Source: Thermovorax subterraneus
GTDB lineage: Bacteria > Bacillota > Thermosediminibacteria > Thermosediminibacterales > Thermosediminibacteraceae
Reading direction: 5' to 3'
DNA: 64,000 nt
Assembly (NCBI GenBank): GCA_021608145.1
Contig: JAKIHM010000005.1
Location: forward strand, 1-64,000
This document shows, piece after piece, positions 1 through 64,000 of the stretch. Both the position numbers and the translations under genes were made by a program. Under the pieces are notes generated by a model. It searched no databases and was not told the DNA's origin. It saw only the letters and a program-made list of their open reading frames with translations. Each line of letters begins with the position of its first letter. The stretch's first letter is position 1.

Positions 1-112
1 ATAAAAGCTTAGGTATTATTTATTTTCATGGTTTCTTCTAACTCCAACTTTTGCTCTTTTGATTTGCCAACTACTACCTGCTAATTCCATTTTTTAGGGA
101 ATCCTCATATTC

Positions 113-328
113 TTATTTGACGCTACCCCATATTTCATTTTTCAAAATAATTACTGTCATAAGAAATAATAATGTATTAAGCAAAAAGGGGACGACCAGC
201 GGCGAGTTTATATCGAGCACTGGTATTTTTTGGTTAACATTATACATAAAAATGTTTGCATAGGCCCCTGAAATAATCAAGAAAAGGAGAACAAATACGG
301 CTATATTCATCAATTTAGAATCTTCCAT
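113..328 (-). CDS. small two-helix membrane protein, unknown function
   Basis: A 71-residue protein with two hydrophobic stretches (about residues 7-25 and 46-63) and a short charged start, so probably a two-helix inner-membrane protein. It is the last gene visible in the leftward operon, 39 bases after the ferredoxin, with a GGG-containing purine stretch upstream. Its place after a TctC binding protein suggests a small permease-like subunit, but TctB proteins are about twice this length with four helices, so I do not call it TctB. The remaining 112 bases to the window edge show only very short reading frames; any TctA/TctB gene would lie outside the window. Confidence 0.5.
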   Translation of the reverse strand: MEDSKLMNIAVFVLLFLIISGAYANIFMYNVNQKIPVLDINSPLVVPFLLNTLLFLMTVIILKNEIWGSVK

Positions 329-367
329 AGCATATCTACCCTTTCTGGCCTTTCTCTAGCACTTTTT

Positions 368-541
368 TTATTCCTTTTCTTCTATAGCTTCGAAGGGACA
401 TACTTCTTTGCAGGCGTAACATTCAACACAAACATTGACGTCTATCTGGCATTTGCCGTCAACTATTTGAGCTGCGCCAGTTCCACAAGCTGCTACACAA
501 GCCTCGCATCCCTCGCATTTTTCCCTGTTTACATAAAGCAT
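368..541 (-). CDS. 4Fe-4S dicluster ferredoxin
   Basis: A 57-residue protein with two classic cluster-binding motifs: Cys9-x2-Cys12-x2-Cys15-x3-Cys19 and Cys38-x2-Cys41-x2-Cys44-x3-Cys48-Pro. It is a clostridial-type 2[4Fe-4S] low-potential electron carrier of the cytoplasm. The start has a strong AAAGGAGG site about 7 bases upstream. It lies in the leftward sigma-54-controlled operon, downstream of the TctC gene and separated from it by a 14-bp stem-loop. The nitroreductase-family flavoprotein in the same operon is a plausible electron partner (inference). Confidence 0.9.
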   Translation of the reverse strand: MLYVNREKCEGCEACVAACGTGAAQIVDGKCQIDVNVCVECYACKEVCPFEAIEEKE

Positions 542-584
542 TTTATTTCCTCCTTTGTTTTGGTTTTTAATATTTTTTATTATT

Positions 585-621
585 GTTTCGCCTCTATCCC
601 GTTATGAGATAGAGGCGAAAC
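585..621. other. intercistronic stem-loop after tctC
   Basis: Perfect 14-bp inverted repeat (585-598 pairing with 608-621, nine-base loop) between the stop of the binding-protein gene and the ferredoxin gene. The minus-strand RNA has no U-run right after the stem, so it is more likely a 3'-end-protecting or processing hairpin than a simple terminator. Such hairpins commonly let a periplasmic/lipoprotein binding protein be made in excess over downstream subunits. Confidence 0.6.
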
Positions 622-626
622 GTTAT

Positions 627-1664
627 TTATTGGTTGGGTCTTTTTATGCCGAATTTTTCTGGAGACTCCTTGGCAACTCCGGCATCGTACAAGATCCAGG
701 CTGCCTTTGCAGTCCAGTCATCGATGAACTTCACTGCTTCATCGCCGCTGTAGTCTATAGGTATAAGGTACAGCTTCTTGCAGTAATCAAGCCACCTGCT
801 GTCTTTTACAGCCTCATCCATGGCGTTTTTTAAGACGTTAACAACTTCATCCGGCGTTCCTTTAGGAACGAAGAGGCCAAAGTAAGGACCATAAGGCAAG
901 TACTTCGCCAGTTCAGGGTATTTAGCACCGATTGCAGGGACATCAAGGCCTTCTACAGGTTCATTAGTCAATGACGCTAGTATTCTTATCTGACCAGACT
1001 TGTGCGCTTCTACCATCGACTGCACCATTTCTATCGTAGCGTCCACCTGTCCGCCCATCGCAGCGGTAATTGCAGGTCGGCCTCCTTCATAGGGGACGTA
1101 AGTGAACTTAACTCCCAATTCTTTCTCGAGCAACAGGCCTGACACGTGCGGAACTGTCGCAGGACCCGCAGTGCTTATTCTGAGTTTTCCAGGATTTTGT
1201 TTTGCATAATTTATAAACTCTTCAACAGTCTTGAATTGTGAATTTGGTGGAACCGCAAGCACAGGAATCGCCTGAGCTACAACCTTCACAGGCACAAAAT
1301 CTCTCGTCGGACTCATGTCTGCTGTCCCCATGACCTGCCACGTGGACATAGCTTCTGATCCAAAAAAGAGCGTATATCCATCTTTAGGCTGGGAAAGAAC
1401 CTGGTTTGCACCCGTCGCGCTTGCCGCACCAGGCACATTGGTAATACCTACACCAACCCCTAATTTCTCCTGAACAATCGGCATAATACCCCTTGCAATC
1501 AAATCGGTTGGTCCACCAGCCGAAAATCCTACGATGACGTTAATAGACCTTTCGGGATATTTCACCTTGTTTTCGCTGCTTTGCTGCTTTTGTCCGCAAC
1601 CTGCCAAGCTCAAAACCACTAGACTGGCGATTATCAACAGGGCCAAAACCTTAAACCTTTTCAT
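627..1664 (-). CDS. tctC: TctC/Bug-family tripartite tricarboxylate transporter binding lipoprotein
   Basis: A 345-residue solute-binding protein of the Bug/TctC family, which captures small carboxylates for TTT uptake systems. It has a lipoprotein signal peptide with the LAGC lipobox at Cys23. It also has the family beta-strand signature after the linker (YPERSINVIVGFSAGGPTD) and the later PNSQFKTVEEFINYAK and PKGTPDEV segments. The length is typical. It follows the CoA-transferase genes by 13 bases in the sigma-54-controlled operon, so its ligand is probably the acid that the CoA-transferase activates. No TctA/TctB is visible; the membrane subunits may lie beyond the left edge or elsewhere. 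Confidence 0.92.
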   Translation of the reverse strand: MKRFKVLALLIIASLVVLSLAGCGQKQQSSENKVKYPERSINVIVGFSAGGPTDLIARGIMPIVQEKLGVGVGITNVPGAASATGANQVLSQPKDGYTLFFGSEAMSTWQVMGTADMSPTRDFVPVKVVAQAIPVLAVPPNSQFKTVEEFINYAKQNPGKLRISTAGPATVPHVSGLLLEKELGVKFTYVPYEGGRPAITAAMGGQVDATIEMVQSMVEAHKSGQIRILASLTNEPVEGLDVPAIGAKYPELAKYLPYGPYFGLFVPKGTPDEVVNVLKNAMDEAVKDSRWLDYCKKLYLIPIDYSGDEAVKFIDDWTAKAAWILYDAGVAKESPEKFGIKRPNQ

Positions 1665-1677
1665 TCCTATGTCCCCC

Positions 1678-2442
1678 TTACTTAATATACATTTTCAAGG
1701 GATCAATCGAATTCCTGAGCAGGTCTACTTCTTTTTCAGTAGGCTCCTCGGTATATTTCACCATTTCAGGTATTTTGAACTCTACCCCCGTATTTTCAAC
1801 AACCTCTTCCAGAGTAATTCCTGGATGAACCGAAAGGAGCTTCAGGGACCTTTCCTCTTCATCAAACCCAAAAACGCATAAATTCGTTATTATCTTTATA
1901 TCCTGACACATCGGAAGACCGGCTTCGCTCCTGCTGTTTCGGCCATTTAGATATCCAACGCTGGTCAAAAAATCTACTTTTTCAATAATTTTCCTCTTTT
2001 CATGCTTCATTATAATCATCAATCTTTTCGAAAAAGTCGCGATATCCGCGGCTCCGCCGCTTCCATTTATATGCCGGTAGCCTTTCTCCGTCTTTATCGA
2101 AGTGCTGTTTATATTTCCGTATTTGTCGACCTGCAACCCGCCGAGAAAGCCCACATCTATTAGGCCTTTTTGCAGGATGCTCCCAAGAGTCCCAACAAAA
2201 CTAGTAAAACATTCGCTTTCATTCCAGAGCCTTGGGTCTGCAATGCCGACTCCCATTTCCTCTGCTTCTGGATTTATGACTCCAATCTCGTAAATGATAT
2301 TCAGCCTAGGCGCGTGGGTGCTTTTTGCAAGCAAAGCTGCAATTTGCGGCAAACCCAATCCTACCACTACATTCTCCCCATCTTTTAAAAGCCTTGACGC
2401 CGTAACTGCCATCAACTCGTTCGTGGTATATTTAGCTACCAT
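1678..2442 (-). CDS. CoA-transferase subunit B (GctB-like)
   Basis: A 254-residue beta-type subunit of a family I CoA-transferase, nearest in layout to glutaconate CoA-transferase subunit B. The YEIGVI motif around Glu51 is where family I enzymes carry the catalytic glutamate that forms the enzyme-CoA thioester. The GFLGGLQVDKYGNINS segment is also typical. It starts 17 bases after the subunit A gene, so the two are cotranscribed. The likely reaction is moving CoA from an acyl-CoA donor to a (di)carboxylic acid; the substrate is not readable from the sequence. Confidence 0.9.
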   Translation of the reverse strand: MVAKYTTNELMAVTASRLLKDGENVVVGLGLPQIAALLAKSTHAPRLNIIYEIGVINPEAEEMGVGIADPRLWNESECFTSFVGTLGSILQKGLIDVGFLGGLQVDKYGNINSTSIKTEKGYRHINGSGGAADIATFSKRLMIIMKHEKRKIIEKVDFLTSVGYLNGRNSRSEAGLPMCQDIKIITNLCVFGFDEEERSLKLLSVHPGITLEEVVENTGVEFKIPEMVKYTEEPTEKEVDLLRNSIDPLKMYIK

Positions 2443-2459
2443 CTTCGATCACCTCTTAA

Positions 2460-3365
2460 TCAATATCCGTACGACGGATCGGCTTTGATTTTGTTAACCC
2501 TATCCACCCCCCCTACCTTTTCTATAAATTCTGTGAAATCTTTTGTGCCAAACACGTATTCATCCAAAAACTTGTTGAACTCTTCTTCGCTTTTATTGAC
2601 CTTTGCATAATTTTCCAACATTTCTCTGTCGTAGTCGTAGAACTTATACACAGCAGTCGGATAAGCTCCGTAAGGCACTTCTACAACGGCGTAAGTGTAA
2701 ACGCTCGGGACAATCACTTTTTCGGGGAACTTTTTTATAAATTTCGTCGATACAACCTGTTCTACTGTCACGATAAGTTTTTTGGCTGATTTTGCAGTTT
2801 CAGCATCCCAATAAGGACCTTCTATTATTACGTTACCCTTTTCGTCGGCATATTGAGCATGTATCACCGAATAATCAGGCCTTAATGCCTTTAAGTATAC
2901 ATACTTATCCCCATCAAATGGCGATTCGCAAACTTTAACTTCCGGATCGTTTTTCGCAATCAAATTCTTTAGCATTTCTGTACCCAATAAAGCCTTAGTC
3001 GGTATAAAAGGAACGCCCAGAGAGCCTGCTAAGAACCTCATCGACATGCTCATCCCGCTGTATTCCCGAATATCCAGCAGCCCTTTGTCTATCTTATCGT
3101 TTATCCTCTCTAGCCTGCCGAATCTATCCAACGACCCGCCGCTATACTCTAACTTTTTTACAAGGCCGGCGCCTACCAGCAAATCGGTCTCCATCCCCGC
3201 CACTATTTGCGATACAGTTAGGTCTTTCTTCTTTTGCCTTATCATTTCGAATACAAACGCTACAGGGCACCTTGTTATTGCAAATCCTCCTAGAGCTATA
3301 TGGGCGCCGTCCGGTATTTCGGCAACAACTTCTTTCAGGGTTTTCAGTTTGCTCACATCAATCAC
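2460..3365 (-). CDS. CoA-transferase subunit A (GctA-like)
   Basis: A 301-residue alpha-type subunit of a family I CoA-transferase. The GGFAITRCP element near the N-terminus is the glycine-rich CoA-binding motif of the family (usually GGxGxxxxP). Subunit B follows 17 bases downstream, and a Cys-containing unknown protein precedes it by 4 bases. With the TctC receptor in the same operon, the unit probably takes up and activates an organic acid (inference). The exact acid, whether glutaconate-like, hydroxy acid or branched, is not determined. Confidence 0.9.
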   Translation of the reverse strand: MIDVSKLKTLKEVVAEIPDGAHIALGGFAITRCPVAFVFEMIRQKKKDLTVSQIVAGMETDLLVGAGLVKKLEYSGGSLDRFGRLERINDKIDKGLLDIREYSGMSMSMRFLAGSLGVPFIPTKALLGTEMLKNLIAKNDPEVKVCESPFDGDKYVYLKALRPDYSVIHAQYADEKGNVIIEGPYWDAETAKSAKKLIVTVEQVVSTKFIKKFPEKVIVPSVYTYAVVEVPYGAYPTAVYKFYDYDREMLENYAKVNKSEEEFNKFLDEYVFGTKDFTEFIEKVGGVDRVNKIKADPSYGY

Positions 3366-3369
3366 CTCT

Positions 3370-3813
3370 TTACGGCTTTACGACATCCGATGAGGCCATC
3401 TTGGCAAGGGTTATTTTGCAACCTCCATCCTCTTCTTCAATGGGTAAAAGCTCCGGCGCAAGACCTGTCTCCAGTTCCAGGTTGTACATAAACATGTTTG
3501 CTATCGGACATGAAAGCGGAGCGATATTCTTCTTTATGAAGGATTCCTTCACCGGTTTAAGGCAGCAGCCTTTGACAAGCATGGTGAGGGAAATTTCTTT
3601 GTCTTCGATAAATGTTACCTCTTTGCAAAAGCCGTTTTCTACCAACCATTTTTTTATGTTTTCTTTGTCTTTTACTTTGTCTCCCAGCTGATCCTTAATA
3701 AAAGCCACACCCAGCCTTGTAAGTCTGTACCTGGCTCCTTTTCCTCTCTCATCCCAAAATTCCTTTTGGACTTCGAAAATCAGCTCGTCTTTAAATTTTT
3801 CTAGGATGCTCAT
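3370..3813 (-). CDS. conserved protein with Cys-rich C-terminal half, unknown function
   Basis: 147 residues, cytoplasmic, not assigned with confidence. The N-terminal half is charged and helical. The C-terminal half carries GCCLKPV, a second APLSCPIANMF segment, then a TGL-ELLPI stretch ending in GGCKITL. This resembles small ligand- or metal-binding domains with conserved cysteines, but I cannot name the family. The start is well supported by AAGGAGGGCTTAAG before ATG. It is placed 4 bases before CoA-transferase A and 24 bases after the nitroreductase gene, so it belongs to the same operon. Confidence 0.7.
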   Translation of the reverse strand: MSILEKFKDELIFEVQKEFWDERGKGARYRLTRLGVAFIKDQLGDKVKDKENIKKWLVENGFCKEVTFIEDKEISLTMLVKGCCLKPVKESFIKKNIAPLSCPIANMFMYNLELETGLAPELLPIEEEDGGCKITLAKMASSDVVKP

Positions 3814-3837
3814 CTTAAGCCCTCCTTATTTTAATTC

Positions 3838-4494
3838 TTACTCGTTGTAATACGGCTCGCCAAATTTTTCGTTGAAGACCAGGTCTTTAAGAGGTATCCT
3901 AGGCCGCGGATTTGGTATCCTCGAGGGTTTGCCTATAGAAATTATGCTTACAATTTTGTATTCGTCAGGTATTTCAAAGTATTCCCTTAGTTTTTCCTCA
4001 TCCCGGACATCGATGCAAGGAGCTATAACCCAACACGCGCCAAGGTCTAAGCTCGTAACTGTAAGCAGCATATTTTCGATAGCAGCAGATGTATCATAAG
4101 GAAGGTCCCATACATCTTTGCGCCCTATTACAATTATTATCACGTCGCCTTCGCTAACAAATGCGGAAACGTCTCCAGAAGTGAGCTTCTTGAAGGCTGC
4201 CAACTTCTTTTCTTCGTCCTGGAGGCCCTTGAACCTCTCCTGCATCTGCTTGCTGAGGAATTCTCCTGTGAACCTCCTACCGCTGCCGTTTTTCGAGATT
4301 CTGGCTAAAAACTTCTTCCTCTCCTCATCTTTTACTACTATGAATCTCCACGGCTGGGCATTTTCGCCAGAGGGAGCAAGGCGTGCGCTCTCGAGGATTA
4401 GTTTCAAGTCTTCTTCAGAAATCTTGTCCTTTGTAAAGTTCCTGATACTTCTTCTATCGGCCACGACCTGGAAGAATACATCCTTTTTATCCAT
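3838..4494 (-). CDS. nitroreductase-family FMN oxidoreductase
   Basis: A 218-residue flavoprotein of the nitroreductase superfamily. The N-terminal RRSIRNFTKDKISEEDL motif and the following APSGENAQPWRFIVV segment are the FMN-phosphate-binding signature. The C-terminal IISIGKPSRIPNPRPR segment matches the usual NADH/FMN region. Members reduce nitro, ene, quinone or halogenated substrates, usually as dimers. Here it lies between the creatininase-family gene and the CoA-transferase cluster, so it may catalyse a reductive step in the same acid pathway (inference). Confidence 0.88.
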   Translation of the reverse strand: MDKKDVFFQVVADRRSIRNFTKDKISEEDLKLILESARLAPSGENAQPWRFIVVKDEERKKFLARISKNGSGRRFTGEFLSKQMQERFKGLQDEEKKLAAFKKLTSGDVSAFVSEGDVIIIVIGRKDVWDLPYDTSAAIENMLLTVTSLDLGACWVIAPCIDVRDEEKLREYFEIPDEYKIVSIISIGKPSRIPNPRPRIPLKDLVFNEKFGEPYYNE

Positions 4495-4534
4495 TTTTTC
4501 TCTCCTCCTCGTTTTTTATTTTGCAAAAACCTCA

Positions 4535-5509
4535 TTATACAGGGTATCCCAGCGAATACAAGCTTCTTCCGCCTTTGAATGGGCCCTTTATGACAGCTTC
4601 GATAGTCTCCCTGTCCCTTTCTGTCACAAGCTCGATAGGCGGCAATACTCCCGGCGGGAATTTTTCCCTTATGTCGTTGTGAAGCTTTATCAAGTAATCT
4701 ATTATCATTTCGATCCCTTTTTCAGCCTTTTTGGCATCGGCTAATGTGGGCTTTCCTATTACTCCCTGCGGGTAGAGAATTACTTCCAAACCACCCATTC
4801 CGATCTGAGCATGACCTGGTATGGGATATTGGTATATGTCTCCGCCTTTGTCCACATGGCCTTCGGGCATGAATCCAACCGGAGTAGAATCTTCCATGTC
4901 CTCTTTGTTATTCATCTCAGGGAAAAGCGCCAACGCGAAAGAAGCTTCCACTTCATCAGCATGCCTGAATGGCGTCTCCCAAGGTCCTCCGTGGGCTTTG
5001 TCTTTCAGCTCTTGAGCTATCACGGTCGGCCAGTTCACCATGCATATAACCGCAGGCACCTGGTACATCTTTCCAAATTCCTGAATAGCATTGGGGATAA
5101 CGTATTCCTGGCCATGTCCGTTTATCAATATCTGCTTCCTGAACCCCGCGTTCCAGTAGCCAGCGATGATGGCCCTCAAATAGGCCACAAAAGTCTCTTC
5201 AGGCACTACTATGGTTCCCGGCATTCCCATCTGGTTCCACGGGTGAGAGCCAAACCAGACAGGCTGGGAAACGGTGCACCCCGTCTCTCTCGCCACTATC
5301 TCGGCAATCCTTGTCACAATGAAAGTATCTTCCCCGTAGCACTGGCCTTTTCCGTGGTATTCCGTACTGCCTACCGGAATTATTATTATGTCGTTTTGCT
5401 TCAGCCTCTCTTCTACTTGTTTACCTGTCATATTTTGAAAATATATGCCATCGGCTTTATCCATAGAACCTGTCGAGTACTTATATTTCATCTTACTACC
5501 TCCATCCAC
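4535..5509 (-). CDS. creatininase-family hydrolase
   Basis: A 324-residue member of the creatininase superfamily of metal-dependent amidohydrolases. Metal-binding elements are visible: IPVGSTEYHGKGQCYGEDT (Glu/His/Asp ligands) and the INGHGQE motif, with a MGMPGTI segment between. Family members open cyclic amides or C-C bonds (creatinine, 3-dehydro-scyllo-inosose, formamide-type substrates). This one is longer than classical creatininase (about 250 aa) and resembles the longer inosose-hydrolase-like branch. It is the first gene of the leftward operon, about 115 bases downstream of a sigma-54 promoter. Substrate not determined. Confidence 0.85.
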   Translation of the reverse strand: MDGGSKMKYKYSTGSMDKADGIYFQNMTGKQVEERLKQNDIIIIPVGSTEYHGKGQCYGEDTFIVTRIAEIVARETGCTVSQPVWFGSHPWNQMGMPGTIVVPEETFVAYLRAIIAGYWNAGFRKQILINGHGQEYVIPNAIQEFGKMYQVPAVICMVNWPTVIAQELKDKAHGGPWETPFRHADEVEASFALALFPEMNNKEDMEDSTPVGFMPEGHVDKGGDIYQYPIPGHAQIGMGGLEVILYPQGVIGKPTLADAKKAEKGIEMIIDYLIKLHNDIREKFPPGVLPPIELVTERDRETIEAVIKGPFKGGRSLYSLGYPV

Positions 5510-5623
5510 AAAAATTTTTTATTTAAAGTAGTCAAGCTAAAGCACTTACTTCTTCTCCCCGCTCGTCCCCCCTTTTGCACAATATTTAACGGCTTTTTCG
5601 AACTTTTTCTAGCATAATGCTAT

Positions 5624-5639
5624 TGCAAAAATTGTGCCA
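5624..5639 (-). promoter_or_regulatory. sigma-54 (-24/-12) promoter of the leftward acid operon
   Basis: On the minus strand the sequence reads TGGCAC-N5-TTGCA, an exact match to the sigma-54 consensus with correct GG to GC spacing. It lies 115 bases upstream of the creatininase-family start and downstream of a cluster of TTTCAT/ATGAAA palindromes. This is the arrangement expected for activation by the adjacent sigma-54-dependent regulator. Confidence 0.88.
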
Positions 5640-5693
5640 TTTAAAAACCTCTCTGTTTCTTTCGCAGGAGATTGCCATTAGTAAACTATATTT

Positions 5694-5740
5694 ATTTCAT
5701 TATGAAAATTTTATCATTTAAAAATGAAATACTCATTTCA
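5694..5740. promoter_or_regulatory. enhancer (activator-binding) palindromes for the leftward operon
   Basis: Contains the palindrome TTTCATTATGAAA (5695-5707) and a second dyad, TGAAATACTCATTTCA (5725-5740). They lie 55-115 bases upstream of the -24/-12 promoter, which is normal for a sigma-54 enhancer. The same two sequence elements recur at 7731-7763, so both sites are probably bound by the regulator encoded between them. Confidence 0.75.
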
Positions 5741-5752
5741 AATTTTAAATAT

Positions 5753-7702
5753 TCAAAGGTTGATGTTTAATTGCTTTATCTTCCTCCAAAGAGTCGTTGT
5801 ACTTATCCCCAAAATCTTTGCTGCTTTCTTCTTGTTTCCATTAACTTCTCTCAGCACTTTTACAATGTACTCCTTTTGCATTTTATCCAAAACGCCTTCC
5901 TCGAGGTCGGGATTTCGCAGGAAATTGTTGCCAACATTGTCAATATAGTTAAATTGCTCAATTTTTTGATTATAGTGCTCAATCTTTAATATTTCAATCA
6001 CGTGGTCTTCCTTTATCAACTCTCCGTCCACCGTCAACACAAGCCTCTCAATTACATTTTGTAGTTCTCTTATATTTCCAGGCCAAGTATACTCAGAAAA
6101 CGTGGCCATAGCCCCTGGAGTCACTCTTTTATGGCTCAAACCATATTTTGCGCAAAATCTCGATATGAAATGGTTTACAAGCAAAGGTATATCTTCTTTC
6201 CTTTCTCTGAGCGGCGGCATCTTTATGTTTATTACGTTCAACCTATAATATAAATCTTCTCGGAATTTTCCTTCCTGCACGTATTTCATTAAGTCTTTGT
6301 TTGTCGCAGCTATGATCCTTATATTTACCGGAATTACCTTGTCATCTCCTATCCTCGAGATTTCTTTTTCCTGGATTACCCGCAAAAGATGTGCCTGAAG
6401 GTCCAGCGGTATATCCGCAATTTCATCCAAGAATATGGTCCCCGTATGGGCTAGCTCGAAAAGCCCGGGTTTTCCTCCCTTTTTCGCTCCGGTAAAGGCT
6501 CCGTCAGCATAGCCAAATATTTCGCTTTCCAGCAAACTCTGAGGGAGAGAGGCACAGTTTACCGCAATAAAAGGTCCATTCCTCCTTAAGCTCTCGTTGT
6601 GGATGCTCTGCGCCATCAGCTCTTTCCCCGTGCCAGATTCTCCAGTTATCAGAACAGTAGTATCCACCTTTGCTATTTTTTTTGCCATCTCGATAATTCC
6701 CATCATCTTTCGATTGTTAGTCAACATGTCCGAAAACGAATATTTTGCAACATACCCCTTGCTGTAGATCTCCTTCCTTATTTTCTTCTCAAGTTCTTCT
6801 ATTTTCGAAACATCCTGGAACGAAAGTAAACTGCCTATCATCTTGTGACCCATAAATAAAGGAACGTAATTGAATATGACCTTTGTACTATTTATCTGGT
6901 CGTATTCTGCACGGATCTCCATCTTTTTCTTTATCGAGTCGTAGATATTAATTGTGTGTTTTACGTATTTGAAAATGCTTTCTCCAATTATTTCGTCATA
7001 AGATATCCCCAATAACCTCACCGCAGCAGGACTGATATATTTGACTTTGTCCTGTTCATCCATCAATATAATGCCTTCATTGCTGTACTCGGCAATAGTC
7101 TTAAGCTGCATCCTCTCTTTGTCGAGTTCATAAATTATCCTGGCAATTCTCATGCCCTCAAGGATTGCTTTTTTTATCGCCCCCTTCCCGCTCCCAAGCA
7201 ATATACCTTTTAACCCTAAGGCCTCCGCCGCTCTCACCACTTTATTGCCGCCGAGGAACGTCTTTACTCCAAACCTCTTATAAAGTTCCAGTATTCTTTC
7301 TTCTATCTCTTCATGGCTCTGAATCTCCGAAAAATATATCCTGTAGCCCATCAAATTATCAACTTCTTCAATTTCCTGGATTAAATTTTTATATCCTATC
7401 ACGCCTACATCGACGTCTTTTTCTTTTATCTTCGCCAATGCTGAGGCTAAGTCGCTAAAAGTTATTGGTATCGGGACAACGGTAACCTCCAGTTCCTTTT
7501 CTATAATCTGGGCTGTCCCTCCCCTGCTTATTATTACCCGACATCCTTCTGAGAGAACTCTTTTTGCAATCCTCAACCCTTCTTCCAAATTCCCTTCGTA
7601 TATCCTGACTATATCTTCATAGCCCTTGCACACTTTTTCGGCAAGTTCGGCGATGAAAGAGTTTGGCGCTATCAGCGATATTTTTCCCCTCAGTTCCTCC
7701 AT
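5753..7702 (-). CDS. sigma-54-dependent activator, PrpR_N - PAS - AAA+ - Fis
   Basis: Transcriptional enhancer-binding protein, about 649 residues. Residues 1-195 form a PrpR-type N-terminal sensor (SRGGTAQ, VGVIGYKNL), the domain that binds small acids or acyl-CoA-pathway intermediates in propionate regulators. About 200-300 is a PAS domain. About 325-560 is the AAA+ domain, with Walker A GESGTGKE, the sigma-54-contact loop GAFTGA and Walker B TIFLDEI. The last 45 residues are a Fis-type helix-turn-helix. The longest frame begins at TTG 7717, but GGAGG at 7711-7715 with eight-base spacing points to ATG 7702. It lies between two sigma-54 operons and probably controls both. Confidence 0.93.
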   Translation of the reverse strand: MEELRGKISLIAPNSFIAELAEKVCKGYEDIVRIYEGNLEEGLRIAKRVLSEGCRVIISRGGTAQIIEKELEVTVVPIPITFSDLASALAKIKEKDVDVGVIGYKNLIQEIEEVDNLMGYRIYFSEIQSHEEIEERILELYKRFGVKTFLGGNKVVRAAEALGLKGILLGSGKGAIKKAILEGMRIARIIYELDKERMQLKTIAEYSNEGIILMDEQDKVKYISPAAVRLLGISYDEIIGESIFKYVKHTINIYDSIKKKMEIRAEYDQINSTKVIFNYVPLFMGHKMIGSLLSFQDVSKIEELEKKIRKEIYSKGYVAKYSFSDMLTNNRKMMGIIEMAKKIAKVDTTVLITGESGTGKELMAQSIHNESLRRNGPFIAVNCASLPQSLLESEIFGYADGAFTGAKKGGKPGLFELAHTGTIFLDEIADIPLDLQAHLLRVIQEKEISRIGDDKVIPVNIRIIAATNKDLMKYVQEGKFREDLYYRLNVINIKMPPLRERKEDIPLLVNHFISRFCAKYGLSHKRVTPGAMATFSEYTWPGNIRELQNVIERLVLTVDGELIKEDHVIEILKIEHYNQKIEQFNYIDNVGNNFLRNPDLEEGVLDKMQKEYIVKVLREVNGNKKKAAKILGISTTTLWRKIKQLNINL

Positions 7703-7730
7703 TTTCTCCGCCTCCAAACACTCTGATGTA

Positions 7731-7763
7731 TTTCATTTTTAAATACTCATTTCATAATGAAAT
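7731..7763. promoter_or_regulatory. enhancer palindromes for the rightward operon / regulator promoter region
   Basis: Contains TTTCATAATGAAA (7750-7762, inside the 15-bp perfect palindrome 7749-7763) and extra TTTCAT half-sites, including the AAATACTCATTTCA string also found at 5727-5740. It lies about 95 bases upstream of the rightward -24/-12 promoter and 30-60 bases upstream of the regulator start, so it could serve both activation and autoregulation. Confidence 0.75.
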
Positions 7764-7857
7764 ATTACATTTTCAAAATTATTCTCTCTATCTATTTATA
7801 AACACAAAACAATGCGGATTTCAAGTCTTGTCTTAAAAACTTAACAATTAACTCAAT

Positions 7858-7873
7858 TGGTACGATTCTTGCT
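7858..7873 (+). promoter_or_regulatory. sigma-54 (-24/-12) promoter of the rightward dehydrogenase operon
   Basis: TGGTACG-N4-TTGCT matches the sigma-54 consensus TGGCACG-N4-TTGCW at all but one position, with correct spacing. The start codon follows 45 bases later. Enhancer palindromes lie upstream. Confidence 0.87.
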
Positions 7874-7917
7874 ACTACTTCTCGGCAGAAGGTCGACAGG
7901 AAAAAGGAGGTGAGTTT

Positions 7918-8961
7918 TTGAAGGAAGAAAGACTGCCGCTTTATACTGTCAAGGAATTTGTAGCAGACATTTTTAAAAATGCAGGTCTAAACGCCGCTCA
8001 TTCTGAAATAATAGCCGATTCTTTAATCTGCGCTGAAGCAAGGGGTATAAAGTCGCACGGCCTTGTGAGGGTCTCAACTTATGTAAGCAGAATGGAATGT
8101 GGAGCAACTAACAAGAATGCCAATTATAGGATCGAAAAAATAAAAGGCGCTGTTGCCCTACTTGACGCCGATAATGGTTTCGGGCAGGTCGCAGCCTACT
8201 ATGGTTCTAAATTAGCAGTGACATTAGCTAAAAAATACGGCACCGGCGTAGTTGGCATAAAAAACTCTAACCATTTTGGAATAGCCTCTTATTATGCCAT
8301 GCTCATATCTTATAACGACATGATAGGAATCGTTTCAACTAATTCTTCGCCTGCCATTGCACCTTTTGGAAGCTATATTCCACTACTCGGCACCAATCCC
8401 CTTGCAGTATCCATACCAGCTAAAACCAGAAAGCCCATCGTGCTGGACATGTCTGCATCTGTCGTCGCACGAGGTAAAATACGCCTCGCCAAACTCAAGA
8501 ACGAAAAGATACCAATAGGATGGGCTTTAGACCCCTATGGCAAGGACACAGACGATCCAGACCTGGCGCTGAAGGGAAGCCTTCTGCCAATCGGCGGTCC
8601 GAAAGGCTCAGGGCTTTCACTAGTAATAGACCTGATATGTGGCGTATTAACCGGTTCTTCCTTTACGGGAGAAGTAAAAAATGTCACTGATATGAGCGGT
8701 CCTTCCAAGACGGGTCACATAATTATGGCATTGGACATCGGGTGTTTTAATGACGTAAACAAATTCAAAGGAGACATAGACGAAGTTATAGCAAAGATTA
8801 AATCCCTGCCGTCGGTAAATAATTCGGAAATATTTATGCCTGGCGAGATAGAAAACAACGCCGAAGAAAAGTCAAAAAGCGAAGGCATAATTCTTGACCC
8901 CAAAGTGAGAGAAGAATTGAATAAACTTGCTGATAAATACAATTTAAATAAAATTTTATAA
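7918..8961 (+). CDS. malate/L-lactate dehydrogenase-family oxidoreductase
   Basis: A 347-residue NAD(P)-dependent 2-hydroxyacid dehydrogenase of the LDH2/MDH2 fold (the YlbC/ComC/sulfolactate dehydrogenase family, unrelated to Rossmann-type MDH). Family landmarks are SHGLVR near residue 45, the catalytic-His segment NSNHFGIASYY, and the cofactor-site stretch TNSSPAIAPFG ... GTNPLAVSIPA. Start is TTG with AAAAAGGAGG seven bases upstream. It is the first gene after the sigma-54 promoter. It probably interconverts the hydroxy acid imported here with its keto acid (inference). Confidence 0.9.
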   Translation: MKEERLPLYTVKEFVADIFKNAGLNAAHSEIIADSLICAEARGIKSHGLVRVSTYVSRMECGATNKNANYRIEKIKGAVALLDADNGFGQVAAYYGSKLAVTLAKKYGTGVVGIKNSNHFGIASYYAMLISYNDMIGIVSTNSSPAIAPFGSYIPLLGTNPLAVSIPAKTRKPIVLDMSASVVARGKIRLAKLKNEKIPIGWALDPYGKDTDDPDLALKGSLLPIGGPKGSGLSLVIDLICGVLTGSSFTGEVKNVTDMSGPSKTGHIIMALDIGCFNDVNKFKGDIDEVIAKIKSLPSVNNSEIFMPGEIENNAEEKSKSEGIILDPKVREELNKLADKYNLNKIL

Positions 8962-8986
8962 AAAATCAGGTAAGGAGGATTTAAAA

Positions 8987-9898
8987 ATGTTTGACAAGAC
9001 AAGAGAATTTATGAAAAAGATTGGTTTGCCCGAAGGAGACCTCTACAACCTACCCACCTCAACCAAAAAGTTCCCCGATGGCGCGGACTACAGGTTGGAG
9101 GTCCCCACTGTAAACAGCGCTGCTGCATTTAAAGCGCTCATGGAAGAAGCCGAAAGGCTTGGCATCACCATCAACCGGGTAGACGAAACTTATGGATGCT
9201 TCCGCCACACCCTCGAAGAACTCAAAGAATACATCGCCATAGCCAAGTACTACAGGGTAGAGCTCAACATCTCTGTAGGCCCGAGGGCGACTTACGACAC
9301 AAGCGCTACAAGGCTCAGCCAGCAGGGCGTGAGAATAGGATACAGGCTGCGCGGCATGGAACAGATAGTAAGGGCTGTTGAAGACGTAAAACGCATCGCT
9401 GAAGTTGGCGGCAGAGGAGTGCTCGTATACGACGAAGGGTTGCTCTGGGTCCTCAACGAAATGCGGAAGGCCGGAGAATTACCCAAAAACATGCACTTCA
9501 AGATGTCAGCCCATGCTGGCCATGGAAACCCGGCAAGCTTCAAGCTCCTTGCCAGCCTCGGCGCGGATTCCATCAACCCCGTGAGAGACATGACGCTACC
9601 CATGATCGCAGCCCTGAGAGCTGCCGTGGATGTACCCATCGATGTCCATACAGACAATCCTCCGGGATCCGGCGGATTTATAAGGGTCTATGAAGCTCCC
9701 GAAATGGTCCGCATAGGCGCTCCTATCCACCTCAAGACCGGAAACTCCGTTATTTCTGGCCACGGAGAGCTGACAACCGCAGAAAATGGCAGGGCTATGG
9801 CCCAACAAGCAGCTATAGTAAAAGAAATGGTGGAGAAGTACTATCCGCAGGCCGTTCAGAGCAAAGCAGGTACACCCGACATGGCAATCCCAGAATAA
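8987..9898 (+). CDS. TIM-barrel-like protein of unknown function (U32-peptidase-like annotation in relatives)
   Basis: 303 residues with alternating beta/alpha character. Strongly conserved-looking motifs include VDETYGCFRHT, SVGPRATYDTSA, KMSAHAGHGNPASFKLL, GADSINPVRDMTLPM and DVHTDNPPGSGGFIR. The His/Asp-rich HTDNPP and SAHAGHG segments could bind metal or phosphate. Proteins of this type are sometimes labelled peptidase U32, but I see no classical U32 signature, so function is left open. Excellent GGAGG site; 25 bases after the dehydrogenase gene, so it is in the same sigma-54 operon and may act on the product of that enzyme. Confidence 0.75.
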   Translation: MFDKTREFMKKIGLPEGDLYNLPTSTKKFPDGADYRLEVPTVNSAAAFKALMEEAERLGITINRVDETYGCFRHTLEELKEYIAIAKYYRVELNISVGPRATYDTSATRLSQQGVRIGYRLRGMEQIVRAVEDVKRIAEVGGRGVLVYDEGLLWVLNEMRKAGELPKNMHFKMSAHAGHGNPASFKLLASLGADSINPVRDMTLPMIAALRAAVDVPIDVHTDNPPGSGGFIRVYEAPEMVRIGAPIHLKTGNSVISGHGELTTAENGRAMAQQAAIVKEMVEKYYPQAVQSKAGTPDMAIPE

Positions 9899-9921
9899 TT
9901 TTAAAAAAGCTTTCAAATTGC

Positions 9922-9947
9922 CCCTACTATTTATTTAGTAGGGGCGT
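9922..9947 (+). terminator. terminator-like hairpin after the sigma-54 operon
   Basis: A 10-bp perfect stem (9922-9931 with 9938-9947) closing a six-base loop, followed a few bases later by a T-rich stretch. It lies 24 bases after the TIM-barrel gene and just before the promoter of the fumarase operon. The T-run is displaced, so termination may be partial. Confidence 0.6.
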
Positions 9948-9962
9948 GAATTTATTTTTTAT

Positions 9963-9991
9963 TTCACATTCCTTATATTTTCTGATATACT
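9963..9991 (+). promoter_or_regulatory. sigma-A promoter of the fumarase / malic enzyme operon
   Basis: TTCACA and TATACT separated by exactly 17 bases, each one mismatch from consensus. It is followed 35 bases later by AAAAAGGGGGT and the fumarase alpha start. The downstream genes can therefore be transcribed without the sigma-54 system. Confidence 0.75.
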
Positions 9992-10026
9992 CGAAAGCAA
10001 AAATCAAATAAAAAGGGGGTAACAAA

Positions 10027-10872
10027 ATGCGGGAAGTTCACGTTGATGAGATTATCGCTGCAGTCGAAAAACTGTGTATCGAAGCCAATATTAAGCTTCC
10101 TGAAGATGTTAAATTCGCTTTAAACAAAGCAGTAGAAAAAGAAACTTCTCCTCTGGGCAGGGAAATATTAAACGATATTATAAAGAACTACCAAATCGCT
10201 GAAGAAAAGGACCTAGCGATATGCCAAGATACGGGATTTGCAGTATTTTTCGTGAAGCTCGGGCAGGATGTAAGGATTACAGGCGGCAATTTCACCGAAG
10301 CTATCAACGAGGGAGTCCGCAGGGGCTATAAAAATGGGTATTTGAGAAAATCCATCGTAAATGACCCGCTTATCTACAGGAAGAATACGGGAGACAATAC
10401 TCCGGCGATAATTCACCTCGAGATAGTTCCAGGCGATAAGATTCACATAACTTTTGCTCCAAAAGGCGGCGGAAGTGAAAATATGAGCGCCCTTAGAATG
10501 CTAAAGCCATCCGACGGAGTAGAAGGCCTAAAGAAATTTGTGTTAGAAACAGTAAGGCAGGCCGGCCCCAATCCGTGCCCACCTATAATCATTGGCGTAG
10601 GCATCGGCGGAACTATCGAAGTGGCTACATTAATAGCAAAAAAGGCTCTGCTAAGGCCAATCGGCGAGCATCATCCCATGCCTGAAATAGCTGAACTGGA
10701 AAAGGAATTGCTAGAGGAAGTAAACAAACTAGGAATAGGGCCTCAAGGTTTTGGAGGCAAAACCACTGCCCTTGCTGTCAACATAGAGACCTTCCCGGCC
10801 CACATTGCAAGCCTTCCCGTAGCCATAAATATACAGTGCCACGTGGCGAGACATAAAGAAGTTGAAATCTAG
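10027..10872 (+). CDS. fumarate hydratase, class I, alpha subunit
   Basis: A 281-residue alpha chain of the two-subunit, [4Fe-4S]-dependent fumarase/L-tartrate dehydratase family. It catalyses reversible hydration of fumarate to (S)-malate. Cluster-ligand cysteines lie in AICQDTGFAVFF, in PNPCPPIIIGVGIGG and in NIQCHVARH; the GGGSENMSALRML segment is the family substrate loop. The beta subunit follows 20 bases later. Family members of this split type include tartrate dehydratase, so the substrate is inferred from the malic enzyme next door. Confidence 0.92.
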   Translation: MREVHVDEIIAAVEKLCIEANIKLPEDVKFALNKAVEKETSPLGREILNDIIKNYQIAEEKDLAICQDTGFAVFFVKLGQDVRITGGNFTEAINEGVRRGYKNGYLRKSIVNDPLIYRKNTGDNTPAIIHLEIVPGDKIHITFAPKGGGSENMSALRMLKPSDGVEGLKKFVLETVRQAGPNPCPPIIIGVGIGGTIEVATLIAKKALLRPIGEHHPMPEIAELEKELLEEVNKLGIGPQGFGGKTTALAVNIETFPAHIASLPVAINIQCHVARHKEVEI

Positions 10873-10892
10873 TATTCAGGAGGTGAAAGTTA

Positions 10893-11444
10893 ATGATAAA
10901 GCACATAACTACCCCCCTAACTCCGGAAATTATAAGCTCCCTTCAGGCGGGAGACAAAGTGTTAATAAGCGGCATAATTTACTCAGCAAGAGACGCTGCC
11001 CATAAGCGGCTCTACGAAATGATAAAAAAAGGCGAAAAACTCCCCATAGAATTAGAAGGACAGATAATATATTACGTTGGCCCATGCCCTGCAAAGCCGG
11101 GAACCGTGATAGGCTCTGCTGGCCCCACAACTAGCGGCAGAATGGACGCTTACACACCCCTTCTCCTGGAAAAAGGCCTGAAAGGCATGATAGGCAAAGG
11201 CTTCAGGTCCAAAGAAGTGGTCGATGCCATAGTCAAATACGGTGCGGTTTATTTCGGTGCAATAGGCGGCGCGGGAGCGCTTCTTGCGGACTCCATAAAA
11301 GATTCTAAGATTGTTGCTTTTGAGGACCTGGGCCCTGAAGCTATATATGAATTTAAAGTTGAAAACTTCCCCGCTATTGTCATTATAGACAAAGAGGGGA
11401 ATGACCTATATAAAATAGGCGTCGAAAAATACAGGGAAATTTAA
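10893..11444 (+). CDS. fumarate hydratase, class I, beta subunit
   Basis: A 183-residue C-terminal-type subunit of class I fumarase, the swivelling domain that completes the active site with the alpha chain. Characteristic segments: GDKVLISG near residue 20, YYVGPCPAKPGTVIGSAGPTT, MIGKGFRSKEVVDA and YFGAIGGAGALLA. GGAGGTGAAAGTTA precedes the ATG. It is translated with the alpha subunit and followed 20 bases later by malic enzyme, giving fumarate to malate to pyruvate in one operon. Confidence 0.93.
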   Translation: MIKHITTPLTPEIISSLQAGDKVLISGIIYSARDAAHKRLYEMIKKGEKLPIELEGQIIYYVGPCPAKPGTVIGSAGPTTSGRMDAYTPLLLEKGLKGMIGKGFRSKEVVDAIVKYGAVYFGAIGGAGALLADSIKDSKIVAFEDLGPEAIYEFKVENFPAIVIIDKEGNDLYKIGVEKYREI

Positions 11445-11464
11445 ATTTAAAGGAGGCCTCACGG

Positions 11465-12712
11465 ATGTCGCTGAGAGAAGATGCATTAAAACTTCATTTT
11501 GAAAACAAAGGAAAAATTGAAGTAATAAGCAAAGTGCCGGTAAGCAGCAAGGAAGACCTCAGCCTAGCTTACACTCCTGGTGTTGCCGAACCGTGCAAGG
11601 AAATTTTTCAAGACCCTGAAAAGATATACGATTATACGGCAAAAGGAAACATGGTCGCCGTAGTAACCGACGGCACTGCAGTCCTGGGCCTGGGAAAAAT
11701 AGGTGCAAAAGCCGCCCTTCCCGTAATGGAAGGAAAAGCTGTACTATTTAAATGCTTTGCCGGCGTGGATGCCTTCCCTATTTGCATAGATTCTACAGAT
11801 ATCGACACAATCGTCGAGACCGTAAGACTCATCGAACCAGTTTTCGGAGGAATCAACCTGGAAGACATTGCGGCTCCTTCGTGCTTCGAAATAGAAAGAC
11901 GCCTAAAAGAATGCCTGTCCATCCCGGTATTTCACGACGACCAGCACGGCACGGCAATAATAACGTTAGCAGCCCTTTTAAACGCTTTAAAATTGGTAAA
12001 GAAAGACATCAGCGAAATAACAGTAGTCATAAACGGAGCCGGTGCTGCCGGCATCGCCATTGCAAAAATTCTATTGAAGGCAGGAGTAAAAGACATTCTG
12101 CTCTGTGACCGCGAAGGAATTATATATGAAGGTAGAAAAGAGGGCATGAACTGGGCAAAAGAAGAAATGGCAAAATTGACAAACAAAGAAAAGCGTTCCG
12201 GGAAACTGGCCGATGCATTGGTAGACGCCGACGTATTTATAGGAGTTTCGTCAGCCAACATCGTAAGCAAAGAAATGGTAAAGAACATGAAAAAAGACCC
12301 CATAATTTTCGCAATGGCAAACCCGGTCCCAGAAATAAACCCGAAAGATGCCTATGAAGCTGGTGCAAGAATTGTAGGAACAGGCAGGTCTGATTACCCC
12401 AACCAGATAAACAACGTCCTCGCATTCCCCGGCGTTTTCAGAGGCGCCCTTGACGTCATGGCAAGGGACATCAACGACGAGATGAAATTGGCAGCAGCTT
12501 ATGCCCTAGCCGATATAATCCCTTACAACGAACTCAAGGAAGACTATATAATCCCCAAGCCTTTCGATCCGAGGGTGGCACCGACCGTCGCAAAAGCGGT
12601 GGCAACTGCTGCCATGGAGTGCAACGTAGCAAGAAAGAAAGTCGACCCGGATGAAATTGAAAAGAGAACAATAGAACTGGTTAAAAAAGCAAATTCTTAT
12701 TTTGGTAAATAG
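11465..12712 (+). CDS. NAD(P)-dependent malic enzyme
   Basis: A 415-residue short bacterial malic enzyme that oxidatively decarboxylates malate to pyruvate and CO2. Motifs: SLAYTPGVAEPCKEI (catalytic Tyr region), VTDGTAVLGLGKIG, the metal/substrate stretch FHDDQHGTAIITLAALLNAL and the Rossmann dinucleotide site VINGAGAAGIAIAKIL. It lacks the C-terminal phosphotransacetylase domain of MaeB, and its length is typical of the short form. It is the last gene of the fumarase operon, ended by a strong terminator 28 bases later. Confidence 0.94.
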   Translation: MSLREDALKLHFENKGKIEVISKVPVSSKEDLSLAYTPGVAEPCKEIFQDPEKIYDYTAKGNMVAVVTDGTAVLGLGKIGAKAALPVMEGKAVLFKCFAGVDAFPICIDSTDIDTIVETVRLIEPVFGGINLEDIAAPSCFEIERRLKECLSIPVFHDDQHGTAIITLAALLNALKLVKKDISEITVVINGAGAAGIAIAKILLKAGVKDILLCDREGIIYEGRKEGMNWAKEEMAKLTNKEKRSGKLADALVDADVFIGVSSANIVSKEMVKNMKKDPIIFAMANPVPEINPKDAYEAGARIVGTGRSDYPNQINNVLAFPGVFRGALDVMARDINDEMKLAAAYALADIIPYNELKEDYIIPKPFDPRVAPTVAKAVATAAMECNVARKKVDPDEIEKRTIELVKKANSYFGK

Positions 12713-12740
12713 AAAAATCGAGTTTTAAATCTTTTAAAAT

Positions 12741-12773
12741 GGCGTCAACCTAAAAGCGGTTGGCGCCTTTTTT
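12741..12773 (+). terminator. rho-independent terminator of the fumarase operon
   Basis: Ten-base stem (12741-12750 with 12758-12767, one G-T pair), seven-base loop, followed by six T residues. Ends the malic enzyme transcript. Confidence 0.9.
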
Positions 12774-12782
12774 AAATGCAAA

Positions 12783-12834
12783 AATGCTCTTTTTTGGCAA
12801 CATTTTTGATTTTCCCCTGCCAAAAAAGAGCATT
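12783..12834 (-). terminator. terminator of the TRAP operon (possibly bidirectional)
   Basis: Perfect 17-bp inverted repeat (12783-12799 and 12818-12834) whose arms contain A6/T6 tracts. It lies 26 bases beyond the dctM stop and 10 bases after the converging fumarase-operon terminator, so it separates two converging operons. Confidence 0.8.
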
Positions 12835-12860
12835 AAACATTGTCGATTAAAAATCAATTT

Positions 12861-14162
12861 TTATTTCATCAGGCTTGGCAGGAAGGTCGCAAGCTGCGGG
12901 AAGATTATTATAATGATGCTGGAAATAATTAGAGTTATCCAGAATGGAGTAACTCCTCGGAAGACCTTCCCGACCGGCACTTTTGTAATATTTGCAGTTA
13001 TCAAACTTATAACCCCTACCGGTGGTGTTAAAAGACCAATATTCAGCATCAATATTGTAAGCACCGCAAACCATATTCCATCGAATCCTAACGACTTTAT
13101 AATGGGATATATTATCGGCGTCATTATCACGAGTATTGCCATACCATCCATTATAGTCCCCAGGAACAGGTATATCAAAAATATTATTGAAAGTATTACA
13201 TATCTATTAAGATCTAAACCTGTTATAAATTGGGTCAGATTAAGGGGGAGTCTGCTTAATGTTATAAAACGCCCGAACATAAGACCCCCTATCAAAACGA
13301 AGAACGTCATGGCATTAACCCTGGCCGAATGGTTCATAGCCTTCATAAAAGTCTCCCAGTTCATTTTCTTGAGCAAGACCAGTATAACCAGTGCAAGAAA
13401 TGCACCTACGGCTCCACCTTCCGTGGGGGTAAATGCCCCGATATATATGCCGCCGATACTTATCAGGAAAATAGAGGGTATGATCCACGCCTCTTTTATT
13501 AAATCCCAAGTAAGGGGAGTCTTTTCCCTTTCAATCGAAACAGGTGCAAGCTTTGGATTTCTTAAGGCCAGAACATACGCAGTTATCATAAGCAATATAG
13601 CAGTTAAAATACCCGGTATGATCCCCGCAATCAAACATCCTCCTATCGTTTCTTCGGTCAATGCCCCGTACATTACCATTGTTGAGCTCGGCGGGATCAA
13701 AATTCCGAGCGTCCCTCCAACCGCAGCGCATCCCGCTGCAAAGCCTTCGTCGTAATTATACCTCTTCATCTCCTCTACAGATACGCTGGCTATGGTAGTG
13801 GTTGTAGCAACTACCGACCCGCAAACCGCTGCAAAAAGGGCACTCGCGCCTATCGTTGCCATTGCAAGGCCAGCCCTTACCTTACCTAAAATCGCATCGA
13901 AGAGCTTATACAGGGTGCTTCCCATTCCGGCATAAGATAGGAAAAAGCCCATCATTACAAAAAGCGGTATTACGCTGAGGGAATATATCTTGGAATTTGC
14001 AAACGCATCAGCCCCTAGTTTTGCCAGAGCAGCCTGAGGTGAGACCAGGATACTCGTCCCGACAATGGACACAGCCATCATTGCTATTGCCAGAGGTACC
14101 TTCATGGCTATCAAAATAAGCATTACTACAACACCCAATACTCCAACCATTTCCGGACTCAT
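12861..14162 (-). CDS. dctM: TRAP transporter large permease DctM
   Basis: A 433-residue integral membrane protein with about 12 hydrophobic segments and the DctM/TRAP large-subunit pattern: an N-terminal ILIAMKVPLAIAM helix, FFLSYAGMGSTLYKL, the GGTLGILIPPSSTMVMYG re-entrant motif, and a second LGTIMDGMAILVIMTPI / GLLTPPVGVI pair in the C-terminal half. It imports carboxylates with a cation gradient, using DctP as receptor. The start overlaps the dctQ stop by four bases (ATGA), indicating translational coupling. Confidence 0.95.
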   Translation of the reverse strand: MSPEMVGVLGVVVMLILIAMKVPLAIAMMAVSIVGTSILVSPQAALAKLGADAFANSKIYSLSVIPLFVMMGFFLSYAGMGSTLYKLFDAILGKVRAGLAMATIGASALFAAVCGSVVATTTTIASVSVEEMKRYNYDEGFAAGCAAVGGTLGILIPPSSTMVMYGALTEETIGGCLIAGIIPGILTAILLMITAYVLALRNPKLAPVSIEREKTPLTWDLIKEAWIIPSIFLISIGGIYIGAFTPTEGGAVGAFLALVILVLLKKMNWETFMKAMNHSARVNAMTFFVLIGGLMFGRFITLSRLPLNLTQFITGLDLNRYVILSIIFLIYLFLGTIMDGMAILVIMTPIIYPIIKSLGFDGIWFAVLTILMLNIGLLTPPVGVISLITANITKVPVGKVFRGVTPFWITLIISSIIIIIFPQLATFLPSLMK

Positions 14163-14650
14163 AGCTGCTTATCATTCCCTTCTTTTTTAATGAATTCGCA
14201 TAGATTCGAAATTATCGCCAATGCATAACAAGCCGCCCCCACAGAGGCAACATATATAACAGGATAATAACGGATTCCAAGCACACCCGTCTTGTAACCG
14301 CCTGCCACTACTTTACCTGCATAGAGGTAAAGATAATAAGATAAGAGCACCGCTGTAACTAGTGAAATAAAAGAACCCAAAACATACATGAATTTTTGGA
14401 CGCTTTTTGGCATTAAGTTATAAATGGTATCTATTACTACATGTTCTTTGAAATGTTCTGCATAGCCAATGGTCAGGTATACAATTACTACCAATGAAAG
14501 TTCCGTCAATTCTATAGTCCCAGCCAATGGCCTATTGAAAAAATAGCGTCCCGTTATGTCAATAACGGTGATCGTCATAATAAAAAGCATGACAGCAATC
14601 CCAATATAGTTTAAAACAGCATTCAGTTTAAAAACAAATCGCTTTTCCAC
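14159..14650 (-). CDS. dctQ: TRAP transporter small permease DctQ
   Basis: 163 residues with four hydrophobic helices and the small-subunit motif FFNRPLAGTIELTELSLV followed by an AEHFKEHVVIDTIYNLMP stretch, typical of DctQ. It assembles with DctM in the membrane. A nested stem-loop lies between dctP and this gene, which may set a lower expression level for the membrane subunits than for the receptor. Confidence 0.94.
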   Translation of the reverse strand: MEKRFVFKLNAVLNYIGIAVMLFIMTITVIDITGRYFFNRPLAGTIELTELSLVVIVYLTIGYAEHFKEHVVIDTIYNLMPKSVQKFMYVLGSFISLVTAVLLSYYLYLYAGKVVAGGYKTGVLGIRYYPVIYVASVGAACYALAIISNLCEFIKKEGNDKQL

Positions 14651-14670
14651 CTTTTATCCTCCCTACGTGT

Positions 14671-14752
14671 AAAGTCCACGTATATTGCACCTTTTAGTGA
14701 GATTAGCGCTGCAACCACTTTCGCAATCGCAGCGCTTTCCCACTAGGACTTT
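14671..14752. other. nested stem-loop between dctP and dctQ
   Basis: Three nested pairings: AAAGTCC/GGACTTT (14671-14677, 14746-14752), AGTG/CACT (14696-14699, 14741-14744) and AGCGCTGC/GCAGCGCT (14705-14712, 14729-14736). It occupies the only long intercistronic gap of the TRAP operon. It is probably an mRNA-stabilising or attenuating structure that favours dctP. Confidence 0.6.
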
Positions 14753-14785
14753 ATAATTATTTTTAAAAATTTTTAAAAATTAAAA

Positions 14786-15883
14786 TTAACTCTTCTGAGT
14801 AGAATTAAATTCCTCTTTTAACTGATTTACAAGATCAAGAATTTTCTGTCCCGGAATCCCCTTTTGATTTGCAGCATTTAGCCACTCATTAATCAAATCC
14901 TTGGTCTTCTCCATCCATTCTTTCCGCTGCTCAGGGGTTATTTCAGTTATCACCACGTTGGATTTTACCGCCATGTCCATTCCTTTTTCATATCCTGCAT
15001 TGTAAATTTCAGTCGCTTTTTTGTAAATCACTTCTCCTGTCAGGCTTTCAAGAAGCTTTTGGTCTTCGGGCGATAAGCTGTTCCATTTATCTTTGTTCAT
15101 AAATATTACTTGGGCCGAATGGAATGCCTTCAGTCCTCTTGTTGCATACTTAATTACTTCGTGTAACTTATAGGACTCAACTACCGAAGGACCATTACAG
15201 TCGCCATCTATTATTCCTCGCTGCAGAGCATCGTAGACATCAGGCATCGGCATTACGACAGGAGTTCCGCCCAATTTCTTTATCATGGCTTCCCTCGAGG
15301 GGCCGCCGACGCGAATCCTCATGCCCTTCAGGTCATCAGGCTTTTTCACCGGCTTTTTAGTCAAAAGTTCGCTCGGGTCGGTGACCCAAAGTCCGAGCAC
15401 CACCACATCACCGTATTCCTGCTGGAATTCAGGAGACCTCTTGTAAAGGTTCCACAAAACGTAAGACGCCTGCAACGTTGAATCAAACATAAATGGCAGC
15501 TCTAACAGATCGGTTATGGGGTATTTACCCGGGGTGTAACCTTGCAAAGTCCATCCAATATCAATAGCACCGCTCACCACGTCATCCCTTATCGTAGCCG
15601 CGCTAGTAACTGAACCGCCGGGGTGAATTGTGAGCTTAATCCTTCCACCGCTCTTTTCCTCTAGTTCCTTTGCCAGCGGTATTAAGATTTGCTGGCTAAC
15701 CGGGTGTTGTGCCGAAAACGGATGTCCCATTACTAATTCGATCGTCTTATTTTCTCCTCCACTTTGGTTGTTTTGGCTGCCGGAACTTGTCTCCTTCTTT
15801 GTACCGCAACCAGTGAAGACTGAAGAGACCATAAACAAAATTAATAAGAATGCAACTAAACGCAAATATTTTACTTTCATCAT
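14786..15883 (-). CDS. dctP: TRAP transporter substrate-binding lipoprotein DctP
   Basis: A periplasmic-type receptor for a TRAP transporter, anchored as a lipoprotein: signal peptide, then FTGC lipobox at Cys26. The DctP fold is shown by ELVMGHPFSAQHPVS at the start of the mature part, the arginine segment MRIRVGGPSREAMIKKLGG that binds the ligand carboxylate, and MPDVYDALQRGIIDG. The open frame extends upstream to 15943, but AAGGTGGGGAA directly before the ATG pair at 15883 and a proper signal peptide from there fix this start (366 aa). It is the first gene of the operon. The ligand is probably a C4 or related acid. Confidence 0.93.
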   Translation of the reverse strand: MMKVKYLRLVAFLLILFMVSSVFTGCGTKKETSSGSQNNQSGGENKTIELVMGHPFSAQHPVSQQILIPLAKELEEKSGGRIKLTIHPGGSVTSAATIRDDVVSGAIDIGWTLQGYTPGKYPITDLLELPFMFDSTLQASYVLWNLYKRSPEFQQEYGDVVVLGLWVTDPSELLTKKPVKKPDDLKGMRIRVGGPSREAMIKKLGGTPVVMPMPDVYDALQRGIIDGDCNGPSVVESYKLHEVIKYATRGLKAFHSAQVIFMNKDKWNSLSPEDQKLLESLTGEVIYKKATEIYNAGYEKGMDMAVKSNVVITEITPEQRKEWMEKTKDLINEWLNAANQKGIPGQKILDLVNQLKEEFNSTQKS

Positions 15884-15984
15884 TTCCCCACCTTTCAAAG
15901 TTTTCGTTAGAATTTGATTATTTCTATTCTCAGCCATCTCCACCCCCTGTATTAACCTGTATTATAATTGCTATTTTTTATAAA

Positions 15985-16013
15985 ATTATATTATATAATT
16001 GTTTTACATTCAA
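15985..16013 (-). promoter_or_regulatory. sigma-A promoter of the TRAP operon
   Basis: On the minus strand TTGAAT and TATAAT are separated by 17 bases, leaving a leader of about 95 bases before the dctP start. The surrounding AT-rich stretch contains the only good -10 upstream of dctP. The rest of 15944-16093 shows no gene. Confidence 0.6.
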
Positions 16014-16093
16014 TCTGCAATTTAATAAATTTTACAAAGATATTTAACGCATTTAGGACAAATCTCGAAATTATTCTACCATTCTCGCAATAT

Positions 16094-16120
16094 AAAAAAA
16101 AACGGGCTTGTCAAGCCCGT
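16094..16120 (-). terminator. terminator after the ornithine cyclodeaminase-family gene
   Basis: On the minus strand a 9-bp perfect stem (16102-16110 with 16112-16120), drawn with a single central base, so the real loop must open a few pairs. It is followed by a run of nine T residues. It lies about 130 bases past the stop at 16253; the interval between contains no open frame of note. Confidence 0.85.
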
Positions 16121-16252
16121 ATGCTTTACAGGTGTTTTACTCTTTTCCTATATCTTCCCACCAATTTTAAATTGTGTTCTCTGCACCATCAACAAGCATT
16201 ATTTAGGCATTCGCCTTCTCTCATGTCATACCTGTCGAAAATTAAACTTTTT

Positions 16253-17242
16253 TTATATCTCCAGATTGCTTCCCAACCCCTGCTCCACAGCTTTCTCGTA
16301 TATTTTTGCCGCCGTCACTATATCCTGCACGGCAAGTCCTACGGACTTAAATATCGTTATTTCATCTTCCGAGGTCCTTCCCCGGGTTTTCCCCAAAAAA
16401 ACCTCTCCTATTTCCCCTATTATCTTCTCTTCGCCCATCAACCCCTTCATCATAGGCACAAGAAAGTCTCCCGCTTCGGCAAGACATGCCTCCTTTGAAT
16501 CGACGAAAACCCTATCGGCTTTCAAGACTACTTCTTCCGGAAGTTCCTGCATTTCCGGAGTGAAGGAACCAATTGCATTTATATGAACTCCTTTTTTTAC
16601 AAGCGAACCGTTGAACACGGGCGTTCTCGAAGTCGTCGCGGTCGTTATAATGTCCACCTCTGAAAGCACCTCATCCGCTTTTTCAACCGCCGTTACTTTA
16701 GCGCCATAGTCCTCAAACTCCCGGCTCATTCGCCTGGCAAACTCCTTAGCCTTTTCAAAGTCCCTGCCGCAGACGTATACTTCCTCAAGCCTTCTCACCG
16801 TGAGCAATGCCCAAAGCTGCTCCCTCGCCTGCCCTCCGGTGCCGAAAAGAATCGCCTTTTTTGCGTCCTTTTTCGCAAGGACTTCCGTCGCCGCTCCTGA
16901 AGCCGCCCCGGTCCTGAGCCTCGTCAGGTACGTGCCGTCCATTACCGCCTTTACAATGCCGGTCGTGCCATCTATCAAAACCATGGTAGCCGGCACCGAC
17001 GGCAACCCATTTTTTGCATTTTCGGGATATACCGAAACTATCTTTACCCCCGCAAAACCGATTCCATCCACATAGCCCGGCATAAAGAGGATTTGTCCGC
17101 CGTGTTTTTCCACGCTTATGTTGGTCCTAAGCGGGACATAACACTTCCCTTCCGAAACCATTTTGTAGGCTTCCTTTACGGCTTCGATGGCCTCCTTCAT
17201 GTGAAGGAGTTTTTTCATTTTTTCAGCACCAAGAATGAGCAT
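16253..17242 (-). CDS. ornithine cyclodeaminase / mu-crystallin family dehydrogenase
   Basis: About 329 residues. N-terminal dimerisation/substrate domain with YVPLRTNISVEKHGGQILFMPGYV; Rossmann domain with FGTGGQAREQLWAL near residues 130-143 and DIITTATTSRTPVF, as in ornithine cyclodeaminase, alanine dehydrogenase and ketimine reductase relatives. It acts on amino acids or imino acids with NAD(P). The frame opens with GTG at 17251, but AAAGGAG with an eight-base spacer favours ATG 17242. It stands alone with its own terminator, between the TRAP operon and VapBC. Substrate not determined. Confidence 0.88.
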   Translation of the reverse strand: MLILGAEKMKKLLHMKEAIEAVKEAYKMVSEGKCYVPLRTNISVEKHGGQILFMPGYVDGIGFAGVKIVSVYPENAKNGLPSVPATMVLIDGTTGIVKAVMDGTYLTRLRTGAASGAATEVLAKKDAKKAILFGTGGQAREQLWALLTVRRLEEVYVCGRDFEKAKEFARRMSREFEDYGAKVTAVEKADEVLSEVDIITTATTSRTPVFNGSLVKKGVHINAIGSFTPEMQELPEEVVLKADRVFVDSKEACLAEAGDFLVPMMKGLMGEEKIIGEIGEVFLGKTRGRTSEDEITIFKSVGLAVQDIVTAAKIYEKAVEQGLGSNLEI

Positions 17243-17365
17243 GCTAGCCACTCCTTTTTTTCAATCATTCCGTCCTCGGCAACATAATATCAATTTTCTG
17301 ACATTTTGTAAACATAGACTCGAATAATAAAACGCAAATACATAGTTTTTAAGACATCTTTTTTA

Positions 17366-17374
17366 TGGTATAAT
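17366..17374 (+). promoter_or_regulatory. extended -10 promoter of vapBC
   Basis: TGGTATAAT (TGn-TATAAT extended -10) 23 bases upstream of the antitoxin ATG; the -35 is weak (T-rich). The same TGGTATAAT string lies upstream of the MNT-HEPN remnant at 20693. Confidence 0.6.
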
Positions 17375-17396
17375 ATATGTCGAGAGGTGATGGTAA

Positions 17397-17603
17397 ATGA
17401 AAACCACATTGTATGTCAATAGAAAACTGCTAGAAGAAGCTATGCGATTGTTGGGAACTAACAAAATGACTGAAGCTGTAAATAAAGCTCTCGAGGATTT
17501 TGTTCGGCGGTGTAAATTAGAAAGGCTAGCAAACCGCATCGGAAATACCGAACTTACTTTAGACAAATCTAATTTGGAGGAAATGCGCAAAGATGATAGA
17601 TAA
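17397..17603 (+). CDS. vapB: VapB-type antitoxin
   Basis: A 68-residue protein with a short ribbon-helix-helix-like N-terminus (TTLYVNRKLLEEAMRLLG) and the TEAVNKALEDFVRR helix common in VapB antitoxins, followed by a basic tail. Its 3' end overlaps the PIN-domain toxin start by 11 bases. It should bind and neutralise VapC and repress the shared promoter. Confidence 0.85.
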   Translation: MKTTLYVNRKLLEEAMRLLGTNKMTEAVNKALEDFVRRCKLERLANRIGNTELTLDKSNLEEMRKDDR

Positions 17604-18012
17604 ATATCTCGTCGATACTTCTATATGGATTGAAAGCTTGAAAAGCAACGGCGACTTAAAAATACAACAATGGATGAAAAGGGCACTGTTGGAGGAAAGG
17701 GTTGTCATCGCTCCAATTATCAAAGTCGAGATTTTATCCGGTGCTGTAAATGAAAAACAGTTTGTTGAACTTAAAGAGGATCTCGATACGCTAACCGTTT
17801 TGGGTAAGGAACACGAAGTATGGGAAAAAGCCGCCAACCTGAACTTTACGCTACGTCGAAAGGGTTTTAATATACCTCTGACCGATGTTTTAATTAGCTC
17901 ATGGGCTTTAATATACGATTGTGTTTTGGTACATCAGGACAGGCATTATGAGATGATAAGGGAAGTTGAACATAATTTGAAAACGCTAAATTTCCTTTTA
18001 TTAGAGACCTAA
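17593..18012 (+). CDS. vapC: VapC PIN-domain ribonuclease toxin
   Basis: A 139-residue PIN domain. Acidic active-site residues: Asp near residue 7 in YLVDTSIWIESL, Glu in KVEILSGA, and the C-terminal Asp pair in LTDVLISSW and HQDRHYEMI. VapC toxins cleave tRNA or rRNA. GGAGG lies within the end of the antitoxin gene, and the overlap indicates coupled translation. The pair looks intact, unlike most neighbouring accessory genes. Confidence 0.9.
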   Translation: MIDKYLVDTSIWIESLKSNGDLKIQQWMKRALLEERVVIAPIIKVEILSGAVNEKQFVELKEDLDTLTVLGKEHEVWEKAANLNFTLRRKGFNIPLTDVLISSWALIYDCVLVHQDRHYEMIREVEHNLKTLNFLLLET

Positions 18013-18071
18013 TCCCATCCAAATCAGTGAAAACCTGCAATTATTCATTAAGTCCACTAATACAAGATCAC

Positions 18072-18872
18072 CTACATAAACGCCAACAAGCTGAAAGCCA
18101 TGACTGCCATACCGGCCACGAAGCCGTAAACCGAGAGGTGGTGCTCACCGTATTCGCGGGCCGAGGGGAGGAGCTCATCAATGGAAATAAAAACCATTAT
18201 TCCCGCGATGCAGGCAAAAATTGCTCCTATAACTAGGTCGTTTACAAAAGGAAATAGTATCAGATAAAATATTGCAGCTCCTAACGGTTCCGAAAGGCCC
18301 GAAAGAAAGGAATACAGGAATGCCTTTTTCTTGTCGCCGGTGGCGTAGAAGATCGGCACCGATACGGCTATCCCCTCCGGGATATTGTGAATGGCTATAG
18401 CAAAGGCGATAGGGATGGCGATGGATACTTCCTGCAAGGCAGATGCGAAAGCCGCAAATCCTTCCGGAAAGTTGTGCACCGCCACCGCGACTGCTGTCAA
18501 AAATCCGGTCCTCAGAAGTTTCCCTTCTACTGCACCGCTTTCTCTTATTTTCTCCACCCGCTGCATTTCGTGGGGGTTTCCCTCGCTGGGGACAAGTTTA
18601 TCGATGAGTGCTATGAGAAAAACTCCGGTAAAAAAGGAGATGATGCTGATAAAAGAGCCCAATTTTGCACCCAAAGCTTTACTTAAAATTTCCATCGATT
18701 TCGAGAGCAATTCAACGAATGAAACGTAGACCATAACACCGGCTGAAAGGCCGAGGCTCACCGACAGAAATTTCGTGTTGGTCTTTTTGGCATAGAATGC
18801 TATGGCACTTCCTATTCCGGTGCTCAACCCTGCAAAAAGAGTCAATAAAAAAGCTCTTGCAACAGCATTCAT
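18072..18872 (-). CDS. zupT: ZIP-family metal transporter ZupT
   Basis: About 266 residues with eight predicted membrane helices. The ZIP signature lies in paired metal-binding helices: VAVHNFPEGFAAF and AIHNIPEGIAVSVP, plus a later GLSEPLGA helix. It imports zinc and other divalent cations. A cytoplasmic loop between helices III and IV carries charged and His residues. The frame opens at GTG 18881, but GGTGG just upstream suits the in-frame ATG 18872. A short sequence resembling its SEPLGAAIFY region recurs near 21470-21525. Confidence 0.92.
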   Translation of the reverse strand: MNAVARAFLLTLFAGLSTGIGSAIAFYAKKTNTKFLSVSLGLSAGVMVYVSFVELLSKSMEILSKALGAKLGSFISIISFFTGVFLIALIDKLVPSEGNPHEMQRVEKIRESGAVEGKLLRTGFLTAVAVAVHNFPEGFAAFASALQEVSIAIPIAFAIAIHNIPEGIAVSVPIFYATGDKKKAFLYSFLSGLSEPLGAAIFYLILFPFVNDLVIGAIFACIAGIMVFISIDELLPSAREYGEHHLSVYGFVAGMAVMAFSLLAFM

Positions 18873-18964
18873 GTTTCCCACCTACATCCCAATTTTTGTC
18901 GTTAAAATCGCCATAGAATATAGCTATAGGAATATTATATGATAAAAAAATAGAATTTGTTTCG

Positions 18965-18994
18965 AAAAAAAACGGGGCAACATAAAGCTACCCC
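18965..18994 (-). terminator. terminator downstream of the GGDEF gene / HD-GYP remnant
   Basis: On the minus strand an eight-base stem with two wobble pairs (18974-18981 with 18987-18994), then a T8 run. Confidence 0.65.
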
Positions 18995-19001
18995 AATTTT
19001 T

Positions 19002-19108
19002 CTGGGATCAAATTGGATGCCTGAATTCTTAATAAGCTCCTCCATAGCCTCTACTTTCTTTACTTTCTCTCTATAAGGCCTTCTGCTGGTCATAGCGTCG
19101 TTCGCCAT
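19002..19108 (-). pseudogene. remnant of an HD-GYP phosphodiesterase domain (C-terminal piece)
   Basis: Translation gives ANDAMTSRRPYREKVKKVEA ... GIQFDP. This matches the C-terminal signature of HD-GYP c-di-GMP phosphodiesterases (compare DAYDAMTSERPYSKAKSKKE and GKQFDPKV in the intact domain at 21.5-23.2 kb). The HD and GYP catalytic part is missing and no start codon fits. It begins at the very end of the GGDEF gene, so it may be the last trace of a fused or neighbouring HD-GYP domain. Confidence 0.75.
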
Positions 19109-20361
19109 CAATAGACAACACAATTCTTCCCTCTAGCTTTCGCTTCATACATCAATTTATCTACCCTGCTGGTAATTGTTTCGGGAGTATCTCCGTCCAC
19201 ATACTCTACCACACCAAAGCTCGCACTAATTCTATCCATATTAGGAATTTTTATCGAAGCCATTATATCCCTCAAATCGTTAGCAAGCTTAACCGCATCA
19301 TCTTTTCTGGTATTCGGAAGGAGAATGATAAATTCTTCCCCTCCCCAGCGGGCAAGGACGTCAATTTTCCTTATCCTCTTCTTTACCGCTCTCACCACTT
19401 CTATTAAGATCATATCTCCTACATTATGGCCATATCTATCATTAATATTTTTAAAGTCATCCATATCGTATATAATCAAAGAAAATTTTCTTCCTGTGCG
19501 CCTTGTTCTATCTATCTCTTCTTGCAACTTCCTGTGAAAATGCCTGTAATTGTAAGCCCCTGTGAGCGGATCAGTTATTGAAAGTTTATAAAGTTCCTCC
19601 TCTAACTTCTTCCTGTCAGTTATATCTATGAAAGCCTCTATCAGCTTTTCTCCATTGTCGGTAAGAACGCGCCGTATTGACTTTATTATCGGAATTTTCT
19701 CTCTATTTATTCTATATAAAACCGTTTCAAACCTTGTTGAAGTTATTCCGTCTCTTTTCAAAATACATCGCTTACAATCAAAGAATCTATTGCAGTTTTT
19801 GCCTATTACATCTCCTTTTTCCGCACCAATTAATAAAAGGGCTTCTTCATTCACCCCTTCTACCCTTCTTTTCTCAGCATCTATTATAAGCACCCCTGCA
19901 GGTATGCTCGAAAGCAGTATTTCTAAGTACTTTTCTTTTTCCATCAGCTCCTTTTCAAGTAGCTTATACTTTGTTATGTCTATTATGTAGTGCAAGTACA
20001 TATCCTCCCCCACAGGGATCCACCATGTCTCCCAATACCTTCCCATATATTCCGTCTCTTCGCTTATCCCGATGCCTTCAGCCAACGCTTCTTCAGCCCT
20101 GCACCATCTGCACTTTATTCCTTTGGCACTCTCTCCATACTTTTCAAGCAGTGCTTTTGCATCCTCAGACAGCGAAGCGGTTCCATGGATGCTTCCCCAG
20201 CAAGTACAGCCAACTTTTGTGCCTATTATTTTTTCCGTAGCCTTATTCTGTGCCAAAATACGCCGGTCTTTAGAAATAAGGCAAGCAGGGTTAGGGATAG
20301 CTTCTAAAAGCTTCTTTAATAATTCCCCTTCATTGTCTTCCAACACTTTTCCTTTCTCCAT
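19108..20361 (-). CDS. PAS-PAS-GGDEF diguanylate cyclase with Cys-rich sensor
   Basis: 417 residues, no membrane segment. Two PAS-like sensor domains (about 15-135 and 145-260), then a GGDEF domain with an active-site GGEEF, DPLTGAYNYR at its start and SASFGV near its end; it should make cyclic di-GMP. Cysteines are unusually dense in the sensors: CTCW and CRWC in the first, CNRFFDCKRC in the second. This suggests a redox or metal/cluster sensor (inference). The allosteric I-site RxxD is not evident. A strong AAAGG site precedes the ATG. Confidence 0.88.
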   Translation of the reverse strand: MEKGKVLEDNEGELLKKLLEAIPNPACLISKDRRILAQNKATEKIIGTKVGCTCWGSIHGTASLSEDAKALLEKYGESAKGIKCRWCRAEEALAEGIGISEETEYMGRYWETWWIPVGEDMYLHYIIDITKYKLLEKELMEKEKYLEILLSSIPAGVLIIDAEKRRVEGVNEEALLLIGAEKGDVIGKNCNRFFDCKRCILKRDGITSTRFETVLYRINREKIPIIKSIRRVLTDNGEKLIEAFIDITDRKKLEEELYKLSITDPLTGAYNYRHFHRKLQEEIDRTRRTGRKFSLIIYDMDDFKNINDRYGHNVGDMILIEVVRAVKKRIRKIDVLARWGGEEFIILLPNTRKDDAVKLANDLRDIMASIKIPNMDRISASFGVVEYVDGDTPETITSRVDKLMYEAKARGKNCVVY

Positions 20362-20498
20362 AAGACCACCCCAGTTATTTTTTTATCTTCGTCCCTATTT
20401 TACCTTGAATGGTATCACTCTTCTGACTTCTTGTAAATATTTTTGTGTAAAATTTCTTTAACCTGAAGGTTGCCTAAGAGAACTTTTTTGCTGATTGG

Positions 20499-20668
20499 GT
20501 CACCCCACCTTAAGGGTAGTCTCTATTTTTTGGGGAATCCCCTTTAATACGCCTTTTCTGATCCTCCTCAGGACAAAAGACTTAATCACCTTTCTTAGTT
20601 CCTCAAGGTTTTTTTGTCAACTTCCATTATCGGCTTTTGGTAAATTGGACTAAGTATTTTATAGAAAA
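20499..20668 (-). pseudogene. degenerate internal fragment of an SNF2 helicase gene
   Basis: About 160 bases align base by base with the SNF2 gene at 30788-30950, about four in five bases identical by eye. Shared strings include GTCTCTATTTTTT, CCTCCTCAGGACAAAAG and CTTCCATTATCGGCTTTTGG. The frame is broken by substitutions and small indels. The first bases (GTCACCCCACC) also resemble the 3' end of that gene, as if an old paralogue lost its middle. The rest of 20362-20733 shows no gene. Confidence 0.8.
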
Positions 20669-20692
20669 TTTGTTTAATTTACCGGAGGGGTC

Positions 20693-20701
20693 TGGTATAA
20701 T
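20693..20701 (+). promoter_or_regulatory. extended -10 promoter of the MNT-HEPN remnant
   Basis: TGGTATAAT, 33 bases upstream of the likely GTG start; no good -35. Confidence 0.5.
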
Positions 20702-20733
20702 ATATAAATAAAACGAAGCCTGTGGTGATTTTA

Positions 20734-21420
20734 GTGGAAAGGGTTCTCCGCCGAATAAAAGAGCAAATAGAAAAATTGGTAGATTACGCAGATGCAATAA
20801 AAATATAATAGCTTTATACATATTCGGGTCCTTCGGCACAAAAAGTGAACGTCCCGACAGTGACATTGACCTTGCAATACTTTTTAAAAATAATCCTCCT
20901 TTATTCGAAGAGCTTAAAATTGAATCCAACATCAGCCAAATTTTCGGGCGCGACGACATCGACCTTGTGAACTTAAACAAAGCGCCGATAGATATGTGTC
21001 ATCAAGTACTATACACAGGTGAACTTTTATATTGCAGTGACGAAATAGCTCTAGCGGATTTTAAAGAAAAAGTTTTTAAAATCTACGGAGATTATGGATT
21101 GGTGTTAAAATATTTCGATTCAGCGAAATACAACCTTCAGACTGCTATAGAAGCTATGATTGACATAGGTAACCACATCATATCTCGAAAAGGTTTCGAA
21201 ATTCCAAAAACTTACGCCGATACCTTTGAAATTTTACACAAAAACGGAATTATAGAAAAAAAAAGACGCCGACACTTATAAGCTCATGGCCAAATTCCGA
21301 AATCGAATTGTTCTTTTTTATGATGAAGTCGACGATAAAGAAGTCTACAGGATATTGCAGGACAACCTTGAAGACTTCAATTCGTTTATGCGGCAAATAA
21401 GGAAATTTCTGAATCCGTGA
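20734..21420 (+). pseudogene. broken MNT nucleotidyltransferase - HEPN (MntA-HepT type) fusion
   Basis: Start GTG 20734 with GGTGA five bases upstream. The frame runs through MERVLRRIKEQIEKLV and stops in an A5 run (20799-20803). One extra A restores the MNT core FGSFGTKSERPDSDIDLA (GS-x-SDxD catalytic motif intact) and NLNKAPIDM. The frame then runs without a stop into the HepT-like QTAIEAMIDIGNHIISRKG, lacking the first 45 or so HepT residues. A second slip in an A9 run (21256-21264) must be corrected to reach the C-terminus. There the RNase motif RNxxVHxY reads RNRIVLFY, so the catalytic His is Leu. A former type VII toxin-antitoxin pair fused by deletion and inactivated. Confidence 0.85.
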
Positions 21421-21446
21421 TTGCGAATAAGAAAAAGAAGCTCTCG

Positions 21447-21525
21447 TACGCTTTCGACTAATGCTGAAAAGTAGCCAAATAAAATATCGCTCCTCCAGGA
21501 GCTCCGAAAGGCCCGACAGTTTTGA
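21447..21525. other. gene debris resembling pieces of zupT and the DUF1847 gene
   Basis: The stretch 21475-21525 on the minus strand reads LSGLSE...GGAIFYL after a one-base shift, like LSGLSEPLGAAIFYL of the ZIP transporter. The stretch 21447-21478 resembles 26067-26098 inside the DUF1847 gene (shared CGCTTTCGAC-AATGCTGAAA). Both matches are short. No functional gene is evident. Confidence 0.35.
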
Positions 21526-21530
21526 TATAT

Positions 21531-23204
21531 TCACTCAAATAGAGCAAGAAATGCTTCAACAACCTTCGGATCAAACTGTTTTCCGGCACAGTTTTTGATT
21601 TCAGCTAAAGCTTCTTTTTTACTTTTAGCCTTACTATACGGCCTTTCAGAGGTCATAGCATCGTAAGCATCCACTACCGAAAGTATCCTACATGCAAGCG
21701 GAATCTCTTCATCTTTTAACCCTAAGGGATATCCACTGCCATCCCATCTTTCATGGTGTTTTAATATCAAATCGGCAATATGTGCAAGATCCGGCGATGA
21801 TAATGCAATTCTATAACCCTTTTCACAATGCTGCTTCATTATTTTCCACTCTTCTTCATCAAGGGGCCCTTTTTTGTTTAAAATACTATCGGGAATTGCT
21901 ACTTTGCCAAGATCGTGTATCTCTGCAAGTAACGCAAGGTCCGAAAGTTCTTTTTCGGATAAACCTAACCTTTCTCCTATTTTCATACATAAATCCTTTA
22001 CCCTCTTCGCATGACCCTCAGTTATATAATCCTTTTCTGCCAAAGCTGATAATAAAACGTTTATGGTTTGGCTTCTTATACTGGAACTATTTAGAAGCTT
22101 ATATCGATACATCATCTCATCTGCTTGACTCAAAACTTTTTCCAAATCAGCTTTCTCATTGTCAGCAGTTGCAAAACCCAGGGAAACGCTCAAAATAATT
22201 CCATCCGCTGCTTCATTTTGATTATATTTGTTTATATTGTCCCTTATTCGCTTTAAAATTTTATCCGCTTCATTATAATTCGTATTTGGAAGGAGTATAG
22301 CAAATTCATCTCCGCCAATTCTCGCCAAAACACCCGACGGCCCAATCGATTTTGACAAAATCACCGCTAACCTAATCAATAACCTGTCGCCTTCAACGTA
22401 CCCCATAGTATCATTGACGAGCTTCAAACCATTTAAATCCGCCATAATTATTGAAACAGGAAATTTATTCACACTTCTGAGCTTTTCTTCAAAATATCTC
22501 CTATTGTATACACCCGTTAGAATATCGTGATAACTCATATACTCGAGGCTTTTCTTATACTCGTAGCTCTCGGTAATATCTGTATAAATACCATAACCAC
22601 CCACTACTTCCTCATTTACCTTCATCAATATTGCCCTTATCTTCACGTATTTTGGTTTCCCCTCTTTTGTATACCTTATCCCCTCTGTATTTATATTTCC
22701 ATTAATGAAAAGCTCTCTCGTAAGCTTTTCCGCTATCTCCTTATCCTCACTTCCAGTAACAATATCATCCACATTTCTACCAATACACTCCTCAGGGCTA
22801 TACCCAAAAAGTTTTTCAAAGGCGAGATTTATATCCATAATTATATGGTTTTTGTCAAATTGGACTATAGCATCCGGTGAATATACAAACAAACATTTCA
22901 ATCTTTCGTTGAGTTCCTGAAGTTTCTTTTCGGATTGTCTCAATTCCTCCAACTGAGCCTGCAGTTCTTCCTCCTTATCATACAATTCTTCATAAAGACT
23001 GCTTATCTCTTCCCTGTTTTTTCTTATCTGTTCTGTTCTAATATCCACCAATTTTTTTAACCTTCTATTAATAATCGATATCGTGATTATAGCGGAAAGA
23101 AAGACCAAAACAATACCATCTATGATGTATATATATTTTTTAATCATCAAGGAAGTATCCTCGTATAGTTGTCCGAACCATTTGTAATAAATTTGGTCAT
23201 ACAA
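21531..23204 (-). CDS. TM-PAS-GGDEF-HD-GYP protein, C-terminal part of a broken sensor gene
   Basis: A 557-residue frame. A membrane helix (about 29-49) is followed by a long coiled coil (55-105), a PAS domain (about 107-225), a GGDEF domain with intact GGDEF and an HD-GYP domain (HDLGK, HHERWDGSGYP, DAYDAMTSERPYS). It could both make and degrade c-di-GMP. The first residues (YDQIYYKWFG) are the normal end of a type 3 solute-binding domain, whose remainder is encoded at 23255-23896 in another frame. The natural start is therefore at 23909, and this piece survives only if an internal start is used. Confidence 0.82.
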   Translation of the reverse strand: MYDQIYYKWFGQLYEDTSLMIKKYIYIIDGIVLVFLSAIITISIINRRLKKLVDIRTEQIRKNREEISSLYEELYDKEEELQAQLEELRQSEKKLQELNERLKCLFVYSPDAIVQFDKNHIIMDINLAFEKLFGYSPEECIGRNVDDIVTGSEDKEIAEKLTRELFINGNINTEGIRYTKEGKPKYVKIRAILMKVNEEVVGGYGIYTDITESYEYKKSLEYMSYHDILTGVYNRRYFEEKLRSVNKFPVSIIMADLNGLKLVNDTMGYVEGDRLLIRLAVILSKSIGPSGVLARIGGDEFAILLPNTNYNEADKILKRIRDNINKYNQNEAADGIILSVSLGFATADNEKADLEKVLSQADEMMYRYKLLNSSSIRSQTINVLLSALAEKDYITEGHAKRVKDLCMKIGERLGLSEKELSDLALLAEIHDLGKVAIPDSILNKKGPLDEEEWKIMKQHCEKGYRIALSSPDLAHIADLILKHHERWDGSGYPLGLKDEEIPLACRILSVVDAYDAMTSERPYSKAKSKKEALAEIKNCAGKQFDPKVVEAFLALFE

Positions 23205-23254
23205 CTTATCTTCCTTAAAATTTTATCCAAACTATCGTTTAACAATCTTAGAAG

Positions 23255-23896
23255 CTAAACGTTGCCTTTTCTAACGGCAATACAATACTCGGTCGAACTA
23301 ACCGGTTCCCCAACAATTTTTACAATATCGTGATATTTATTTTTCTGTATGTTATATAAACCGCTGTATTTGTTGCCTATAAAAGCATCCACCTTTCCAT
23401 CAACTAAATTCTGAAGAGCTTTTTCCTGAGTACTTTCTCTGATTACATCTGCCCCCTCTAATCCACTGACTATTTCCTCGACAATATCTCCTGCTGGTAC
23501 TGATATCCTTTTCCCTTTCAGGTCATCGAGTGAATTAATCAGAAAATTATCTTTCCTTACGAATATTACTCTGGAATTTATGAGAATTGGTTTAGAAAAA
23601 TCATACCTCTTTTCCCGTTCAGGAGTTTTTCCCATGCCGAGAACCACATCCACCGCGCCCGCTTCAAGGGCTTTCACAGCCTCATTCCAATCCATGGGAA
23701 CGTACTCAACTTCAAAGCCGCAATAAAGAGAAATTGCATTCATAATATCTATATCGAAACCTCTATATTCTCCATTTTCATCCACGAACTCATAGGGAGG
23801 AAAATATTTGTCGCCTGCTACCCTTATCTTATTCTCACCTGCGAAAGAAGCAGGGCTCAATAAAAACAAATAAAAATAAAAAAACAAAAAATGCAA
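23255..23896 (-). pseudogene. SBP_bac_3 sensor domain, separated from its GGDEF/HD-GYP partner by mutations
   Basis: 213 residues of a family 3 solute-binding domain (IRVAGDKYFPPYEFVDENG, AGAVDVVLGMGKTPERE, ISVPAGDIVEEIV), of the kind that senses amino acids outside the membrane in front of PAS-GGDEF modules. Three lesions are visible. A perfect AGGAG-N8-ATG start at 23909 (MKKAFAFF) is out of frame with the domain by one base in the signal peptide. An in-frame TAG (23255-23257) follows RKGNV. A one-base deletion lies near 23215, after NDSLDKIL. The original gene was 23909-21531. Confidence 0.85.
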
Positions 23897-24014
23897 AGGC
23901 TTTTTTCATCAAAATCACTCCTAAAATAACAGATACCTTATGCAAAAAATATACTTGCAAGCTGCGCCAATTTCGAAATGCTATATTTGCCCTTTGAGCC
24001 ATTATTTTCCACAT

Positions 24015-25586
24015 TCAAGAATTAGCACGCACCGCTATTGTCTTTCCCTTTTCAGGCCAAGTAACTTTGCAGATGCTGTCGAAAGAAGAGAAAAATTCCC
24101 TTTCTTCGGTGTGTACGGGAATGAGAACCTTCGGCTTTATCGTCTCCACCATCTCCTCTATCCCGGGGCCGTGGATGTGGCCGCTGGCGTGAAAGCCGGA
24201 CCTTTCCCTATCCCGGCCCAAAGTCCCGTAAAGCTCAAATCCGAAGTAGTCTATCCAGTTCCTCACCCGCTGGTGGTCTATGAGCATCTCTTCGTCAAAG
24301 GCCTCGCTGGAAGAGTATATGTACGTTCCGCCCTCCGGCTGTATGTCCAAAAATGCATGAAAGTCGTAGTATGAAAAGCAAAGTACGTAACTTCCCGGGT
24401 CTTTTTTAATGTCCTCCGCCGTAACTGTCTTATCGATGGGCATCCTTTCGAGGAGGGCCGCTTCCCATTTGTCTATGCAGGATTTTGGCTTTACATACAT
24501 CCTTATCCTGCCGTCAGCATGCGGGTCGGGCACTCCATCCTCCTCCGCCGCTTTCAAAGCCTCTAGCAGGTATACGTCCTTGGCAGTGAGAACCAGCTGC
24601 CTCCCCGTCTTCCCGGCTATATCGAGGAACGAAAGCAGGCGCTCGACGTTCCTCGGACCGAAATCCGCCACAACAAGCCCTCCGGCTTTTGAAACCACGT
24701 CAAAGCAGTTTGCAGCAACTTCTTCTTCGGTGACGGGCTTTTCCGTCTCAGGGTGCGTTCCTTCGCATATAAGGGCAACGGGCTCAAGCTTTGCCGCTTC
24801 TTCGAAAAAACGCCTGGTTAAACCAGCATTCTTCCCGTGGAGCCTGAGGTCACCAGTATAGATTATCCACCCTTCGGAAGTCTTTATGCCAAAAGCGCTT
24901 GCGCCGGGGATGGAATGGTCCACCGGCCAAATCTTTACCGTAAAATCACCTATTTTTGCTTCGCTCCCTCCGGCTTCCAGTTTGCAGCACTCCAATTTCC
25001 GCGAATGGTCGTAATTTTCCCAAAAAATACAGGCACTCTCAGGAATAAAATCTTTCCCAAGGATTTTATACCGCCTCTGTTTGAAAGCTGTGGACTTGTA
25101 ATGGCCTGTCTGCAAAAGGCCGTCCTTAAACTCCCGCGGATTTATGTAGCATATCTCCTGGAGGCGGTTTCCGCCTCCCGTATCCTGCAGTGCTTTACAA
25201 ATCACGGCGGCGGTAAGGCTCGTTATCACCGGGACGTCCTCGCGGACGTATGAAAGGTGCCCGCAGTGGTCGTAATGGGCGTGGGAAAGTAGGATTCCCT
25301 GAACCTCGGTCTTTCGATACCGCGGATGGGAAGAATATCTTCCCCACACGCCGGGATATTCGAGATCGGTTCTGTATAGGCCTTCCAGCGGCGGCAGAAT
25401 GTCCAGGGCGAGAAGGTCGTAAAATCCAAAGCCGCTCCTCGGGCCTAAAAATTCGTCGAAGAACATGCCTTCCGCCTTGAAGTTGGTGCCGAAGTCCAGA
25501 AAAAGGGCACTTTCTTTATCTTCCAGAAATATCTTATTGCCCCCGATGCAGCCCACACCATCGTAAAAGGTAATTCTGACGGACAT
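24015..25586 (-). CDS. MBL-fold metallo-hydrolase (RNase J / beta-CASP-like)
   Basis: 523 residues. The metallo-beta-lactamase zinc motif is His102-Ala-His104-Tyr-Asp106-His107. Later ligands lie in PVDHSIPGASAF and in IYTGDLRLHG, and the C-terminal segment IPVHTEER carries the last His. The layout (MBL, central insertion with SGHIHGPG, closing MBL strand) recalls RNase J-type exonucleases and their uncharacterised relatives. No typical KH-like or RNase J C-terminal domain is evident. It is 17 bases downstream of the DUF1847 gene, so the two form an operon. Substrate unknown. Confidence 0.85.
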   Translation of the reverse strand: MSVRITFYDGVGCIGGNKIFLEDKESALFLDFGTNFKAEGMFFDEFLGPRSGFGFYDLLALDILPPLEGLYRTDLEYPGVWGRYSSHPRYRKTEVQGILLSHAHYDHCGHLSYVREDVPVITSLTAAVICKALQDTGGGNRLQEICYINPREFKDGLLQTGHYKSTAFKQRRYKILGKDFIPESACIFWENYDHSRKLECCKLEAGGSEAKIGDFTVKIWPVDHSIPGASAFGIKTSEGWIIYTGDLRLHGKNAGLTRRFFEEAAKLEPVALICEGTHPETEKPVTEEEVAANCFDVVSKAGGLVVADFGPRNVERLLSFLDIAGKTGRQLVLTAKDVYLLEALKAAEEDGVPDPHADGRIRMYVKPKSCIDKWEAALLERMPIDKTVTAEDIKKDPGSYVLCFSYYDFHAFLDIQPEGGTYIYSSSEAFDEEMLIDHQRVRNWIDYFGFELYGTLGRDRERSGFHASGHIHGPGIEEMVETIKPKVLIPVHTEEREFFSSFDSICKVTWPEKGKTIAVRANS

Positions 25587-25603
25587 TATATCACCCTGCT
25601 TTT

Positions 25604-26230
25604 TTATTTTTGCGGAAAAAGCTTGTCTTTGTAATACCCGTTAGCGAGATAGACGGCAGCTAGTGGATTGTGCCCTAAAACTCTATCCTTGACTGCCAGC
25701 ACGGTCACCGGCGCCTTGGAATATTTTATGAAAAGCGAATCATGGCCGACGCAGAGCCCCAAAATTATGTTCAAATCCGTCCCGGCCTTGTTTAAGAAAA
25801 AGGCCTGCCCGATGGGGTTGCACATTGGCTCGTAAGTCCCGGGCCGCACTTTCTTGCTCTCTTTTATCTTTATATTCTCTTTGGGGATGCTGCAGTTTTT
25901 GCACACCACCGAATTTACTGCAAAGTCGTTGGAAGTCAAGATTTCGGCCACCATTTTCGCTTCCTGCCTCAGGCCTATGCAGAAAGCCAATCCCAGATTC
26001 TTAAACACGCATTTTCGAGAAAACTCCATTATCTCTTCTATTCTCGTCCACCTGCAGTAACCTTCGCTTTCGACCAATGCTGAAATGTGAGCCAACTTTT
26101 GGTTTTCATTCGAGAAATATTTCTCCAATATTTCATCCCTGTCTTCCTCAAGGCAGGGACAGTTTTTGGGAGCTTTCGAAAGGTCTCCGGACCTGCAGGC
26201 AAAAGCGGCACATTGAGCACAGGTGTACAT
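25604..26230 (-). CDS. DUF1847-family metal-binding protein
   Basis: 208 residues starting MYTCAQCAAFACRSGDLSKA, with many cysteines (CAQC, NCPCLEED, CKNCSIP, MCNPIGQAFFLN), typical of the DUF1847 family of predicted metal- or cluster-binding proteins of anaerobes. The motifs FCIGLRQEAKM and ILGLCVGHDSLFIKYSKAP fit the family core. The longest frame starts at 26269, but GGGGGCG upstream and homology place the start at 26230. Function is unknown. It heads a two-gene operon with the MBL hydrolase. Confidence 0.8.
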   Translation of the reverse strand: MYTCAQCAAFACRSGDLSKAPKNCPCLEEDRDEILEKYFSNENQKLAHISALVESEGYCRWTRIEEIMEFSRKCVFKNLGLAFCIGLRQEAKMVAEILTSNDFAVNSVVCKNCSIPKENIKIKESKKVRPGTYEPMCNPIGQAFFLNKAGTDLNIILGLCVGHDSLFIKYSKAPVTVLAVKDRVLGHNPLAAVYLANGYYKDKLFPQK

Positions 26231-26261
26231 TTTTATCGCCCCCTTTAGCTTGTAATGAAAA

Positions 26262-26367
26262 TACAGCAAAAGCTTTTGCTAACCTAAAATCTAATAAAGA
26301 GCTTTGGAAGGAAGAAATAGAAGAAAGAAATTTATGGGATAATACTTTGGAAGACCTGGAGGAATAA
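26262..26367 (+). pseudogene. C-terminal remnant of a MazF-partner antitoxin
   Basis: The frame ending at 26367 translates as KAFANLKSNKELWKEEIEER followed by NLWDNTLEDLEE, an acidic toxin-wrapping tail like those of antitoxins encoded just before MazF. It has no start codon or DNA-binding N-terminus; upstream is the divergent DUF1847 gene. The mazF start lies two bases after the stop. The antitoxin seems to have lost its N-terminal half in a rearrangement. Confidence 0.65.
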
Positions 26368-26369
26368 AG

Positions 26370-26708
26370 ATGAATCCTAAAAGAGGTGAAATCTGGCTGG
26401 TAGATTTAAATCCTACACTTGGCCACGAACAACATGGTATCAGACCGGCAATCGTTATTTCAGTCGATGAATTCAATTCCTGTCCGGCAGATTTAGTAAT
26501 TGTCGTCCCTATTACGTATAAAAATAAAAATATACCACTTCATGTTGAAATACTTCCCAAAGAAGGTGGGCTTGACACATTATCGTATGCAAAACCGGAA
26601 GATACAAGGTCTATCTCAAAAGAAAGGTTAATTAAAAGAATTGGCATAATAACAAAAGAAAAATTAAATCAACTTGAAGAAAAAATAAGAATACTATTAG
26701 GATTGTAA
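26370..26708 (+). CDS. mazF: MazF/PemK-family endoribonuclease toxin
   Basis: A 112-residue MazF-fold protein. N-terminal KRGEIWLVDLNPTLGHEQHG and RPAIVIS are the family hallmark; VVPITYKNK follows and the C-terminal helix is intact, so the mRNA-cleaving toxin looks complete. GGAGG lies within the end of the antitoxin remnant (26358-26362). With the antitoxin truncated, either the toxin is not expressed, the remaining tail is still made and neutralises it, or a different antitoxin serves it. Confidence 0.9.
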   Translation: MNPKRGEIWLVDLNPTLGHEQHGIRPAIVISVDEFNSCPADLVIVVPITYKNKNIPLHVEILPKEGGLDTLSYAKPEDTRSISKERLIKRIGIITKEKLNQLEEKIRILLGL

Positions 26709-26767
26709 TTAAAAAATGGTCCAAAGGAGTATCCAAAAAATTAGTATAAAAGAAGGAAGCACACCAT

Positions 26768-26815
26768 TTTACAGCAATCACGCCAATTTTCTTCAATCAG
26801 TTCCTTTAGTGATTC
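26768..26815 (-). other. tail fragment of a DNA methyltransferase gene
   Basis: About 48 bases resemble the last codons of the methyltransferase at 35788-35840 (encoding MVEEIDVIAVKR). The shared strings are TTTTACAGCAATCAC and CTTCAA, with a one-base shift between them. There is no gene around it. The rest of 26709-26821 holds nothing else recognisable. Confidence 0.5.
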
Positions 26816-26821
26816 ATCGTA

Positions 26822-27148
26822 TCAATTTAACTGTTCTCTCGCCAAATTTACAACAAGATTGTACACAAACCATCCATCACCTGTCACAAAAATTTGTGGT
26901 TTAGCATTTGCTGCATCCCTTTGGATACCAATACCATCTGAATAAGGCGTAAATGAAACTATTTTAGAATAAGGCACTCTAAAACTTTTTATAGGACCAT
27001 AAAAATATATATGCTTTGTAGTAACCGCCAATATTCCTGTATCTACGTAGACTTTCTCTTCTCTTTCAATCGGATAGCCCTTAAAATGTCCAACCCGATA
27101 ATAAATCCCTTTCGCAATGCGAATACTTACTCCTTGGCTTCCACCCAC
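26822..27148 (-). pseudogene. C-terminal (PH-like) part of a frameshifted zinc-ribbon protein
   Basis: 108 residues: GGSQGVSIRIAKGIYYRVG ... VDTGILAVTTKHIYFYGPIK, a beta-rich, PH/GRAM-like end domain. It continues the protein encoded at 27171-27668. Removing one T from the TTATTGAAG stretch near 27171 joins KYY to EESIRREYVGGSQG in a single frame of about 281 codons. Function unknown; relatives combine an N-terminal zinc ribbon with this end domain. Confidence 0.7.
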
Positions 27149-27170
27149 GTATTCCCTTCGAATGCTTTCT

Positions 27171-27668
27171 TCAATAATACTTCACATTTGAGAACGCCCA
27201 GACCAAACTTTCGCTTTTTTGAAAATTAAACGGTAAAGGGTCTGCTGTTTTAAAACGCTGTGGGACTTTGCCTTCTAATACTTCACGCAAAACCGCACCT
27301 TGGACAAAACGTGTATATATTCCTCTTTTATCTAAATCGTTTTGCGTAAATCCGAAATACTCAGCATATGCAACTAATTTCTCTTCTTCCTGAGCATCAA
27401 GATTGCCATCCTCCAAAAAATGCAAAACCGCTTCCTCCCACCCCAGAATCAAAGCCTCTTTTATTTTATCCTGTGAAACATAGCCTTCTTTCGCTAAATT
27501 ATGAAGTTCTCCTTCCAAATTCATTATCTGACCTACACCAAGTGCAACTTCTTTAGCTTTCAAAATCATTGCATTCCACGTATTTTTATACCTTTCTTCA
27601 CACTCTCGATGGCGTTTTCTGAAAAAACCTGCAGGTTTGCCACAATAAATACAGTTACCCATAAACAA
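27171..27668 (-). pseudogene. N-terminal zinc-ribbon part of the same frameshifted gene
   Basis: 165 residues. It opens with the metal-binding segment CIYCGKPAGFFRKRHRECEE, then a helical middle (LEGELHNLAKEGYVSQDKIK, LDAQEEEKLVAYAEYFG) that looks like a TerB-type or calcium-free EF-like bundle. It ends WAFSNVKYY at a premature TGA made by a +1 T. The downstream part lies at 26822-27148. Ribosome binding site weak. If the extra T is a sequencing error, this is an intact 281-residue gene. Confidence 0.7.
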
Positions 27669-27949
27669 TCACACTCCAGAAACTTAATTTAATTTCATTG
27701 CTACCTAACCGCGCAGATACAAAGCTCATATAAGGTTTTCACTTTGTGCTGTTTTCTATTTAAGCACTTCTATGTTCTTTAGGTTTTCCCTTCAGTGATT
27801 TTTATTTTTACGGACAAAAATTTACCTTAATACTATAGAAAGGATTTGTACTTGTTAATTTTTCGTATCACTCATATAATTTAATTAAGCAAAAATGAAA
27901 GCACGGAAAGGATGAAAAAATAAATAAATAATAAAGAGGGGCAAATCGC
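27669..27949. other. intergenic region with a promoter
   Basis: AT-rich, no gene. It contains TTGTTA (27852-27857) and TATAAT (27875-27880) separated by 17 bases on the plus strand, a good sigma-A promoter for the pRiA4b ORF-3-like gene at 27950. Confidence 0.65.
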
Positions 27950-28408
27950 ATGAAAGTACTTCAATTAAAAATAACACTAAAAGGCATAAGGCCACCTGTT
28001 TGGAGAAGGATTCTGGTAAAAGATGACATCACATTTTACAAACTCAACAATATTATACAATGTGTAATGGGATGGTCGGGATACCACCTTTATGAATTCA
28101 GACTGGGTAACCTGATTGTAGGTGAAAAGGATGAAGATTACTACAACTTGTACGGCGATTATGAGTTTAAAAGTGCAAGAAGATTAAAACTAAGCAGTAT
28201 CAACTTTAAACCAAAGGATAAATTCTTCTACATCTATGATTTTGGCGATAATTGGGAACACAGCATTACAGTCGAAAAAGTGCTTGAACCACAAGAAGGT
28301 ATGAAATACCCAATTTGTATAGCAGGAAAGAGAAATTGCCCGCCCGAAGACGTAGGAGGCCCATGGGGATACCAAAACTTCCTCAATGATTTTAAATTCC
28401 AGACCTAG
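27950..28408 (+). CDS. pRiA4b ORF-3-like protein, C-terminally truncated
   Basis: 152 residues of the plasmid pRiA4b ORF-3 family: LKGIRPPVWRRILVKDD at the start, the GWSGYHLYEF motif, YIYDFGDNWEHSI, and CPPEDVGGPWGY near the end. Family members continue for 30-50 residues with a conserved acidic tail. Here the frame runs after WGYQNFL into foreign sequence and stops at NDFKFQT. The junction (about 28385) is where a copy of the HigA-type antitoxin gene begins on the other strand. Good RBS (AAAGAGGGG). Family function unknown; activity doubtful. Confidence 0.82.
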   Translation: MKVLQLKITLKGIRPPVWRRILVKDDITFYKLNNIIQCVMGWSGYHLYEFRLGNLIVGEKDEDYYNLYGDYEFKSARRLKLSSINFKPKDKFFYIYDFGDNWEHSITVEKVLEPQEGMKYPICIAGKRNCPPEDVGGPWGYQNFLNDFKFQT

Positions 28409-28567
28409 AGCCGACGATATTTTCCATAATTGCTCAATAGATGGATTGTATTCTCCACTTTCCAGTTTCGAAACCATCGCCTGAGAGCAGCCCAATTTCT
28501 TTGCCAGATCCCACTTAATTCCATAAGTCAATGCGGAGTTCGCTTTTTTAATTCTATCATAAATCAT
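28386..28567 (-). pseudogene. truncated second copy of the HigA-type HTH antitoxin gene
   Basis: Bases 28386-28499 differ from 40729-40842 at only 4 of 114 positions. They encode LGCSQAMVSKLESGEYNPSI and the following EQLWKISSALGLEFKI, the recognition half of an XRE-type helix-turn-helix. Upstream the copy diverges and the HTH is disrupted (ALTYGIKWDLAKK instead of NLTQKDLAMK). The C-terminal extension is replaced by pRiA4b ORF-3 sequence. It marks a recombination point between a once-larger second toxin-antitoxin locus and its neighbour. Confidence 0.85.
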
Positions 28568-28621
28568 GAAACATATGAAAATTTTAAAATTGGCCTTCTT
28601 CAGCTGAATCAACTTTAATCT

Positions 28622-29464
28622 TTATGCAATTTTCTCACCGTAATCTTTCATAATGCTTTCATATTCTCCACTTTCCACCCATTTAAAAAGCTCGGAAGCC
28701 CTCATTACTGTCCAGGGATGGTCCTGCCACATAATGCTCAAATACTTTGCAACCTTATCGAGGGTGTCATAATCGTAATCCTCAAACTCTTTCGCTTGAT
28801 TTATAAATTCATTAACATTGATTTTATCAAAATACTTCTTAGGAGTTCCCGCAAGCTTCATCAAAGCTACTGCCGCTACTTCCGGATCCTGACAGGTGAG
28901 AAGCCCCGCCCGGTCTGCGGTAAACTCCGACATCCTTACCCAGTTTAAAAGGGCTATCTGAAGCCCAGCCGAAAGAAGTTTCCCTGCACCAAGGGTAATT
29001 GAGCCTACTATTTCTCCGAGTATCGGAAAAACCTGCGCCATCTGGTGGTATAAAACGTGCATGCTCTTTATATGCCCGAGCTCGTGCCCTAAAACAAATA
29101 AAAGCTCTTCCTTTGTAAGAAGGTCTACCGCCCCGGAATTTAAAACTATTATCGGATCCTCTACTCCTGCTGTCATTGCGTTTATACCATAGCTCCACTT
29201 TATGTAAAGCTTCGGCACAAAAGGCATGTCCAATATGCTGCAGGCCTCACAGAGTATATAATAAATCTCGGGAAAATTTCTATCGTTCACCTTCACATTG
29301 CTTCCTGTATACTGAATCCTAAGAAGCCTTTCTATACCTTGCGCATTAAAAGTCCTAACTAAAGTTTCGAGGAATTTGTAGGATTTTAATGTATCCAATG
29401 CCTTTTTGTCAAAGGGATGCTCGTATTGATAAGATTGCAAGCCTTTTAAGATTTTCCCTTGCAT
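28622..29464 (-). CDS. M48-family zinc metallopeptidase
   Basis: 280 residues with the zincin motif His127-Glu-Leu-Gly-His131 and the third ligand Glu180 in MSEFTADRAGLL, as in HtpX/Ste24-type M48 peptidases. Two moderately hydrophobic stretches after the motif (about 143-175) may contact the membrane, but there are no strong N-terminal helices as in HtpX, so it is a cytosolic or peripheral M48 variant. GGAGGCAAATC precedes the ATG. It is isolated between truncated genes but appears complete. Likely role is protein quality control (inference). Confidence 0.88.
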   Translation of the reverse strand: MQGKILKGLQSYQYEHPFDKKALDTLKSYKFLETLVRTFNAQGIERLLRIQYTGSNVKVNDRNFPEIYYILCEACSILDMPFVPKLYIKWSYGINAMTAGVEDPIIVLNSGAVDLLTKEELLFVLGHELGHIKSMHVLYHQMAQVFPILGEIVGSITLGAGKLLSAGLQIALLNWVRMSEFTADRAGLLTCQDPEVAAVALMKLAGTPKKYFDKINVNEFINQAKEFEDYDYDTLDKVAKYLSIMWQDHPWTVMRASELFKWVESGEYESIMKDYGEKIA

Positions 29465-29609
29465 GATTTGCCTCCTAGAAATGGTATTTTCATCGAGTAT
29501 AAGGGGGAGTAGCTAATCCCCGCTCTCTCATACCTCCGGACATATGGATCCGCATTCGGCAGCTGCTTGAGCTTTAATCGCTTCTGCAAATATTCTCGTA
29601 AGCTTCCCA

Positions 29610-30041
29610 TTAAAATATATCTTGTAAATCGATCATGAGATCTTCGAAAATAGATACTCTCAGCTTGTCTCCTTGCGTATATATATCAGGACGTCCATAT
29701 CTTCCATTCTCCTGTAAAACAAACACATTCAAGATTTTACTTTCAGGCTCCACTATCCAGTATTCGTTTACGCCATATTCTTCATATAAGTTAAACTTAT
29801 GCAGTTTATCTTTCTGAGCTGTCGAAGGCGAAGTGATTTCTACAATCAAATCAGGCGCTCCCGTACACCCTTTTTCATCAAGCTTGGATTCATCGCACAC
29901 AACTACTATGTCGGGCTGAACCACGGTCTTTATCTCTTTCTCGTTCTTTTCATCTCCATCCGGAAACCTCACATCAAAAGGTGACATATAAAGTTCGCAA
30001 GATTTATCCTTTAGATACTCGAAGAATTGATAAAAAAGCTG
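29610..30041 (-). pseudogene. Uma2-family (DUF820) nuclease gene, 5'-truncated
   Basis: The frame from ATG 29987 gives 125 residues: PFDVRFPDGDEKNEKE, VVQPDIVVVCDESKLDEKG, DLIVEITSPSTAQKDKLHKF, NEYWIVEPESKILNVF. These are the core of a PD-(D/E)XK Uma2 protein (compare the intact gene at 34974). The homology continues upstream of the ATG in the same frame to about 30041 (FFEYLKDKSCELYM), but the first 60 or so residues, with the usual start, are missing where the sequence meets the 3' end of the SNF2 gene. Probably non-functional. Confidence 0.75.
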
Positions 30042-30084
30042 CCCTTTTCAAATGGTTTCCTGTAAGGCCTGTTGCTGGTCGAAC

Positions 30085-33000
30085 TCACCCCACCCTGAAG
30101 AGCTCCATTATCTCCTCCTTCGAGAGGGCGTTTATGAATACCTCGCCTTCCGATACTATAGAGCTTATGAGGTCCCTTTTTCTTTTCTGGAGCTCATCTA
30201 TTTTTTCCTCGATTGTTCCCCGGGTTATAAGCCTAAAGACCTGCACGTTGTTTTCCTGGCCCATCCTGTATGCCCTGTCGGCGGCCTGTTCCTCAACGGC
30301 GGGATTCCACCACGGGTCAAAGTGAATCACTGTATCCGCCGATGTAAGATTAAGGCCCACTCCACCGGCCTTCAGCGAAAGCAGGAAGACCTTACCCTTG
30401 CCACTGTTGAAATCATCCACAATCCTTTTTCTTTCAGAGACACCGGTGCTCCCGTCGAGATAGGCGTAATCTATTTTCAACCTGTCCAGGCTTTCTCTTA
30501 TTATGGAAAGCATTGACGTGAACTGGGAAAATACAAGGACTCTATGGCCTGATTCGACAAGTTCCGAGAGCAGTTCCTCCAAAAGCTCAATCTTGCCGCT
30601 TTTGCCCCTGTAATTTTCTATAAAAAGCCCGGGGTGGCAGCATATCTGTCTCAGCCTCAAAAGGCCAGAGAATATGTGCATCCTGGTTTTCTCAAAGCCC
30701 TCGCGCTCTATCCTTTCTTCTATCTCTCCCTTTATCTTCATGAGGTAAGAAAGGTAGAGCTTTTTCTGCTGAGGGGTCATGTCCACTTTAAGGGTGGTCT
30801 CTATTTTTTCCGGCAGTTCCTTTAATACGTCTTTTTTAGTCCTCCTCAGGACAAAAGGCGAAATCAATTTCTTGAGTTCCTCAATGGCCTTTTTGTCGCC
30901 TTCCATTATCGGCTTTTGGTAAATTTCGTTGAACTTCTTATAGGAAAAAAGATACCCCGGCATTATAAAATCGAAGATGGACCAGAGCTCCGCCGGCGAG
31001 TTTTCCATTGGGGTGCCAGTCAGGGCAAACCTCACACGGGAGTTTATCCTCTTTGCCGACTTTGCGTTGAGGGATTCGAAGTTTTTAATGTGCTGGGCCT
31101 CGTCCAGCACCAGGGCGTGAAATTCGTGTTTTGCGTAAAGGTCCGCGTCATTTCGAAGTAGGGAATACGAAGTTATAACAACGTCGTACTCGCCAAGCCT
31201 TTTTATCTTCTTTTTTCTTTCCAGAGCTGTGCCCGCCACCACCATGACCCTGAGCTCCGGCGCAAATTTCGATATCTCGTTTTCCCAGTTGTATATGAGC
31301 GTAGAAGGGGCAACCACAAGGGATGTGCGGGGCGTCACCCCTTCTTCCTTTGCAGAGAGCAAAAACGCTATGGCCTGGAGAGTCTTGCCAAGGCCCATGT
31401 CGTCGGCCAGGATTCCCCCAAGGCCGCTTTGAGCTAGGACCTTCATCCACTTAAACCCGGTGACCTGGTACTCCCTCAAGACACCGGCAAGGCTTTTGGG
31501 CGGTTCTATCCTTTGATTTCTGGAATTCACTATTCTGTCAAGGACCTTCTCGAATTCGGCCAGTCCCTCGATGGGAAGGGAATCTTCGCTTTTTAGCTTT
31601 CCCACCAGGCCGAGAAATCTGTACTTCGAAAGGTTCACCGAATTTTGCTTTATATCCTCTTTCGGCACGTCCTCGAGGAGTTTTTCGACACCTTTTACCT
31701 CGTCACCTTCCAGTGAAAGGAAAGAGCCGTCTTTCAACCTGAAGTACTTTTTCTTCTCCTTTATCGCCCGCAATATTTCCTCCGCGGTCTTCTCATCGAT
31801 GCCCTCCATATCCATCCTTATTTCAAGGAGATTTCCCGCAAGCGACCTGACAGAGGGCCTTATTTTCGGAGCTTTCGTCGAAAAAAGGTGTTTCACGTCG
31901 GAGGAGTAGTAAACCTCACCCATCCCGGCAAGGCGAGGTGCTATATCCTTGATGAAAGTATAGAGCTTTTCTTCATCGATGAGGACAAGCCTTCCCCTAT
32001 CTAGCTCAAAACCGCTGTCCCTGAAAAGCTTTAAGATGTACTCTTCTTTACCATAGTCCCTTAAAATTAAATCATCTTCAGTTTTCGAAAAAGGATCTAT
32101 TATTTTTTCTCCGTATACGAACTTAACATCCGCAGCAATTCCCTTTTTGTATCCTTCTATTTTGATGGTCAATTTCAGAGGTCTTTTCACTACAGCGTCC
32201 TTTAAATCCGGAGATATTTCCAAAAAAGTATCATTTTCGAACCGGTCAATCAGGGATATGAATTTCCTCTGATTTTCGCCCTCAAACCTGAGCTCCTCCC
32301 CGTATTTAAGAAATATGCCCTTTACAATAGTAAAGGCAGGGTCATCCGTATCGAGCACGTAGATTTTCTTATCTTTGTATAAAAGTCTGTAATCTCTATC
32401 AAGAGGAAGGCCAAAATCTCCGGTGGCTCTTACCGAAATCCCATCCCCTTCCTTTATTACCGCCACCGAAAAAGGCCTTTCTCGAGTTTCGAAACTTACT
32501 ATCTCTATATGCGGCGATGTCATGTGAAATTTTCTTTGGCCTAGCGCCGCAGCTATCTTTTTCAGGTAGCCGTATGTCAGGTTCACATACCTTTCGTTAA
32601 AAAACACCTTGGGAGATTGCCAGTACAGTTTCTTTTCTATTTCATAGATCTCTTTCAAAATGGAAAATACATTTTCATCTTCCTCGGAAAAACCGTGAAG
32701 CATGGGATTGAACGTAAACTTCTTCCCGAATTCATAGGGGCGTCCGCTTTCCCACACTTCAAAAAACCTTTTAACATCCCTCAGTATGTACATGCGGTCC
32801 ATCCCGAGCTTCATGTGCATCCTCGAAATAAAATCGTAACCGCCGTGCGGAAAAAATTCAAAGATATACTCCACCTTCACCGGCTGCTTTTTTTCCCTAG
32901 ATTTAGAAAAAAGCTCGTTTAATACTTCCGCCTCCACATCCTTCCTTTTTATCGCCCAGGGCCTTTTCAGGTCGCCATTGCTTTTATGAATATACAATAA

Positions 33001-33252
33001 CGCCGCAACCACATGTTTGCACATACTATCGTACTGTCTTACATACGGACAGGTGCAATTAAATGCTGTCAAAGTATTGCCTTTGAACTTCAACAAAACC
33101 TCATAGTAATGTGTGCCCTTCACAATAGCTTTAAATGTATCTCCGTGGAAGACTCCACTTTTCACAGCCCCGACTTCATAATACGCAAAGCCTCTACTTA
33201 CTACATCGGGTGGTATGTTGCCTAAAATATAATCTAAATTTGCTATTTCCAT
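30085..33252 (-). CDS. SNF2-family helicase with N-terminal SWIM zinc finger
   Basis: 1055 residues. SWIM finger at Cys66-x-Cys68 ... Cys78-x-His80; a beta-rich middle (bacterial SNF2 linker, about 120-580); SNF2 ATPase with Walker [11 protein letters not shown], the DEAQ box [11 protein letters not shown] and LTGTPMENS; helicase C domain with [21 protein letters not shown] and ADRAYRMGQ. Such proteins translocate on double-stranded DNA and remodel protein-DNA complexes. The start has GGAGG seven to eight bases upstream. The gene is intact. A degenerate partial copy lies at 20.5 kb. Confidence 0.93.
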   Translation of the reverse strand: [1055 protein letters not shown]

Positions 33253-33312
33253 AGAACTTCCTCCAGGTGGATTTACTTTTCAATTGCATGATAACAGTTT
33301 TTAAGAGGTTTT

Positions 33313-33420
33313 TGACTTCCTCCCCCCCTAAAGGAGGCGGGATTCCTTCAGGCGACTCAAGTCGCCCTCCGGCTACCGCTCGCCGCATGCAGCGTACCGG
33401 CGGTAGATTAGAAGCGGCTT
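33313..33420 (-). ncRNA. putative omega RNA (reRNA) 3' region of the tnpB element
   Basis: The structured right end directly downstream of and overlapping the 3' end of tnpB contains the perfect hairpin GGCGACT-CA-AGTCGCC (33351-33366) and other GC-rich dyads, ending at the element border. TnpB proteins use a guide RNA from this position, whose last bases outside the element act as guide. The 5' limit is unknown and overlaps the coding region. Confidence 0.45.
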
Positions 33421-34652
33421 ACCCACCGGTGGCAGTTCCACCGGAGGGCAAGCGGCTTCAGGGGCGTGGCCTCCGCCCCGTGCCCCTTCGAGGAGCCCAA
33501 AAGCAGTATGTTTAAGGCCGCGTTGGCGTCGGCGTGCCAGACATAGCCGCATCTTTCGCACACCGCCTTGTGCCGGACGAAACGCCTGATGGGAGAGCCA
33601 CAAACGGCGCACTTCGAAGACGTGCCGCGTGGTTCGACGGGAACGACTTTTATCCCGGCTCGGGCACAGGCAGCCTCGACAAGATTCCTCAACATCCTGA
33701 AGGCCCAGAAGTTGTGCACCAAAATGTTTTTCGGCCCGAAGTCCATGTCCTCCCGGATGCCGGTCAGGTCTTCGATGAACAGCGTGGTCACGTGGTGTTG
33801 CTTGAGGATACGTGCGATTTCCGCGGCCAGGGCGATGAAGGCGTGTTTGAGCCTGCAGGTGCGTGTCCGGTAGAGCTTCCGGAGTTGCCGGGAGGTTTTT
33901 CGCCCAGCCCGGGCAAGCCTTGCCTGCTCTTCAGCGATGCACTTCGTCCAGTACAGGAAGTCTTTCCAGACTTTGCGACCGGAGAAGAGAAGCTGGTGGC
34001 TTACACCCTCGACGGCCAGAGCAGCCAGCACCCTGGCGCCGAGGTCCAAAGCGGCGTATTTCTCGGGTCGGGTTTTTCTTGCTGCTTCCGGCACTTCCAC
34101 GACCTGGTGGGCGTACCAGCGCTTCTTCACCCGGTCGTACCTGAGTTCCAGGGTCTTTGGGGTGCCATGGAAGCGCAAGACACCCTTCGTGTGCAGGATC
34201 AGGCGGTCCCCTTGCTTTTCCCGGAGATCCCGCGGTAGTGTGAGGGAGAGGGTGTGGGAGTCCAATGCGTAGGACGTGGGCGCTTTGACGGGGATGACGC
34301 GGAATGTGCGCTTTCTCGTCCTGCGGTCCTTCCAGTAGCGGGGTATGCGTGGCGGCTCCTCCAGTTTACCTTTCCAGTACAGCCGTAGGCAGGCAAAGAA
34401 GGAGTCCCACGCCTCCCTTGCCTTTTTGATGACCTCCTGCCCTATGTGGGCGGGCAGGGCACGATACGCCGGATGCTCCTTGAACTCGGCGCACAGGGTT
34501 TCGTAGGAAGGCACGGGTTCACCCTTGAAGAAGGCCTGCCTGCACCTGTACTGGCTGGCATTCCAGAGGGCAGCACAGCGATCCCCGATTGTTTCGAGCA
34601 TTTGCTTTTGTTGCTTGCTGGGCAAAACCCGGACAATGTTTGTTCGCCTCAT
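33408..34652 (-). CDS. tnpB: TnpB RNA-guided DNA endonuclease
   Basis: 414 residues. The RuvC-like site is complete: Asp203 (AALDLGAR), Glu294 (LFIEDL) and Asp375 (HADANAALN). A zinc ribbon sits between the last two: Cys348-x2-Cys351 and Cys365-x2-Cys368. The N-terminal helix-turn-helix/oligonucleotide-binding part begins RTNIVRVLPSKQQKQML. TnpB cuts DNA next to a transposon-associated motif under guidance of the omega RNA and favours retention of the element. Arg/Ala-rich, GC-rich codon use differs from all neighbours. Confidence 0.92.
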   Translation of the reverse strand: MRRTNIVRVLPSKQQKQMLETIGDRCAALWNASQYRCRQAFFKGEPVPSYETLCAEFKEHPAYRALPAHIGQEVIKKAREAWDSFFACLRLYWKGKLEEPPRIPRYWKDRRTRKRTFRVIPVKAPTSYALDSHTLSLTLPRDLREKQGDRLILHTKGVLRFHGTPKTLELRYDRVKKRWYAHQVVEVPEAARKTRPEKYAALDLGARVLAALAVEGVSHQLLFSGRKVWKDFLYWTKCIAEEQARLARAGRKTSRQLRKLYRTRTCRLKHAFIALAAEIARILKQHHVTTLFIEDLTGIREDMDFGPKNILVHNFWAFRMLRNLVEAACARAGIKVVPVEPRGTSSKCAVCGSPIRRFVRHKAVCERCGYVWHADANAALNILLLGSSKGHGAEATPLKPLALRWNCHRWVSRF

Positions 34653-34973
34653 GCTTCTATTTTAGCACAACTGGCCGCCGCTTTCATCCCTCCCCTTGAA
34701 AGGGTAGGGCCTTCCCGCGGCGGTTCTGTAAACGACGTAATAATGAAGTAATTGTTGAAGTTTGTAAATTTCAGGAATACTAAAATTTATGTAAAAACCG
34801 TTGATACAGACCAGATAAAAGGCGCAGATTGATTATTTTCGGTTCTACTAGTAAAATAGAAGGGTAAAATATCAATTAAGCAAAGGATGTTGTTCAACTT
34901 ATATAATTTATAATCTTGCGGTTCTAATTATGTTTGCACTTTGGAAATAACATAAAAAAGGAGGATGAAGTTG
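34653..34973. other. IS left end and intergenic region upstream of Uma2
   Basis: 34653-34735 is the left end of the tnpB element, with a TAAAAT -10-like box for tnpB on the minus strand. 34736-34973 is AT-rich with no reading frame of note. TATAATTTATAAT (34900-34913) offers -10 boxes for the Uma2 gene, but no convincing -35. Confidence 0.4.
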
Positions 34974-35549
34974 ATGCCCTCGCCTGAGGAAAGCAAAAAA
35001 TATACTTATGCCGACTATCTGACATGGCCAGACGATGAACGTTGGGAGATCATTGATGGCATAGCCTATATGCAGGCTGCTCCTACATGGCAGCATCAGG
35101 CTGTCGTCTTAGAATTGGCAAGACAGTTTGCCGATTATCTTAGAGGTAAGTCTTGCATGGTTTTTACAGCTCCTTTTGATTTAAGGCTTCCGGAAGAAAA
35201 TGAGAAAGATGAGGATACAAAAAACGTCCTTCAACCTGATATAGTTGTTATATGTAACAAAGAGGGGCTTAAAGGTACCGGTTATTACGGCATTCCTGAT
35301 CTTATAATTGAGGTAACGTCGCCATCCACATCACGGAAAGATAGGTTGCTTAAGTTTAATAAATACGAGACAGTCGGCGTGAAAGAATACTGGATAGTAG
35401 ATCCCGATGGGAAATTCGTTAGTGTTTTTACTCTGCAGGAAAATAAAAGATATGGCCGGCCTGAATTGTATAGCGACAAAGATAAAATAAAAGTGTCTAT
35501 TTTTCCGGATCTCGTAATTGATCTTGAGCCGGTATTCGCGGGAATATAA
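34974..35549 (+). CDS. Uma2-family (DUF820) restriction-fold nuclease
   Basis: 191 residues, the intact copy in the window. Family order: YTYADYLTWPDDERWEIIDG, HQAVVLELARQFADYL, PFDLRLPEENEKDEDT, VLQPDIVVICNKE, DLIIEVTSPSTSRKDRLLKF and EYWIVDPDGKFVSVF. The Asp of QPDIVV and the Glu of IEVTSPS are the PD-(D/E)XK-type active site. Role unknown; such genes multiply in cyanobacteria and thermophilic Firmicutes. The frame opens at ATG 34965 directly abutting GGAGG; the in-frame ATG 34974 has proper nine-base spacing. Confidence 0.87.
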   Translation: MPSPEESKKYTYADYLTWPDDERWEIIDGIAYMQAAPTWQHQAVVLELARQFADYLRGKSCMVFTAPFDLRLPEENEKDEDTKNVLQPDIVVICNKEGLKGTGYYGIPDLIIEVTSPSTSRKDRLLKFNKYETVGVKEYWIVDPDGKFVSVFTLQENKRYGRPELYSDKDKIKVSIFPDLVIDLEPVFAGI

Positions 35550-35555
35550 TGGATA

Positions 35556-35666
35556 GTGGTGGGAAGCAGCCTTCAGATTTATCCTGTTGCCGATATGCCT
35601 AGGTACGCGGAAAGGCTAATAGTAATAAACAGAGCACCCACCCCCTGGGACAAAAAAAGCCACTAA
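35556..35666 (+). pseudogene. C-terminal remnant of a sirtuin (Sir2/CobB) gene
   Basis: Seven bases after the Uma2 stop the plus strand reads VVGSSLQIYPVADMPRY and then ERLIVINRAPTPWDKK before a stop. This is the C-terminal NAD-binding strand pair of bacterial sirtuins (GSSLxVxPA ... INxxPTxxD). The catalytic His, zinc cysteines and N-terminus are gone. The rest of 35667-35787 holds an unrecognised minus-strand fragment and no gene. Confidence 0.65.
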
Positions 35667-35787
35667 GGAAAGTCCAGCTGCCTCCTCTATTTCTTTGTTA
35701 GAGACTCCAGGCCCATTAGGCCGACATTCATCTATTTTTCTCATTGTACTCAGAACGAGTTTATAAAATGCTGCTTTTAATACTTAC

Positions 35788-36891
35788 TCACCTTTTTACA
35801 GCAATCACATCAATTTCTTCAACCATTTCCTTTTTAGATTTCGAAAAAGTATCAGCCTGCCTTCGGCCTTTTTTAGGAAAACCTGCCGATCTCACCTCTA
35901 CAATTTCCCACGCTGTTTCTTTCAGCGATTCTTCTATCAATTTTTCAGGTTCAACCTTTCTCTCGTTGATCCCACCGAATCTAACAGCCAGAATAGCTCC
36001 TTCAACGCTAACTTCGGCTACATTGTTCCATACTTTTCTCAATTCGTTTACAAATAATTCTTTGCTGGAATGTCTGATCTGGCCGTCAGTTGAATAATCT
36101 ACAGTTTCAGGGCCTCCTAAAAACCAGTTCCTTAACCACTGGTCAGCAATATATGTCTTCATTCCATAATAAGGCGGCGATGTAATGATAATCGATACTT
36201 TTGCGTTATTTTTATCTAAAAATTTTTTCACCCTAGCAAAAGTTTTATCAGACGTACTATCTCCTCTTACAACAAATCCATAGCCTCTTGGTAAATCTTG
36301 CCCGTAATACCTTTCCGCCCTTTTTTTAATTATACTCATAACATCCACTTTAGGAGGCTTCAATTTTCTTTCTTTCCAGAACCTAACTGCATAACCCGGC
36401 TTCGGTGCATAAGTGCGCGGACACTGATTAGAAAAATACGATGGACTGGTGTTATACATAGGCCCGTGCAAAGCTCCGAGCATTATAGCACGCAAAGCAA
36501 TTCGCGCTGCAGAATCACAATTTTTTAGCAGTGCTTCGCGTATCTTGCAAATGTTTACCAGAACTTCCCGATCGAAAGCGTATTCCCAAAATTCACCTTG
36601 GGGAATATTTGAAACTTCTTGCCGAGATAATATTTTTTCTGTAACCTGGATTATTTGGTTTACTCTTACATTTATAATCTTTGCTTTCGTCAGAGCTACG
36701 GCAACCGGGCTGCTGTCAATTCCTATTGAAGGAAGACCGTAGATCCTTGCAGCAAAATTGGTGGTCCCTCTTCCGCAAAAGGGATCTAACACCCATTGAT
36801 TATTATTACCGTAAGTTTCAAGAACGCCCATTGGAAAATCCAAAGGGAACATGGTAAAATAAGGGCATATTGCATTAAGATTAAAACTCAT
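35788..36891 (-). CDS. DNA methyltransferase of the NurA-HerA operon
   Basis: About 367 residues. AdoMet motif I is LDPFCGRGTT (near residue 36) and the catalytic motif IV is TSPPYYGM (near 239), the order and SPPY form of N4-cytosine or beta-class N6-adenine amino-methyltransferases. SIGIDSSPVAVALTKAK is motif II. No restriction endonuclease domain is fused. The frame opens at TTG 36894; the ATG at 36891 overlaps the end of herA by 11 bases, so the three genes are translated together. It could mark self DNA for the NurA-HerA nuclease (inference). Confidence 0.88.
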   Translation of the reverse strand: MSFNLNAICPYFTMFPLDFPMGVLETYGNNNQWVLDPFCGRGTTNFAARIYGLPSIGIDSSPVAVALTKAKIINVRVNQIIQVTEKILSRQEVSNIPQGEFWEYAFDREVLVNICKIREALLKNCDSAARIALRAIMLGALHGPMYNTSPSYFSNQCPRTYAPKPGYAVRFWKERKLKPPKVDVMSIIKKRAERYYGQDLPRGYGFVVRGDSTSDKTFARVKKFLDKNNAKVSIIITSPPYYGMKTYIADQWLRNWFLGGPETVDYSTDGQIRHSSKELFVNELRKVWNNVAEVSVEGAILAVRFGGINERKVEPEKLIEESLKETAWEIVEVRSAGFPKKGRRQADTFSKSKKEMVEEIDVIAVKR

Positions 36892-38986
36892 CAATCATAT
36901 CACCTGAACTCTCTAAAGCTTCTACGTACATAGTTCCTTTTTCATTTCTGTACGTTCTCCACCCAGAATTCTCTTCACCAAATATCTCCTTAAGGCATCT
37001 ACTAACCATGTTATATGCAAAGTTGTTTTTATTTTCAATTATATCGGGAAGCATTTTCTCTATTTTTGCCACTATTCCTCCCCAAGCTATACCTCTTTTA
37101 ACGTTATTTATGAAACTAGGATCTGATTTGAGGTCATTAATAACTTTTCTTCTAATTACTTCCATATAATCAATTTCTTCTTCATCTTTGCTATCGGATT
37201 CTAAATTAGCAATAGACTGAATATTTTCTTGCAAAGCTTTCATAAATTTTCTCTTTAGCTGTTTGGCATAAGTTTCAATTTCTCCCATGCTGTAAGTACT
37301 GTCAATGGTTTTTACTTCGGACTCGAAAGACATCACCCTTAAGGATATCGGGTAAGGCTTTCCACTGACAGAACTCCAAAAAACACAGTGCCCTACAATT
37401 GGTTCATTTAAAAGAGTGCTCAATATATCATCACTGAAGTGAGCATTAGCCCTTTTAAGGTTTTGAAGGTCCACAGCGGAGAGCAAGTGGAAAATAAACC
37501 AGTTATCCCCTTGACTCAGTATTTCCGAAGGAATACTTCCCGGCTGCTGAGTTATGAGCAGAACTCCCAGATCATATTTTCGACCTTCCTTTACCCACGT
37601 AATGTAAGGTTCGCTGGCAGATACCCCAGGCACCAGAACCGATTGGGCTTCTTCGATTACCGCTATTGTAGGTATCGTTTGTGGTTCGGCGGCGGTAAAC
37701 TCTTCCTGATTTCTGTCGAAAATCTTCCTGAGTACGATGCCGCTCAATATCAATGCCTGTTCACCCTTGAGCTGAGAAATGTCAACAATGCACAGCTTGC
37801 CATCTGCCAAAGCCATGAGCAGCATATCAATAAACTGGCTGTGCGGATCATGGAGGGTATTAACAATTGTTGTCATATTCGCTCTCGCAGCAAGCGCCTC
37901 TGCATCTTGACTATCTTCGAGATTTAAAATCGATTTTATATCATCCAAATCAGCTTCATTTTTTTGTCTATAAATAAGATCTACAAGTCTTTCCCACTTA
38001 GTCTGATTCAAACCTTTTATCTTCCTCACATTCTGTTGATCTTGTTTTTCTTGAGATAACGCAATTGATACGATATCAGCTGGCCTAAACCTTCTTATGT
38101 CAAGGCGGATTCCTCCTGCCACAAACGAACCGTAAAACTTGCTCGGAGCTTGTCTGGAAGTGAATACCACAATATTATCCTTCAACTCCGGCACATCGCA
38201 AAGCCCGGGCCGTCCCTTATCATCGGGCCAGAAATACTCCCCATCGCGATCAAATATGATAGTTCCTACCGGTACTTTCTTCCCTCCTCTTTTTTCAACA
38301 AATGGTGTTTTCTTATATAATTTACTGAATAAGAGTTTGTTGAGATTTGACTTTCCAAAACCGGCGCGAGCAAAAATAAACGACCTGCGGGATACCAAAT
38401 TTTCCACCGGGAATTTGACCGTAATCTCAGGACTCTTAATCTGCATCCATTCTTCTTTTTTGCCTTTGAATTTTGTATCATCTCCTGCATATATGTATTC
38501 GCCCAGCGCAAAAAAGCCGAGTTCTGCTCCCTTTTCATTATGTCCGGCGATTTCCTGGAGCACTTCATCCGAAGGAAAAGCTACCGGACTTCCAACATGG
38601 GGAATTCTTCTGTGTGAAGGTATAAAAACAATTTTGCCCTCCGATAACTTTAAACTCCCGAGGACGCGTATATTTACTCGGTATTTCAAATACTGCTCCC
38701 GCAAGTCTTCGGGGATAACTCGATTTTCCCTCACCGCTCTGAGGTTGTAATCCTCTCCAACACTGGAAGTAAGTTTGCCTTCAGAGGAAACCGAAGTTAT
38801 GCGCCCTAAAACCGCCTCCTCGGGAGATTCAAGCTGTACAAGCAAAAATTGTCCATGCATCGGTATATTGTGCAGGTCCCTTTTATAAGGCAAAACGAGA
38901 TCCGCATGGAACTCCAAACCACCCTCGCTGAATCCTCTAAAAATACCTACAATTTTGTCCCTTGGAAAAAGACTGTCAATCGGCAT
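36881..38986 (-). CDS. herA: HerA-family hexameric DNA translocase
   Basis: 701 residues. N-terminal beta-barrel (HAS-like) region to about 195; FtsK/HerA-type ATPase with Walker A FARAGFGKSN (206-214), a DRDGEY strand after it, and Walker B AVIEEAQSVL near 445 followed by KYDLGVLLITQQPGSIP. These are HerA rather than VirB4 features. It should pump double-stranded DNA into a partner nuclease. NurA is encoded 13 bases upstream. RBS GAGGGG. The C-terminal 120 residues form a helical extension. Confidence 0.9.
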   Translation of the reverse strand: MPIDSLFPRDKIVGIFRGFSEGGLEFHADLVLPYKRDLHNIPMHGQFLLVQLESPEEAVLGRITSVSSEGKLTSSVGEDYNLRAVRENRVIPEDLREQYLKYRVNIRVLGSLKLSEGKIVFIPSHRRIPHVGSPVAFPSDEVLQEIAGHNEKGAELGFFALGEYIYAGDDTKFKGKKEEWMQIKSPEITVKFPVENLVSRRSFIFARAGFGKSNLNKLLFSKLYKKTPFVEKRGGKKVPVGTIIFDRDGEYFWPDDKGRPGLCDVPELKDNIVVFTSRQAPSKFYGSFVAGGIRLDIRRFRPADIVSIALSQEKQDQQNVRKIKGLNQTKWERLVDLIYRQKNEADLDDIKSILNLEDSQDAEALAARANMTTIVNTLHDPHSQFIDMLLMALADGKLCIVDISQLKGEQALILSGIVLRKIFDRNQEEFTAAEPQTIPTIAVIEEAQSVLVPGVSASEPYITWVKEGRKYDLGVLLITQQPGSIPSEILSQGDNWFIFHLLSAVDLQNLKRANAHFSDDILSTLLNEPIVGHCVFWSSVSGKPYPISLRVMSFESEVKTIDSTYSMGEIETYAKQLKRKFMKALQENIQSIANLESDSKDEEEIDYMEVIRRKVINDLKSDPSFINNVKRGIAWGGIVAKIEKMLPDIIENKNNFAYNMVSRCLKEIFGEENSGWRTYRNEKGTMYVEALESSGDMIDEF

Positions 38987-38999
38987 TGCACTCGTCCCC

Positions 39000-40142
39000 T
39001 CAATATCTGTTAATCGACGGATCCAAATCTATAAGTCTAAAAGTATCAATTTTGTCTGCATCCCCTCTCAGAACTTCCCTCAAAGAGTTTAATATCTCAT
39101 CTTGAATAATCTCCATATCAAAATCAACCAGCGCAGCGTTTTCATGGGCCTTTTGTAAACTCAAAGGATAAAAAGGAACCGGAAAGCCGTCTATCGCGTC
39201 AGACAACAAATAACCCATAATTTGAGGTGCATCTTCTACCTGACTTAATAAGATATCAACCGCCCATATCGGATCATATCTGCCGGACCCGAATTTTACA
39301 AAGAACATTTTTCCGGCTACAAATTTATTAATTTCTCTTCCTTCTTGAACAACCTCGTCCCCTCTGGCATATTCCGGCCAAACGTAAGCCTTTTCTTCTA
39401 TGTTTCTGGGAATCTCAACATAGCAGGGATAATTTCCGGTCATAATATTTTCAATATACATTGCAAGGCGGTACCTATCAATTACTTTACTGTGTTTTGC
39501 AATTCCTACGATATAAATTCTCCTTCGATTGTTTTCATACTGCCTTCGTATGCCCTCTTCCAATCCTTCTCTATATTTAACAAACAAGTCACCTGCAAAA
39601 ACTTTACTCCTGAGCAATCCATCAAAAACAATCAGCGTATCGGTACCGAAATCTTTATCCCTCACAATTGAAAAAAGAGTAGCCCATTCAACCAATTCTC
39701 TATAAACCTGCACCCAGCTAGGATTAACGGGTTTATCGGGGGGATTATACCTTATCATGGGAGTAAGTTTAGTAATATCGTCAACACCAAGGTATTTCAT
39801 CATCTTTCTCAGTGAATCAAGCTTACTTTCCTTACCCTCAAATATCCTCCGGTTAATTTCCTCGATCCTTGTTGTCGGAGTAATGACATCCATATAATAT
39901 TCGTTATTGCTGGAATCAACGACTCTAATTACATTTACAAGAAAAGGATCAAACCTTAATTTGTTATTTCCGCCATCCGTCCCGACGAGAGAAATAGACG
40001 TTGCATTTCTTGGAACAATTCTTCGGACATTTCCTTTCAAAACCCGAATTTCATTCCTTAATGTATCGAGCAAAATCACATCATTTTCCATACATCTTTT
40101 TATATACTCTTTTAACCTTTGCAAGTTATATGTATCAAACAT
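39000..40142 (-). CDS. nurA: NurA-domain nuclease
   Basis: 380 residues with the NurA active-site pattern: first Asp56 in LVGTDGG, second Asp174 in LIVFDGLLRSK, and the C-terminal FPVPFYPLSLQKAHENAAL stretch. NurA is a 5'-to-3' single- and double-strand nuclease that works inside the HerA hexamer in archaeal end resection; in bacteria NurA-HerA pairs act in antiphage defence. GGGAGG lies 11 bases before the ATG. It is the first gene of a NurA-HerA-methyltransferase operon. Confidence 0.85.
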   Translation of the reverse strand: MFDTYNLQRLKEYIKRCMENDVILLDTLRNEIRVLKGNVRRIVPRNATSISLVGTDGGNNKLRFDPFLVNVIRVVDSSNNEYYMDVITPTTRIEEINRRIFEGKESKLDSLRKMMKYLGVDDITKLTPMIRYNPPDKPVNPSWVQVYRELVEWATLFSIVRDKDFGTDTLIVFDGLLRSKVFAGDLFVKYREGLEEGIRRQYENNRRRIYIVGIAKHSKVIDRYRLAMYIENIMTGNYPCYVEIPRNIEEKAYVWPEYARGDEVVQEGREINKFVAGKMFFVKFGSGRYDPIWAVDILLSQVEDAPQIMGYLLSDAIDGFPVPFYPLSLQKAHENAALVDFDMEIIQDEILNSLREVLRGDADKIDTFRLIDLDPSINRY

Positions 40143-40191
40143 TATTGTAAAATCCTCCCGAAATGAAGGCTTTTAATTCATAGCATCTCTT

Positions 40192-40644
40192 TTATTGTTT
40201 TATTTCTTCTTTCAATTTCTTTAATTGATAAATATTTATCATTGGCAATCTTACAGGTGGATTAATTCCCGCAAGGGCTGTAGCAGATAATACATACGAT
40301 CTCGTGAACTGGGAAAGGGCCACAACACCATTCAATTCCAGCATTTTCTTAAAATCTTCTTGTTTTAAATTGCTTTTATTTCCCAGAAATTTCCCTTCGT
40401 AAACAACAAATATTTTAAACAAAGTGCTCTTACCAACTTTCGCAACAAAATTGGTTTTAAACTGAACTATACCATAATAAGCCTCATCATGTTCTTCTAT
40501 TTTTATAACCTCATAATCGAAATTATTCTTTACATTTACCTTTTCTTTGCCATTATTATTAACTTCTTTTGTTTCAAGTTCGAATTTTACAACTCTACTT
40601 GCAATCATCTGAAAATTAGCAACTATTTTATTAGCCTCTATCAT
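40192..40644 (-). CDS. SecB-like chaperone of a toxin-antitoxin-chaperone (TAC) module
   Basis: 150 residues, beta-rich. The C-terminal half follows the SecB pattern: a helix with NGVVALSQFTRSYVLSATALAG, then INPPVRLPMINI, equivalent to the SecB tail with its PxLxLxPxNF signature. In TAC systems a dedicated SecB-like chaperone folds and protects the HigA antitoxin. The start overlaps the HigA stop by four bases (ATGA), which supports that role. Overall similarity to housekeeping SecB is low, so the assignment rests on the C-terminal pattern and context. Confidence 0.72.
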   Translation of the reverse strand: MIEANKIVANFQMIASRVVKFELETKEVNNNGKEKVNVKNNFDYEVIKIEEHDEAYYGIVQFKTNFVAKVGKSTLFKIFVVYEGKFLGNKSNLKQEDFKKMLELNGVVALSQFTRSYVLSATALAGINPPVRLPMINIYQLKKLKEEIKQ

Positions 40645-41021
40645 GCAGCTTCACCCACAAAATTAAGTGTAGAAATATTATCTTCCGGCATATCCCAAAT
40701 CGTAATCTTCTGTTCTTTTTCCCTAAAAATGATTTTAAATTCCAGACCTAAAGCCGACGATATTTTCCACAATTGTTCAATAGATGGATTGTATTCTCCA
40801 CTTTCCAGTTTCGAAACCATCGCCTGAGAGCAGCCTAATTTCATTGCAAGATCCTTCTGCGTTAAATTGTTTTTTGCTCTATAGTTTATCAAAGTAGTTG
40901 CTATATCAACCAAAATATCATCCAATTCGAAATATTCTTTTTCTCCTTCGTCAGCTATTTCATCAATCAAATCATAGGGATTTCCCAATATCTTTCTATA
41001 ATCCACTTTCCAACCCTCCAT
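40641..41021 (-). CDS. higA: HigA-type XRE antitoxin
   Basis: 126 residues. A helical N-terminus (1-45) is followed by an XRE helix-turn-helix with NLTQKDLAMKLGCSQAMVSK and the next LESGEYNPSIEQLWK. The C-terminal tail after KIIFREKEQ ends DMPEDNISTLNFVGEAA, longer than in two-component HigA and in the position of the chaperone-addiction segment of TAC antitoxins. It is downstream of the toxin, upstream of the SecB-like gene. A near-identical partial copy lies at 28386. Confidence 0.85.
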   Translation of the reverse strand: MEGWKVDYRKILGNPYDLIDEIADEGEKEYFELDDILVDIATTLINYRAKNNLTQKDLAMKLGCSQAMVSKLESGEYNPSIEQLWKISSALGLEFKIIFREKEQKITIWDMPEDNISTLNFVGEAA

Positions 41022-41069
41022 TTTGCCATTTTAACCTTTTTGCCTTTTTATCTTTTAAATTATTCCCAT

Positions 41070-41510
41070 TTATATGAGTTTTAGACCCAACTTGAGAAGA
41101 TTATCTATCCTTTCTTTTGCAACTTCAATTGCTTTAGCATAACTTTTAATACTATTTTTCTTTTTGTTTTCTTTTTCCTGGAAACAATTTAATAAGATTA
41201 CAATTTCTCTTCGTCCATCACTAAAAAAAGAGAACAATATCCTTATATTAAGTTCACCGACAAACCTCATAGAATATATTATTCCATTATCCTTTAGTCG
41301 TTCAAAAGATTTATGTAGAATACACTGTTTCCTGAGTTTTTCTAAAATCAATAGCTGTCTTCTATACTTTCTGGCAAAATCCCTCTTTTGCCCGCTCATT
41401 TCTAGCAGGTCCTTCAACTCTTCATTAAAAGAAAAATAAGTAAAAATATAATTTGAGTTAAATTCTTCGGGATAAATGATTTTACTCTTTTCCCGCCTCT
41501 TATCTGACAT
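41070..41510 (-). CDS. higB: HigB/RelE-family toxin
   Basis: About 146 residues. The C-terminal half has the RelE/HigB-type core: IIYSMRFVGELNIRILFSFF, REIVILLNCFQEKENKKK and a final SYAKAIEVAKERIDN helix. This is the ribosome-dependent mRNA interferase fold of phage Gp49-like toxins. The longest frame starts at 41552, but AAGGTGA at 41515-41521 and the ATG at 41510 give a normal start. Toxin-first gene order is typical of HigBA. Confidence 0.82.
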   Translation of the reverse strand: MSDKRREKSKIIYPEEFNSNYIFTYFSFNEELKDLLEMSGQKRDFARKYRRQLLILEKLRKQCILHKSFERLKDNGIIYSMRFVGELNIRILFSFFSDGRREIVILLNCFQEKENKKKNSIKSYAKAIEVAKERIDNLLKLGLKLI

Positions 41511-41522
41511 TTTTTCACCTTC

Positions 41523-41552
41523 ATTATATAACTTATAAGTTATATTAGTCAA
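41523..41552 (-). promoter_or_regulatory. promoter and palindromic operator of the TAC module
   Basis: On the minus strand TTGACT (41547-41552) and TATAAT (41523-41528) are 18 bases apart. The spacer and -10 are covered by a perfect 20-bp palindrome (41526-41545) with core AACTTATAAGTT, a natural HigA operator for autorepression. The -10 is so close to the ATG at 41510 that the transcript would carry a very short leader. Confidence 0.75.
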
Positions 41553-41655
41553 GGTGATTTTATATTAAAGTCATTCTGCTGCCCTTATAGCAATATCTGC
41601 TCAATCTATGATTCTACATTTTTCGGAACTTTCCTTCATCAAGGACTAGATTTTA

Positions 41656-41685
41656 AAACAAAAAAGCCGGAAGGATAATTCCGGC
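41656..41685 (-). terminator. minus-strand terminator downstream of the DUF262 region
   Basis: GCCGGAA (41666-41672) pairs with TTCCGGC (41679-41685), six-base loop. On the minus strand it is followed by a T-rich tract. It insulates the TAC module from transcription entering from the right. Confidence 0.75.
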
Positions 41686-42182
41686 AATCTTACGAAAACT
41701 TGAGCTCATGATAAAAAACAACCTCTTGATAAACCTTTGATGATGCTACCTGCATAAAAAGCTTTCACTTTATGATTTCGAACCTTTCATCTTCCAGCCA
41801 TGAAGCGTAATCGCTATAGATACTATATGCAGACAGTAACCTTCACGGTAAAACTCCTATCCCCAAACAAAGGCAATCGGGAGAAAATTACCTAAATGTT
41901 AGAAACATATCGCACAGCCCGCTCCTACTTTCAAGAACAGGCTGAAACTTTGAAAACTACCAGCAGTGCAAAGCTAAACAAGCCATATATCAGTGCCCAT
42001 TGCCACCTCCGAACACCATGCCAAAAGGCTCCAAGACCTAGCAGGAGGGTACTGCCGACAAAGATCTATGGAGATATGACAAACAACATCTTTTTTGACG
42101 GCCGAAAGGTGAGGTAGCACAAGGAAAGGTGGGCAACATTTTTCAAGTCTCACCCAATTTTCTCATTTTCTAGGCTAATTTT
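41686..42182. other. gene-poor stretch with a possible membrane-protein fragment
   Basis: No intact gene. On the minus strand 41931-42065 reads FVGSTLLLGLGAFWHGVRRW and ends after a second hydrophobic stretch at a stop. It looks like the last helices of a membrane protein, with a stop codon just upstream and no start. Family not recognised; it may be chance. Confidence 0.3.
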
Positions 42183-43874
42183 TTAATCCTTTTTGAGGAT
42201 TAAAAGAAACTCATTGGCCGCTTTCGAAAGAAGTTCTGCTCTTTTTAGCACGAAATCCCCGTATACCTGTTTGAGGTCTTCTTTTCCCCAGCTTTTTTCT
42301 ACGATTTCCCTTCCTGCTGATGCGTCCGCAAAAGGCCCAGGTATAAAATGTTCGTCGAGTTCTCCTCTAGAAATATTGTACTCAAGCACATATTTCCAAG
42401 GAGGCTTTCCTGAAAGTCTACTTACATTCGTTCGCTCATTTAAAACGGTGATATTTGCCAACGCGTGAATATCATCTATTGGTAGACCATTTTTATTTAA
42501 CAAATTCTGAGGATATATATGATGCCATTGAGGTTGAAAGCCGGACGTAATGGGGCTGCCCGTTTTGTCATATCCTATACGGGTTTTATCTACCCAATCC
42601 CTCGCGTTATTTTTGAATAAAATTAGGTAAAGCATAAGCCTTAAAAATTGATTGCCTTTTCTATCGTATCTGTTGAGAAATTCTGTCGGATCAATCTTTT
42701 GCTGCACATGCAAGCGCTGCAAGAGGTTCGAGAGAGCAGCATCAAAACTAGACGCCTCATTGATAGCTTTTACGTCCTCGTTTAAGCTCGTAATGGCAGA
42801 ACCGCTGTACCTACCGTCCCTGCTGGCCATCAAAAACCACCATAGAGCTTTTCCAAAACTATATTCTTTCTCTTTACTCCACTTAGCATGTAGTACGAAC
42901 AACGGAATTAATGCGTTCACCGAAGGCAAAAGTTCAGAAGACATAATTCCGTATTCGGCCAGCCGCTTTATGACCTCTGAAATTGCATCCCGCGTTTTTG
43001 CCCATACCCCAGGCAAGTTCGATTGGTCCCAAAAACCCTTAGGTACTTCAACTAACCTTGCCCGGCCATAGCCAATGCCCGTCATGGTGCGAATAAAAAC
43101 GCCGGCATCCAGGTCCCAACCTCTTTCATCTAGGTCATTTCTAAAGGGGATATAATGTTCTCTAACCCAGCCGGGATTGTAGACAGCTGCCAAAGCTAAC
43201 ACCACATCTGCCTCTTTCACTCTAGTTCCCGCTTGATTGAGCCTTGCAAAGATTTCCGCCACATCCTCGACTTCGTGCGAAATTTTTATTATGGGAATTT
43301 CCATATCCCTGATTTGCCACAGGCGCTGCATGTTCGCATGGATTTTGGCGAACAATTCTATCGCTTGGGAAGGACTTGAAGCAAGCTGACCTACCCTCTC
43401 TTGAGCAAGTTTTGTGAATTCTTCCACTTTCTCTTTAGAAAGAATCTCCCGCAGGCTCATCCATCGGGGGTCTTTTTCTCGGATGGGATTAGATAAGGCA
43501 AATTCCAGCCTTTCATCACCATCCGGCAAAAGATTTACCATCACATCGTAGCGTGCCAAGGTTTTATTCCAATCCGCGGAACTCGGCCACCAATAGGGTT
43601 TTTCTCCGAATAAAATACATAAAGCGGTAGTACGCTGCTGACCGTCCACAATCCACGATGAACTTTTCGCGCCTTCAGCAATTTTCGCTTCTCGATATGC
43701 TGAGGAATCCCAAAGCAAAAACGACCCTACAGGATACTCGCGATATAAAGATTCTGCAAGCAATTTTACCTGCTCGGGATCCCAAACAAAATCCCTCTGA
43801 AACTCCGGGACATCGATTTCCTTATTGACGGCTCGCCGAACTATTTCCTTTACTTTCAACTGCTCAAGAGCCAT
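42183..43874 (-). CDS. DUF262 / DUF1524 (GmrSD-like) nuclease-type protein
   Basis: About 563 residues. The N-terminal DUF262 (ParB/sulfiredoxin-like NTP-binding) domain has VPEFQRDFVWDPEQVKLLAES, YPVGSFLLWD and WIVDGQQRTTAL. The C-terminal region around 440-500 has WHHIYPQNLLNKNG and ITVLNERTN, an HNH-like DUF1524 motif. The GmrSD type IV enzymes that cut modified phage DNA share this pairing. The open frame begins at 43913, but AAGGAGGGGTGTT before ATG 43874 fixes the start. It overlaps the broken small gene upstream, and a terminator follows downstream at 41656-41685. Confidence 0.85.
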   Translation of the reverse strand: MALEQLKVKEIVRRAVNKEIDVPEFQRDFVWDPEQVKLLAESLYREYPVGSFLLWDSSAYREAKIAEGAKSSSWIVDGQQRTTALCILFGEKPYWWPSSADWNKTLARYDVMVNLLPDGDERLEFALSNPIREKDPRWMSLREILSKEKVEEFTKLAQERVGQLASSPSQAIELFAKIHANMQRLWQIRDMEIPIIKISHEVEDVAEIFARLNQAGTRVKEADVVLALAAVYNPGWVREHYIPFRNDLDERGWDLDAGVFIRTMTGIGYGRARLVEVPKGFWDQSNLPGVWAKTRDAISEVIKRLAEYGIMSSELLPSVNALIPLFVLHAKWSKEKEYSFGKALWWFLMASRDGRYSGSAITSLNEDVKAINEASSFDAALSNLLQRLHVQQKIDPTEFLNRYDRKGNQFLRLMLYLILFKNNARDWVDKTRIGYDKTGSPITSGFQPQWHHIYPQNLLNKNGLPIDDIHALANITVLNERTNVSRLSGKPPWKYVLEYNISRGELDEHFIPGPFADASAGREIVEKSWGKEDLKQVYGDFVLKRAELLSKAANEFLLILKKD

Positions 43875-44082
43875 AACACCCCTCCTTTTTAACAAAAACA
43901 ACGTGATCACCAAGAATTACTTCCTCAACCTCATACCCTGCCCTTAACCATGCATAGGCCTGCACATCCCCTTCGTTAGCCCATCAAGGGCGATACTTAC
44001 TTGCTGAAGGCGGGAAACTATTTCCCATGATTTTTTCGATATCCTCAAAGGAAAGTTTTACCCGGGAAGAATCCTGACTCAT
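43864..44082 (-). pseudogene. small DUF7662-like gene interrupted by one stop codon
   Basis: A 73-codon frame from ATG 44082 to TGA 43864 with the pattern KLSFEDIEKIMGNSFPPSAS, KYRP-stop-WANEGDVQAYAWLR, GYEVEEVILGDHVVFVKK. Relatives read KYRAWWAN at the interruption, so a Trp codon (TGG) has become TGA and the rest of the frame is open. I recall the family as DUF7662, of unknown function, often next to restriction genes. Its end overlaps the DUF262 start by 11 bases, so the pair was translationally coupled. Confidence 0.75.
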
Positions 44083-44311
44083 AAAAGATATTCTTCCAAA
44101 GGGTAATATTTGCCTTTGTTTAACTTTCTCCTATGCAAGGCTGGCTTACCTCCTATCGTATAAATAAAGTTACATTCAATTTTACTGCAAATTTATTGAG
44201 GAAAAATAAAAACTGGAGATATCCCGGATAGGTGCAACAAGCCAGACCAAATTTAACCTTATATCGCCGAATGGCTTCACCACAAAAAAATGGTTCTGAA
44301 TACATTACGAC

Positions 44312-44460
44312 TGCTATCGAAACCCAACACAAATACGCTTAGGAACTTTTCTTCCGACTCCACGGTCCAGTATCCCTTAACGCCGGCTTTCTCGTATTTA
44401 TAAAACTTCTCCAACTTATCTTTTCTTGCCGAAGAAGGCGAGGTAATCTAGATTATAAAA
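44312..44460 (-). pseudogene. fragment of a third Uma2-family gene
   Basis: The minus strand reads FII-stop-ITSPSSARKDKLEKF and then YKYEKAGVKGYWTVESEEK, the core of Uma2 nucleases (compare IIEVTSPSTSRKDRLLKF in the intact copy). The catalytic Glu codon is the stop (TAG for GAG). No start or N-terminal domain remains. The rest of 44083-44534 shows no gene. Confidence 0.75.
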
Positions 44461-44534
44461 GTTATCCCTTTCCCCAGGATGTTCACTTAGATAATCTCAG
44501 TTTTCAGACTTTTTGTAAACACACCATAAAGTCT

Positions 44535-47500
44535 TTACATCTCCTCCCACTCCTTACGAAGCTGTGCAGCCATCCTTATAACTTCTTCCACCAGTTCGCT
44601 TCGAGTATCATTCATATTATTTTCCGGCATATAGCCTTCAGGTTTTATGCCGTGAGCATCAAGCTGCTCAAATACCCATTTCATAGTTCCCTCAGGATCC
44701 CTGTAAAAGTCGCTGCCACGGATTCGGATGAATTTCCATCCCAGGCGTTCTAGGACAGCCTGGCGAGCCAGATCCTCCGGCAATTTTTCTATGGGATGCC
44801 ACCTGTCGCCGTCGCACTCAATCGCTATCCTATTTTCTGAATCTTCTACGACCAGATCGATAACATAATAACCCGCTGGCCACTGAGCATAGGTGCGATA
44901 ACCCGCAGCAATAAGCCGTTTTAAGACTTCCTGTTCAAAAGGTGATTGTGTGCGGGCACTTTCGCGTGCTAAAGCCCTAGTAACTGACTCCGGATCTAAA
45001 GCGTATTCGATTAAACGGCGGCGGAGATCGCCTTCTTTTAAATCATTATATGGATCAAGGGAATATATCACCCACATCTGGTCTTTAGCCCTGCTGGCAG
45101 CGACGTTAAACCGTTGTCTAAAACGGTCGGTTTCGCGCAAGGGGAGAGGAGTTCCCGTCGAAGCGTCTACGAGGGACAAAAATACCACATCCCTTTCGTC
45201 GCCCTGAAATTGAGCAGCGGTGCCGCACAAAATATTTCGGTTCTTGTATTCCTGTTCGGATAAATACCTTCTAAGCAGAGAATCTATGTATCGAGCCTGT
45301 TCCTCTCCCACCAAAGATATTACGCCAAAAGTCTTATTTTCGTAAGCCGGATGATTTGCCGCTGCTACCAACAGCGACGCCAACTCAATTGCCTCTTTTT
45401 TATTTACCTTTCTTTCCACGATTGCACCTTGCACCCGGTAGGGTACCACGTGAGGTTTGAGCGGTACCTTGCTGGATTCCCTTAAAGGTCTTATACTGCC
45501 GTTATAGCAAAGGTAATTGCTGAACTGTATAATTTCAGGCACACAGCGGAAATGTTCTATTAGCATGATGGTACCGCCGAATGACTCCCGCGCAATATCG
45601 TAAATCGAGCGCCTTCCGTCATAAAGTATAGCATTCGGTATATCCTTTAAGTATTCTGCTATAATATCCTTAATGCGTTCCAGCTCCTGTCCGACGCCTT
45701 CCGGACTTACCTGTTCGTGGTCACCCACAACCACTACTTTATCAGCCAAATACAGCGCCGTAAGGGCCAACGAATCGCACTGGCTTGCTTCATCGATGAT
45801 TACCACATCAAAGCGCGTCGTCCTCGGGTCGAACTGCTCTACCACGCGGGAAAGCGGCATAATCCACACCGGAACTGCATCACGGGCAATGTTTAACTTC
45901 CTTGCCGCTTCTGCCCTCAAATAAGGTGCAAGTTTTGAGTATCCTTTTCCAAGTTTTTTCATGATATTAAGCCATCCCATCAAAGCCTGCTGCTGTTCCA
46001 GTGTCGTCCTTTTCAGCTGCGCTGCCCACGCCTTGCATTTTATAAGCTCTGCTGTGATCTGCCTCAAGGCTTCGGTGCGCCTGTTTATAAGCTCCTGCAA
46101 TTCTGATACCGAAACCGATGTGCGCCTTTTGAGTTCCTCTTCGAGCTGTCTCCACCGCCATGCCTCCACGGGGTCCCCCGGCAATTCCGCCTTGCCATGG
46201 ACGCCTTGCCGCGCGCGAATAGCCCCTGCCCAACCAGGTGCGAACTGCTCTAGTTTCGTTAAAAGCTCTTTTCTTCTCTTAAGGTGAACCTGACGCCTGT
46301 AAAGATCCGAAAGCATTTCATAAGCCCTTGAATAGCTTTCCGAGTCCAAACTTTTAACCGCACTGTACAGCCGGTCTACAATCGCACCTTTATGTATTTT
46401 TTGAATATCCCTCAATACCTTTTCCAGGTTTTCAATTTCGACGCGTGCCCAATAATGCTGGATACTCGATATCCTCGATTCAATAATATGGGGCAATTTT
46501 TCCATCAGCACTTTGCCTAAAGTTCTGAGCTCAGCGAAAGGAGAACTTTCAGATTCACGTTGCTTTATAAAAGCATCCCAATAAAATCCGTAATTTTTTA
46601 ATTTCTCAATTAACGGCGAAAGTCTTTTATCGCTAAATTCAAGCAATTCCTGAATCCGACTCAAACGCTGAACGGCAACCCGTTCAGGTTCTTCACTCTG
46701 TTTATCAAGTTCTGGACCACCATGCCTTGTCACTAGGTAATCCCAGCGCAATATGAGTTCATTGCGCAATCTTAATAGTTTTGCCAGTGCCGCCAGAGCT
46801 TGAAAGTGCTGGACCTTGCTTGGATGTCCTGAAGCTACTTTGGCATTCTGAACGAATCTTCGCCATACAGGACGAAAAATTAGGGAAAGGCCACCTATAC
46901 TACCACGGCGTGAGGCTTCTTCCGCCAGTTCAATAGCCAATCGCTCTTGTTCTTCAAAAGAGATATTTTCGGCCAGCCGCGGTCGATGTAGAATGAAAAG
47001 CTCCTGCGAGTTTGCTTTCAATTCCTCAATATCTCCCAGTAATTTTATAAGATTATTCCACGGTTCACAATAGGCTCTGCCCTTAGTTCCAGAATCCACA
47101 GCCGCAAGTTCCCAATCTTCGGCCTCCAAAAGTTCCTTTCCGATTTCTTTTGCTTCCTTTGCAAGTTCATCCAACGCCCCAACAATTTCCCGTCCTTTTT
47201 TCTCATCATCCCAAAACTCCGAACTTGGCAAATTAACTGGATGCGACAAAATTCCACTCAATTCGGAAAAACGCTCGGGAGACATGAGGTTTTCCGGGGA
47301 AGGGAGCCCAAAAAGCAACTCCCGCTCTTCTTCGGGCGTTACGGCGGCATTGGTTTGATAAAGCTCTACTAATTCTGGAATAGAAAGGGGTAGAGGTTGG
47401 CCAGGCTCGACGGGTCCCGGTATCCAGTCATGGACCCCTTTACCTTTCGCTACCAGCCTGGCTGCTTCGCACGGATCATACGACTCTCCTCCTAATACAA

Positions 47501-49031
47501 TGGGCCTGTACTCGCTGCCAACGGTATCCAGAAGGCGCTGTTGCAATGCCTGAATTTCTTTTATTAACTGTCTCCTTTGGGAAGACAAATCCTTCGCCCT
47601 CTCTTCAAAAGTCTTTGCGTCTCCATGATTTAATTGCTCGACGATATGATTTACAGCCTCTTCGAGCTGCTTTCGGCTCTCCAAATCGTTGTCCAGCACG
47701 CTAACGCAAAGGGGCCTCAGCGGTTCGACTATTTTGTCTCGAAGCACCCTTAATGCTTTTGAGGTATGGGCGGTGACAAGGACTGATTTGCCCTGGGCGA
47801 GTAGATGTCCTATGAGATTTGCGATTGTGTGCGTTTTTCCTGTCCCAGGGGGGCCCTGGACCAGAACTGCACCGTAACTTTCCAATCTTTCCGCTATTTT
47901 CAACTGTTCCTTATTCCAAGGCTTGCTAAAAAGAATTTCTTCCGGTTCGCTACCCGGGAGACCGGTATATTCTGTTTCCGGCGCCTCAATTTTCCCGTCC
48001 GACAAATCTATTCCGACGATCCTCGATAAAAACGGAGGCAAGTCTTTACGTTCCTGCAAATCCTCCAAAATTTTATCCAGCGCAAGTGCAAAACCTAATG
48101 TCCGTTGTCTTAAGAAAATCAAAGGCGATCTTCCTATAACCGGCTGCATCGACCTTTCCGGCGGCAACTTTTCTCCGATAAATTCGCCGTGGGGCGAAAG
48201 GGCCACTACAAGTCGTCTGAGAAAGCCCGAAGTATCGTCCCTTCCCAGCGGATGAAAGCCACCCTTACTCCATTCATCCTGGATACTTGCCAAGTTATTT
48301 ATATCAACCTCTGTCCCATGGCGAAATGCTGCCGTATAAAGCTGTGGGTTTGCTCCCGTATCGACTATGCGAAATTCCGGCACATCGGCATCAAATTCCA
48401 GTTGTACCGGCAGCAAAAGCAGAGGGTAATATATTTCTCCTTCTTCATTTTGCCAGCTTAAAATGCCATCCCCTAGCATCAATTCCACGCGTTCGCCCTC
48501 TCGCTGTATATGCCCATACAATTCGTAGAGGGTTTCGAAAACCTTCATGGCCTGCCTTGCCGGCCGCTCGTTTGCCGCCCATTCCTTCCACAATTTTCTC
48601 CAGCGTTCGAATTCCTCAACACGCTTTTTATCATCTTCAAAATGTTCCACGGTGGAAGTCCCGTCGGACAATCCTATGTTTTTGCTGGCTATTGGGAATA
48701 CATCCTGCTTAAAAGGATCCTCCCAGCCAGACTGCAACCATCCCCTAATGGATTCGGGAGGTGCGGGCGGTTTTGTGAGCTTGGGCCGCCGGACTCTAAG
48801 GATAAATCCATTTCTTTCTGCTACTGATTCTGAATCTTCCCCTTCTTCTGAAGTGAAAAAGTATGTACGGCTTATCGAAGGATGATCGGGAAGTTCGGAA
48901 AACCAAATGCGCCAGCTATGTTCCTCTATATGGGTGGGAAAAGAATAGCGAATATGGGAAAATTCGCGAAGAAAGCTATATAATCTTATCAGGCGTTCTC
49001 TTGCCGTCTGGAGTTTTTCATTTACGCTCAT
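44535..49031 (-). CDS. large SF1 helicase with C-terminal Vsr-like (MTES_1575-type) endonuclease domain
   Basis: About 1498 residues. Walker A VQGPPGTGKTHTIANLIG lies near residue 400, followed by a long coiled-coil insertion (about 470-1050). Walker B VVIIDEASQCDSLAL and the UvrD/DNA2-type C-terminal motifs IMLIEHFRC, TAAQFQGDERDVVFLSLV and RFNVAASRAKDQMWV come next. The last 110 residues hold PAGYYVIDLVVEDSENRIAI, then ECDGDRWHP, then VLERLGWKFIRIRGSDFYRD, a Vsr/DUF559-type PD-(D/E)XK nuclease. Start chosen at ATG 49031 (frame open from 49055). Only about 45 bases separate it from brxA, so it is probably cotranscribed with BREX. Confidence 0.88.
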   Translation of the reverse strand: MSVNEKLQTARERLIRLYSFLREFSHIRYSFPTHIEEHSWRIWFSELPDHPSISRTYFFTSEEGEDSESVAERNGFILRVRRPKLTKPPAPPESIRGWLQSGWEDPFKQDVFPIASKNIGLSDGTSTVEHFEDDKKRVEEFERWRKLWKEWAANERPARQAMKVFETLYELYGHIQREGERVELMLGDGILSWQNEEGEIYYPLLLLPVQLEFDADVPEFRIVDTGANPQLYTAAFRHGTEVDINNLASIQDEWSKGGFHPLGRDDTSGFLRRLVVALSPHGEFIGEKLPPERSMQPVIGRSPLIFLRQRTLGFALALDKILEDLQERKDLPPFLSRIVGIDLSDGKIEAPETEYTGLPGSEPEEILFSKPWNKEQLKIAERLESYGAVLVQGPPGTGKTHTIANLIGHLLAQGKSVLVTAHTSKALRVLRDKIVEPLRPLCVSVLDNDLESRKQLEEAVNHIVEQLNHGDAKTFEERAKDLSSQRRQLIKEIQALQQRLLDTVGSEYRPIVLGGESYDPCEAARLVAKGKGVHDWIPGPVEPGQPLPLSIPELVELYQTNAAVTPEEERELLFGLPSPENLMSPERFSELSGILSHPVNLPSSEFWDDEKKGREIVGALDELAKEAKEIGKELLEAEDWELAAVDSGTKGRAYCEPWNNLIKLLGDIEELKANSQELFILHRPRLAENISFEEQERLAIELAEEASRRGSIGGLSLIFRPVWRRFVQNAKVASGHPSKVQHFQALAALAKLLRLRNELILRWDYLVTRHGGPELDKQSEEPERVAVQRLSRIQELLEFSDKRLSPLIEKLKNYGFYWDAFIKQRESESSPFAELRTLGKVLMEKLPHIIESRISSIQHYWARVEIENLEKVLRDIQKIHKGAIVDRLYSAVKSLDSESYSRAYEMLSDLYRRQVHLKRRKELLTKLEQFAPGWAGAIRARQGVHGKAELPGDPVEAWRWRQLEEELKRRTSVSVSELQELINRRTEALRQITAELIKCKAWAAQLKRTTLEQQQALMGWLNIMKKLGKGYSKLAPYLRAEAARKLNIARDAVPVWIMPLSRVVEQFDPRTTRFDVVIIDEASQCDSLALTALYLADKVVVVGDHEQVSPEGVGQELERIKDIIAEYLKDIPNAILYDGRRSIYDIARESFGGTIMLIEHFRCVPEIIQFSNYLCYNGSIRPLRESSKVPLKPHVVPYRVQGAIVERKVNKKEAIELASLLVAAANHPAYENKTFGVISLVGEEQARYIDSLLRRYLSEQEYKNRNILCGTAAQFQGDERDVVFLSLVDASTGTPLPLRETDRFRQRFNVAASRAKDQMWVIYSLDPYNDLKEGDLRRRLIEYALDPESVTRALARESARTQSPFEQEVLKRLIAAGYRTYAQWPAGYYVIDLVVEDSENRIAIECDGDRWHPIEKLPEDLARQAVLERLGWKFIRIRGSDFYRDPEGTMKWVFEQLDAHGIKPEGYMPENNMNDTRSELVEEVIRMAAQLRKEWEEM

Positions 49032-49075
49032 GTATATACCCCCATTAGTGGCCATTATTTACTCAATAAAGGTAA

Positions 49076-49783
49076 CTACACGCCTACCACAATATTAGTT
49101 CCGATTCTGTTAATGCTCAACATTTTCGATGATGTTATTTCGTTTAAATTTAAATCAAATTCAAATGGAAAAAACGAATAAAGTTTATCTATTTCGGCAA
49201 AATCCAGGTAACTTCTATTCGATGCCTTTAAATAGCACAAAATCAAAAAGCATTTTATGGAGCTGTCAGAAATATATACCTTCTTGCCAGAGGTATAGAG
49301 TCCTTTCCCCTCGCTTATTATCAGTCCCCACTCTTTCAAGCTGAATATAATGTTGTTAATCGAATACAAAATTGTTTGCCTTTCTCCCCATTTTTCGAAA
49401 ATCTTTCTTCTTATGTTTTCCAGTTTAAATTTTTCATCCAAATACAGGTTTTTGCCAATTAGATAGATGATATCGTTAAAAATAGGGAAGCTTAGCATCA
49501 TCAAACCATAGTGCAGCGCTATTTTCTCTTCATCATTTGTCCTTTCGTACAAATCAACTGCAAAATCCCTGACAAATTCTGACCTTTCATCCACATCTAC
49601 CCAGGTTTTCAATAAAACGGAAACGGATTTTCTTATAGTAACCGGACTTTTGTAAAAATTAGAAACATGTCTTTTCAATAATTCTTTTATTTCTTTAGAA
49701 CTTAAATTGCCCTTCTTTAATTCATCTGCCGTCATATTCAACCATTCTAGTTTGACGGGCTTTAGAAAACCCACGAATTTCAT
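49076..49783 (-). CDS. brxA: BREX protein BrxA (DUF1819)
   Basis: 235 residues, a helical protein placed last in the BREX type 3 order. Segments DELKKGNLSSKEIKELLKR, LYERTNDEEKIALHYGLMM and FEKWGERQTILYSINNIIFS agree with the DUF1819/BrxA winged-helix family, a DNA-binding, NusB-like fold. Identification depends partly on position behind pglZ (15 bases). Its exact task in BREX is unclear. Confidence 0.8.
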   Translation of the reverse strand: MKFVGFLKPVKLEWLNMTADELKKGNLSSKEIKELLKRHVSNFYKSPVTIRKSVSVLLKTWVDVDERSEFVRDFAVDLYERTNDEEKIALHYGLMMLSFPIFNDIIYLIGKNLYLDEKFKLENIRRKIFEKWGERQTILYSINNIIFSLKEWGLIISEGKGLYTSGKKVYISDSSIKCFLILCYLKASNRSYLDFAEIDKLYSFFPFEFDLNLNEITSSKMLSINRIGTNIVVGV

Positions 49784-49798
49784 AGCTCCATTCCTTCC

Positions 49799-51673
49799 TT
49801 AATTTATTATTCTGGCAAAGGGAACAACCACTTCTTCCAGTGCAATTCCTCCGTGGCTTATGGCACTTTCGCCGTCTTTTATAAAAGAATAGTTGCCGTC
49901 ACATATCAGATACTTAAACTCCTTAGGCAGTCCATCTCCCTTCCATTCTATAACCTGTTTTTCCCTCAATAAATCGCCAAAATCGCCGTATTTAGCCTGA
50001 TAAACCGCAATCCTATTCGATAATGTATCCAACACTACTCCCTCTTTTACACTTCCCTGACCTACTGTCGATATGTTCCCATGGTCCGAAGTTATGAAAA
50101 TCTCATAGCTGCTTTTCCCTGCTTCTTCCAAAAACTCCGCCAAAAAGCCGTTTTTCAAGAAGACTTCGATTCGTTGATAAAAGCCTTTATAATCGAAAAA
50201 CTCCTGATGACCGTATATGTCTATGATATCTGCAACGACCCCTATAATTTTTGTACCACTTCTTAAACTTTCCAGCAAGGCCTCTTCCTTAAATGTCTTT
50301 ATACCCCTTAAATAAGCGACTTCGCTTTCTTTATATCCGTGTTCTACGTAAAATTTCTTAAACCGCTTTTCATCGTAATCGGTCGAAAACAGCGTATCCT
50401 TAAAGTTAACCGGTATCTCTCCCGAAAAAAGAGCCTGCCTCGAAACAGAAGTTATAGTCGGAATCCAGGCAAAGCAAGCTTTATCCTCCAAAAGAAAACT
50501 ACGCTCTTTTAAGAAATTCTTTATGATACACCAATTGAACTCCGACATACCGTCAAAGACTATCAAAACTACCCTATCCTTTTCTTCTCTTCTTAACAAG
50601 TTTACGATGTAATGTTGAACGTGATGGACCATAACCGGCGAACTCGTAAAAGACATGAAGGGAAGCTTGCCGTAGTTCTCGAGGAGCCAATTTTTAAACT
50701 TCTCATTTATCCTATCGCTTAAAAGGCGATATTCTTCCAAATCAAGCAAACAGGAAAGGTAAATAATTTCTCCGAATACCTTTGCAATCTCCAGCCAGTC
50801 TTTATAGCCCTTTATATTCTCAATTCTCTCTTCTATCTTCCTCACAGCCTCATCATGTTCTTTTCTTACGGCTTCCTTGTAATCGACGATTATCCCCGCC
50901 TTTACAAACTCCGGCATTCCGGTCTTGTACTCAAAGCGTATAGGATTCAAATATCCTTCCTTAAATAAATTGTCGATATATACCCTTATATCAGGGTCTT
51001 CAAAATCGACTATAGGTTTTCTCGAATCTTCGACAAAACTTTCAAGAAATACTTCCCACTGCTCCTGCAAAAAATCAAAAAACGCTTCCTTCCCCTTTAA
51101 AATTTTTTCTACGATATCTTTCTCGTTCACATTATCTAAACTCTTCTTGATATAGCGCCGCAATACAGGTGGAAGCTCCATTCCTTTGTAGTACAGTTTC
51201 AATAGGTTTTTTACCAAATCTCCCAGTGAACTTATCAAAGCCGCATCGACTTGAAAGATGCTCTTTAATATAAAAGCGCAGGTTTCATCAAAGTCTAGCT
51301 TTTGTTTGAGCTTTGAAGATTTCTCATATATTACATCATAATACTCCCTTTCTATCTCCTTCAAAACCTCGACATCCAAATTTTCAAAAACATCACCAAG
51401 ACTTACTTCCAAAATAAAGTAATCCTGTTTTATGTCCCAAGGAATGTAACATTCTTCATTCACCAACAAAAGAAGCTTTTCCGATTTTCCCCTGTAACTA
51501 GTCTCATATTGATAACGGTAAATATCCACATCATGATAATAGATTATTTTATAACCTTCACTTAAAATCATGCCAACAGTATAATCATCAGAAAGAAGAT
51601 TGCACAAATCCTTTACCAATATGCGATCGCATTCTTTCAGAGGCATCTTTTTTAAAAGAATTTCATCAATCAT
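49799..51673 (-). CDS. pglZ: BREX alkaline-phosphatase-fold protein PglZ
   Basis: 624 residues. The C-terminal half has the PglZ/alkaline phosphatase core: VVLIVFDGMSEFNWCIIKNF (metal-binding Asp), PTITSVSRQALFSGEIP, then IFITSDHGNISTVGQGSVKE with Asp/His ligands and a final AISHGGIALEEVVVPFA. The N-terminal half is helical. PglZ is the hallmark of all BREX systems. The start abuts the brxHII stop with no gap. Confidence 0.95.
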   Translation of the reverse strand: MIDEILLKKMPLKECDRILVKDLCNLLSDDYTVGMILSEGYKIIYYHDVDIYRYQYETSYRGKSEKLLLLVNEECYIPWDIKQDYFILEVSLGDVFENLDVEVLKEIEREYYDVIYEKSSKLKQKLDFDETCAFILKSIFQVDAALISSLGDLVKNLLKLYYKGMELPPVLRRYIKKSLDNVNEKDIVEKILKGKEAFFDFLQEQWEVFLESFVEDSRKPIVDFEDPDIRVYIDNLFKEGYLNPIRFEYKTGMPEFVKAGIIVDYKEAVRKEHDEAVRKIEERIENIKGYKDWLEIAKVFGEIIYLSCLLDLEEYRLLSDRINEKFKNWLLENYGKLPFMSFTSSPVMVHHVQHYIVNLLRREEKDRVVLIVFDGMSEFNWCIIKNFLKERSFLLEDKACFAWIPTITSVSRQALFSGEIPVNFKDTLFSTDYDEKRFKKFYVEHGYKESEVAYLRGIKTFKEEALLESLRSGTKIIGVVADIIDIYGHQEFFDYKGFYQRIEVFLKNGFLAEFLEEAGKSSYEIFITSDHGNISTVGQGSVKEGVVLDTLSNRIAVYQAKYGDFGDLLREKQVIEWKGDGLPKEFKYLICDGNYSFIKDGESAISHGGIALEEVVVPFARIIN

Positions 51674-54334
51674 TTACATCACTTCCAGAGAGACGACATA
51701 TAAAAGTTTTAGTCCGGGAATAATATTTTCCGTCCTTTTCACAGCTTCCAACAAAACCCTTTCTTCCGCCTCAAGCTGAGAAAGCCTGTGTTTGCGAACA
51801 GCCTCAAGACCGATTCTCATGGCAGCTTCTTTCCTCAGATTAATTGCCGCAATCTTTCTTTCCACCTCTTCTCGTATGCTCTCTGAAAATTTATCTTTCA
51901 TTTTGCTAAAGTAATTATAAGCTATTTCCATCGCCTTTTCCCTTAAATTATCAATCACATCTTTTTCTATTTCACGGAGTCCCTCAAATTCAAACTCTTC
52001 TTTCAAAAAGAAATCGTACAAAGCCCTCGAGGAAGCAGGTTTGTAATCCCCTTGTTCATTTATAAATATGGGGAAAACCCTACAGTACCTCTCACTGTTA
52101 TTCACGCTTACTTCCCATAACGACCAATATCCGTTTTCGCGAATTGTGGCTTTTACCACCGGAACTTTGTTTGAAAAGGCAAACTCAGGCAAGTTCAACA
52201 GATTCCTTATCCTCTCGTCATTCAAATCAAAGCTTGCAAGTTCTTTACCGCCTTCCTCATCTACTAAAGCAAAATTTTTACACATTCCAATTAAATAATC
52301 CTCAATATCCCCGGAAGGCAGATCTTCCAGCAACTCAATACCCCACTCTTTTTCTTTTTTCAGCAATTCCCTGACGCTATCAAAAACTTTCGCCTTTTCT
52401 TTTACGCTTTCACTTGCTTTGTCTATATAAAACTCCAGCAGTTCCGGATTTGCGATTGACTTTATGAAAGTTTCGGTAAAATCTATGCCCGCCTCAAAAC
52501 TGTCGAGCACATCGCTCATCTTGTCGATTCCGAGTTCTCTGAAAATCACATCGAGCTTTTCTTCCAGCACCCTTCTTACTCTGTTTTCTATAGTCTCTTC
52601 AAGAATGAAGTTAAACACAAACACGTCCTTCGTCTGTCCTATCCTGTCCACCCTTCCTATCCTCTGCTCCACTTTCATCGGGTTCCAAGGCATGTCATAG
52701 TTTATCACTATATGGCAGAACTGTAAATTCAATCCTTCTCCGCCCGCATCGGTGGAAACCATAATATCCGCCGCCTCTTCAAACTCTTTCAGCGCAGCCT
52801 TTCTTTCTTCTATGTCCATAGAACCGTTTAAAACAACGACTTTATATCCCCGCTTTTGAAGCATCTCGCTCAAATAATCCTGGGTCGCTCTAAATTCGGT
52901 AAATATCAAAAATTTTGCATCACTTTCTTCCAGGCGAATCTTAAAAAGCAAATCGAAAAGGGTATCCAATTTGACGTCAAAAAACTGCTTTTCCGCCTGC
53001 CTTGCTATGGACAAAATCTCCTCCAGCTCAGCAATTTCCTTTTTTACATCCATGCTGTAAGTGGAAATTAATTTCTCTAAAATCTCCTCTCCGCAGCCGT
53101 CGTAAAATTCCTCAAAATCCAGGGTTTCACTTTCGAAGCACTGGCTTTTCAGCACTTCCAGCCTTTTTTCGATATATTCCCTTATCGCCCTGGTGCTGCT
53201 GGTAACTAATCTTTGCATCAACACCATCAAAAAGCCTATATAATTTTTTCTCTCTCTTACAGCCAGGTTATAACCCCTTGCCACGTAATCGGTGACTCTC
53301 TCGTACAAAATTCTCTGTAAGTCACCCTCCCCATTCCACTTTACGCTCACAATTTTCGTGTACCTATTCTTGAACAACTTTTCTCCTTTAAAGTCTATTG
53401 CCTCCCTCTTTTCCGTCCTAATTATAAAAGGAGAAACTAACTTTCTATCTATCGCTTTTTCATTGGGAAAAGCCTTTTCATCCAAAAACCTCATCAATCT
53501 TAAAAAAGCATCCGTTTTCCCTTGGTGGGGAGTGGCGGTCAAAAGGAGCAAATAAGGCGCCGATGAAGACAGAGCCTTTCCCAACCTGTACCTCGCAACA
53601 TCGGTGCTAGAACCTGCTAATCTATGCGCTTCATCTATTATTATAAGATCCCATCCTGCTGAAACTAGATCTAAAAACCTCTCTTTGTTCAAAAGCTCTA
53701 CCTTTGTCCTGTCCCAGCCTGGCCTATTTTCTATGGGTTTTACTGAATCGTGAGAAGTTATGACCTGATCGAACTTTGCCCAGATGTTGCCTTCACCGTG
53801 AATTCTCCTGATAGCCTCAAAGTCCTGGGGCAAAATTATCCTGAACTCTTCGTTGAACTTCTCCTTTAACTCTTCTTTCCACTGCAGCACAAGCCCTTTA
53901 GGCACCAATACCAAAATTCTCCTTACAAGGCCCCTCAGTTTCAATTCCTTCAATATAAGCCCTGCCTCGATGGTCTTTCCGAGGCCCACCTCGTCGGCTA
54001 AAAGATACCTTATGTTGTTACTGGAAAGCGCTTTTTTAAGAGCATATATCTGATGCGGTAAAGGAAGGATACTGCCACCGATATGGGACAGTATCCCACC
54101 GGAAATCATATTCTTCACTTTTGACGCGTTCAAGACGTACTTGAATTCAAAAACACTATGCCTTTCGTCTACATTGCGTTCTATATCATTTTCCGACAGT
54201 TCATAAACTTTGTTAGACGCCGGATCTAAGACCAAATAGCTCTTATATCCCCAAAGTTCCTTCTCCTGGATAATCTTGACATTCTTTTTTAAACTCTTCG
54301 CGTACACGAAACTTCTATTCATCACATCACTCAT
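51674..54334 (-). CDS. brxHII: BREX type 3 helicase BrxHII
   Basis: 886 residues. SNF2-like SF2 helicase: Q-like PLPHQIYALKKAL, Walker A DEVGLGKTIEAG (114-125), DEAH box LIIIDEAHRLAGSS, motif III LLTATPHQGKTDAF, helicase C with AGGEGLNLQFCHIVINYD and RIGRVDRIGQTKDVFVF. The C-terminal 250 residues are a helical tail. Type 3 BREX uses this helicase in place of the BrxL protease. The start overlaps the pglXI stop by eight bases. Confidence 0.94.
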   Translation of the reverse strand: MSDVMNRSFVYAKSLKKNVKIIQEKELWGYKSYLVLDPASNKVYELSENDIERNVDERHSVFEFKYVLNASKVKNMISGGILSHIGGSILPLPHQIYALKKALSSNNIRYLLADEVGLGKTIEAGLILKELKLRGLVRRILVLVPKGLVLQWKEELKEKFNEEFRIILPQDFEAIRRIHGEGNIWAKFDQVITSHDSVKPIENRPGWDRTKVELLNKERFLDLVSAGWDLIIIDEAHRLAGSSTDVARYRLGKALSSSAPYLLLLTATPHQGKTDAFLRLMRFLDEKAFPNEKAIDRKLVSPFIIRTEKREAIDFKGEKLFKNRYTKIVSVKWNGEGDLQRILYERVTDYVARGYNLAVRERKNYIGFLMVLMQRLVTSSTRAIREYIEKRLEVLKSQCFESETLDFEEFYDGCGEEILEKLISTYSMDVKKEIAELEEILSIARQAEKQFFDVKLDTLFDLLFKIRLEESDAKFLIFTEFRATQDYLSEMLQKRGYKVVVLNGSMDIEERKAALKEFEEAADIMVSTDAGGEGLNLQFCHIVINYDMPWNPMKVEQRIGRVDRIGQTKDVFVFNFILEETIENRVRRVLEEKLDVIFRELGIDKMSDVLDSFEAGIDFTETFIKSIANPELLEFYIDKASESVKEKAKVFDSVRELLKKEKEWGIELLEDLPSGDIEDYLIGMCKNFALVDEEGGKELASFDLNDERIRNLLNLPEFAFSNKVPVVKATIRENGYWSLWEVSVNNSERYCRVFPIFINEQGDYKPASSRALYDFFLKEEFEFEGLREIEKDVIDNLREKAMEIAYNYFSKMKDKFSESIREEVERKIAAINLRKEAAMRIGLEAVRKHRLSQLEAEERVLLEAVKRTENIIPGLKLLYVVSLEVM

Positions 54335-56873
54335 CCAATTTGCTCAAGGCATTGTCGTAGTACATGAGCAAAGTAGTATCTTCTTGAAGCACTGTTTCCG
54401 GAAGCCTTTCTGCCACTTTTACTATCGTCTTATAATCCTTTTTCTGCCAGAGGTCCTTGAATCCCGCCCTTACGGCTTCGGTTCTGAACACCTTCAGCTT
54501 CCCTTTGGTGTTTAAGTACCCTTCAAATTCCTTTAAAAGATTTTTCATTCTCATCTTTTCTATATCCGACTGCTTATTGGGATCAGGGACGTACCATCTT
54601 CCCTCTTCATCCTGCAAAAAGTTTTCTTTTAAGATATCCATAAGTTCCGGCAATTTCTCGTGTTTTAACTCATGCTTTATCTGCAAAAACTTCGGCTGGA
54701 TTTCCTGATAAGTCTGGGGCTTTTTCTCAAGCTCCAGTCGCAGCCACTGTATCGCGCTTTTTTCGTCTATTATCAAAGATATCTGCTCTTCTTCCAATTC
54801 CAGTTCCATTCTCTTGGCATCGTATTTGCCCACCTGATTTGGCAGAAAATACATGCCATCCCTTTCTACAAACCTTTCTTCTAATCCTTTGTAAAACTCC
54901 GCAGCACCCATCGGTATGCTCAACCCTCTTTGTATATGAAAGGCGATCATGGCGTCGTACAAAAGATATTTCTGCCTTTCGGGAACAACTTCAATTTTCC
55001 CGTCTTTTACGACCACCACAGGAAGCATCTCCAGGTGCTGCCTTACAAAATCCCAAACTCCCTGTTCGGTCCCCGCCTCCAGCGAAAATCTCTTTTCAAA
55101 ACTCTCTTTGGGTTTATACGCCGAAATTACCAAATCCTTTTTCACTGCAGAAGTTGTTGTTACCTGTTTAAAAGTACCCTGCTTTTTGTCGAGGACCCTT
55201 ACATTGGCAATTACAAAACCAGCTCTTAAAATAGCTTCCTGAATGGCATTCCACACGGCGTTTTTTGAATTATGGAATTCCACCGTCATCCACCGGCCCG
55301 GCTTTAAAATCCTGTACATTTCTTTAAAGCATTTTTCCATAAGCTCCTGATACTCGTAAAGACCCTTTCTTTGAGTTTTATTTATTACGGCTTCGGTTTT
55401 ATTGTTGGTAAAAACCCTGAGCCACGCCTCCCAAATAAAGTTGAGTTCAGAATACATAAGATTATCGCCGAAAGGTGGATCGGTGAATATGTAGTCGATG
55501 GATTCAGATGGAATATTCACTAAACTTATCGAAGATTGAGTAGTTACCAAACATATATTTGGAAATATAGAATTATTTATTATCTTTTTAACTTTTCGTA
55601 AAAATACATCTAGAACATTCTTTTCTTCTATCAATGAAGGTATATACAATGTCCCTGATACTCCTCCACCACCCCCTCCATACGATTGTTTCTTGTTAAC
55701 ATAATTTTGAATACTATTTAAACACCATATTAATTTCGATATATTTTTAGACTTTTCATACAAAGCGCTCAAAACCCACAAATTCCTCTTTGTATAAAAA
55801 TGGTGAACATGAGTTATACCAAAATGATAACCAGCTCTCCATGTATCTCCCCATTTCTCTCCAACAAACATCATGCGCTCAGTTGGATACCAATAAGGGA
55901 TATCCGCATCTTCTATCTTTCTTATAAGGTTCAAATCGAATTCATCTGGCTTTTTCTCGTACCTCTTCCCGTTTACTGAGTAGTTTATCAAAACGGGAAC
56001 TTGTTTTGCTTGAGTTATGTATTCCTTTAACGCCTTATCGTAGACCGTGACTTTCGCTCTTTCGAGGTTTGCTTTTTTAACAAAAGCACCACAGCTTTGG
56101 CATTTGAATTCCTCCAGCACCTTGCCTTCTTCTTTGTCCACTGCCGCATCCCAGAAGACGATTTCCCTGCTGCAGTTCGGACAAATGAACACGTCCGACC
56201 AAACAGTGTAGTTTATCCTACCTTTTACGGGATTGCCTTCGACATCCAAAACCGGCCTTCCCTTTTCATCCACATGGATTGTCTCATACATCCAGCCACA
56301 TTCTCTTTCTACTTCTTCTAAAATCCTCTTTGCCTCTTTCTCGAATTCCTCGGGGTCTACCGGAGTGTTATAGTTGTAGGCAATAAAGGTAGCGGCGGGG
56401 GAAAGGTCATTTAAAATAGCCCTCCTTGCCCCCCACTCTACCTTTTTGCCCTGTTTTTTAAATTCCATTTCGACTTTGAACTTGAATTCCGGATCCGGGT
56501 TTTCGCACATGGCCGCCGCAACTCCAGTCATGCCGGTGCCGCAAAACCCGTCAAATACAATATCCCCCGGTTTCGTATAGTGCAGTATGTACCTCATGAT
56601 GGCTTTAGGAGGTACTTTCGTGTGGTAAGAATGGGCATTGTATATAGGGTCATTTTTCCCTTCGCTGACATCGGCGGCAAAAGGTTCCACCTCGTAGTCG
56701 TCAGTTTCTTCATCGTACTTTTTTCCGTATTTTTCGATAAAGTCTTTAATGAAGGGATTGGGACATGCGGTATAATGCGGGGGATCGGAAAGTTTTATAA
56801 TATCCTCCTCGTCCCCCAAAGGAAATCCTTCTATATCCCTTACGGAGTCGAGCAATTCTTTTGTCAGCTCCAT
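54327..56873 (-). CDS. pglXI: BREX type 3 DNA adenine methyltransferase PglXI (DUF1156-like)
   Basis: 848 residues. AdoMet motif I VFDGFCGTGMTGVAAAM (106-122), catalytic motif IV TDPPFGD (464-470) and a zinc ribbon Cys231-x2-Cys234 / Cys258-x2-Cys261 in the insertion. Motif order I before IV with a long insertion matches the type 3 BREX methyltransferase, which marks host DNA at non-palindromic sites. Residues 399-404 form a run of six glycines, so 399-406 is a flexible loop. The C-terminal 200 residues are helical and charged (target recognition). Intact. Confidence 0.93.
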   Translation of the reverse strand: MELTKELLDSVRDIEGFPLGDEEDIIKLSDPPHYTACPNPFIKDFIEKYGKKYDEETDDYEVEPFAADVSEGKNDPIYNAHSYHTKVPPKAIMRYILHYTKPGDIVFDGFCGTGMTGVAAAMCENPDPEFKFKVEMEFKKQGKKVEWGARRAILNDLSPAATFIAYNYNTPVDPEEFEKEAKRILEEVERECGWMYETIHVDEKGRPVLDVEGNPVKGRINYTVWSDVFICPNCSREIVFWDAAVDKEEGKVLEEFKCQSCGAFVKKANLERAKVTVYDKALKEYITQAKQVPVLINYSVNGKRYEKKPDEFDLNLIRKIEDADIPYWYPTERMMFVGEKWGDTWRAGYHFGITHVHHFYTKRNLWVLSALYEKSKNISKLIWCLNSIQNYVNKKQSYGGGGGGVSGTLYIPSLIEEKNVLDVFLRKVKKIINNSIFPNICLVTTQSSISLVNIPSESIDYIFTDPPFGDNLMYSELNFIWEAWLRVFTNNKTEAVINKTQRKGLYEYQELMEKCFKEMYRILKPGRWMTVEFHNSKNAVWNAIQEAILRAGFVIANVRVLDKKQGTFKQVTTTSAVKKDLVISAYKPKESFEKRFSLEAGTEQGVWDFVRQHLEMLPVVVVKDGKIEVVPERQKYLLYDAMIAFHIQRGLSIPMGAAEFYKGLEERFVERDGMYFLPNQVGKYDAKRMELELEEEQISLIIDEKSAIQWLRLELEKKPQTYQEIQPKFLQIKHELKHEKLPELMDILKENFLQDEEGRWYVPDPNKQSDIEKMRMKNLLKEFEGYLNTKGKLKVFRTEAVRAGFKDLWQKKDYKTIVKVAERLPETVLQEDTTLLMYYDNALSKLDE

Positions 56874-56889
56874 TTTCTTGCCCCCATTT

Positions 56890-59800
56890 TTATTTAATCA
56901 ATATCCTTACCTTTTCTTTTACCTTGCCCTTTGTCAAAGACTTCAAATATTCATCAAAAGCGGCCCTTAATTCATCAACAGTCATCGGCCCTTTGCTGGA
57001 TATCTCCTGTTTCATGGCATCAAAATTCAATTCAACCTTCTCAAAGCCTTCCATCAAGCTGTTTACGGCGTTTACAAAAGCCGTGGAAATTTTTGAAGGA
57101 AACTCTTTTTTGCTCAAAAATTCTTCTATTTCCCTTCTCTCCTCCGGCTTTAAGTACTTGATGTTTTCATATACGATGGCGTCATCCAGCGCCTTGATGA
57201 GCTGATTTTTCCATTCTTTAAGAGTATTTGCTATATCGTCTTCGATTTCATCCATAAGCCCGTATACTAAAAATTTATCGCTGTCGCTGGGTTTAAACCC
57301 GCATTCGCAGACGGGATTCCTTTTTAGCTTTTCTTCCGTCAAAACGTAACACGGCTTGGCGCTCTGGAGCCTGTTTTTGATATCATCGAATTTCTTTACA
57401 TTAAATATATCTCTTATCTGACATAGTTTTTCCAAGTTCGCGTATTCATCGCTGAGCAAAATCTTTTCCTTTTTCTGCTCGGCATTTACATCCAGCCTGT
57501 ACTTTTTGTGCTCTTCCATGTACTTTTTCACATATATCTCTTTTGCAAGCTTCAAATCTTGTAACACATTACGGATGTAATCATCATTTATGATGTCCAC
57601 ATTGTCCATAGCACTTTTGATTTTTTTCCTAACGCTTTCTATCGCATTCTTAAAATCCCCATCGTCCAGCGAATGTTCCGCGGCCTGGAGGTAGTTCACT
57701 TCCGATTCTATTTTGTTTTTGAATTCCTTCAGCAGCTTTATTTTGTTAAGTATATCAAGAGGCTTAAAGTTTCTATTAAGCTCTTCAATAGTATATTTAA
57801 AAGACTTCAATTTCTGGGGTGTGTTGTAGATTTTTAATCCATCCAGAAACTCCTTGAAATCGGTCAATTTATTCAAAAAGCTGTCCTTTTTCTTTTCTAT
57901 GAATTCGGAGGTAATACCCCAAATCATAAAGCCTTTATTAATGGATTCCTTAGCTCCAATAGTATCCTTTATCAGCTCATCCAATTTGCTTATCATGGCA
58001 GAGACGCCTTCCGCCCTCGCGGAAGGATTTTTGACGTGCCCTGCGGGAATCCCCAGATAATCGAACAATCTTACTAACTCGTCAATGGGTATATCCTTCG
58101 GCCTTTTTACGTATTTGAAGTCCAATAGATTGTACATATTGGTCGAAGCAAGCTCCCCTAATTTCGTCGAATCGTATTCCTTACCCGTATTGTCCACGAA
58201 AATGATATCGCCGCTGTATACTAACGAAGCCAAAACTATAACTGTAAATTGCGGCTCCCACTTAAATCTCCTGTCTACCTCTTCGTCGCTTTTGTTCTTT
58301 TCAAACAAGTCCTTCTTATTGATAACCATCCCCGGCCCCAAGTTTGAAATAAGGTCTAAATAGTATTTAGCGTACGTAGAATTATATGGGTCTATCCTGT
58401 TTCCGTCTATCAGCCCAAGCGAATCCAGCACCTTTGCCCCCAGTTCCTTCCTGTCGTCGGCTATGTATTTAAGCGCAGCCCTTGTTATTTCTTCCAAATT
58501 CCCGTTTTTCCCGAGGGTTACGACCGTGCTAAATTTTGGATAGTCCGGGTAAATGCTGCTAAAATAAGGGGATAAATACATGGAAGCAATAGTATCGACT
58601 ACCTCTTTAAAACTCTTTTCAGCTATCGATTTAATCTTTACCGCTTCAAAAATAGTTTTGGATTCCCCTTTGTAAGTTACGGTAAAACATTCTAAAATGT
58701 TTTCTTTTATGTATTTTATCAAGTTTTTTTCATAATCCTTTGCTTTATCGCCGTATACCTTCTTGTCGGCGCCGCTCGCCCGACCAGCAAGGAAGCTGGC
58801 CGCAGCGTATAATTTTAAATTATTAACAAAATCATCGTCCTTTATGTTGAACTTGAAAAACACTTCGTCTTCCCTTTTTTCATCCTTCCACGCCTCGTGT
58901 TCGTAAAGTCTGGAAAAATATATGTAAAAATCCCTCGGCGGATGGGCTGTGGGCCTTTCATTGGGATTCCCGAAAAATAGATACCCCAATCTTTCTATAT
59001 TCTTTTCCTTCCACAAAAGCCTGTACTCCCAAATCTGATGTCCGGGAACATAGGGAACCGCCGACTCCTCGTCCCAATCAAGCAATCTTAGAAGTATTTT
59101 GTAATAGTAGGGGTTCAGGCTGTCTTCATCTAAAGCATCGGCTTTTTCTTCCACCTTTGCCTGGTAGTCTATGTCCTTTTTAAGGTCCAGATAATACTGG
59201 CCGTTTTCGGGGTTGTGAGAGATGAACTGGCCGCTCACCGTCTTTATAATTTCTTTTATTATAGTGGAAATCATGCCCAGCAAAAATTCTTCGCTGTTTT
59301 CAGGAGCTTCGGGGATATTAAAGCACAGGTCGTCCTTTATGTTTTCCAAAGTTATACCAACAGGAAGGTATATATCGCCGGTGGTTAACCTGTGGACGCT
59401 CAATGCTTTTATTATTTTTATCGCGTATTTTTTGTACTGGGGCCTTGTGTAGGACGACTCAATTATATTTTCCAATGTCCTGCTTTTTTCCACCACTTCC
59501 CTTATCTGCGGGTCAGTTTTTGCCGCTGTCATTCCTTTTATGTAATCCCAGTAAGAATCATAGGAAATTATGCCGGTGTCGTTTTCAGGGATATCTTCGT
59601 TCAATATGTTTTTCATCGTCAAACTTATCGTCTTCAATACCTGCCTGTGTTCAGCTATATAAATGTTCTGGAAAACTTCTATGTACATCGGGTGAATCGG
59701 ATAAAGTTCTACAAAGTCTTCCAATTTATTTACCATATTCTTGTAAAGATGGGTGAACTTCTGAAGGTGATTTCTTATCAAGGCCTTTTGCTTTTCGTCC

Positions 59801-60588
59801 TTTTTCAAAAGCCGGTTTGCCACAACGTAGGCTATATCTTCTCTTTTTATCACGACGTTTTCAAATCTGTCCTTTATCTGAAAGATCTTCTCTTTCACAT
59901 GGGTAAACCTGGGGCTGTCAAAAAGAGATTCTTGAATGCCCGCCATCACCCTTATCCTGGTGCTTTTGCATATTTCGCCTAGTTCCCTTAAAAATCCAAG
60001 ATCAAGGATTAATTCATGCTCTTTCTTAGCCTTTAGAAAGTCTAAAAGCTCGTCTATTACAATCAAATATCCTTTATCGGGATACTTTTCTTCAAATTTT
60101 TCCATCATCTCCATCAAAGCTTGTTTGTTATTCGTTATCTGATTGATTTCAGGGAAAGTAAAATCTATGCCCCTTCTTTGAAGGTCCTTTTCAATCTCCC
60201 TCTTTAAGATTATATCCCGAAGGGGTGTGGTTACGGCTCCTAGTTCTATCCTAAGCACTTCAAACTTTCCGGCTATTTGCCTTGCGTGCTCTTTGAAACT
60301 TTCATTTTTTACGAAATCCAGTAAATCCTCGTGTTCTGCAATGGAAGAAATTACCGACATCAAATGCGACTTTCCCGTTCCGTAATTGCCCACAACAAAG
60401 ATGCCTTTATTATCGTAAAACCTTTCAAACTGAAGCTGGGGTATCACTACTTCATTTAGAATCTCAGCCATGGAATCCGACATTACGTAGGTCTTTACCA
60501 AATTTTCAGCTTTTTCCTTTTCGTTAGCATCCGTAAGCTGGATTAGCTCTTCCAAAGGCTCAAAATTGATAATGTCTTTATACTTCAC
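56890..60588 (-). CDS. brxC: BREX ATPase BrxC (DUF6079-like)
   Basis: 1232 residues, the large ATPase of BREX. Walker A VVGNYGTGKSHL lies at 65-76 and Walker B YLIVIDELLDFLKAKKEHEL near 170-190. A sensor-like RVMAGIQESLFDSPRF follows, then a long helical body with coiled coils (about 940-1060) and an end segment containing NPVCECGFKPSDSD. Two bases separate it from brxF and 16 from pglXI, so the operon is tightly packed. Confidence 0.94.
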   Translation of the reverse strand: MKYKDIINFEPLEELIQLTDANEKEKAENLVKTYVMSDSMAEILNEVVIPQLQFERFYDNKGIFVVGNYGTGKSHLMSVISSIAEHEDLLDFVKNESFKEHARQIAGKFEVLRIELGAVTTPLRDIILKREIEKDLQRRGIDFTFPEINQITNNKQALMEMMEKFEEKYPDKGYLIVIDELLDFLKAKKEHELILDLGFLRELGEICKSTRIRVMAGIQESLFDSPRFTHVKEKIFQIKDRFENVVIKREDIAYVVANRLLKKDEKQKALIRNHLQKFTHLYKNMVNKLEDFVELYPIHPMYIEVFQNIYIAEHRQVLKTISLTMKNILNEDIPENDTGIISYDSYWDYIKGMTAAKTDPQIREVVEKSRTLENIIESSYTRPQYKKYAIKIIKALSVHRLTTGDIYLPVGITLENIKDDLCFNIPEAPENSEEFLLGMISTIIKEIIKTVSGQFISHNPENGQYYLDLKKDIDYQAKVEEKADALDEDSLNPYYYKILLRLLDWDEESAVPYVPGHQIWEYRLLWKEKNIERLGYLFFGNPNERPTAHPPRDFYIYFSRLYEHEAWKDEKREDEVFFKFNIKDDDFVNNLKLYAAASFLAGRASGADKKVYGDKAKDYEKNLIKYIKENILECFTVTYKGESKTIFEAVKIKSIAEKSFKEVVDTIASMYLSPYFSSIYPDYPKFSTVVTLGKNGNLEEITRAALKYIADDRKELGAKVLDSLGLIDGNRIDPYNSTYAKYYLDLISNLGPGMVINKKDLFEKNKSDEEVDRRFKWEPQFTVIVLASLVYSGDIIFVDNTGKEYDSTKLGELASTNMYNLLDFKYVKRPKDIPIDELVRLFDYLGIPAGHVKNPSARAEGVSAMISKLDELIKDTIGAKESINKGFMIWGITSEFIEKKKDSFLNKLTDFKEFLDGLKIYNTPQKLKSFKYTIEELNRNFKPLDILNKIKLLKEFKNKIESEVNYLQAAEHSLDDGDFKNAIESVRKKIKSAMDNVDIINDDYIRNVLQDLKLAKEIYVKKYMEEHKKYRLDVNAEQKKEKILLSDEYANLEKLCQIRDIFNVKKFDDIKNRLQSAKPCYVLTEEKLKRNPVCECGFKPSDSDKFLVYGLMDEIEDDIANTLKEWKNQLIKALDDAIVYENIKYLKPEERREIEEFLSKKEFPSKISTAFVNAVNSLMEGFEKVELNFDAMKQEISSKGPMTVDELRAAFDEYLKSLTKGKVKEKVRILIK

Positions 60589-60589
60589 G

Positions 60590-61090
60590 CTATCCCTCCT
60601 CGTGATTTAAAACGGTAAACTCCAGCTCTTTTATACGCCAGGTCCTGTATTCGTCCTCGCCAGGCCTTGCGTAGACCAAACAATCATCTTTTAAAGCTCC
60701 TCTTACCGAAGCAATCATTTTCTTGTACCTGCTTATGTTTTTTAAGGTTCCGATGGGGTCCAATTTCAAATGCTTTTCAAACAAAATTTCCGTGTTGTCC
60801 ACAACTAAAACCTCGTGTTCGTTCTTCCGCAGTATTTCATCCAGCATTTCATTCACAAAAAGCCATCTTTGCTCGAAGGGAATTTGAATCAGCTTTTCCG
60901 ACAAAGAGAGGTTGAGATTCACGTAATGGAAACTTTTTTCTTCGGCCAATTTCTTTAAAAGTTCACTGGTCGAGGAAGGATTTCCGGTAACTATTAAAAT
61001 GAGTTTGTAATAGTTATAATCCAAAGAAGGTAATAACTGGCAAATTCTTTCCTTTATCCCAACAAATGTTCCCCCCTTTTTATTATGCAT
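60590..61090 (-). CDS. brxF: BREX type 3 small protein BrxF
   Basis: 166 residues with a P-loop-like strand LILIVTGNPSSTSELLKKLA and a Walker-B-like strand VLVVDNTEILFEKHL. The C-terminus contains ARPGEDEYRTWRIKELEF. Size, first position and neighbours match BrxF of type 3 BREX. The upstream RBS is weak (GAAGG about 19 bases before the ATG). The frame offers no other ATG start; a GGGGGG run lies just inside it. Confidence 0.85.
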   Translation of the reverse strand: MHNKKGGTFVGIKERICQLLPSLDYNYYKLILIVTGNPSSTSELLKKLAEEKSFHYVNLNLSLSEKLIQIPFEQRWLFVNEMLDEILRKNEHEVLVVDNTEILFEKHLKLDPIGTLKNISRYKKMIASVRGALKDDCLVYARPGEDEYRTWRIKELEFTVLNHEEG

Positions 61091-61149
61091 TTCTATATTT
61101 TTTCGGTTTTTCCTTCAGTAATTTTATGTTCAGGGGTAAAAAAATTATC

Positions 61150-61177
61150 CCTGCAGTTTGGGACTTTACTGCAGGGG
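61150..61177 (-). terminator. hairpin with T-run in the brxF leader (possible attenuator)
   Basis: ACTGCAGGG/CCCTGCAGT arms (61150-61158 with 61169-61177). On the minus strand the stem is followed by GATAA and a T7 run, the look of an intrinsic terminator. No minus-strand gene lies upstream, so it may attenuate the BREX transcript. Otherwise 61091-61339 is AT-rich without genes; it carries the promoter regions of brxF and of the divergent DeoR-type gene. Confidence 0.5.
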
Positions 61178-61339
61178 CAGTCAATATACTATAAATATTT
61201 GTTCACTTTTGCATATATATTAAAGTTAATTTTTTCACATTGCAGGAATTTTCAAGCTACGAACAGAAACAATAAATTGCGAACATATATAAACAGTTGT
61301 AAATTATTTTTTTATCAATAATAAACATGGAGGTTTGAA

Positions 61340-62152
61340 ATGTTAACGCTAGAACGTCGCAAAAAAATTCTGCAATGGATAAAACAAAACGGCCGGGCCA
61401 AAGTGGGAGAACTTGCCGCAACTTTTGGGGTGTCTCCCATGACCATAAGACGAGATTTAAAGCACCTAGAGAAAGAAGGTCTTCTTCTTCGGGCAAGGGG
61501 CGGTGCATTGGCGAAAGATTCATTTATAGATGAAGTCCCCTATGGGTCAAAAGTAAGTTCAAATATTGAACTTAAGCGGCTCATAGCACAAGAGGCGTAT
61601 TCCCTTATCAACGACGGCGACTCCGTGATACTTGACGCCGGTTCCACCACTCTGGAGATTGCAAAATGCCTAAAAAAGACCGGCAAAAACCTAACTGTGG
61701 TGACGAACGATTTGAATATAGCCCTCGAGTTGGCCGATAATGCAAATATCAATGTGTTCACCACGGGAGGCAAAGTCCAACCCGGGTTATACTGCCTATT
61801 GGGAGAAGAAGCCATCGATTTTATAAAATCTGTAAATGTGAATATCGCGTTCCTGGGTGCAGCAGCTATCGATTCGGATTTAGAATTATACACTCCTACA
61901 CTGGAAAAAGCCCACCTCAAACGAACAATGATAACTTCCGCTGCAAAATCGGTGGTAGTGGCAGACCATACCAAATTCGGTCACAGAGCTTTCGCAAAAG
62001 TATGCAGCCTTGATGCCGTCGATGCTCTCATTACCGATGATGGAATAGGTGAGGAATTAAAAACCAAAATGGAAGACCTCAAAATTGAGGTAATTTTATG
62101 TCCGACCAAATCATACGTACAAAATGGAAGCGGAAGCCCAACTCTGAAATAA
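61340..62152 (+). CDS. DeoR/GlpR-family transcriptional regulator
   Basis: 270 residues. The N-terminal winged helix has ERRKKILQWIKQNGRAKVGE followed by LAATFGVSPMTIRRDLKHLE and the wing GLLLRARGGAL. The sensor domain has the sugar-phosphate-isomerase-like fold: DGDSVILDAGSTTLEIAK, NDLNIALELA, TGGKVQPG and VADHTKFGH. It should repress a sugar-acid operon and respond to a phosphorylated intermediate. GGAGG lies five to nine bases upstream. The operon behind it is decayed, so the regulator is an orphan. Confidence 0.92.
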   Translation: MLTLERRKKILQWIKQNGRAKVGELAATFGVSPMTIRRDLKHLEKEGLLLRARGGALAKDSFIDEVPYGSKVSSNIELKRLIAQEAYSLINDGDSVILDAGSTTLEIAKCLKKTGKNLTVVTNDLNIALELADNANINVFTTGGKVQPGLYCLLGEEAIDFIKSVNVNIAFLGAAAIDSDLELYTPTLEKAHLKRTMITSAAKSVVVADHTKFGHRAFAKVCSLDAVDALITDDGIGEELKTKMEDLKIEVILCPTKSYVQNGSGSPTLK

Positions 62153-62935
62153 AAAAACTCTCAAAAGAAGGAGTGAAGTATCTTGCAAAAAAACCTTTAA
62201 TTGCGATTACCGCAGGAGATCCTGCCAGCGTCGGTCCCGAAATTGTGGTAAAAGCCCTGTCCAATAAAGAATTGTACGAAAAAGTCAAGCCTGTTGTAAT
62301 CTGTTCTAAAAATGTTATCGAGAAAGCTTTAGAAATAACAAAGGTAAAGATAAGCATTTGTCCCGTAGAAATCGACACTCTGAACCGCCTGGAAGAAAAG
62401 GACTTTTCTTTTGATAAAGTTTTCCTCATAGATTTGGAAAATGCAAGTGACAATATCCCCTTTGGGAAAATCTCCGCCGAAGCCGGTAAGGCCGCCTTTG
62501 AATACATCAAAAAAGCTATAGAACTCGGAAGGGGGACTATTCGGAGACGAGGAAGTGAAAGAGATAATTCCGGCCATTGAGAAGGCTAAAGCTGAAGGCA
62601 TAAATGCAGTAGGCCCTGTTCCTGCGGATTCGGTCTTTCACTTGGCAAACCTGGGCCGTTTTGACGCCGTACTCTCGCTATATTACGACCAGGGACACAT
62701 CGCCGCTAAAATGCTGGATTTTGAAAGAACCGTCAGCGTAAACATCGGCCTTCCGTTTATAAGGACTTCGGTGGACCACGGCACAGCCTTCGATATCGCC
62801 GGAAAGGGAATTGCAAGTTCAGTAAGCATGGAAGAAGCTATAAAGGTTGCCGGAGATTACGCTTTTTTGGCTAAAAAGAAAAATAAAAGACAAAAATCCA
62901 CGCCTTCCCCGCCCTTATTATTGCAGCATCATTAA
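62098..62935 (+). pseudogene. PdxA-like (4-phospho-sugar-acid dehydrogenase) gene with internal deletion
   Basis: First piece (62098-62580) has PLIAITAGDPASVGPEIVVK, the PdxA N-terminal signature, up to KKAIELGR. The second piece (frame from 62555) resumes at [17 protein letters not shown] and runs through [21 protein letters not shown] and the catalytic-site [19 protein letters not shown]. About 100 residues with the central metal and substrate His residues are missing, and the join is out of frame. With the DeoR regulator and GntP remnant it resembles the PdxA2 enzyme of D-threonate/erythronate use. Confidence 0.85.
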
Positions 62936-63350
62936 CGTGATTGATAGGAGGTATGCCGCCATCGGTTGGTGACGTAAACGTGGCAAAATCTATAACCACC
63001 GGCTTTGGCAATACCTTAAGCAGCATAGATATAGTCATCGGCTTTGGCGTCATGATGGGAAGAGGGTTGGAAGTATCCGGCGCTGCAGTTGCTATGATTA
63101 CTTCAGCATCGATCACAGCACCCATCCTGGCAAATCTCTCGGTAAATCCTTTAATAGCAGCCCAAGCTGCCACAATCGGCGCAATGATTATTTTCTTAAT
63201 TTTAATGATAGCTTTTTCTGGGTAGTAAATCGGCTTTTAGGGATAGAAAACGTAAAGGAACAAACCCTAACATGGTCAATACTTACTACCATCGGACGGG
63301 GTGTATCGTTAATATTAATCCTGATAGCCGAAGCCCATTTTCTACCTAAA
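62882..63350 (+). pseudogene. GntP-family gluconate/sugar-acid permease remnant
   Basis: [13 protein letters not shown], an in-frame TGA at 62938-62940, then LIGGMPPSVGDVNVAKSITT and GFGNTLSSIDIVIGFGVMMG are the N-terminal part of GntP permeases. From about 63240, in another frame, EQTLTWSILTTIGRGVSLIL is the C-terminal end of the same family. About 300 central residues are deleted. The frame at 62941-63225 is a fragment, not a gene. Confidence 0.78.
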
Positions 63351-63361
63351 GATAATAAAGC

Positions 63362-63405
63362 CCTGGGATTGACCGTTAGGATTTCCCCAGGTCTTATTTT
63401 TTATT
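63362..63405 (+). terminator. terminator-like hairpin of the decayed operon
   Basis: CCTGGG (63362-63367) can pair with CCCAGG (63386-63391), followed by TCTTATTTTTTATTTT. A second weaker dyad, TTCCCC/GGGGAA, lies at 63470-63491. The rest of 63351-63543 shows no gene. Confidence 0.5.
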
Positions 63406-63543
63406 TTAATGCTAATATTCGATGACCAGAATTACCGGATTAGGCAAGGCAACTAAGTTAACATAAAAATTCCCCTTCAGTGCCTGGGGAAAAATCTTTT
63501 TAAAATGGTGAATTTCCTCTTGCAAAAAACATCGATATCGCAT

Positions 63544-63828
63544 TTAAAAATTGTAACTCTTTAACAATTCGTTTAAATCATTGTTTATAATTCTTATTTT
63601 TTCAATTAATTTCTTTATTCTATTTTGAAAACCTCCTTCCCCATATTCTTTTGAATATCTTATCATTCTTTCTATATCGCTATGTTCTAAATATATAGAA
63701 CGGTTTTCAACAGAATATTGTTTCTGTAATTTCCTTAAAAGATCTTGAAATCCTCCCTGTCCTGATACTTCCTTCACAATTGATTCTATATCTTCTGGAG
63801 AAAGATCTTTAATATAAATTCTATACAA
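63544..63828 (-). CDS. small helical protein, unknown function
   Basis: 94 residues, charged and helical, unrecognised. It contains an imperfect internal repeat: GQGGFQDLLRKLQKQY (23-38) and GEGGFQNRIKKLIEKI (63-78), 40 residues apart. AAAGGGGAGGTG stands a few bases upstream of the ATG, a strong start. It is transcribed toward the decayed operon. The flanking 63829-64000 is AT-rich, with no gene seen up to the edge. Confidence 0.65.
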   Translation of the reverse strand: MYRIYIKDLSPEDIESIVKEVSGQGGFQDLLRKLQKQYSVENRSIYLEHSDIERMIRYSKEYGEGGFQNRIKKLIEKIRIINNDLNELLKSYNF

Positions 63829-64000
63829 TTGACACCTCCCCTTTCACCCACATTTGATTGATTTATCTTGTCTTTATTATCAACCGCATAGATCTTGTTT
63901 TGTAACATATTATAAACATCTCTTTGCGATTATTCTATTACAATTTTACATAATTATCAATATTCTTAAATAAAAAAGCAAAATAAAAGCCTGGGGATTC

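Follow-up and report, generated by a model that had tools for sequence, protein, structure and literature searches.

HerA–NurA pairs are classically assigned to the resection of DNA ends. TdpABC, a HerA/NurA-like system of thermophiles, reportedly provides phosphorothioate (PT)-dependent defence in which the phosphorothioate is said to inhibit translocation by TdpAB; its structures are 8WET, 8WFD and 8Y1K. HerA and NurA of T. kodakarensis form a 6:2 complex that pumps dsDNA into the nuclease dimer in an ATP-driven manner and degrades both strands, and a motif-I Asp mutant of the nuclease, NurA D49A, has lost its activity (PMC12977600). No description of an operon joining HerA and NurA to a DNA methyltransferase (MTase) was found in the literature; preprints and subscription papers lay outside the coverage of this search, and a prior description is possible. 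Here, such a trio from Thermovorax subterraneus is compared with these systems. The stretch of DNA analysed, 64,000 nucleotides in length, is referred to as the window.

The three genes form a tight minus-strand operon (Table 1), with the NurA–HerA–amino-methyltransferase order and spacing that the first-pass annotation had proposed. A 13-nt gap separates the NurA and HerA genes, and the HerA gene runs into the MTase gene. The MTase ORF starts with TTG and contains an in-frame ATG at 36891; the overlap with HerA is 11 nt when counted from the ATG and 14 nt from the TTG.

Table 1. Genes of the operon and the predicted additional domain of HerA, with positions in the window.
Feature	Position	Strand	Length	Basis
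NurA-fold (TdpB-like) nuclease	39000..40142	-	380 aa	fold and conserved residues
HerA/FtsK-type hexameric translocase (TdpA-like)	36881..38986	-	701 aa	PF01935/DUF87 and fold
C-terminal winged-helix-like domain of HerA (predicted)	36917..37174	-	residues about 605–690	coordinates computed from residue numbers
SPPY-type N4-cytosine/N6-adenine DNA methyltransferase	35788..36894	-	368 aa	PF01555 and motifs

The surroundings are rich in other modules, including the TAC module and the BREX island noted in the first pass. Directly upstream of the trio lies a TAC-type module (40192–41552) of a Gp49-like toxin, an HTH antitoxin and a SecB-like chaperone. Further along are a protein with a GmrSD N-terminal domain (DUF262; 42183–43913), for which HEC-05 is the top PADLOC match, and an SF1 helicase of 1,506 aa that ends in an MTES_1575 nuclease domain (44535–49055). 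The helicase gene directly adjoins a separate operon, about 9 kb from the trio, that encodes BrxF, BrxC/PglY, PglXI, BrxHI, PglZ and BrxA (49076–61090), a BREX set of a type 3-like composition. On the opposite flank, a TnpB-like ORF (33408–34652) and a Uma2-like ORF (34965–35549) were recognized by sequence reading only. The closeness of the trio to BREX is one instance, in one 64-kb window, and the interpretation given below does not need BREX.

Searches of Pfam, NCBIfam and PADLOC (2023 models) with the NurA-like protein gave no match, and the gathering cut-off of PF09376 was not reached; its identity was therefore taken from PDB profile and fold comparisons. A PDB profile search with NurA relatives returned TdpB as the only significant match (E 8.6e-8). 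TdpB is also the best PDB match of the AlphaFold model (pLDDT 87.8) in VIA-align, with a Z score of 24.9 over 329 residues and an rmsd of 3.7, and canonical NurA structures align with Z scores of 14.3 (3TAZ) and 13.9 (2YGK). The earlier assignment as a NurA nuclease, which the three family databases leave without support, is thus upheld by the fold. All 65 aligned sequences share D56-GG, E152, D174, K216, D315, Y325 and H333. The modeled RNase H-like fold, together with the catalytic acidic residues D56, E152 and D174, places the protein in the NurA fold or superfamily.

The HerA protein matches PF01935/DUF87 (Pfam, E 1.8e-21), and its GFGKSN motif (K212), D402, EE445–446, R469 and Q480 are invariant in 56 aligned sequences. 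The DUF87 domain, Walker A and B motifs, sensor Q and conserved Arg are all present, as expected from the sequence of a HerA/FtsK ATPase. TdpA is the best match by both phmmer (E 1e-23) and profile search (E 4e-34), and the top VIA-align match of the AlphaFold model (pLDDT 86; Z 31.4 over 488 residues, rmsd 4.7). Residues beyond about 560 fall outside the TdpA match. In the model, this C-terminal part consists of a long helix followed by four helices and two strands at residues 607–690, which probably constitute an extra winged-helix-like domain (residues about 605–690); the label is given because of the order of the secondary-structure elements in the whole-protein model. Divergence among the 56 sequences has been faster here than in the motor part, although G632, W635, P647, G670 and W676 are each retained by at least 51 of them.

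The third protein matches PF01555 N6_N4_Mtase (Pfam, E 1.2e-13). Its motif I, DPFCGRGTT (residues 37–45), precedes motif IV, SPPY (239–242), which is a permuted order when compared with 2ZIE, the beta-class match. Judged from these sequences, the protein carries both motifs of N4/N6 amino-DNA methyltransferases (an FxGxG-type motif I and a [DNS]PP[YFW] motif IV), and the SPPY form slightly favours m4C over m6A as the product. Across 47 sequences, SPPY is fully kept and DPFCGRGTT varies little or not at all; NurA D56, HerA K212 and SPPY, the residues singled out in the first-pass annotation, are invariant in all 65, 56 and 47 aligned sequences, respectively. That annotation had also described an amino-methyltransferase without a restriction partner. 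Its partners are HerA and NurA, and Pfam and PADLOC found no site-specific endonuclease domain in the operon.

The extent to which the trio is conserved was examined by a NurA-family scan of one genome per species, in which 131 stretches were confirmed. Of these, the 80 best loci were analysed; 15 are cut or split, leaving 65 evaluable loci elsewhere. The three genes are adjacent in 49 of the 65, either as NurA–HerA–MTase (n = 40) or as MTase–NurA–HerA (n = 9), and span about 15 phyla, archaea included. The intergenic distances are operon-like, −1 to 25 nt between NurA and HerA and −32 to 38 nt between HerA and MTase. Two further loci have a family MTase within 2 kb yet outside the operon, and the remaining 14 lack an adjacent one. 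Distances between NurA–HerA sequences and between MTase sequences co-vary (Mantel r 0.63; 0/2000 permutations), to which shared descent of whole operons contributes. In a same-phylum sample of 299 genomes, the window-type NurA is present in five (the window's own genome counted, the distant L013 and L014 types left out) and the MTase in seven, and all five NurA carriers have both (Fisher p 1.1e-9). These tests across loci and across the phylum sample argue that the arrangement is not due to chance. Only two carriers were found in 319 Pseudomonadota-type genomes (the phylum of G306), too few for statistics.

The tree of the family mixes phyla freely, with Acidobacteriota rows lying among Alphaproteobacteria, for instance, and the distribution is patchy; two sampled genomes of the genus of T. 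subterraneus are without the window-type NurA. Such crossing of phyla is consistent with horizontal spread of the trio. Many of the records in the tree are MAGs, some of which may be misbinned. Plasmid and phage collections contained no NurA match, and a HerA search of them gave only distant plasmid matches; a single trio (L095) was found in a search of viral_contigs.

A strict trio, as first proposed, holds for the 49 adjacent loci and fails for the 14 loci without an adjacent family MTase, so the coupling is strong, not absolute. The catalytic residues are intact in the MTase-less loci where aligned. In eight of the genomes concerned, including the complete chromosome of L073, the genome-wide search gave no family MTase match above 65 bits. 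In the L027/L038/L078 clade, NurA–HerA is about 92% identical to that of trio members, and the sole family MTase belongs to a 45%-identical subfamily, lying 9–16 kb off beside the gene for a 1,415-aa SF1 helicase; here either the MTase acts in trans for NurA–HerA or two separate modules are present. A convergent pair of an MTase relative and a 1,415-aa SF1 helicase (AAA_11/AAA_12) was seen in L133, L134, L135 and L138, where it borders variable defence islands. The same pair occurs on two plasmids (L215 and L216) without NurA–HerA, which indicates that MTases of this family also have other partners. The slot next to NurA–HerA can also be filled differently. At L057, a beta-type MTase lies directly upstream of a window-type NurA–HerA, and at L013, which branches deeply within the window-type family, the MTase position (9471–10652) is occupied by DruA (PF14236, E 1e-92; DUF4338). 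A DruA-like gene was likewise observed beside canonical NurA at L199 (contig C11 of the window's own genome), L200 and L207.

Housekeeping HerA–NurA loci provided a control. Canonical PF09376 NurA is present in 55 of 298 same-phylum genomes, with two copies in the window's own genome. The control loci were screened by a strict motif, by BLAST and by a loose [DNST]PP[YFWH] pattern, the last two being added because the strict motif misses some MTases, such as that of L057. No DNA MTase was found by BLAST or motif within about 4 kb of any of the 32 canonical loci examined; at six of them there is a distant NPPY protein resembling a tRNA methylase. A different picture emerged at L137, which was reached through the MTase profile. 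Its NurA is of the PF09376 type, its HerA differs from that of the trio, and next to them lies a distant MTase homolog of the permuted SPPY family (28% identity; hhalign 100%). With the L137 NurA as query, four additional loci were found; all have a neighbouring MTase, of the MethyltransfD12 type in L147, L148 and L149 and of the beta-type N6_N4 kind in L150. An MTase is therefore adjacent in 5/5 loci of this second lineage, which together use three methylase classes. Profile comparison of the window-type NurA with the second-lineage NurA gave no significant match, and the apparent kinship of the two rests on the NurA family name and on the homology of HerA and MTase.

These data are best explained, with a probability of roughly 0.6, by a restriction-modification (RM)-like defence system in which methylation shields self DNA from a degrading HerA–NurA motor. 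This reading is favoured by the tight clustering of the trio in 49 of 65 evaluable loci, in two orders and about 15 phyla, by the presence of the MTase in 5/5 NurA carriers of the phylum, by the contrast between 0/32 canonical and 5/5 second-lineage loci, by the co-variation of distances and by TdpAB being nearest to both proteins. It is also favoured by the translocation-driven degradation of dsDNA by T. kodakarensis HerA–NurA (PMC12977600). The MTase-less loci, the L027/L038/L078 clade and the other partners of the MTase family weaken it. In the proposed mechanism, the MTase would mark a host sequence motif by amino-methylation. A hexameric HerA ring, presumably capped by a NurA dimer, would load onto duplex DNA, possibly at sites picked by the C-terminal winged-helix domain, and ATP hydrolysis would drive HerA to pump the duplex into NurA for degradation of both strands. 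Methylated sites would spare host DNA by blocking loading or translocation, much as phosphorothioate is said to do for TdpAB, and invading DNA such as that of phages, lacking the methylation, would be destroyed. The mark may be read at loading, via the winged helix, or during translocation.

The loci that lack an adjacent MTase and retain intact catalytic residues would also fit a stand-alone HerA–NurA defence nuclease, acting by abortive or end-dependent degradation, that merely shares islands with an orphan or partner-swapping methylase, and the alternative partnership of the MTase family with the 1,415-aa SF1 helicase points the same way. We consider this explanation unlikely, given the tight, order-independent coupling in 49 loci and the 5/5 co-occurrence in the phylum. 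The second HerA–NurA lineage, in which MTases accompany all five loci, as against none of the 32 housekeeping ones, also speaks against it.

Another explanation reverses the meaning of the mark: HerA–NurA might be modification-dependent in a type IV-like manner, or the MTase might direct degradation by tagging targets or intermediates of replication. Nucleases that depend on methylation are known, and the predicted winged-helix-like domain could bind methylated sites. The PT-sensing effector SspE offers a precedent in that it recognises its mark directly (PMC13251355). A co-operonic host MTase would, however, mark the host chromosome itself. TdpAB, the nearest relative, is moreover reportedly inhibited by its mark, and licensing by methylation thus appears very improbable. 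The least probable explanation is DNA repair, in which HerA–NurA would resect the ends of double-strand breaks, its classical role, with the MTase being incidental. D. radiodurans without HerA–NurA does show reduced recombination (PMC12977600). Yet the genome of T. subterraneus has two other, canonical PF09376 NurA genes, and the trio NurA lacks a PF09376 match and is nearer to TdpB. The patchy spread across phyla also speaks against a repair function, as does the absence of the window-type NurA from two congeneric genomes in the sample.

If the RM-like reading is true, HerA–NurA, which is usually filed under DNA repair, would supply the restriction activity of a widespread immune system based on methylation, and some apparently orphan SPPY methylases would have found a role. 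Self would moreover be recognised by a ring-shaped motor that surrounds the DNA and halts at a methyl group, a mechanism unlike that of sequence-specific endonucleases. More tentatively, and with considerable doubt, HerA–NurA could be a restriction motor of general use that accepts interchangeable modification enzymes, among them base methylases of at least three classes, TdpC (phosphorothioate) and perhaps DruA-type proteins. Self would then be told by chemically different marks on translocated DNA, aided in the window-type family by the C-terminal winged-helix reader.

Comparison with known systems sets the trio apart from each of them. In type II and type I RM, as in the trio, a DNA MTase is genetically coupled to a nuclease; the trio nuclease is a translocase-fed NurA, with no site-specific endonuclease, specificity subunit or SF2 motor. 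The first-pass view that the layout differs from classical RM is borne out, and the layout recurs in the second lineage. BREX and DISARM similarly tie methylation to a multi-protein defence without a classical REase, but the trio operon contains no PglZ, BrxC or DrmA/B, and the BREX operon of the window has its own PglXI. The SIR2-HerA and DUF4297-HerA defence systems share the combination of a HerA motor with an effector (Z about 22–25); the effector is a different one, a modification enzyme is absent and the similarity is lower than to TdpA. Canonical HerA–NurA of archaea and Deinococcus has the same fold, catalytic Asp motifs and two-gene pairing, and differs in that its nuclease matches Pfam NurA and that a DNA MTase adjoins the housekeeping type in none of the 32 loci examined.

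TdpABC is the closest relative. Both systems consist of a HerA-type hexamer, a NurA-fold nuclease and a third gene for a DNA-modification enzyme, and TdpA and TdpB are the best structural and profile matches of the trio HerA and NurA. The identity is only about 25% for HerA and 17% for NurA, the trio HerA has the C-terminal winged-helix-like domain beyond the TdpA region, and a PF01555 base methyltransferase stands in the place of TdpC. No TdpC phosphorothioation enzyme is present in the trio operon, the next genes being the Uma2-like ORF and the TAC-type module, and the trio is thus not a TdpABC member. A TdpB fragment searched in 298 same-phylum genomes found only the distant HerA–NurA locus of G048. 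Motor and nuclease are directly parallel in the two systems, and the modification enzymes correspond only in their position. By analogy, the trio probably works like TdpABC with a different mark, and this kinship offers a direct experimental comparison.
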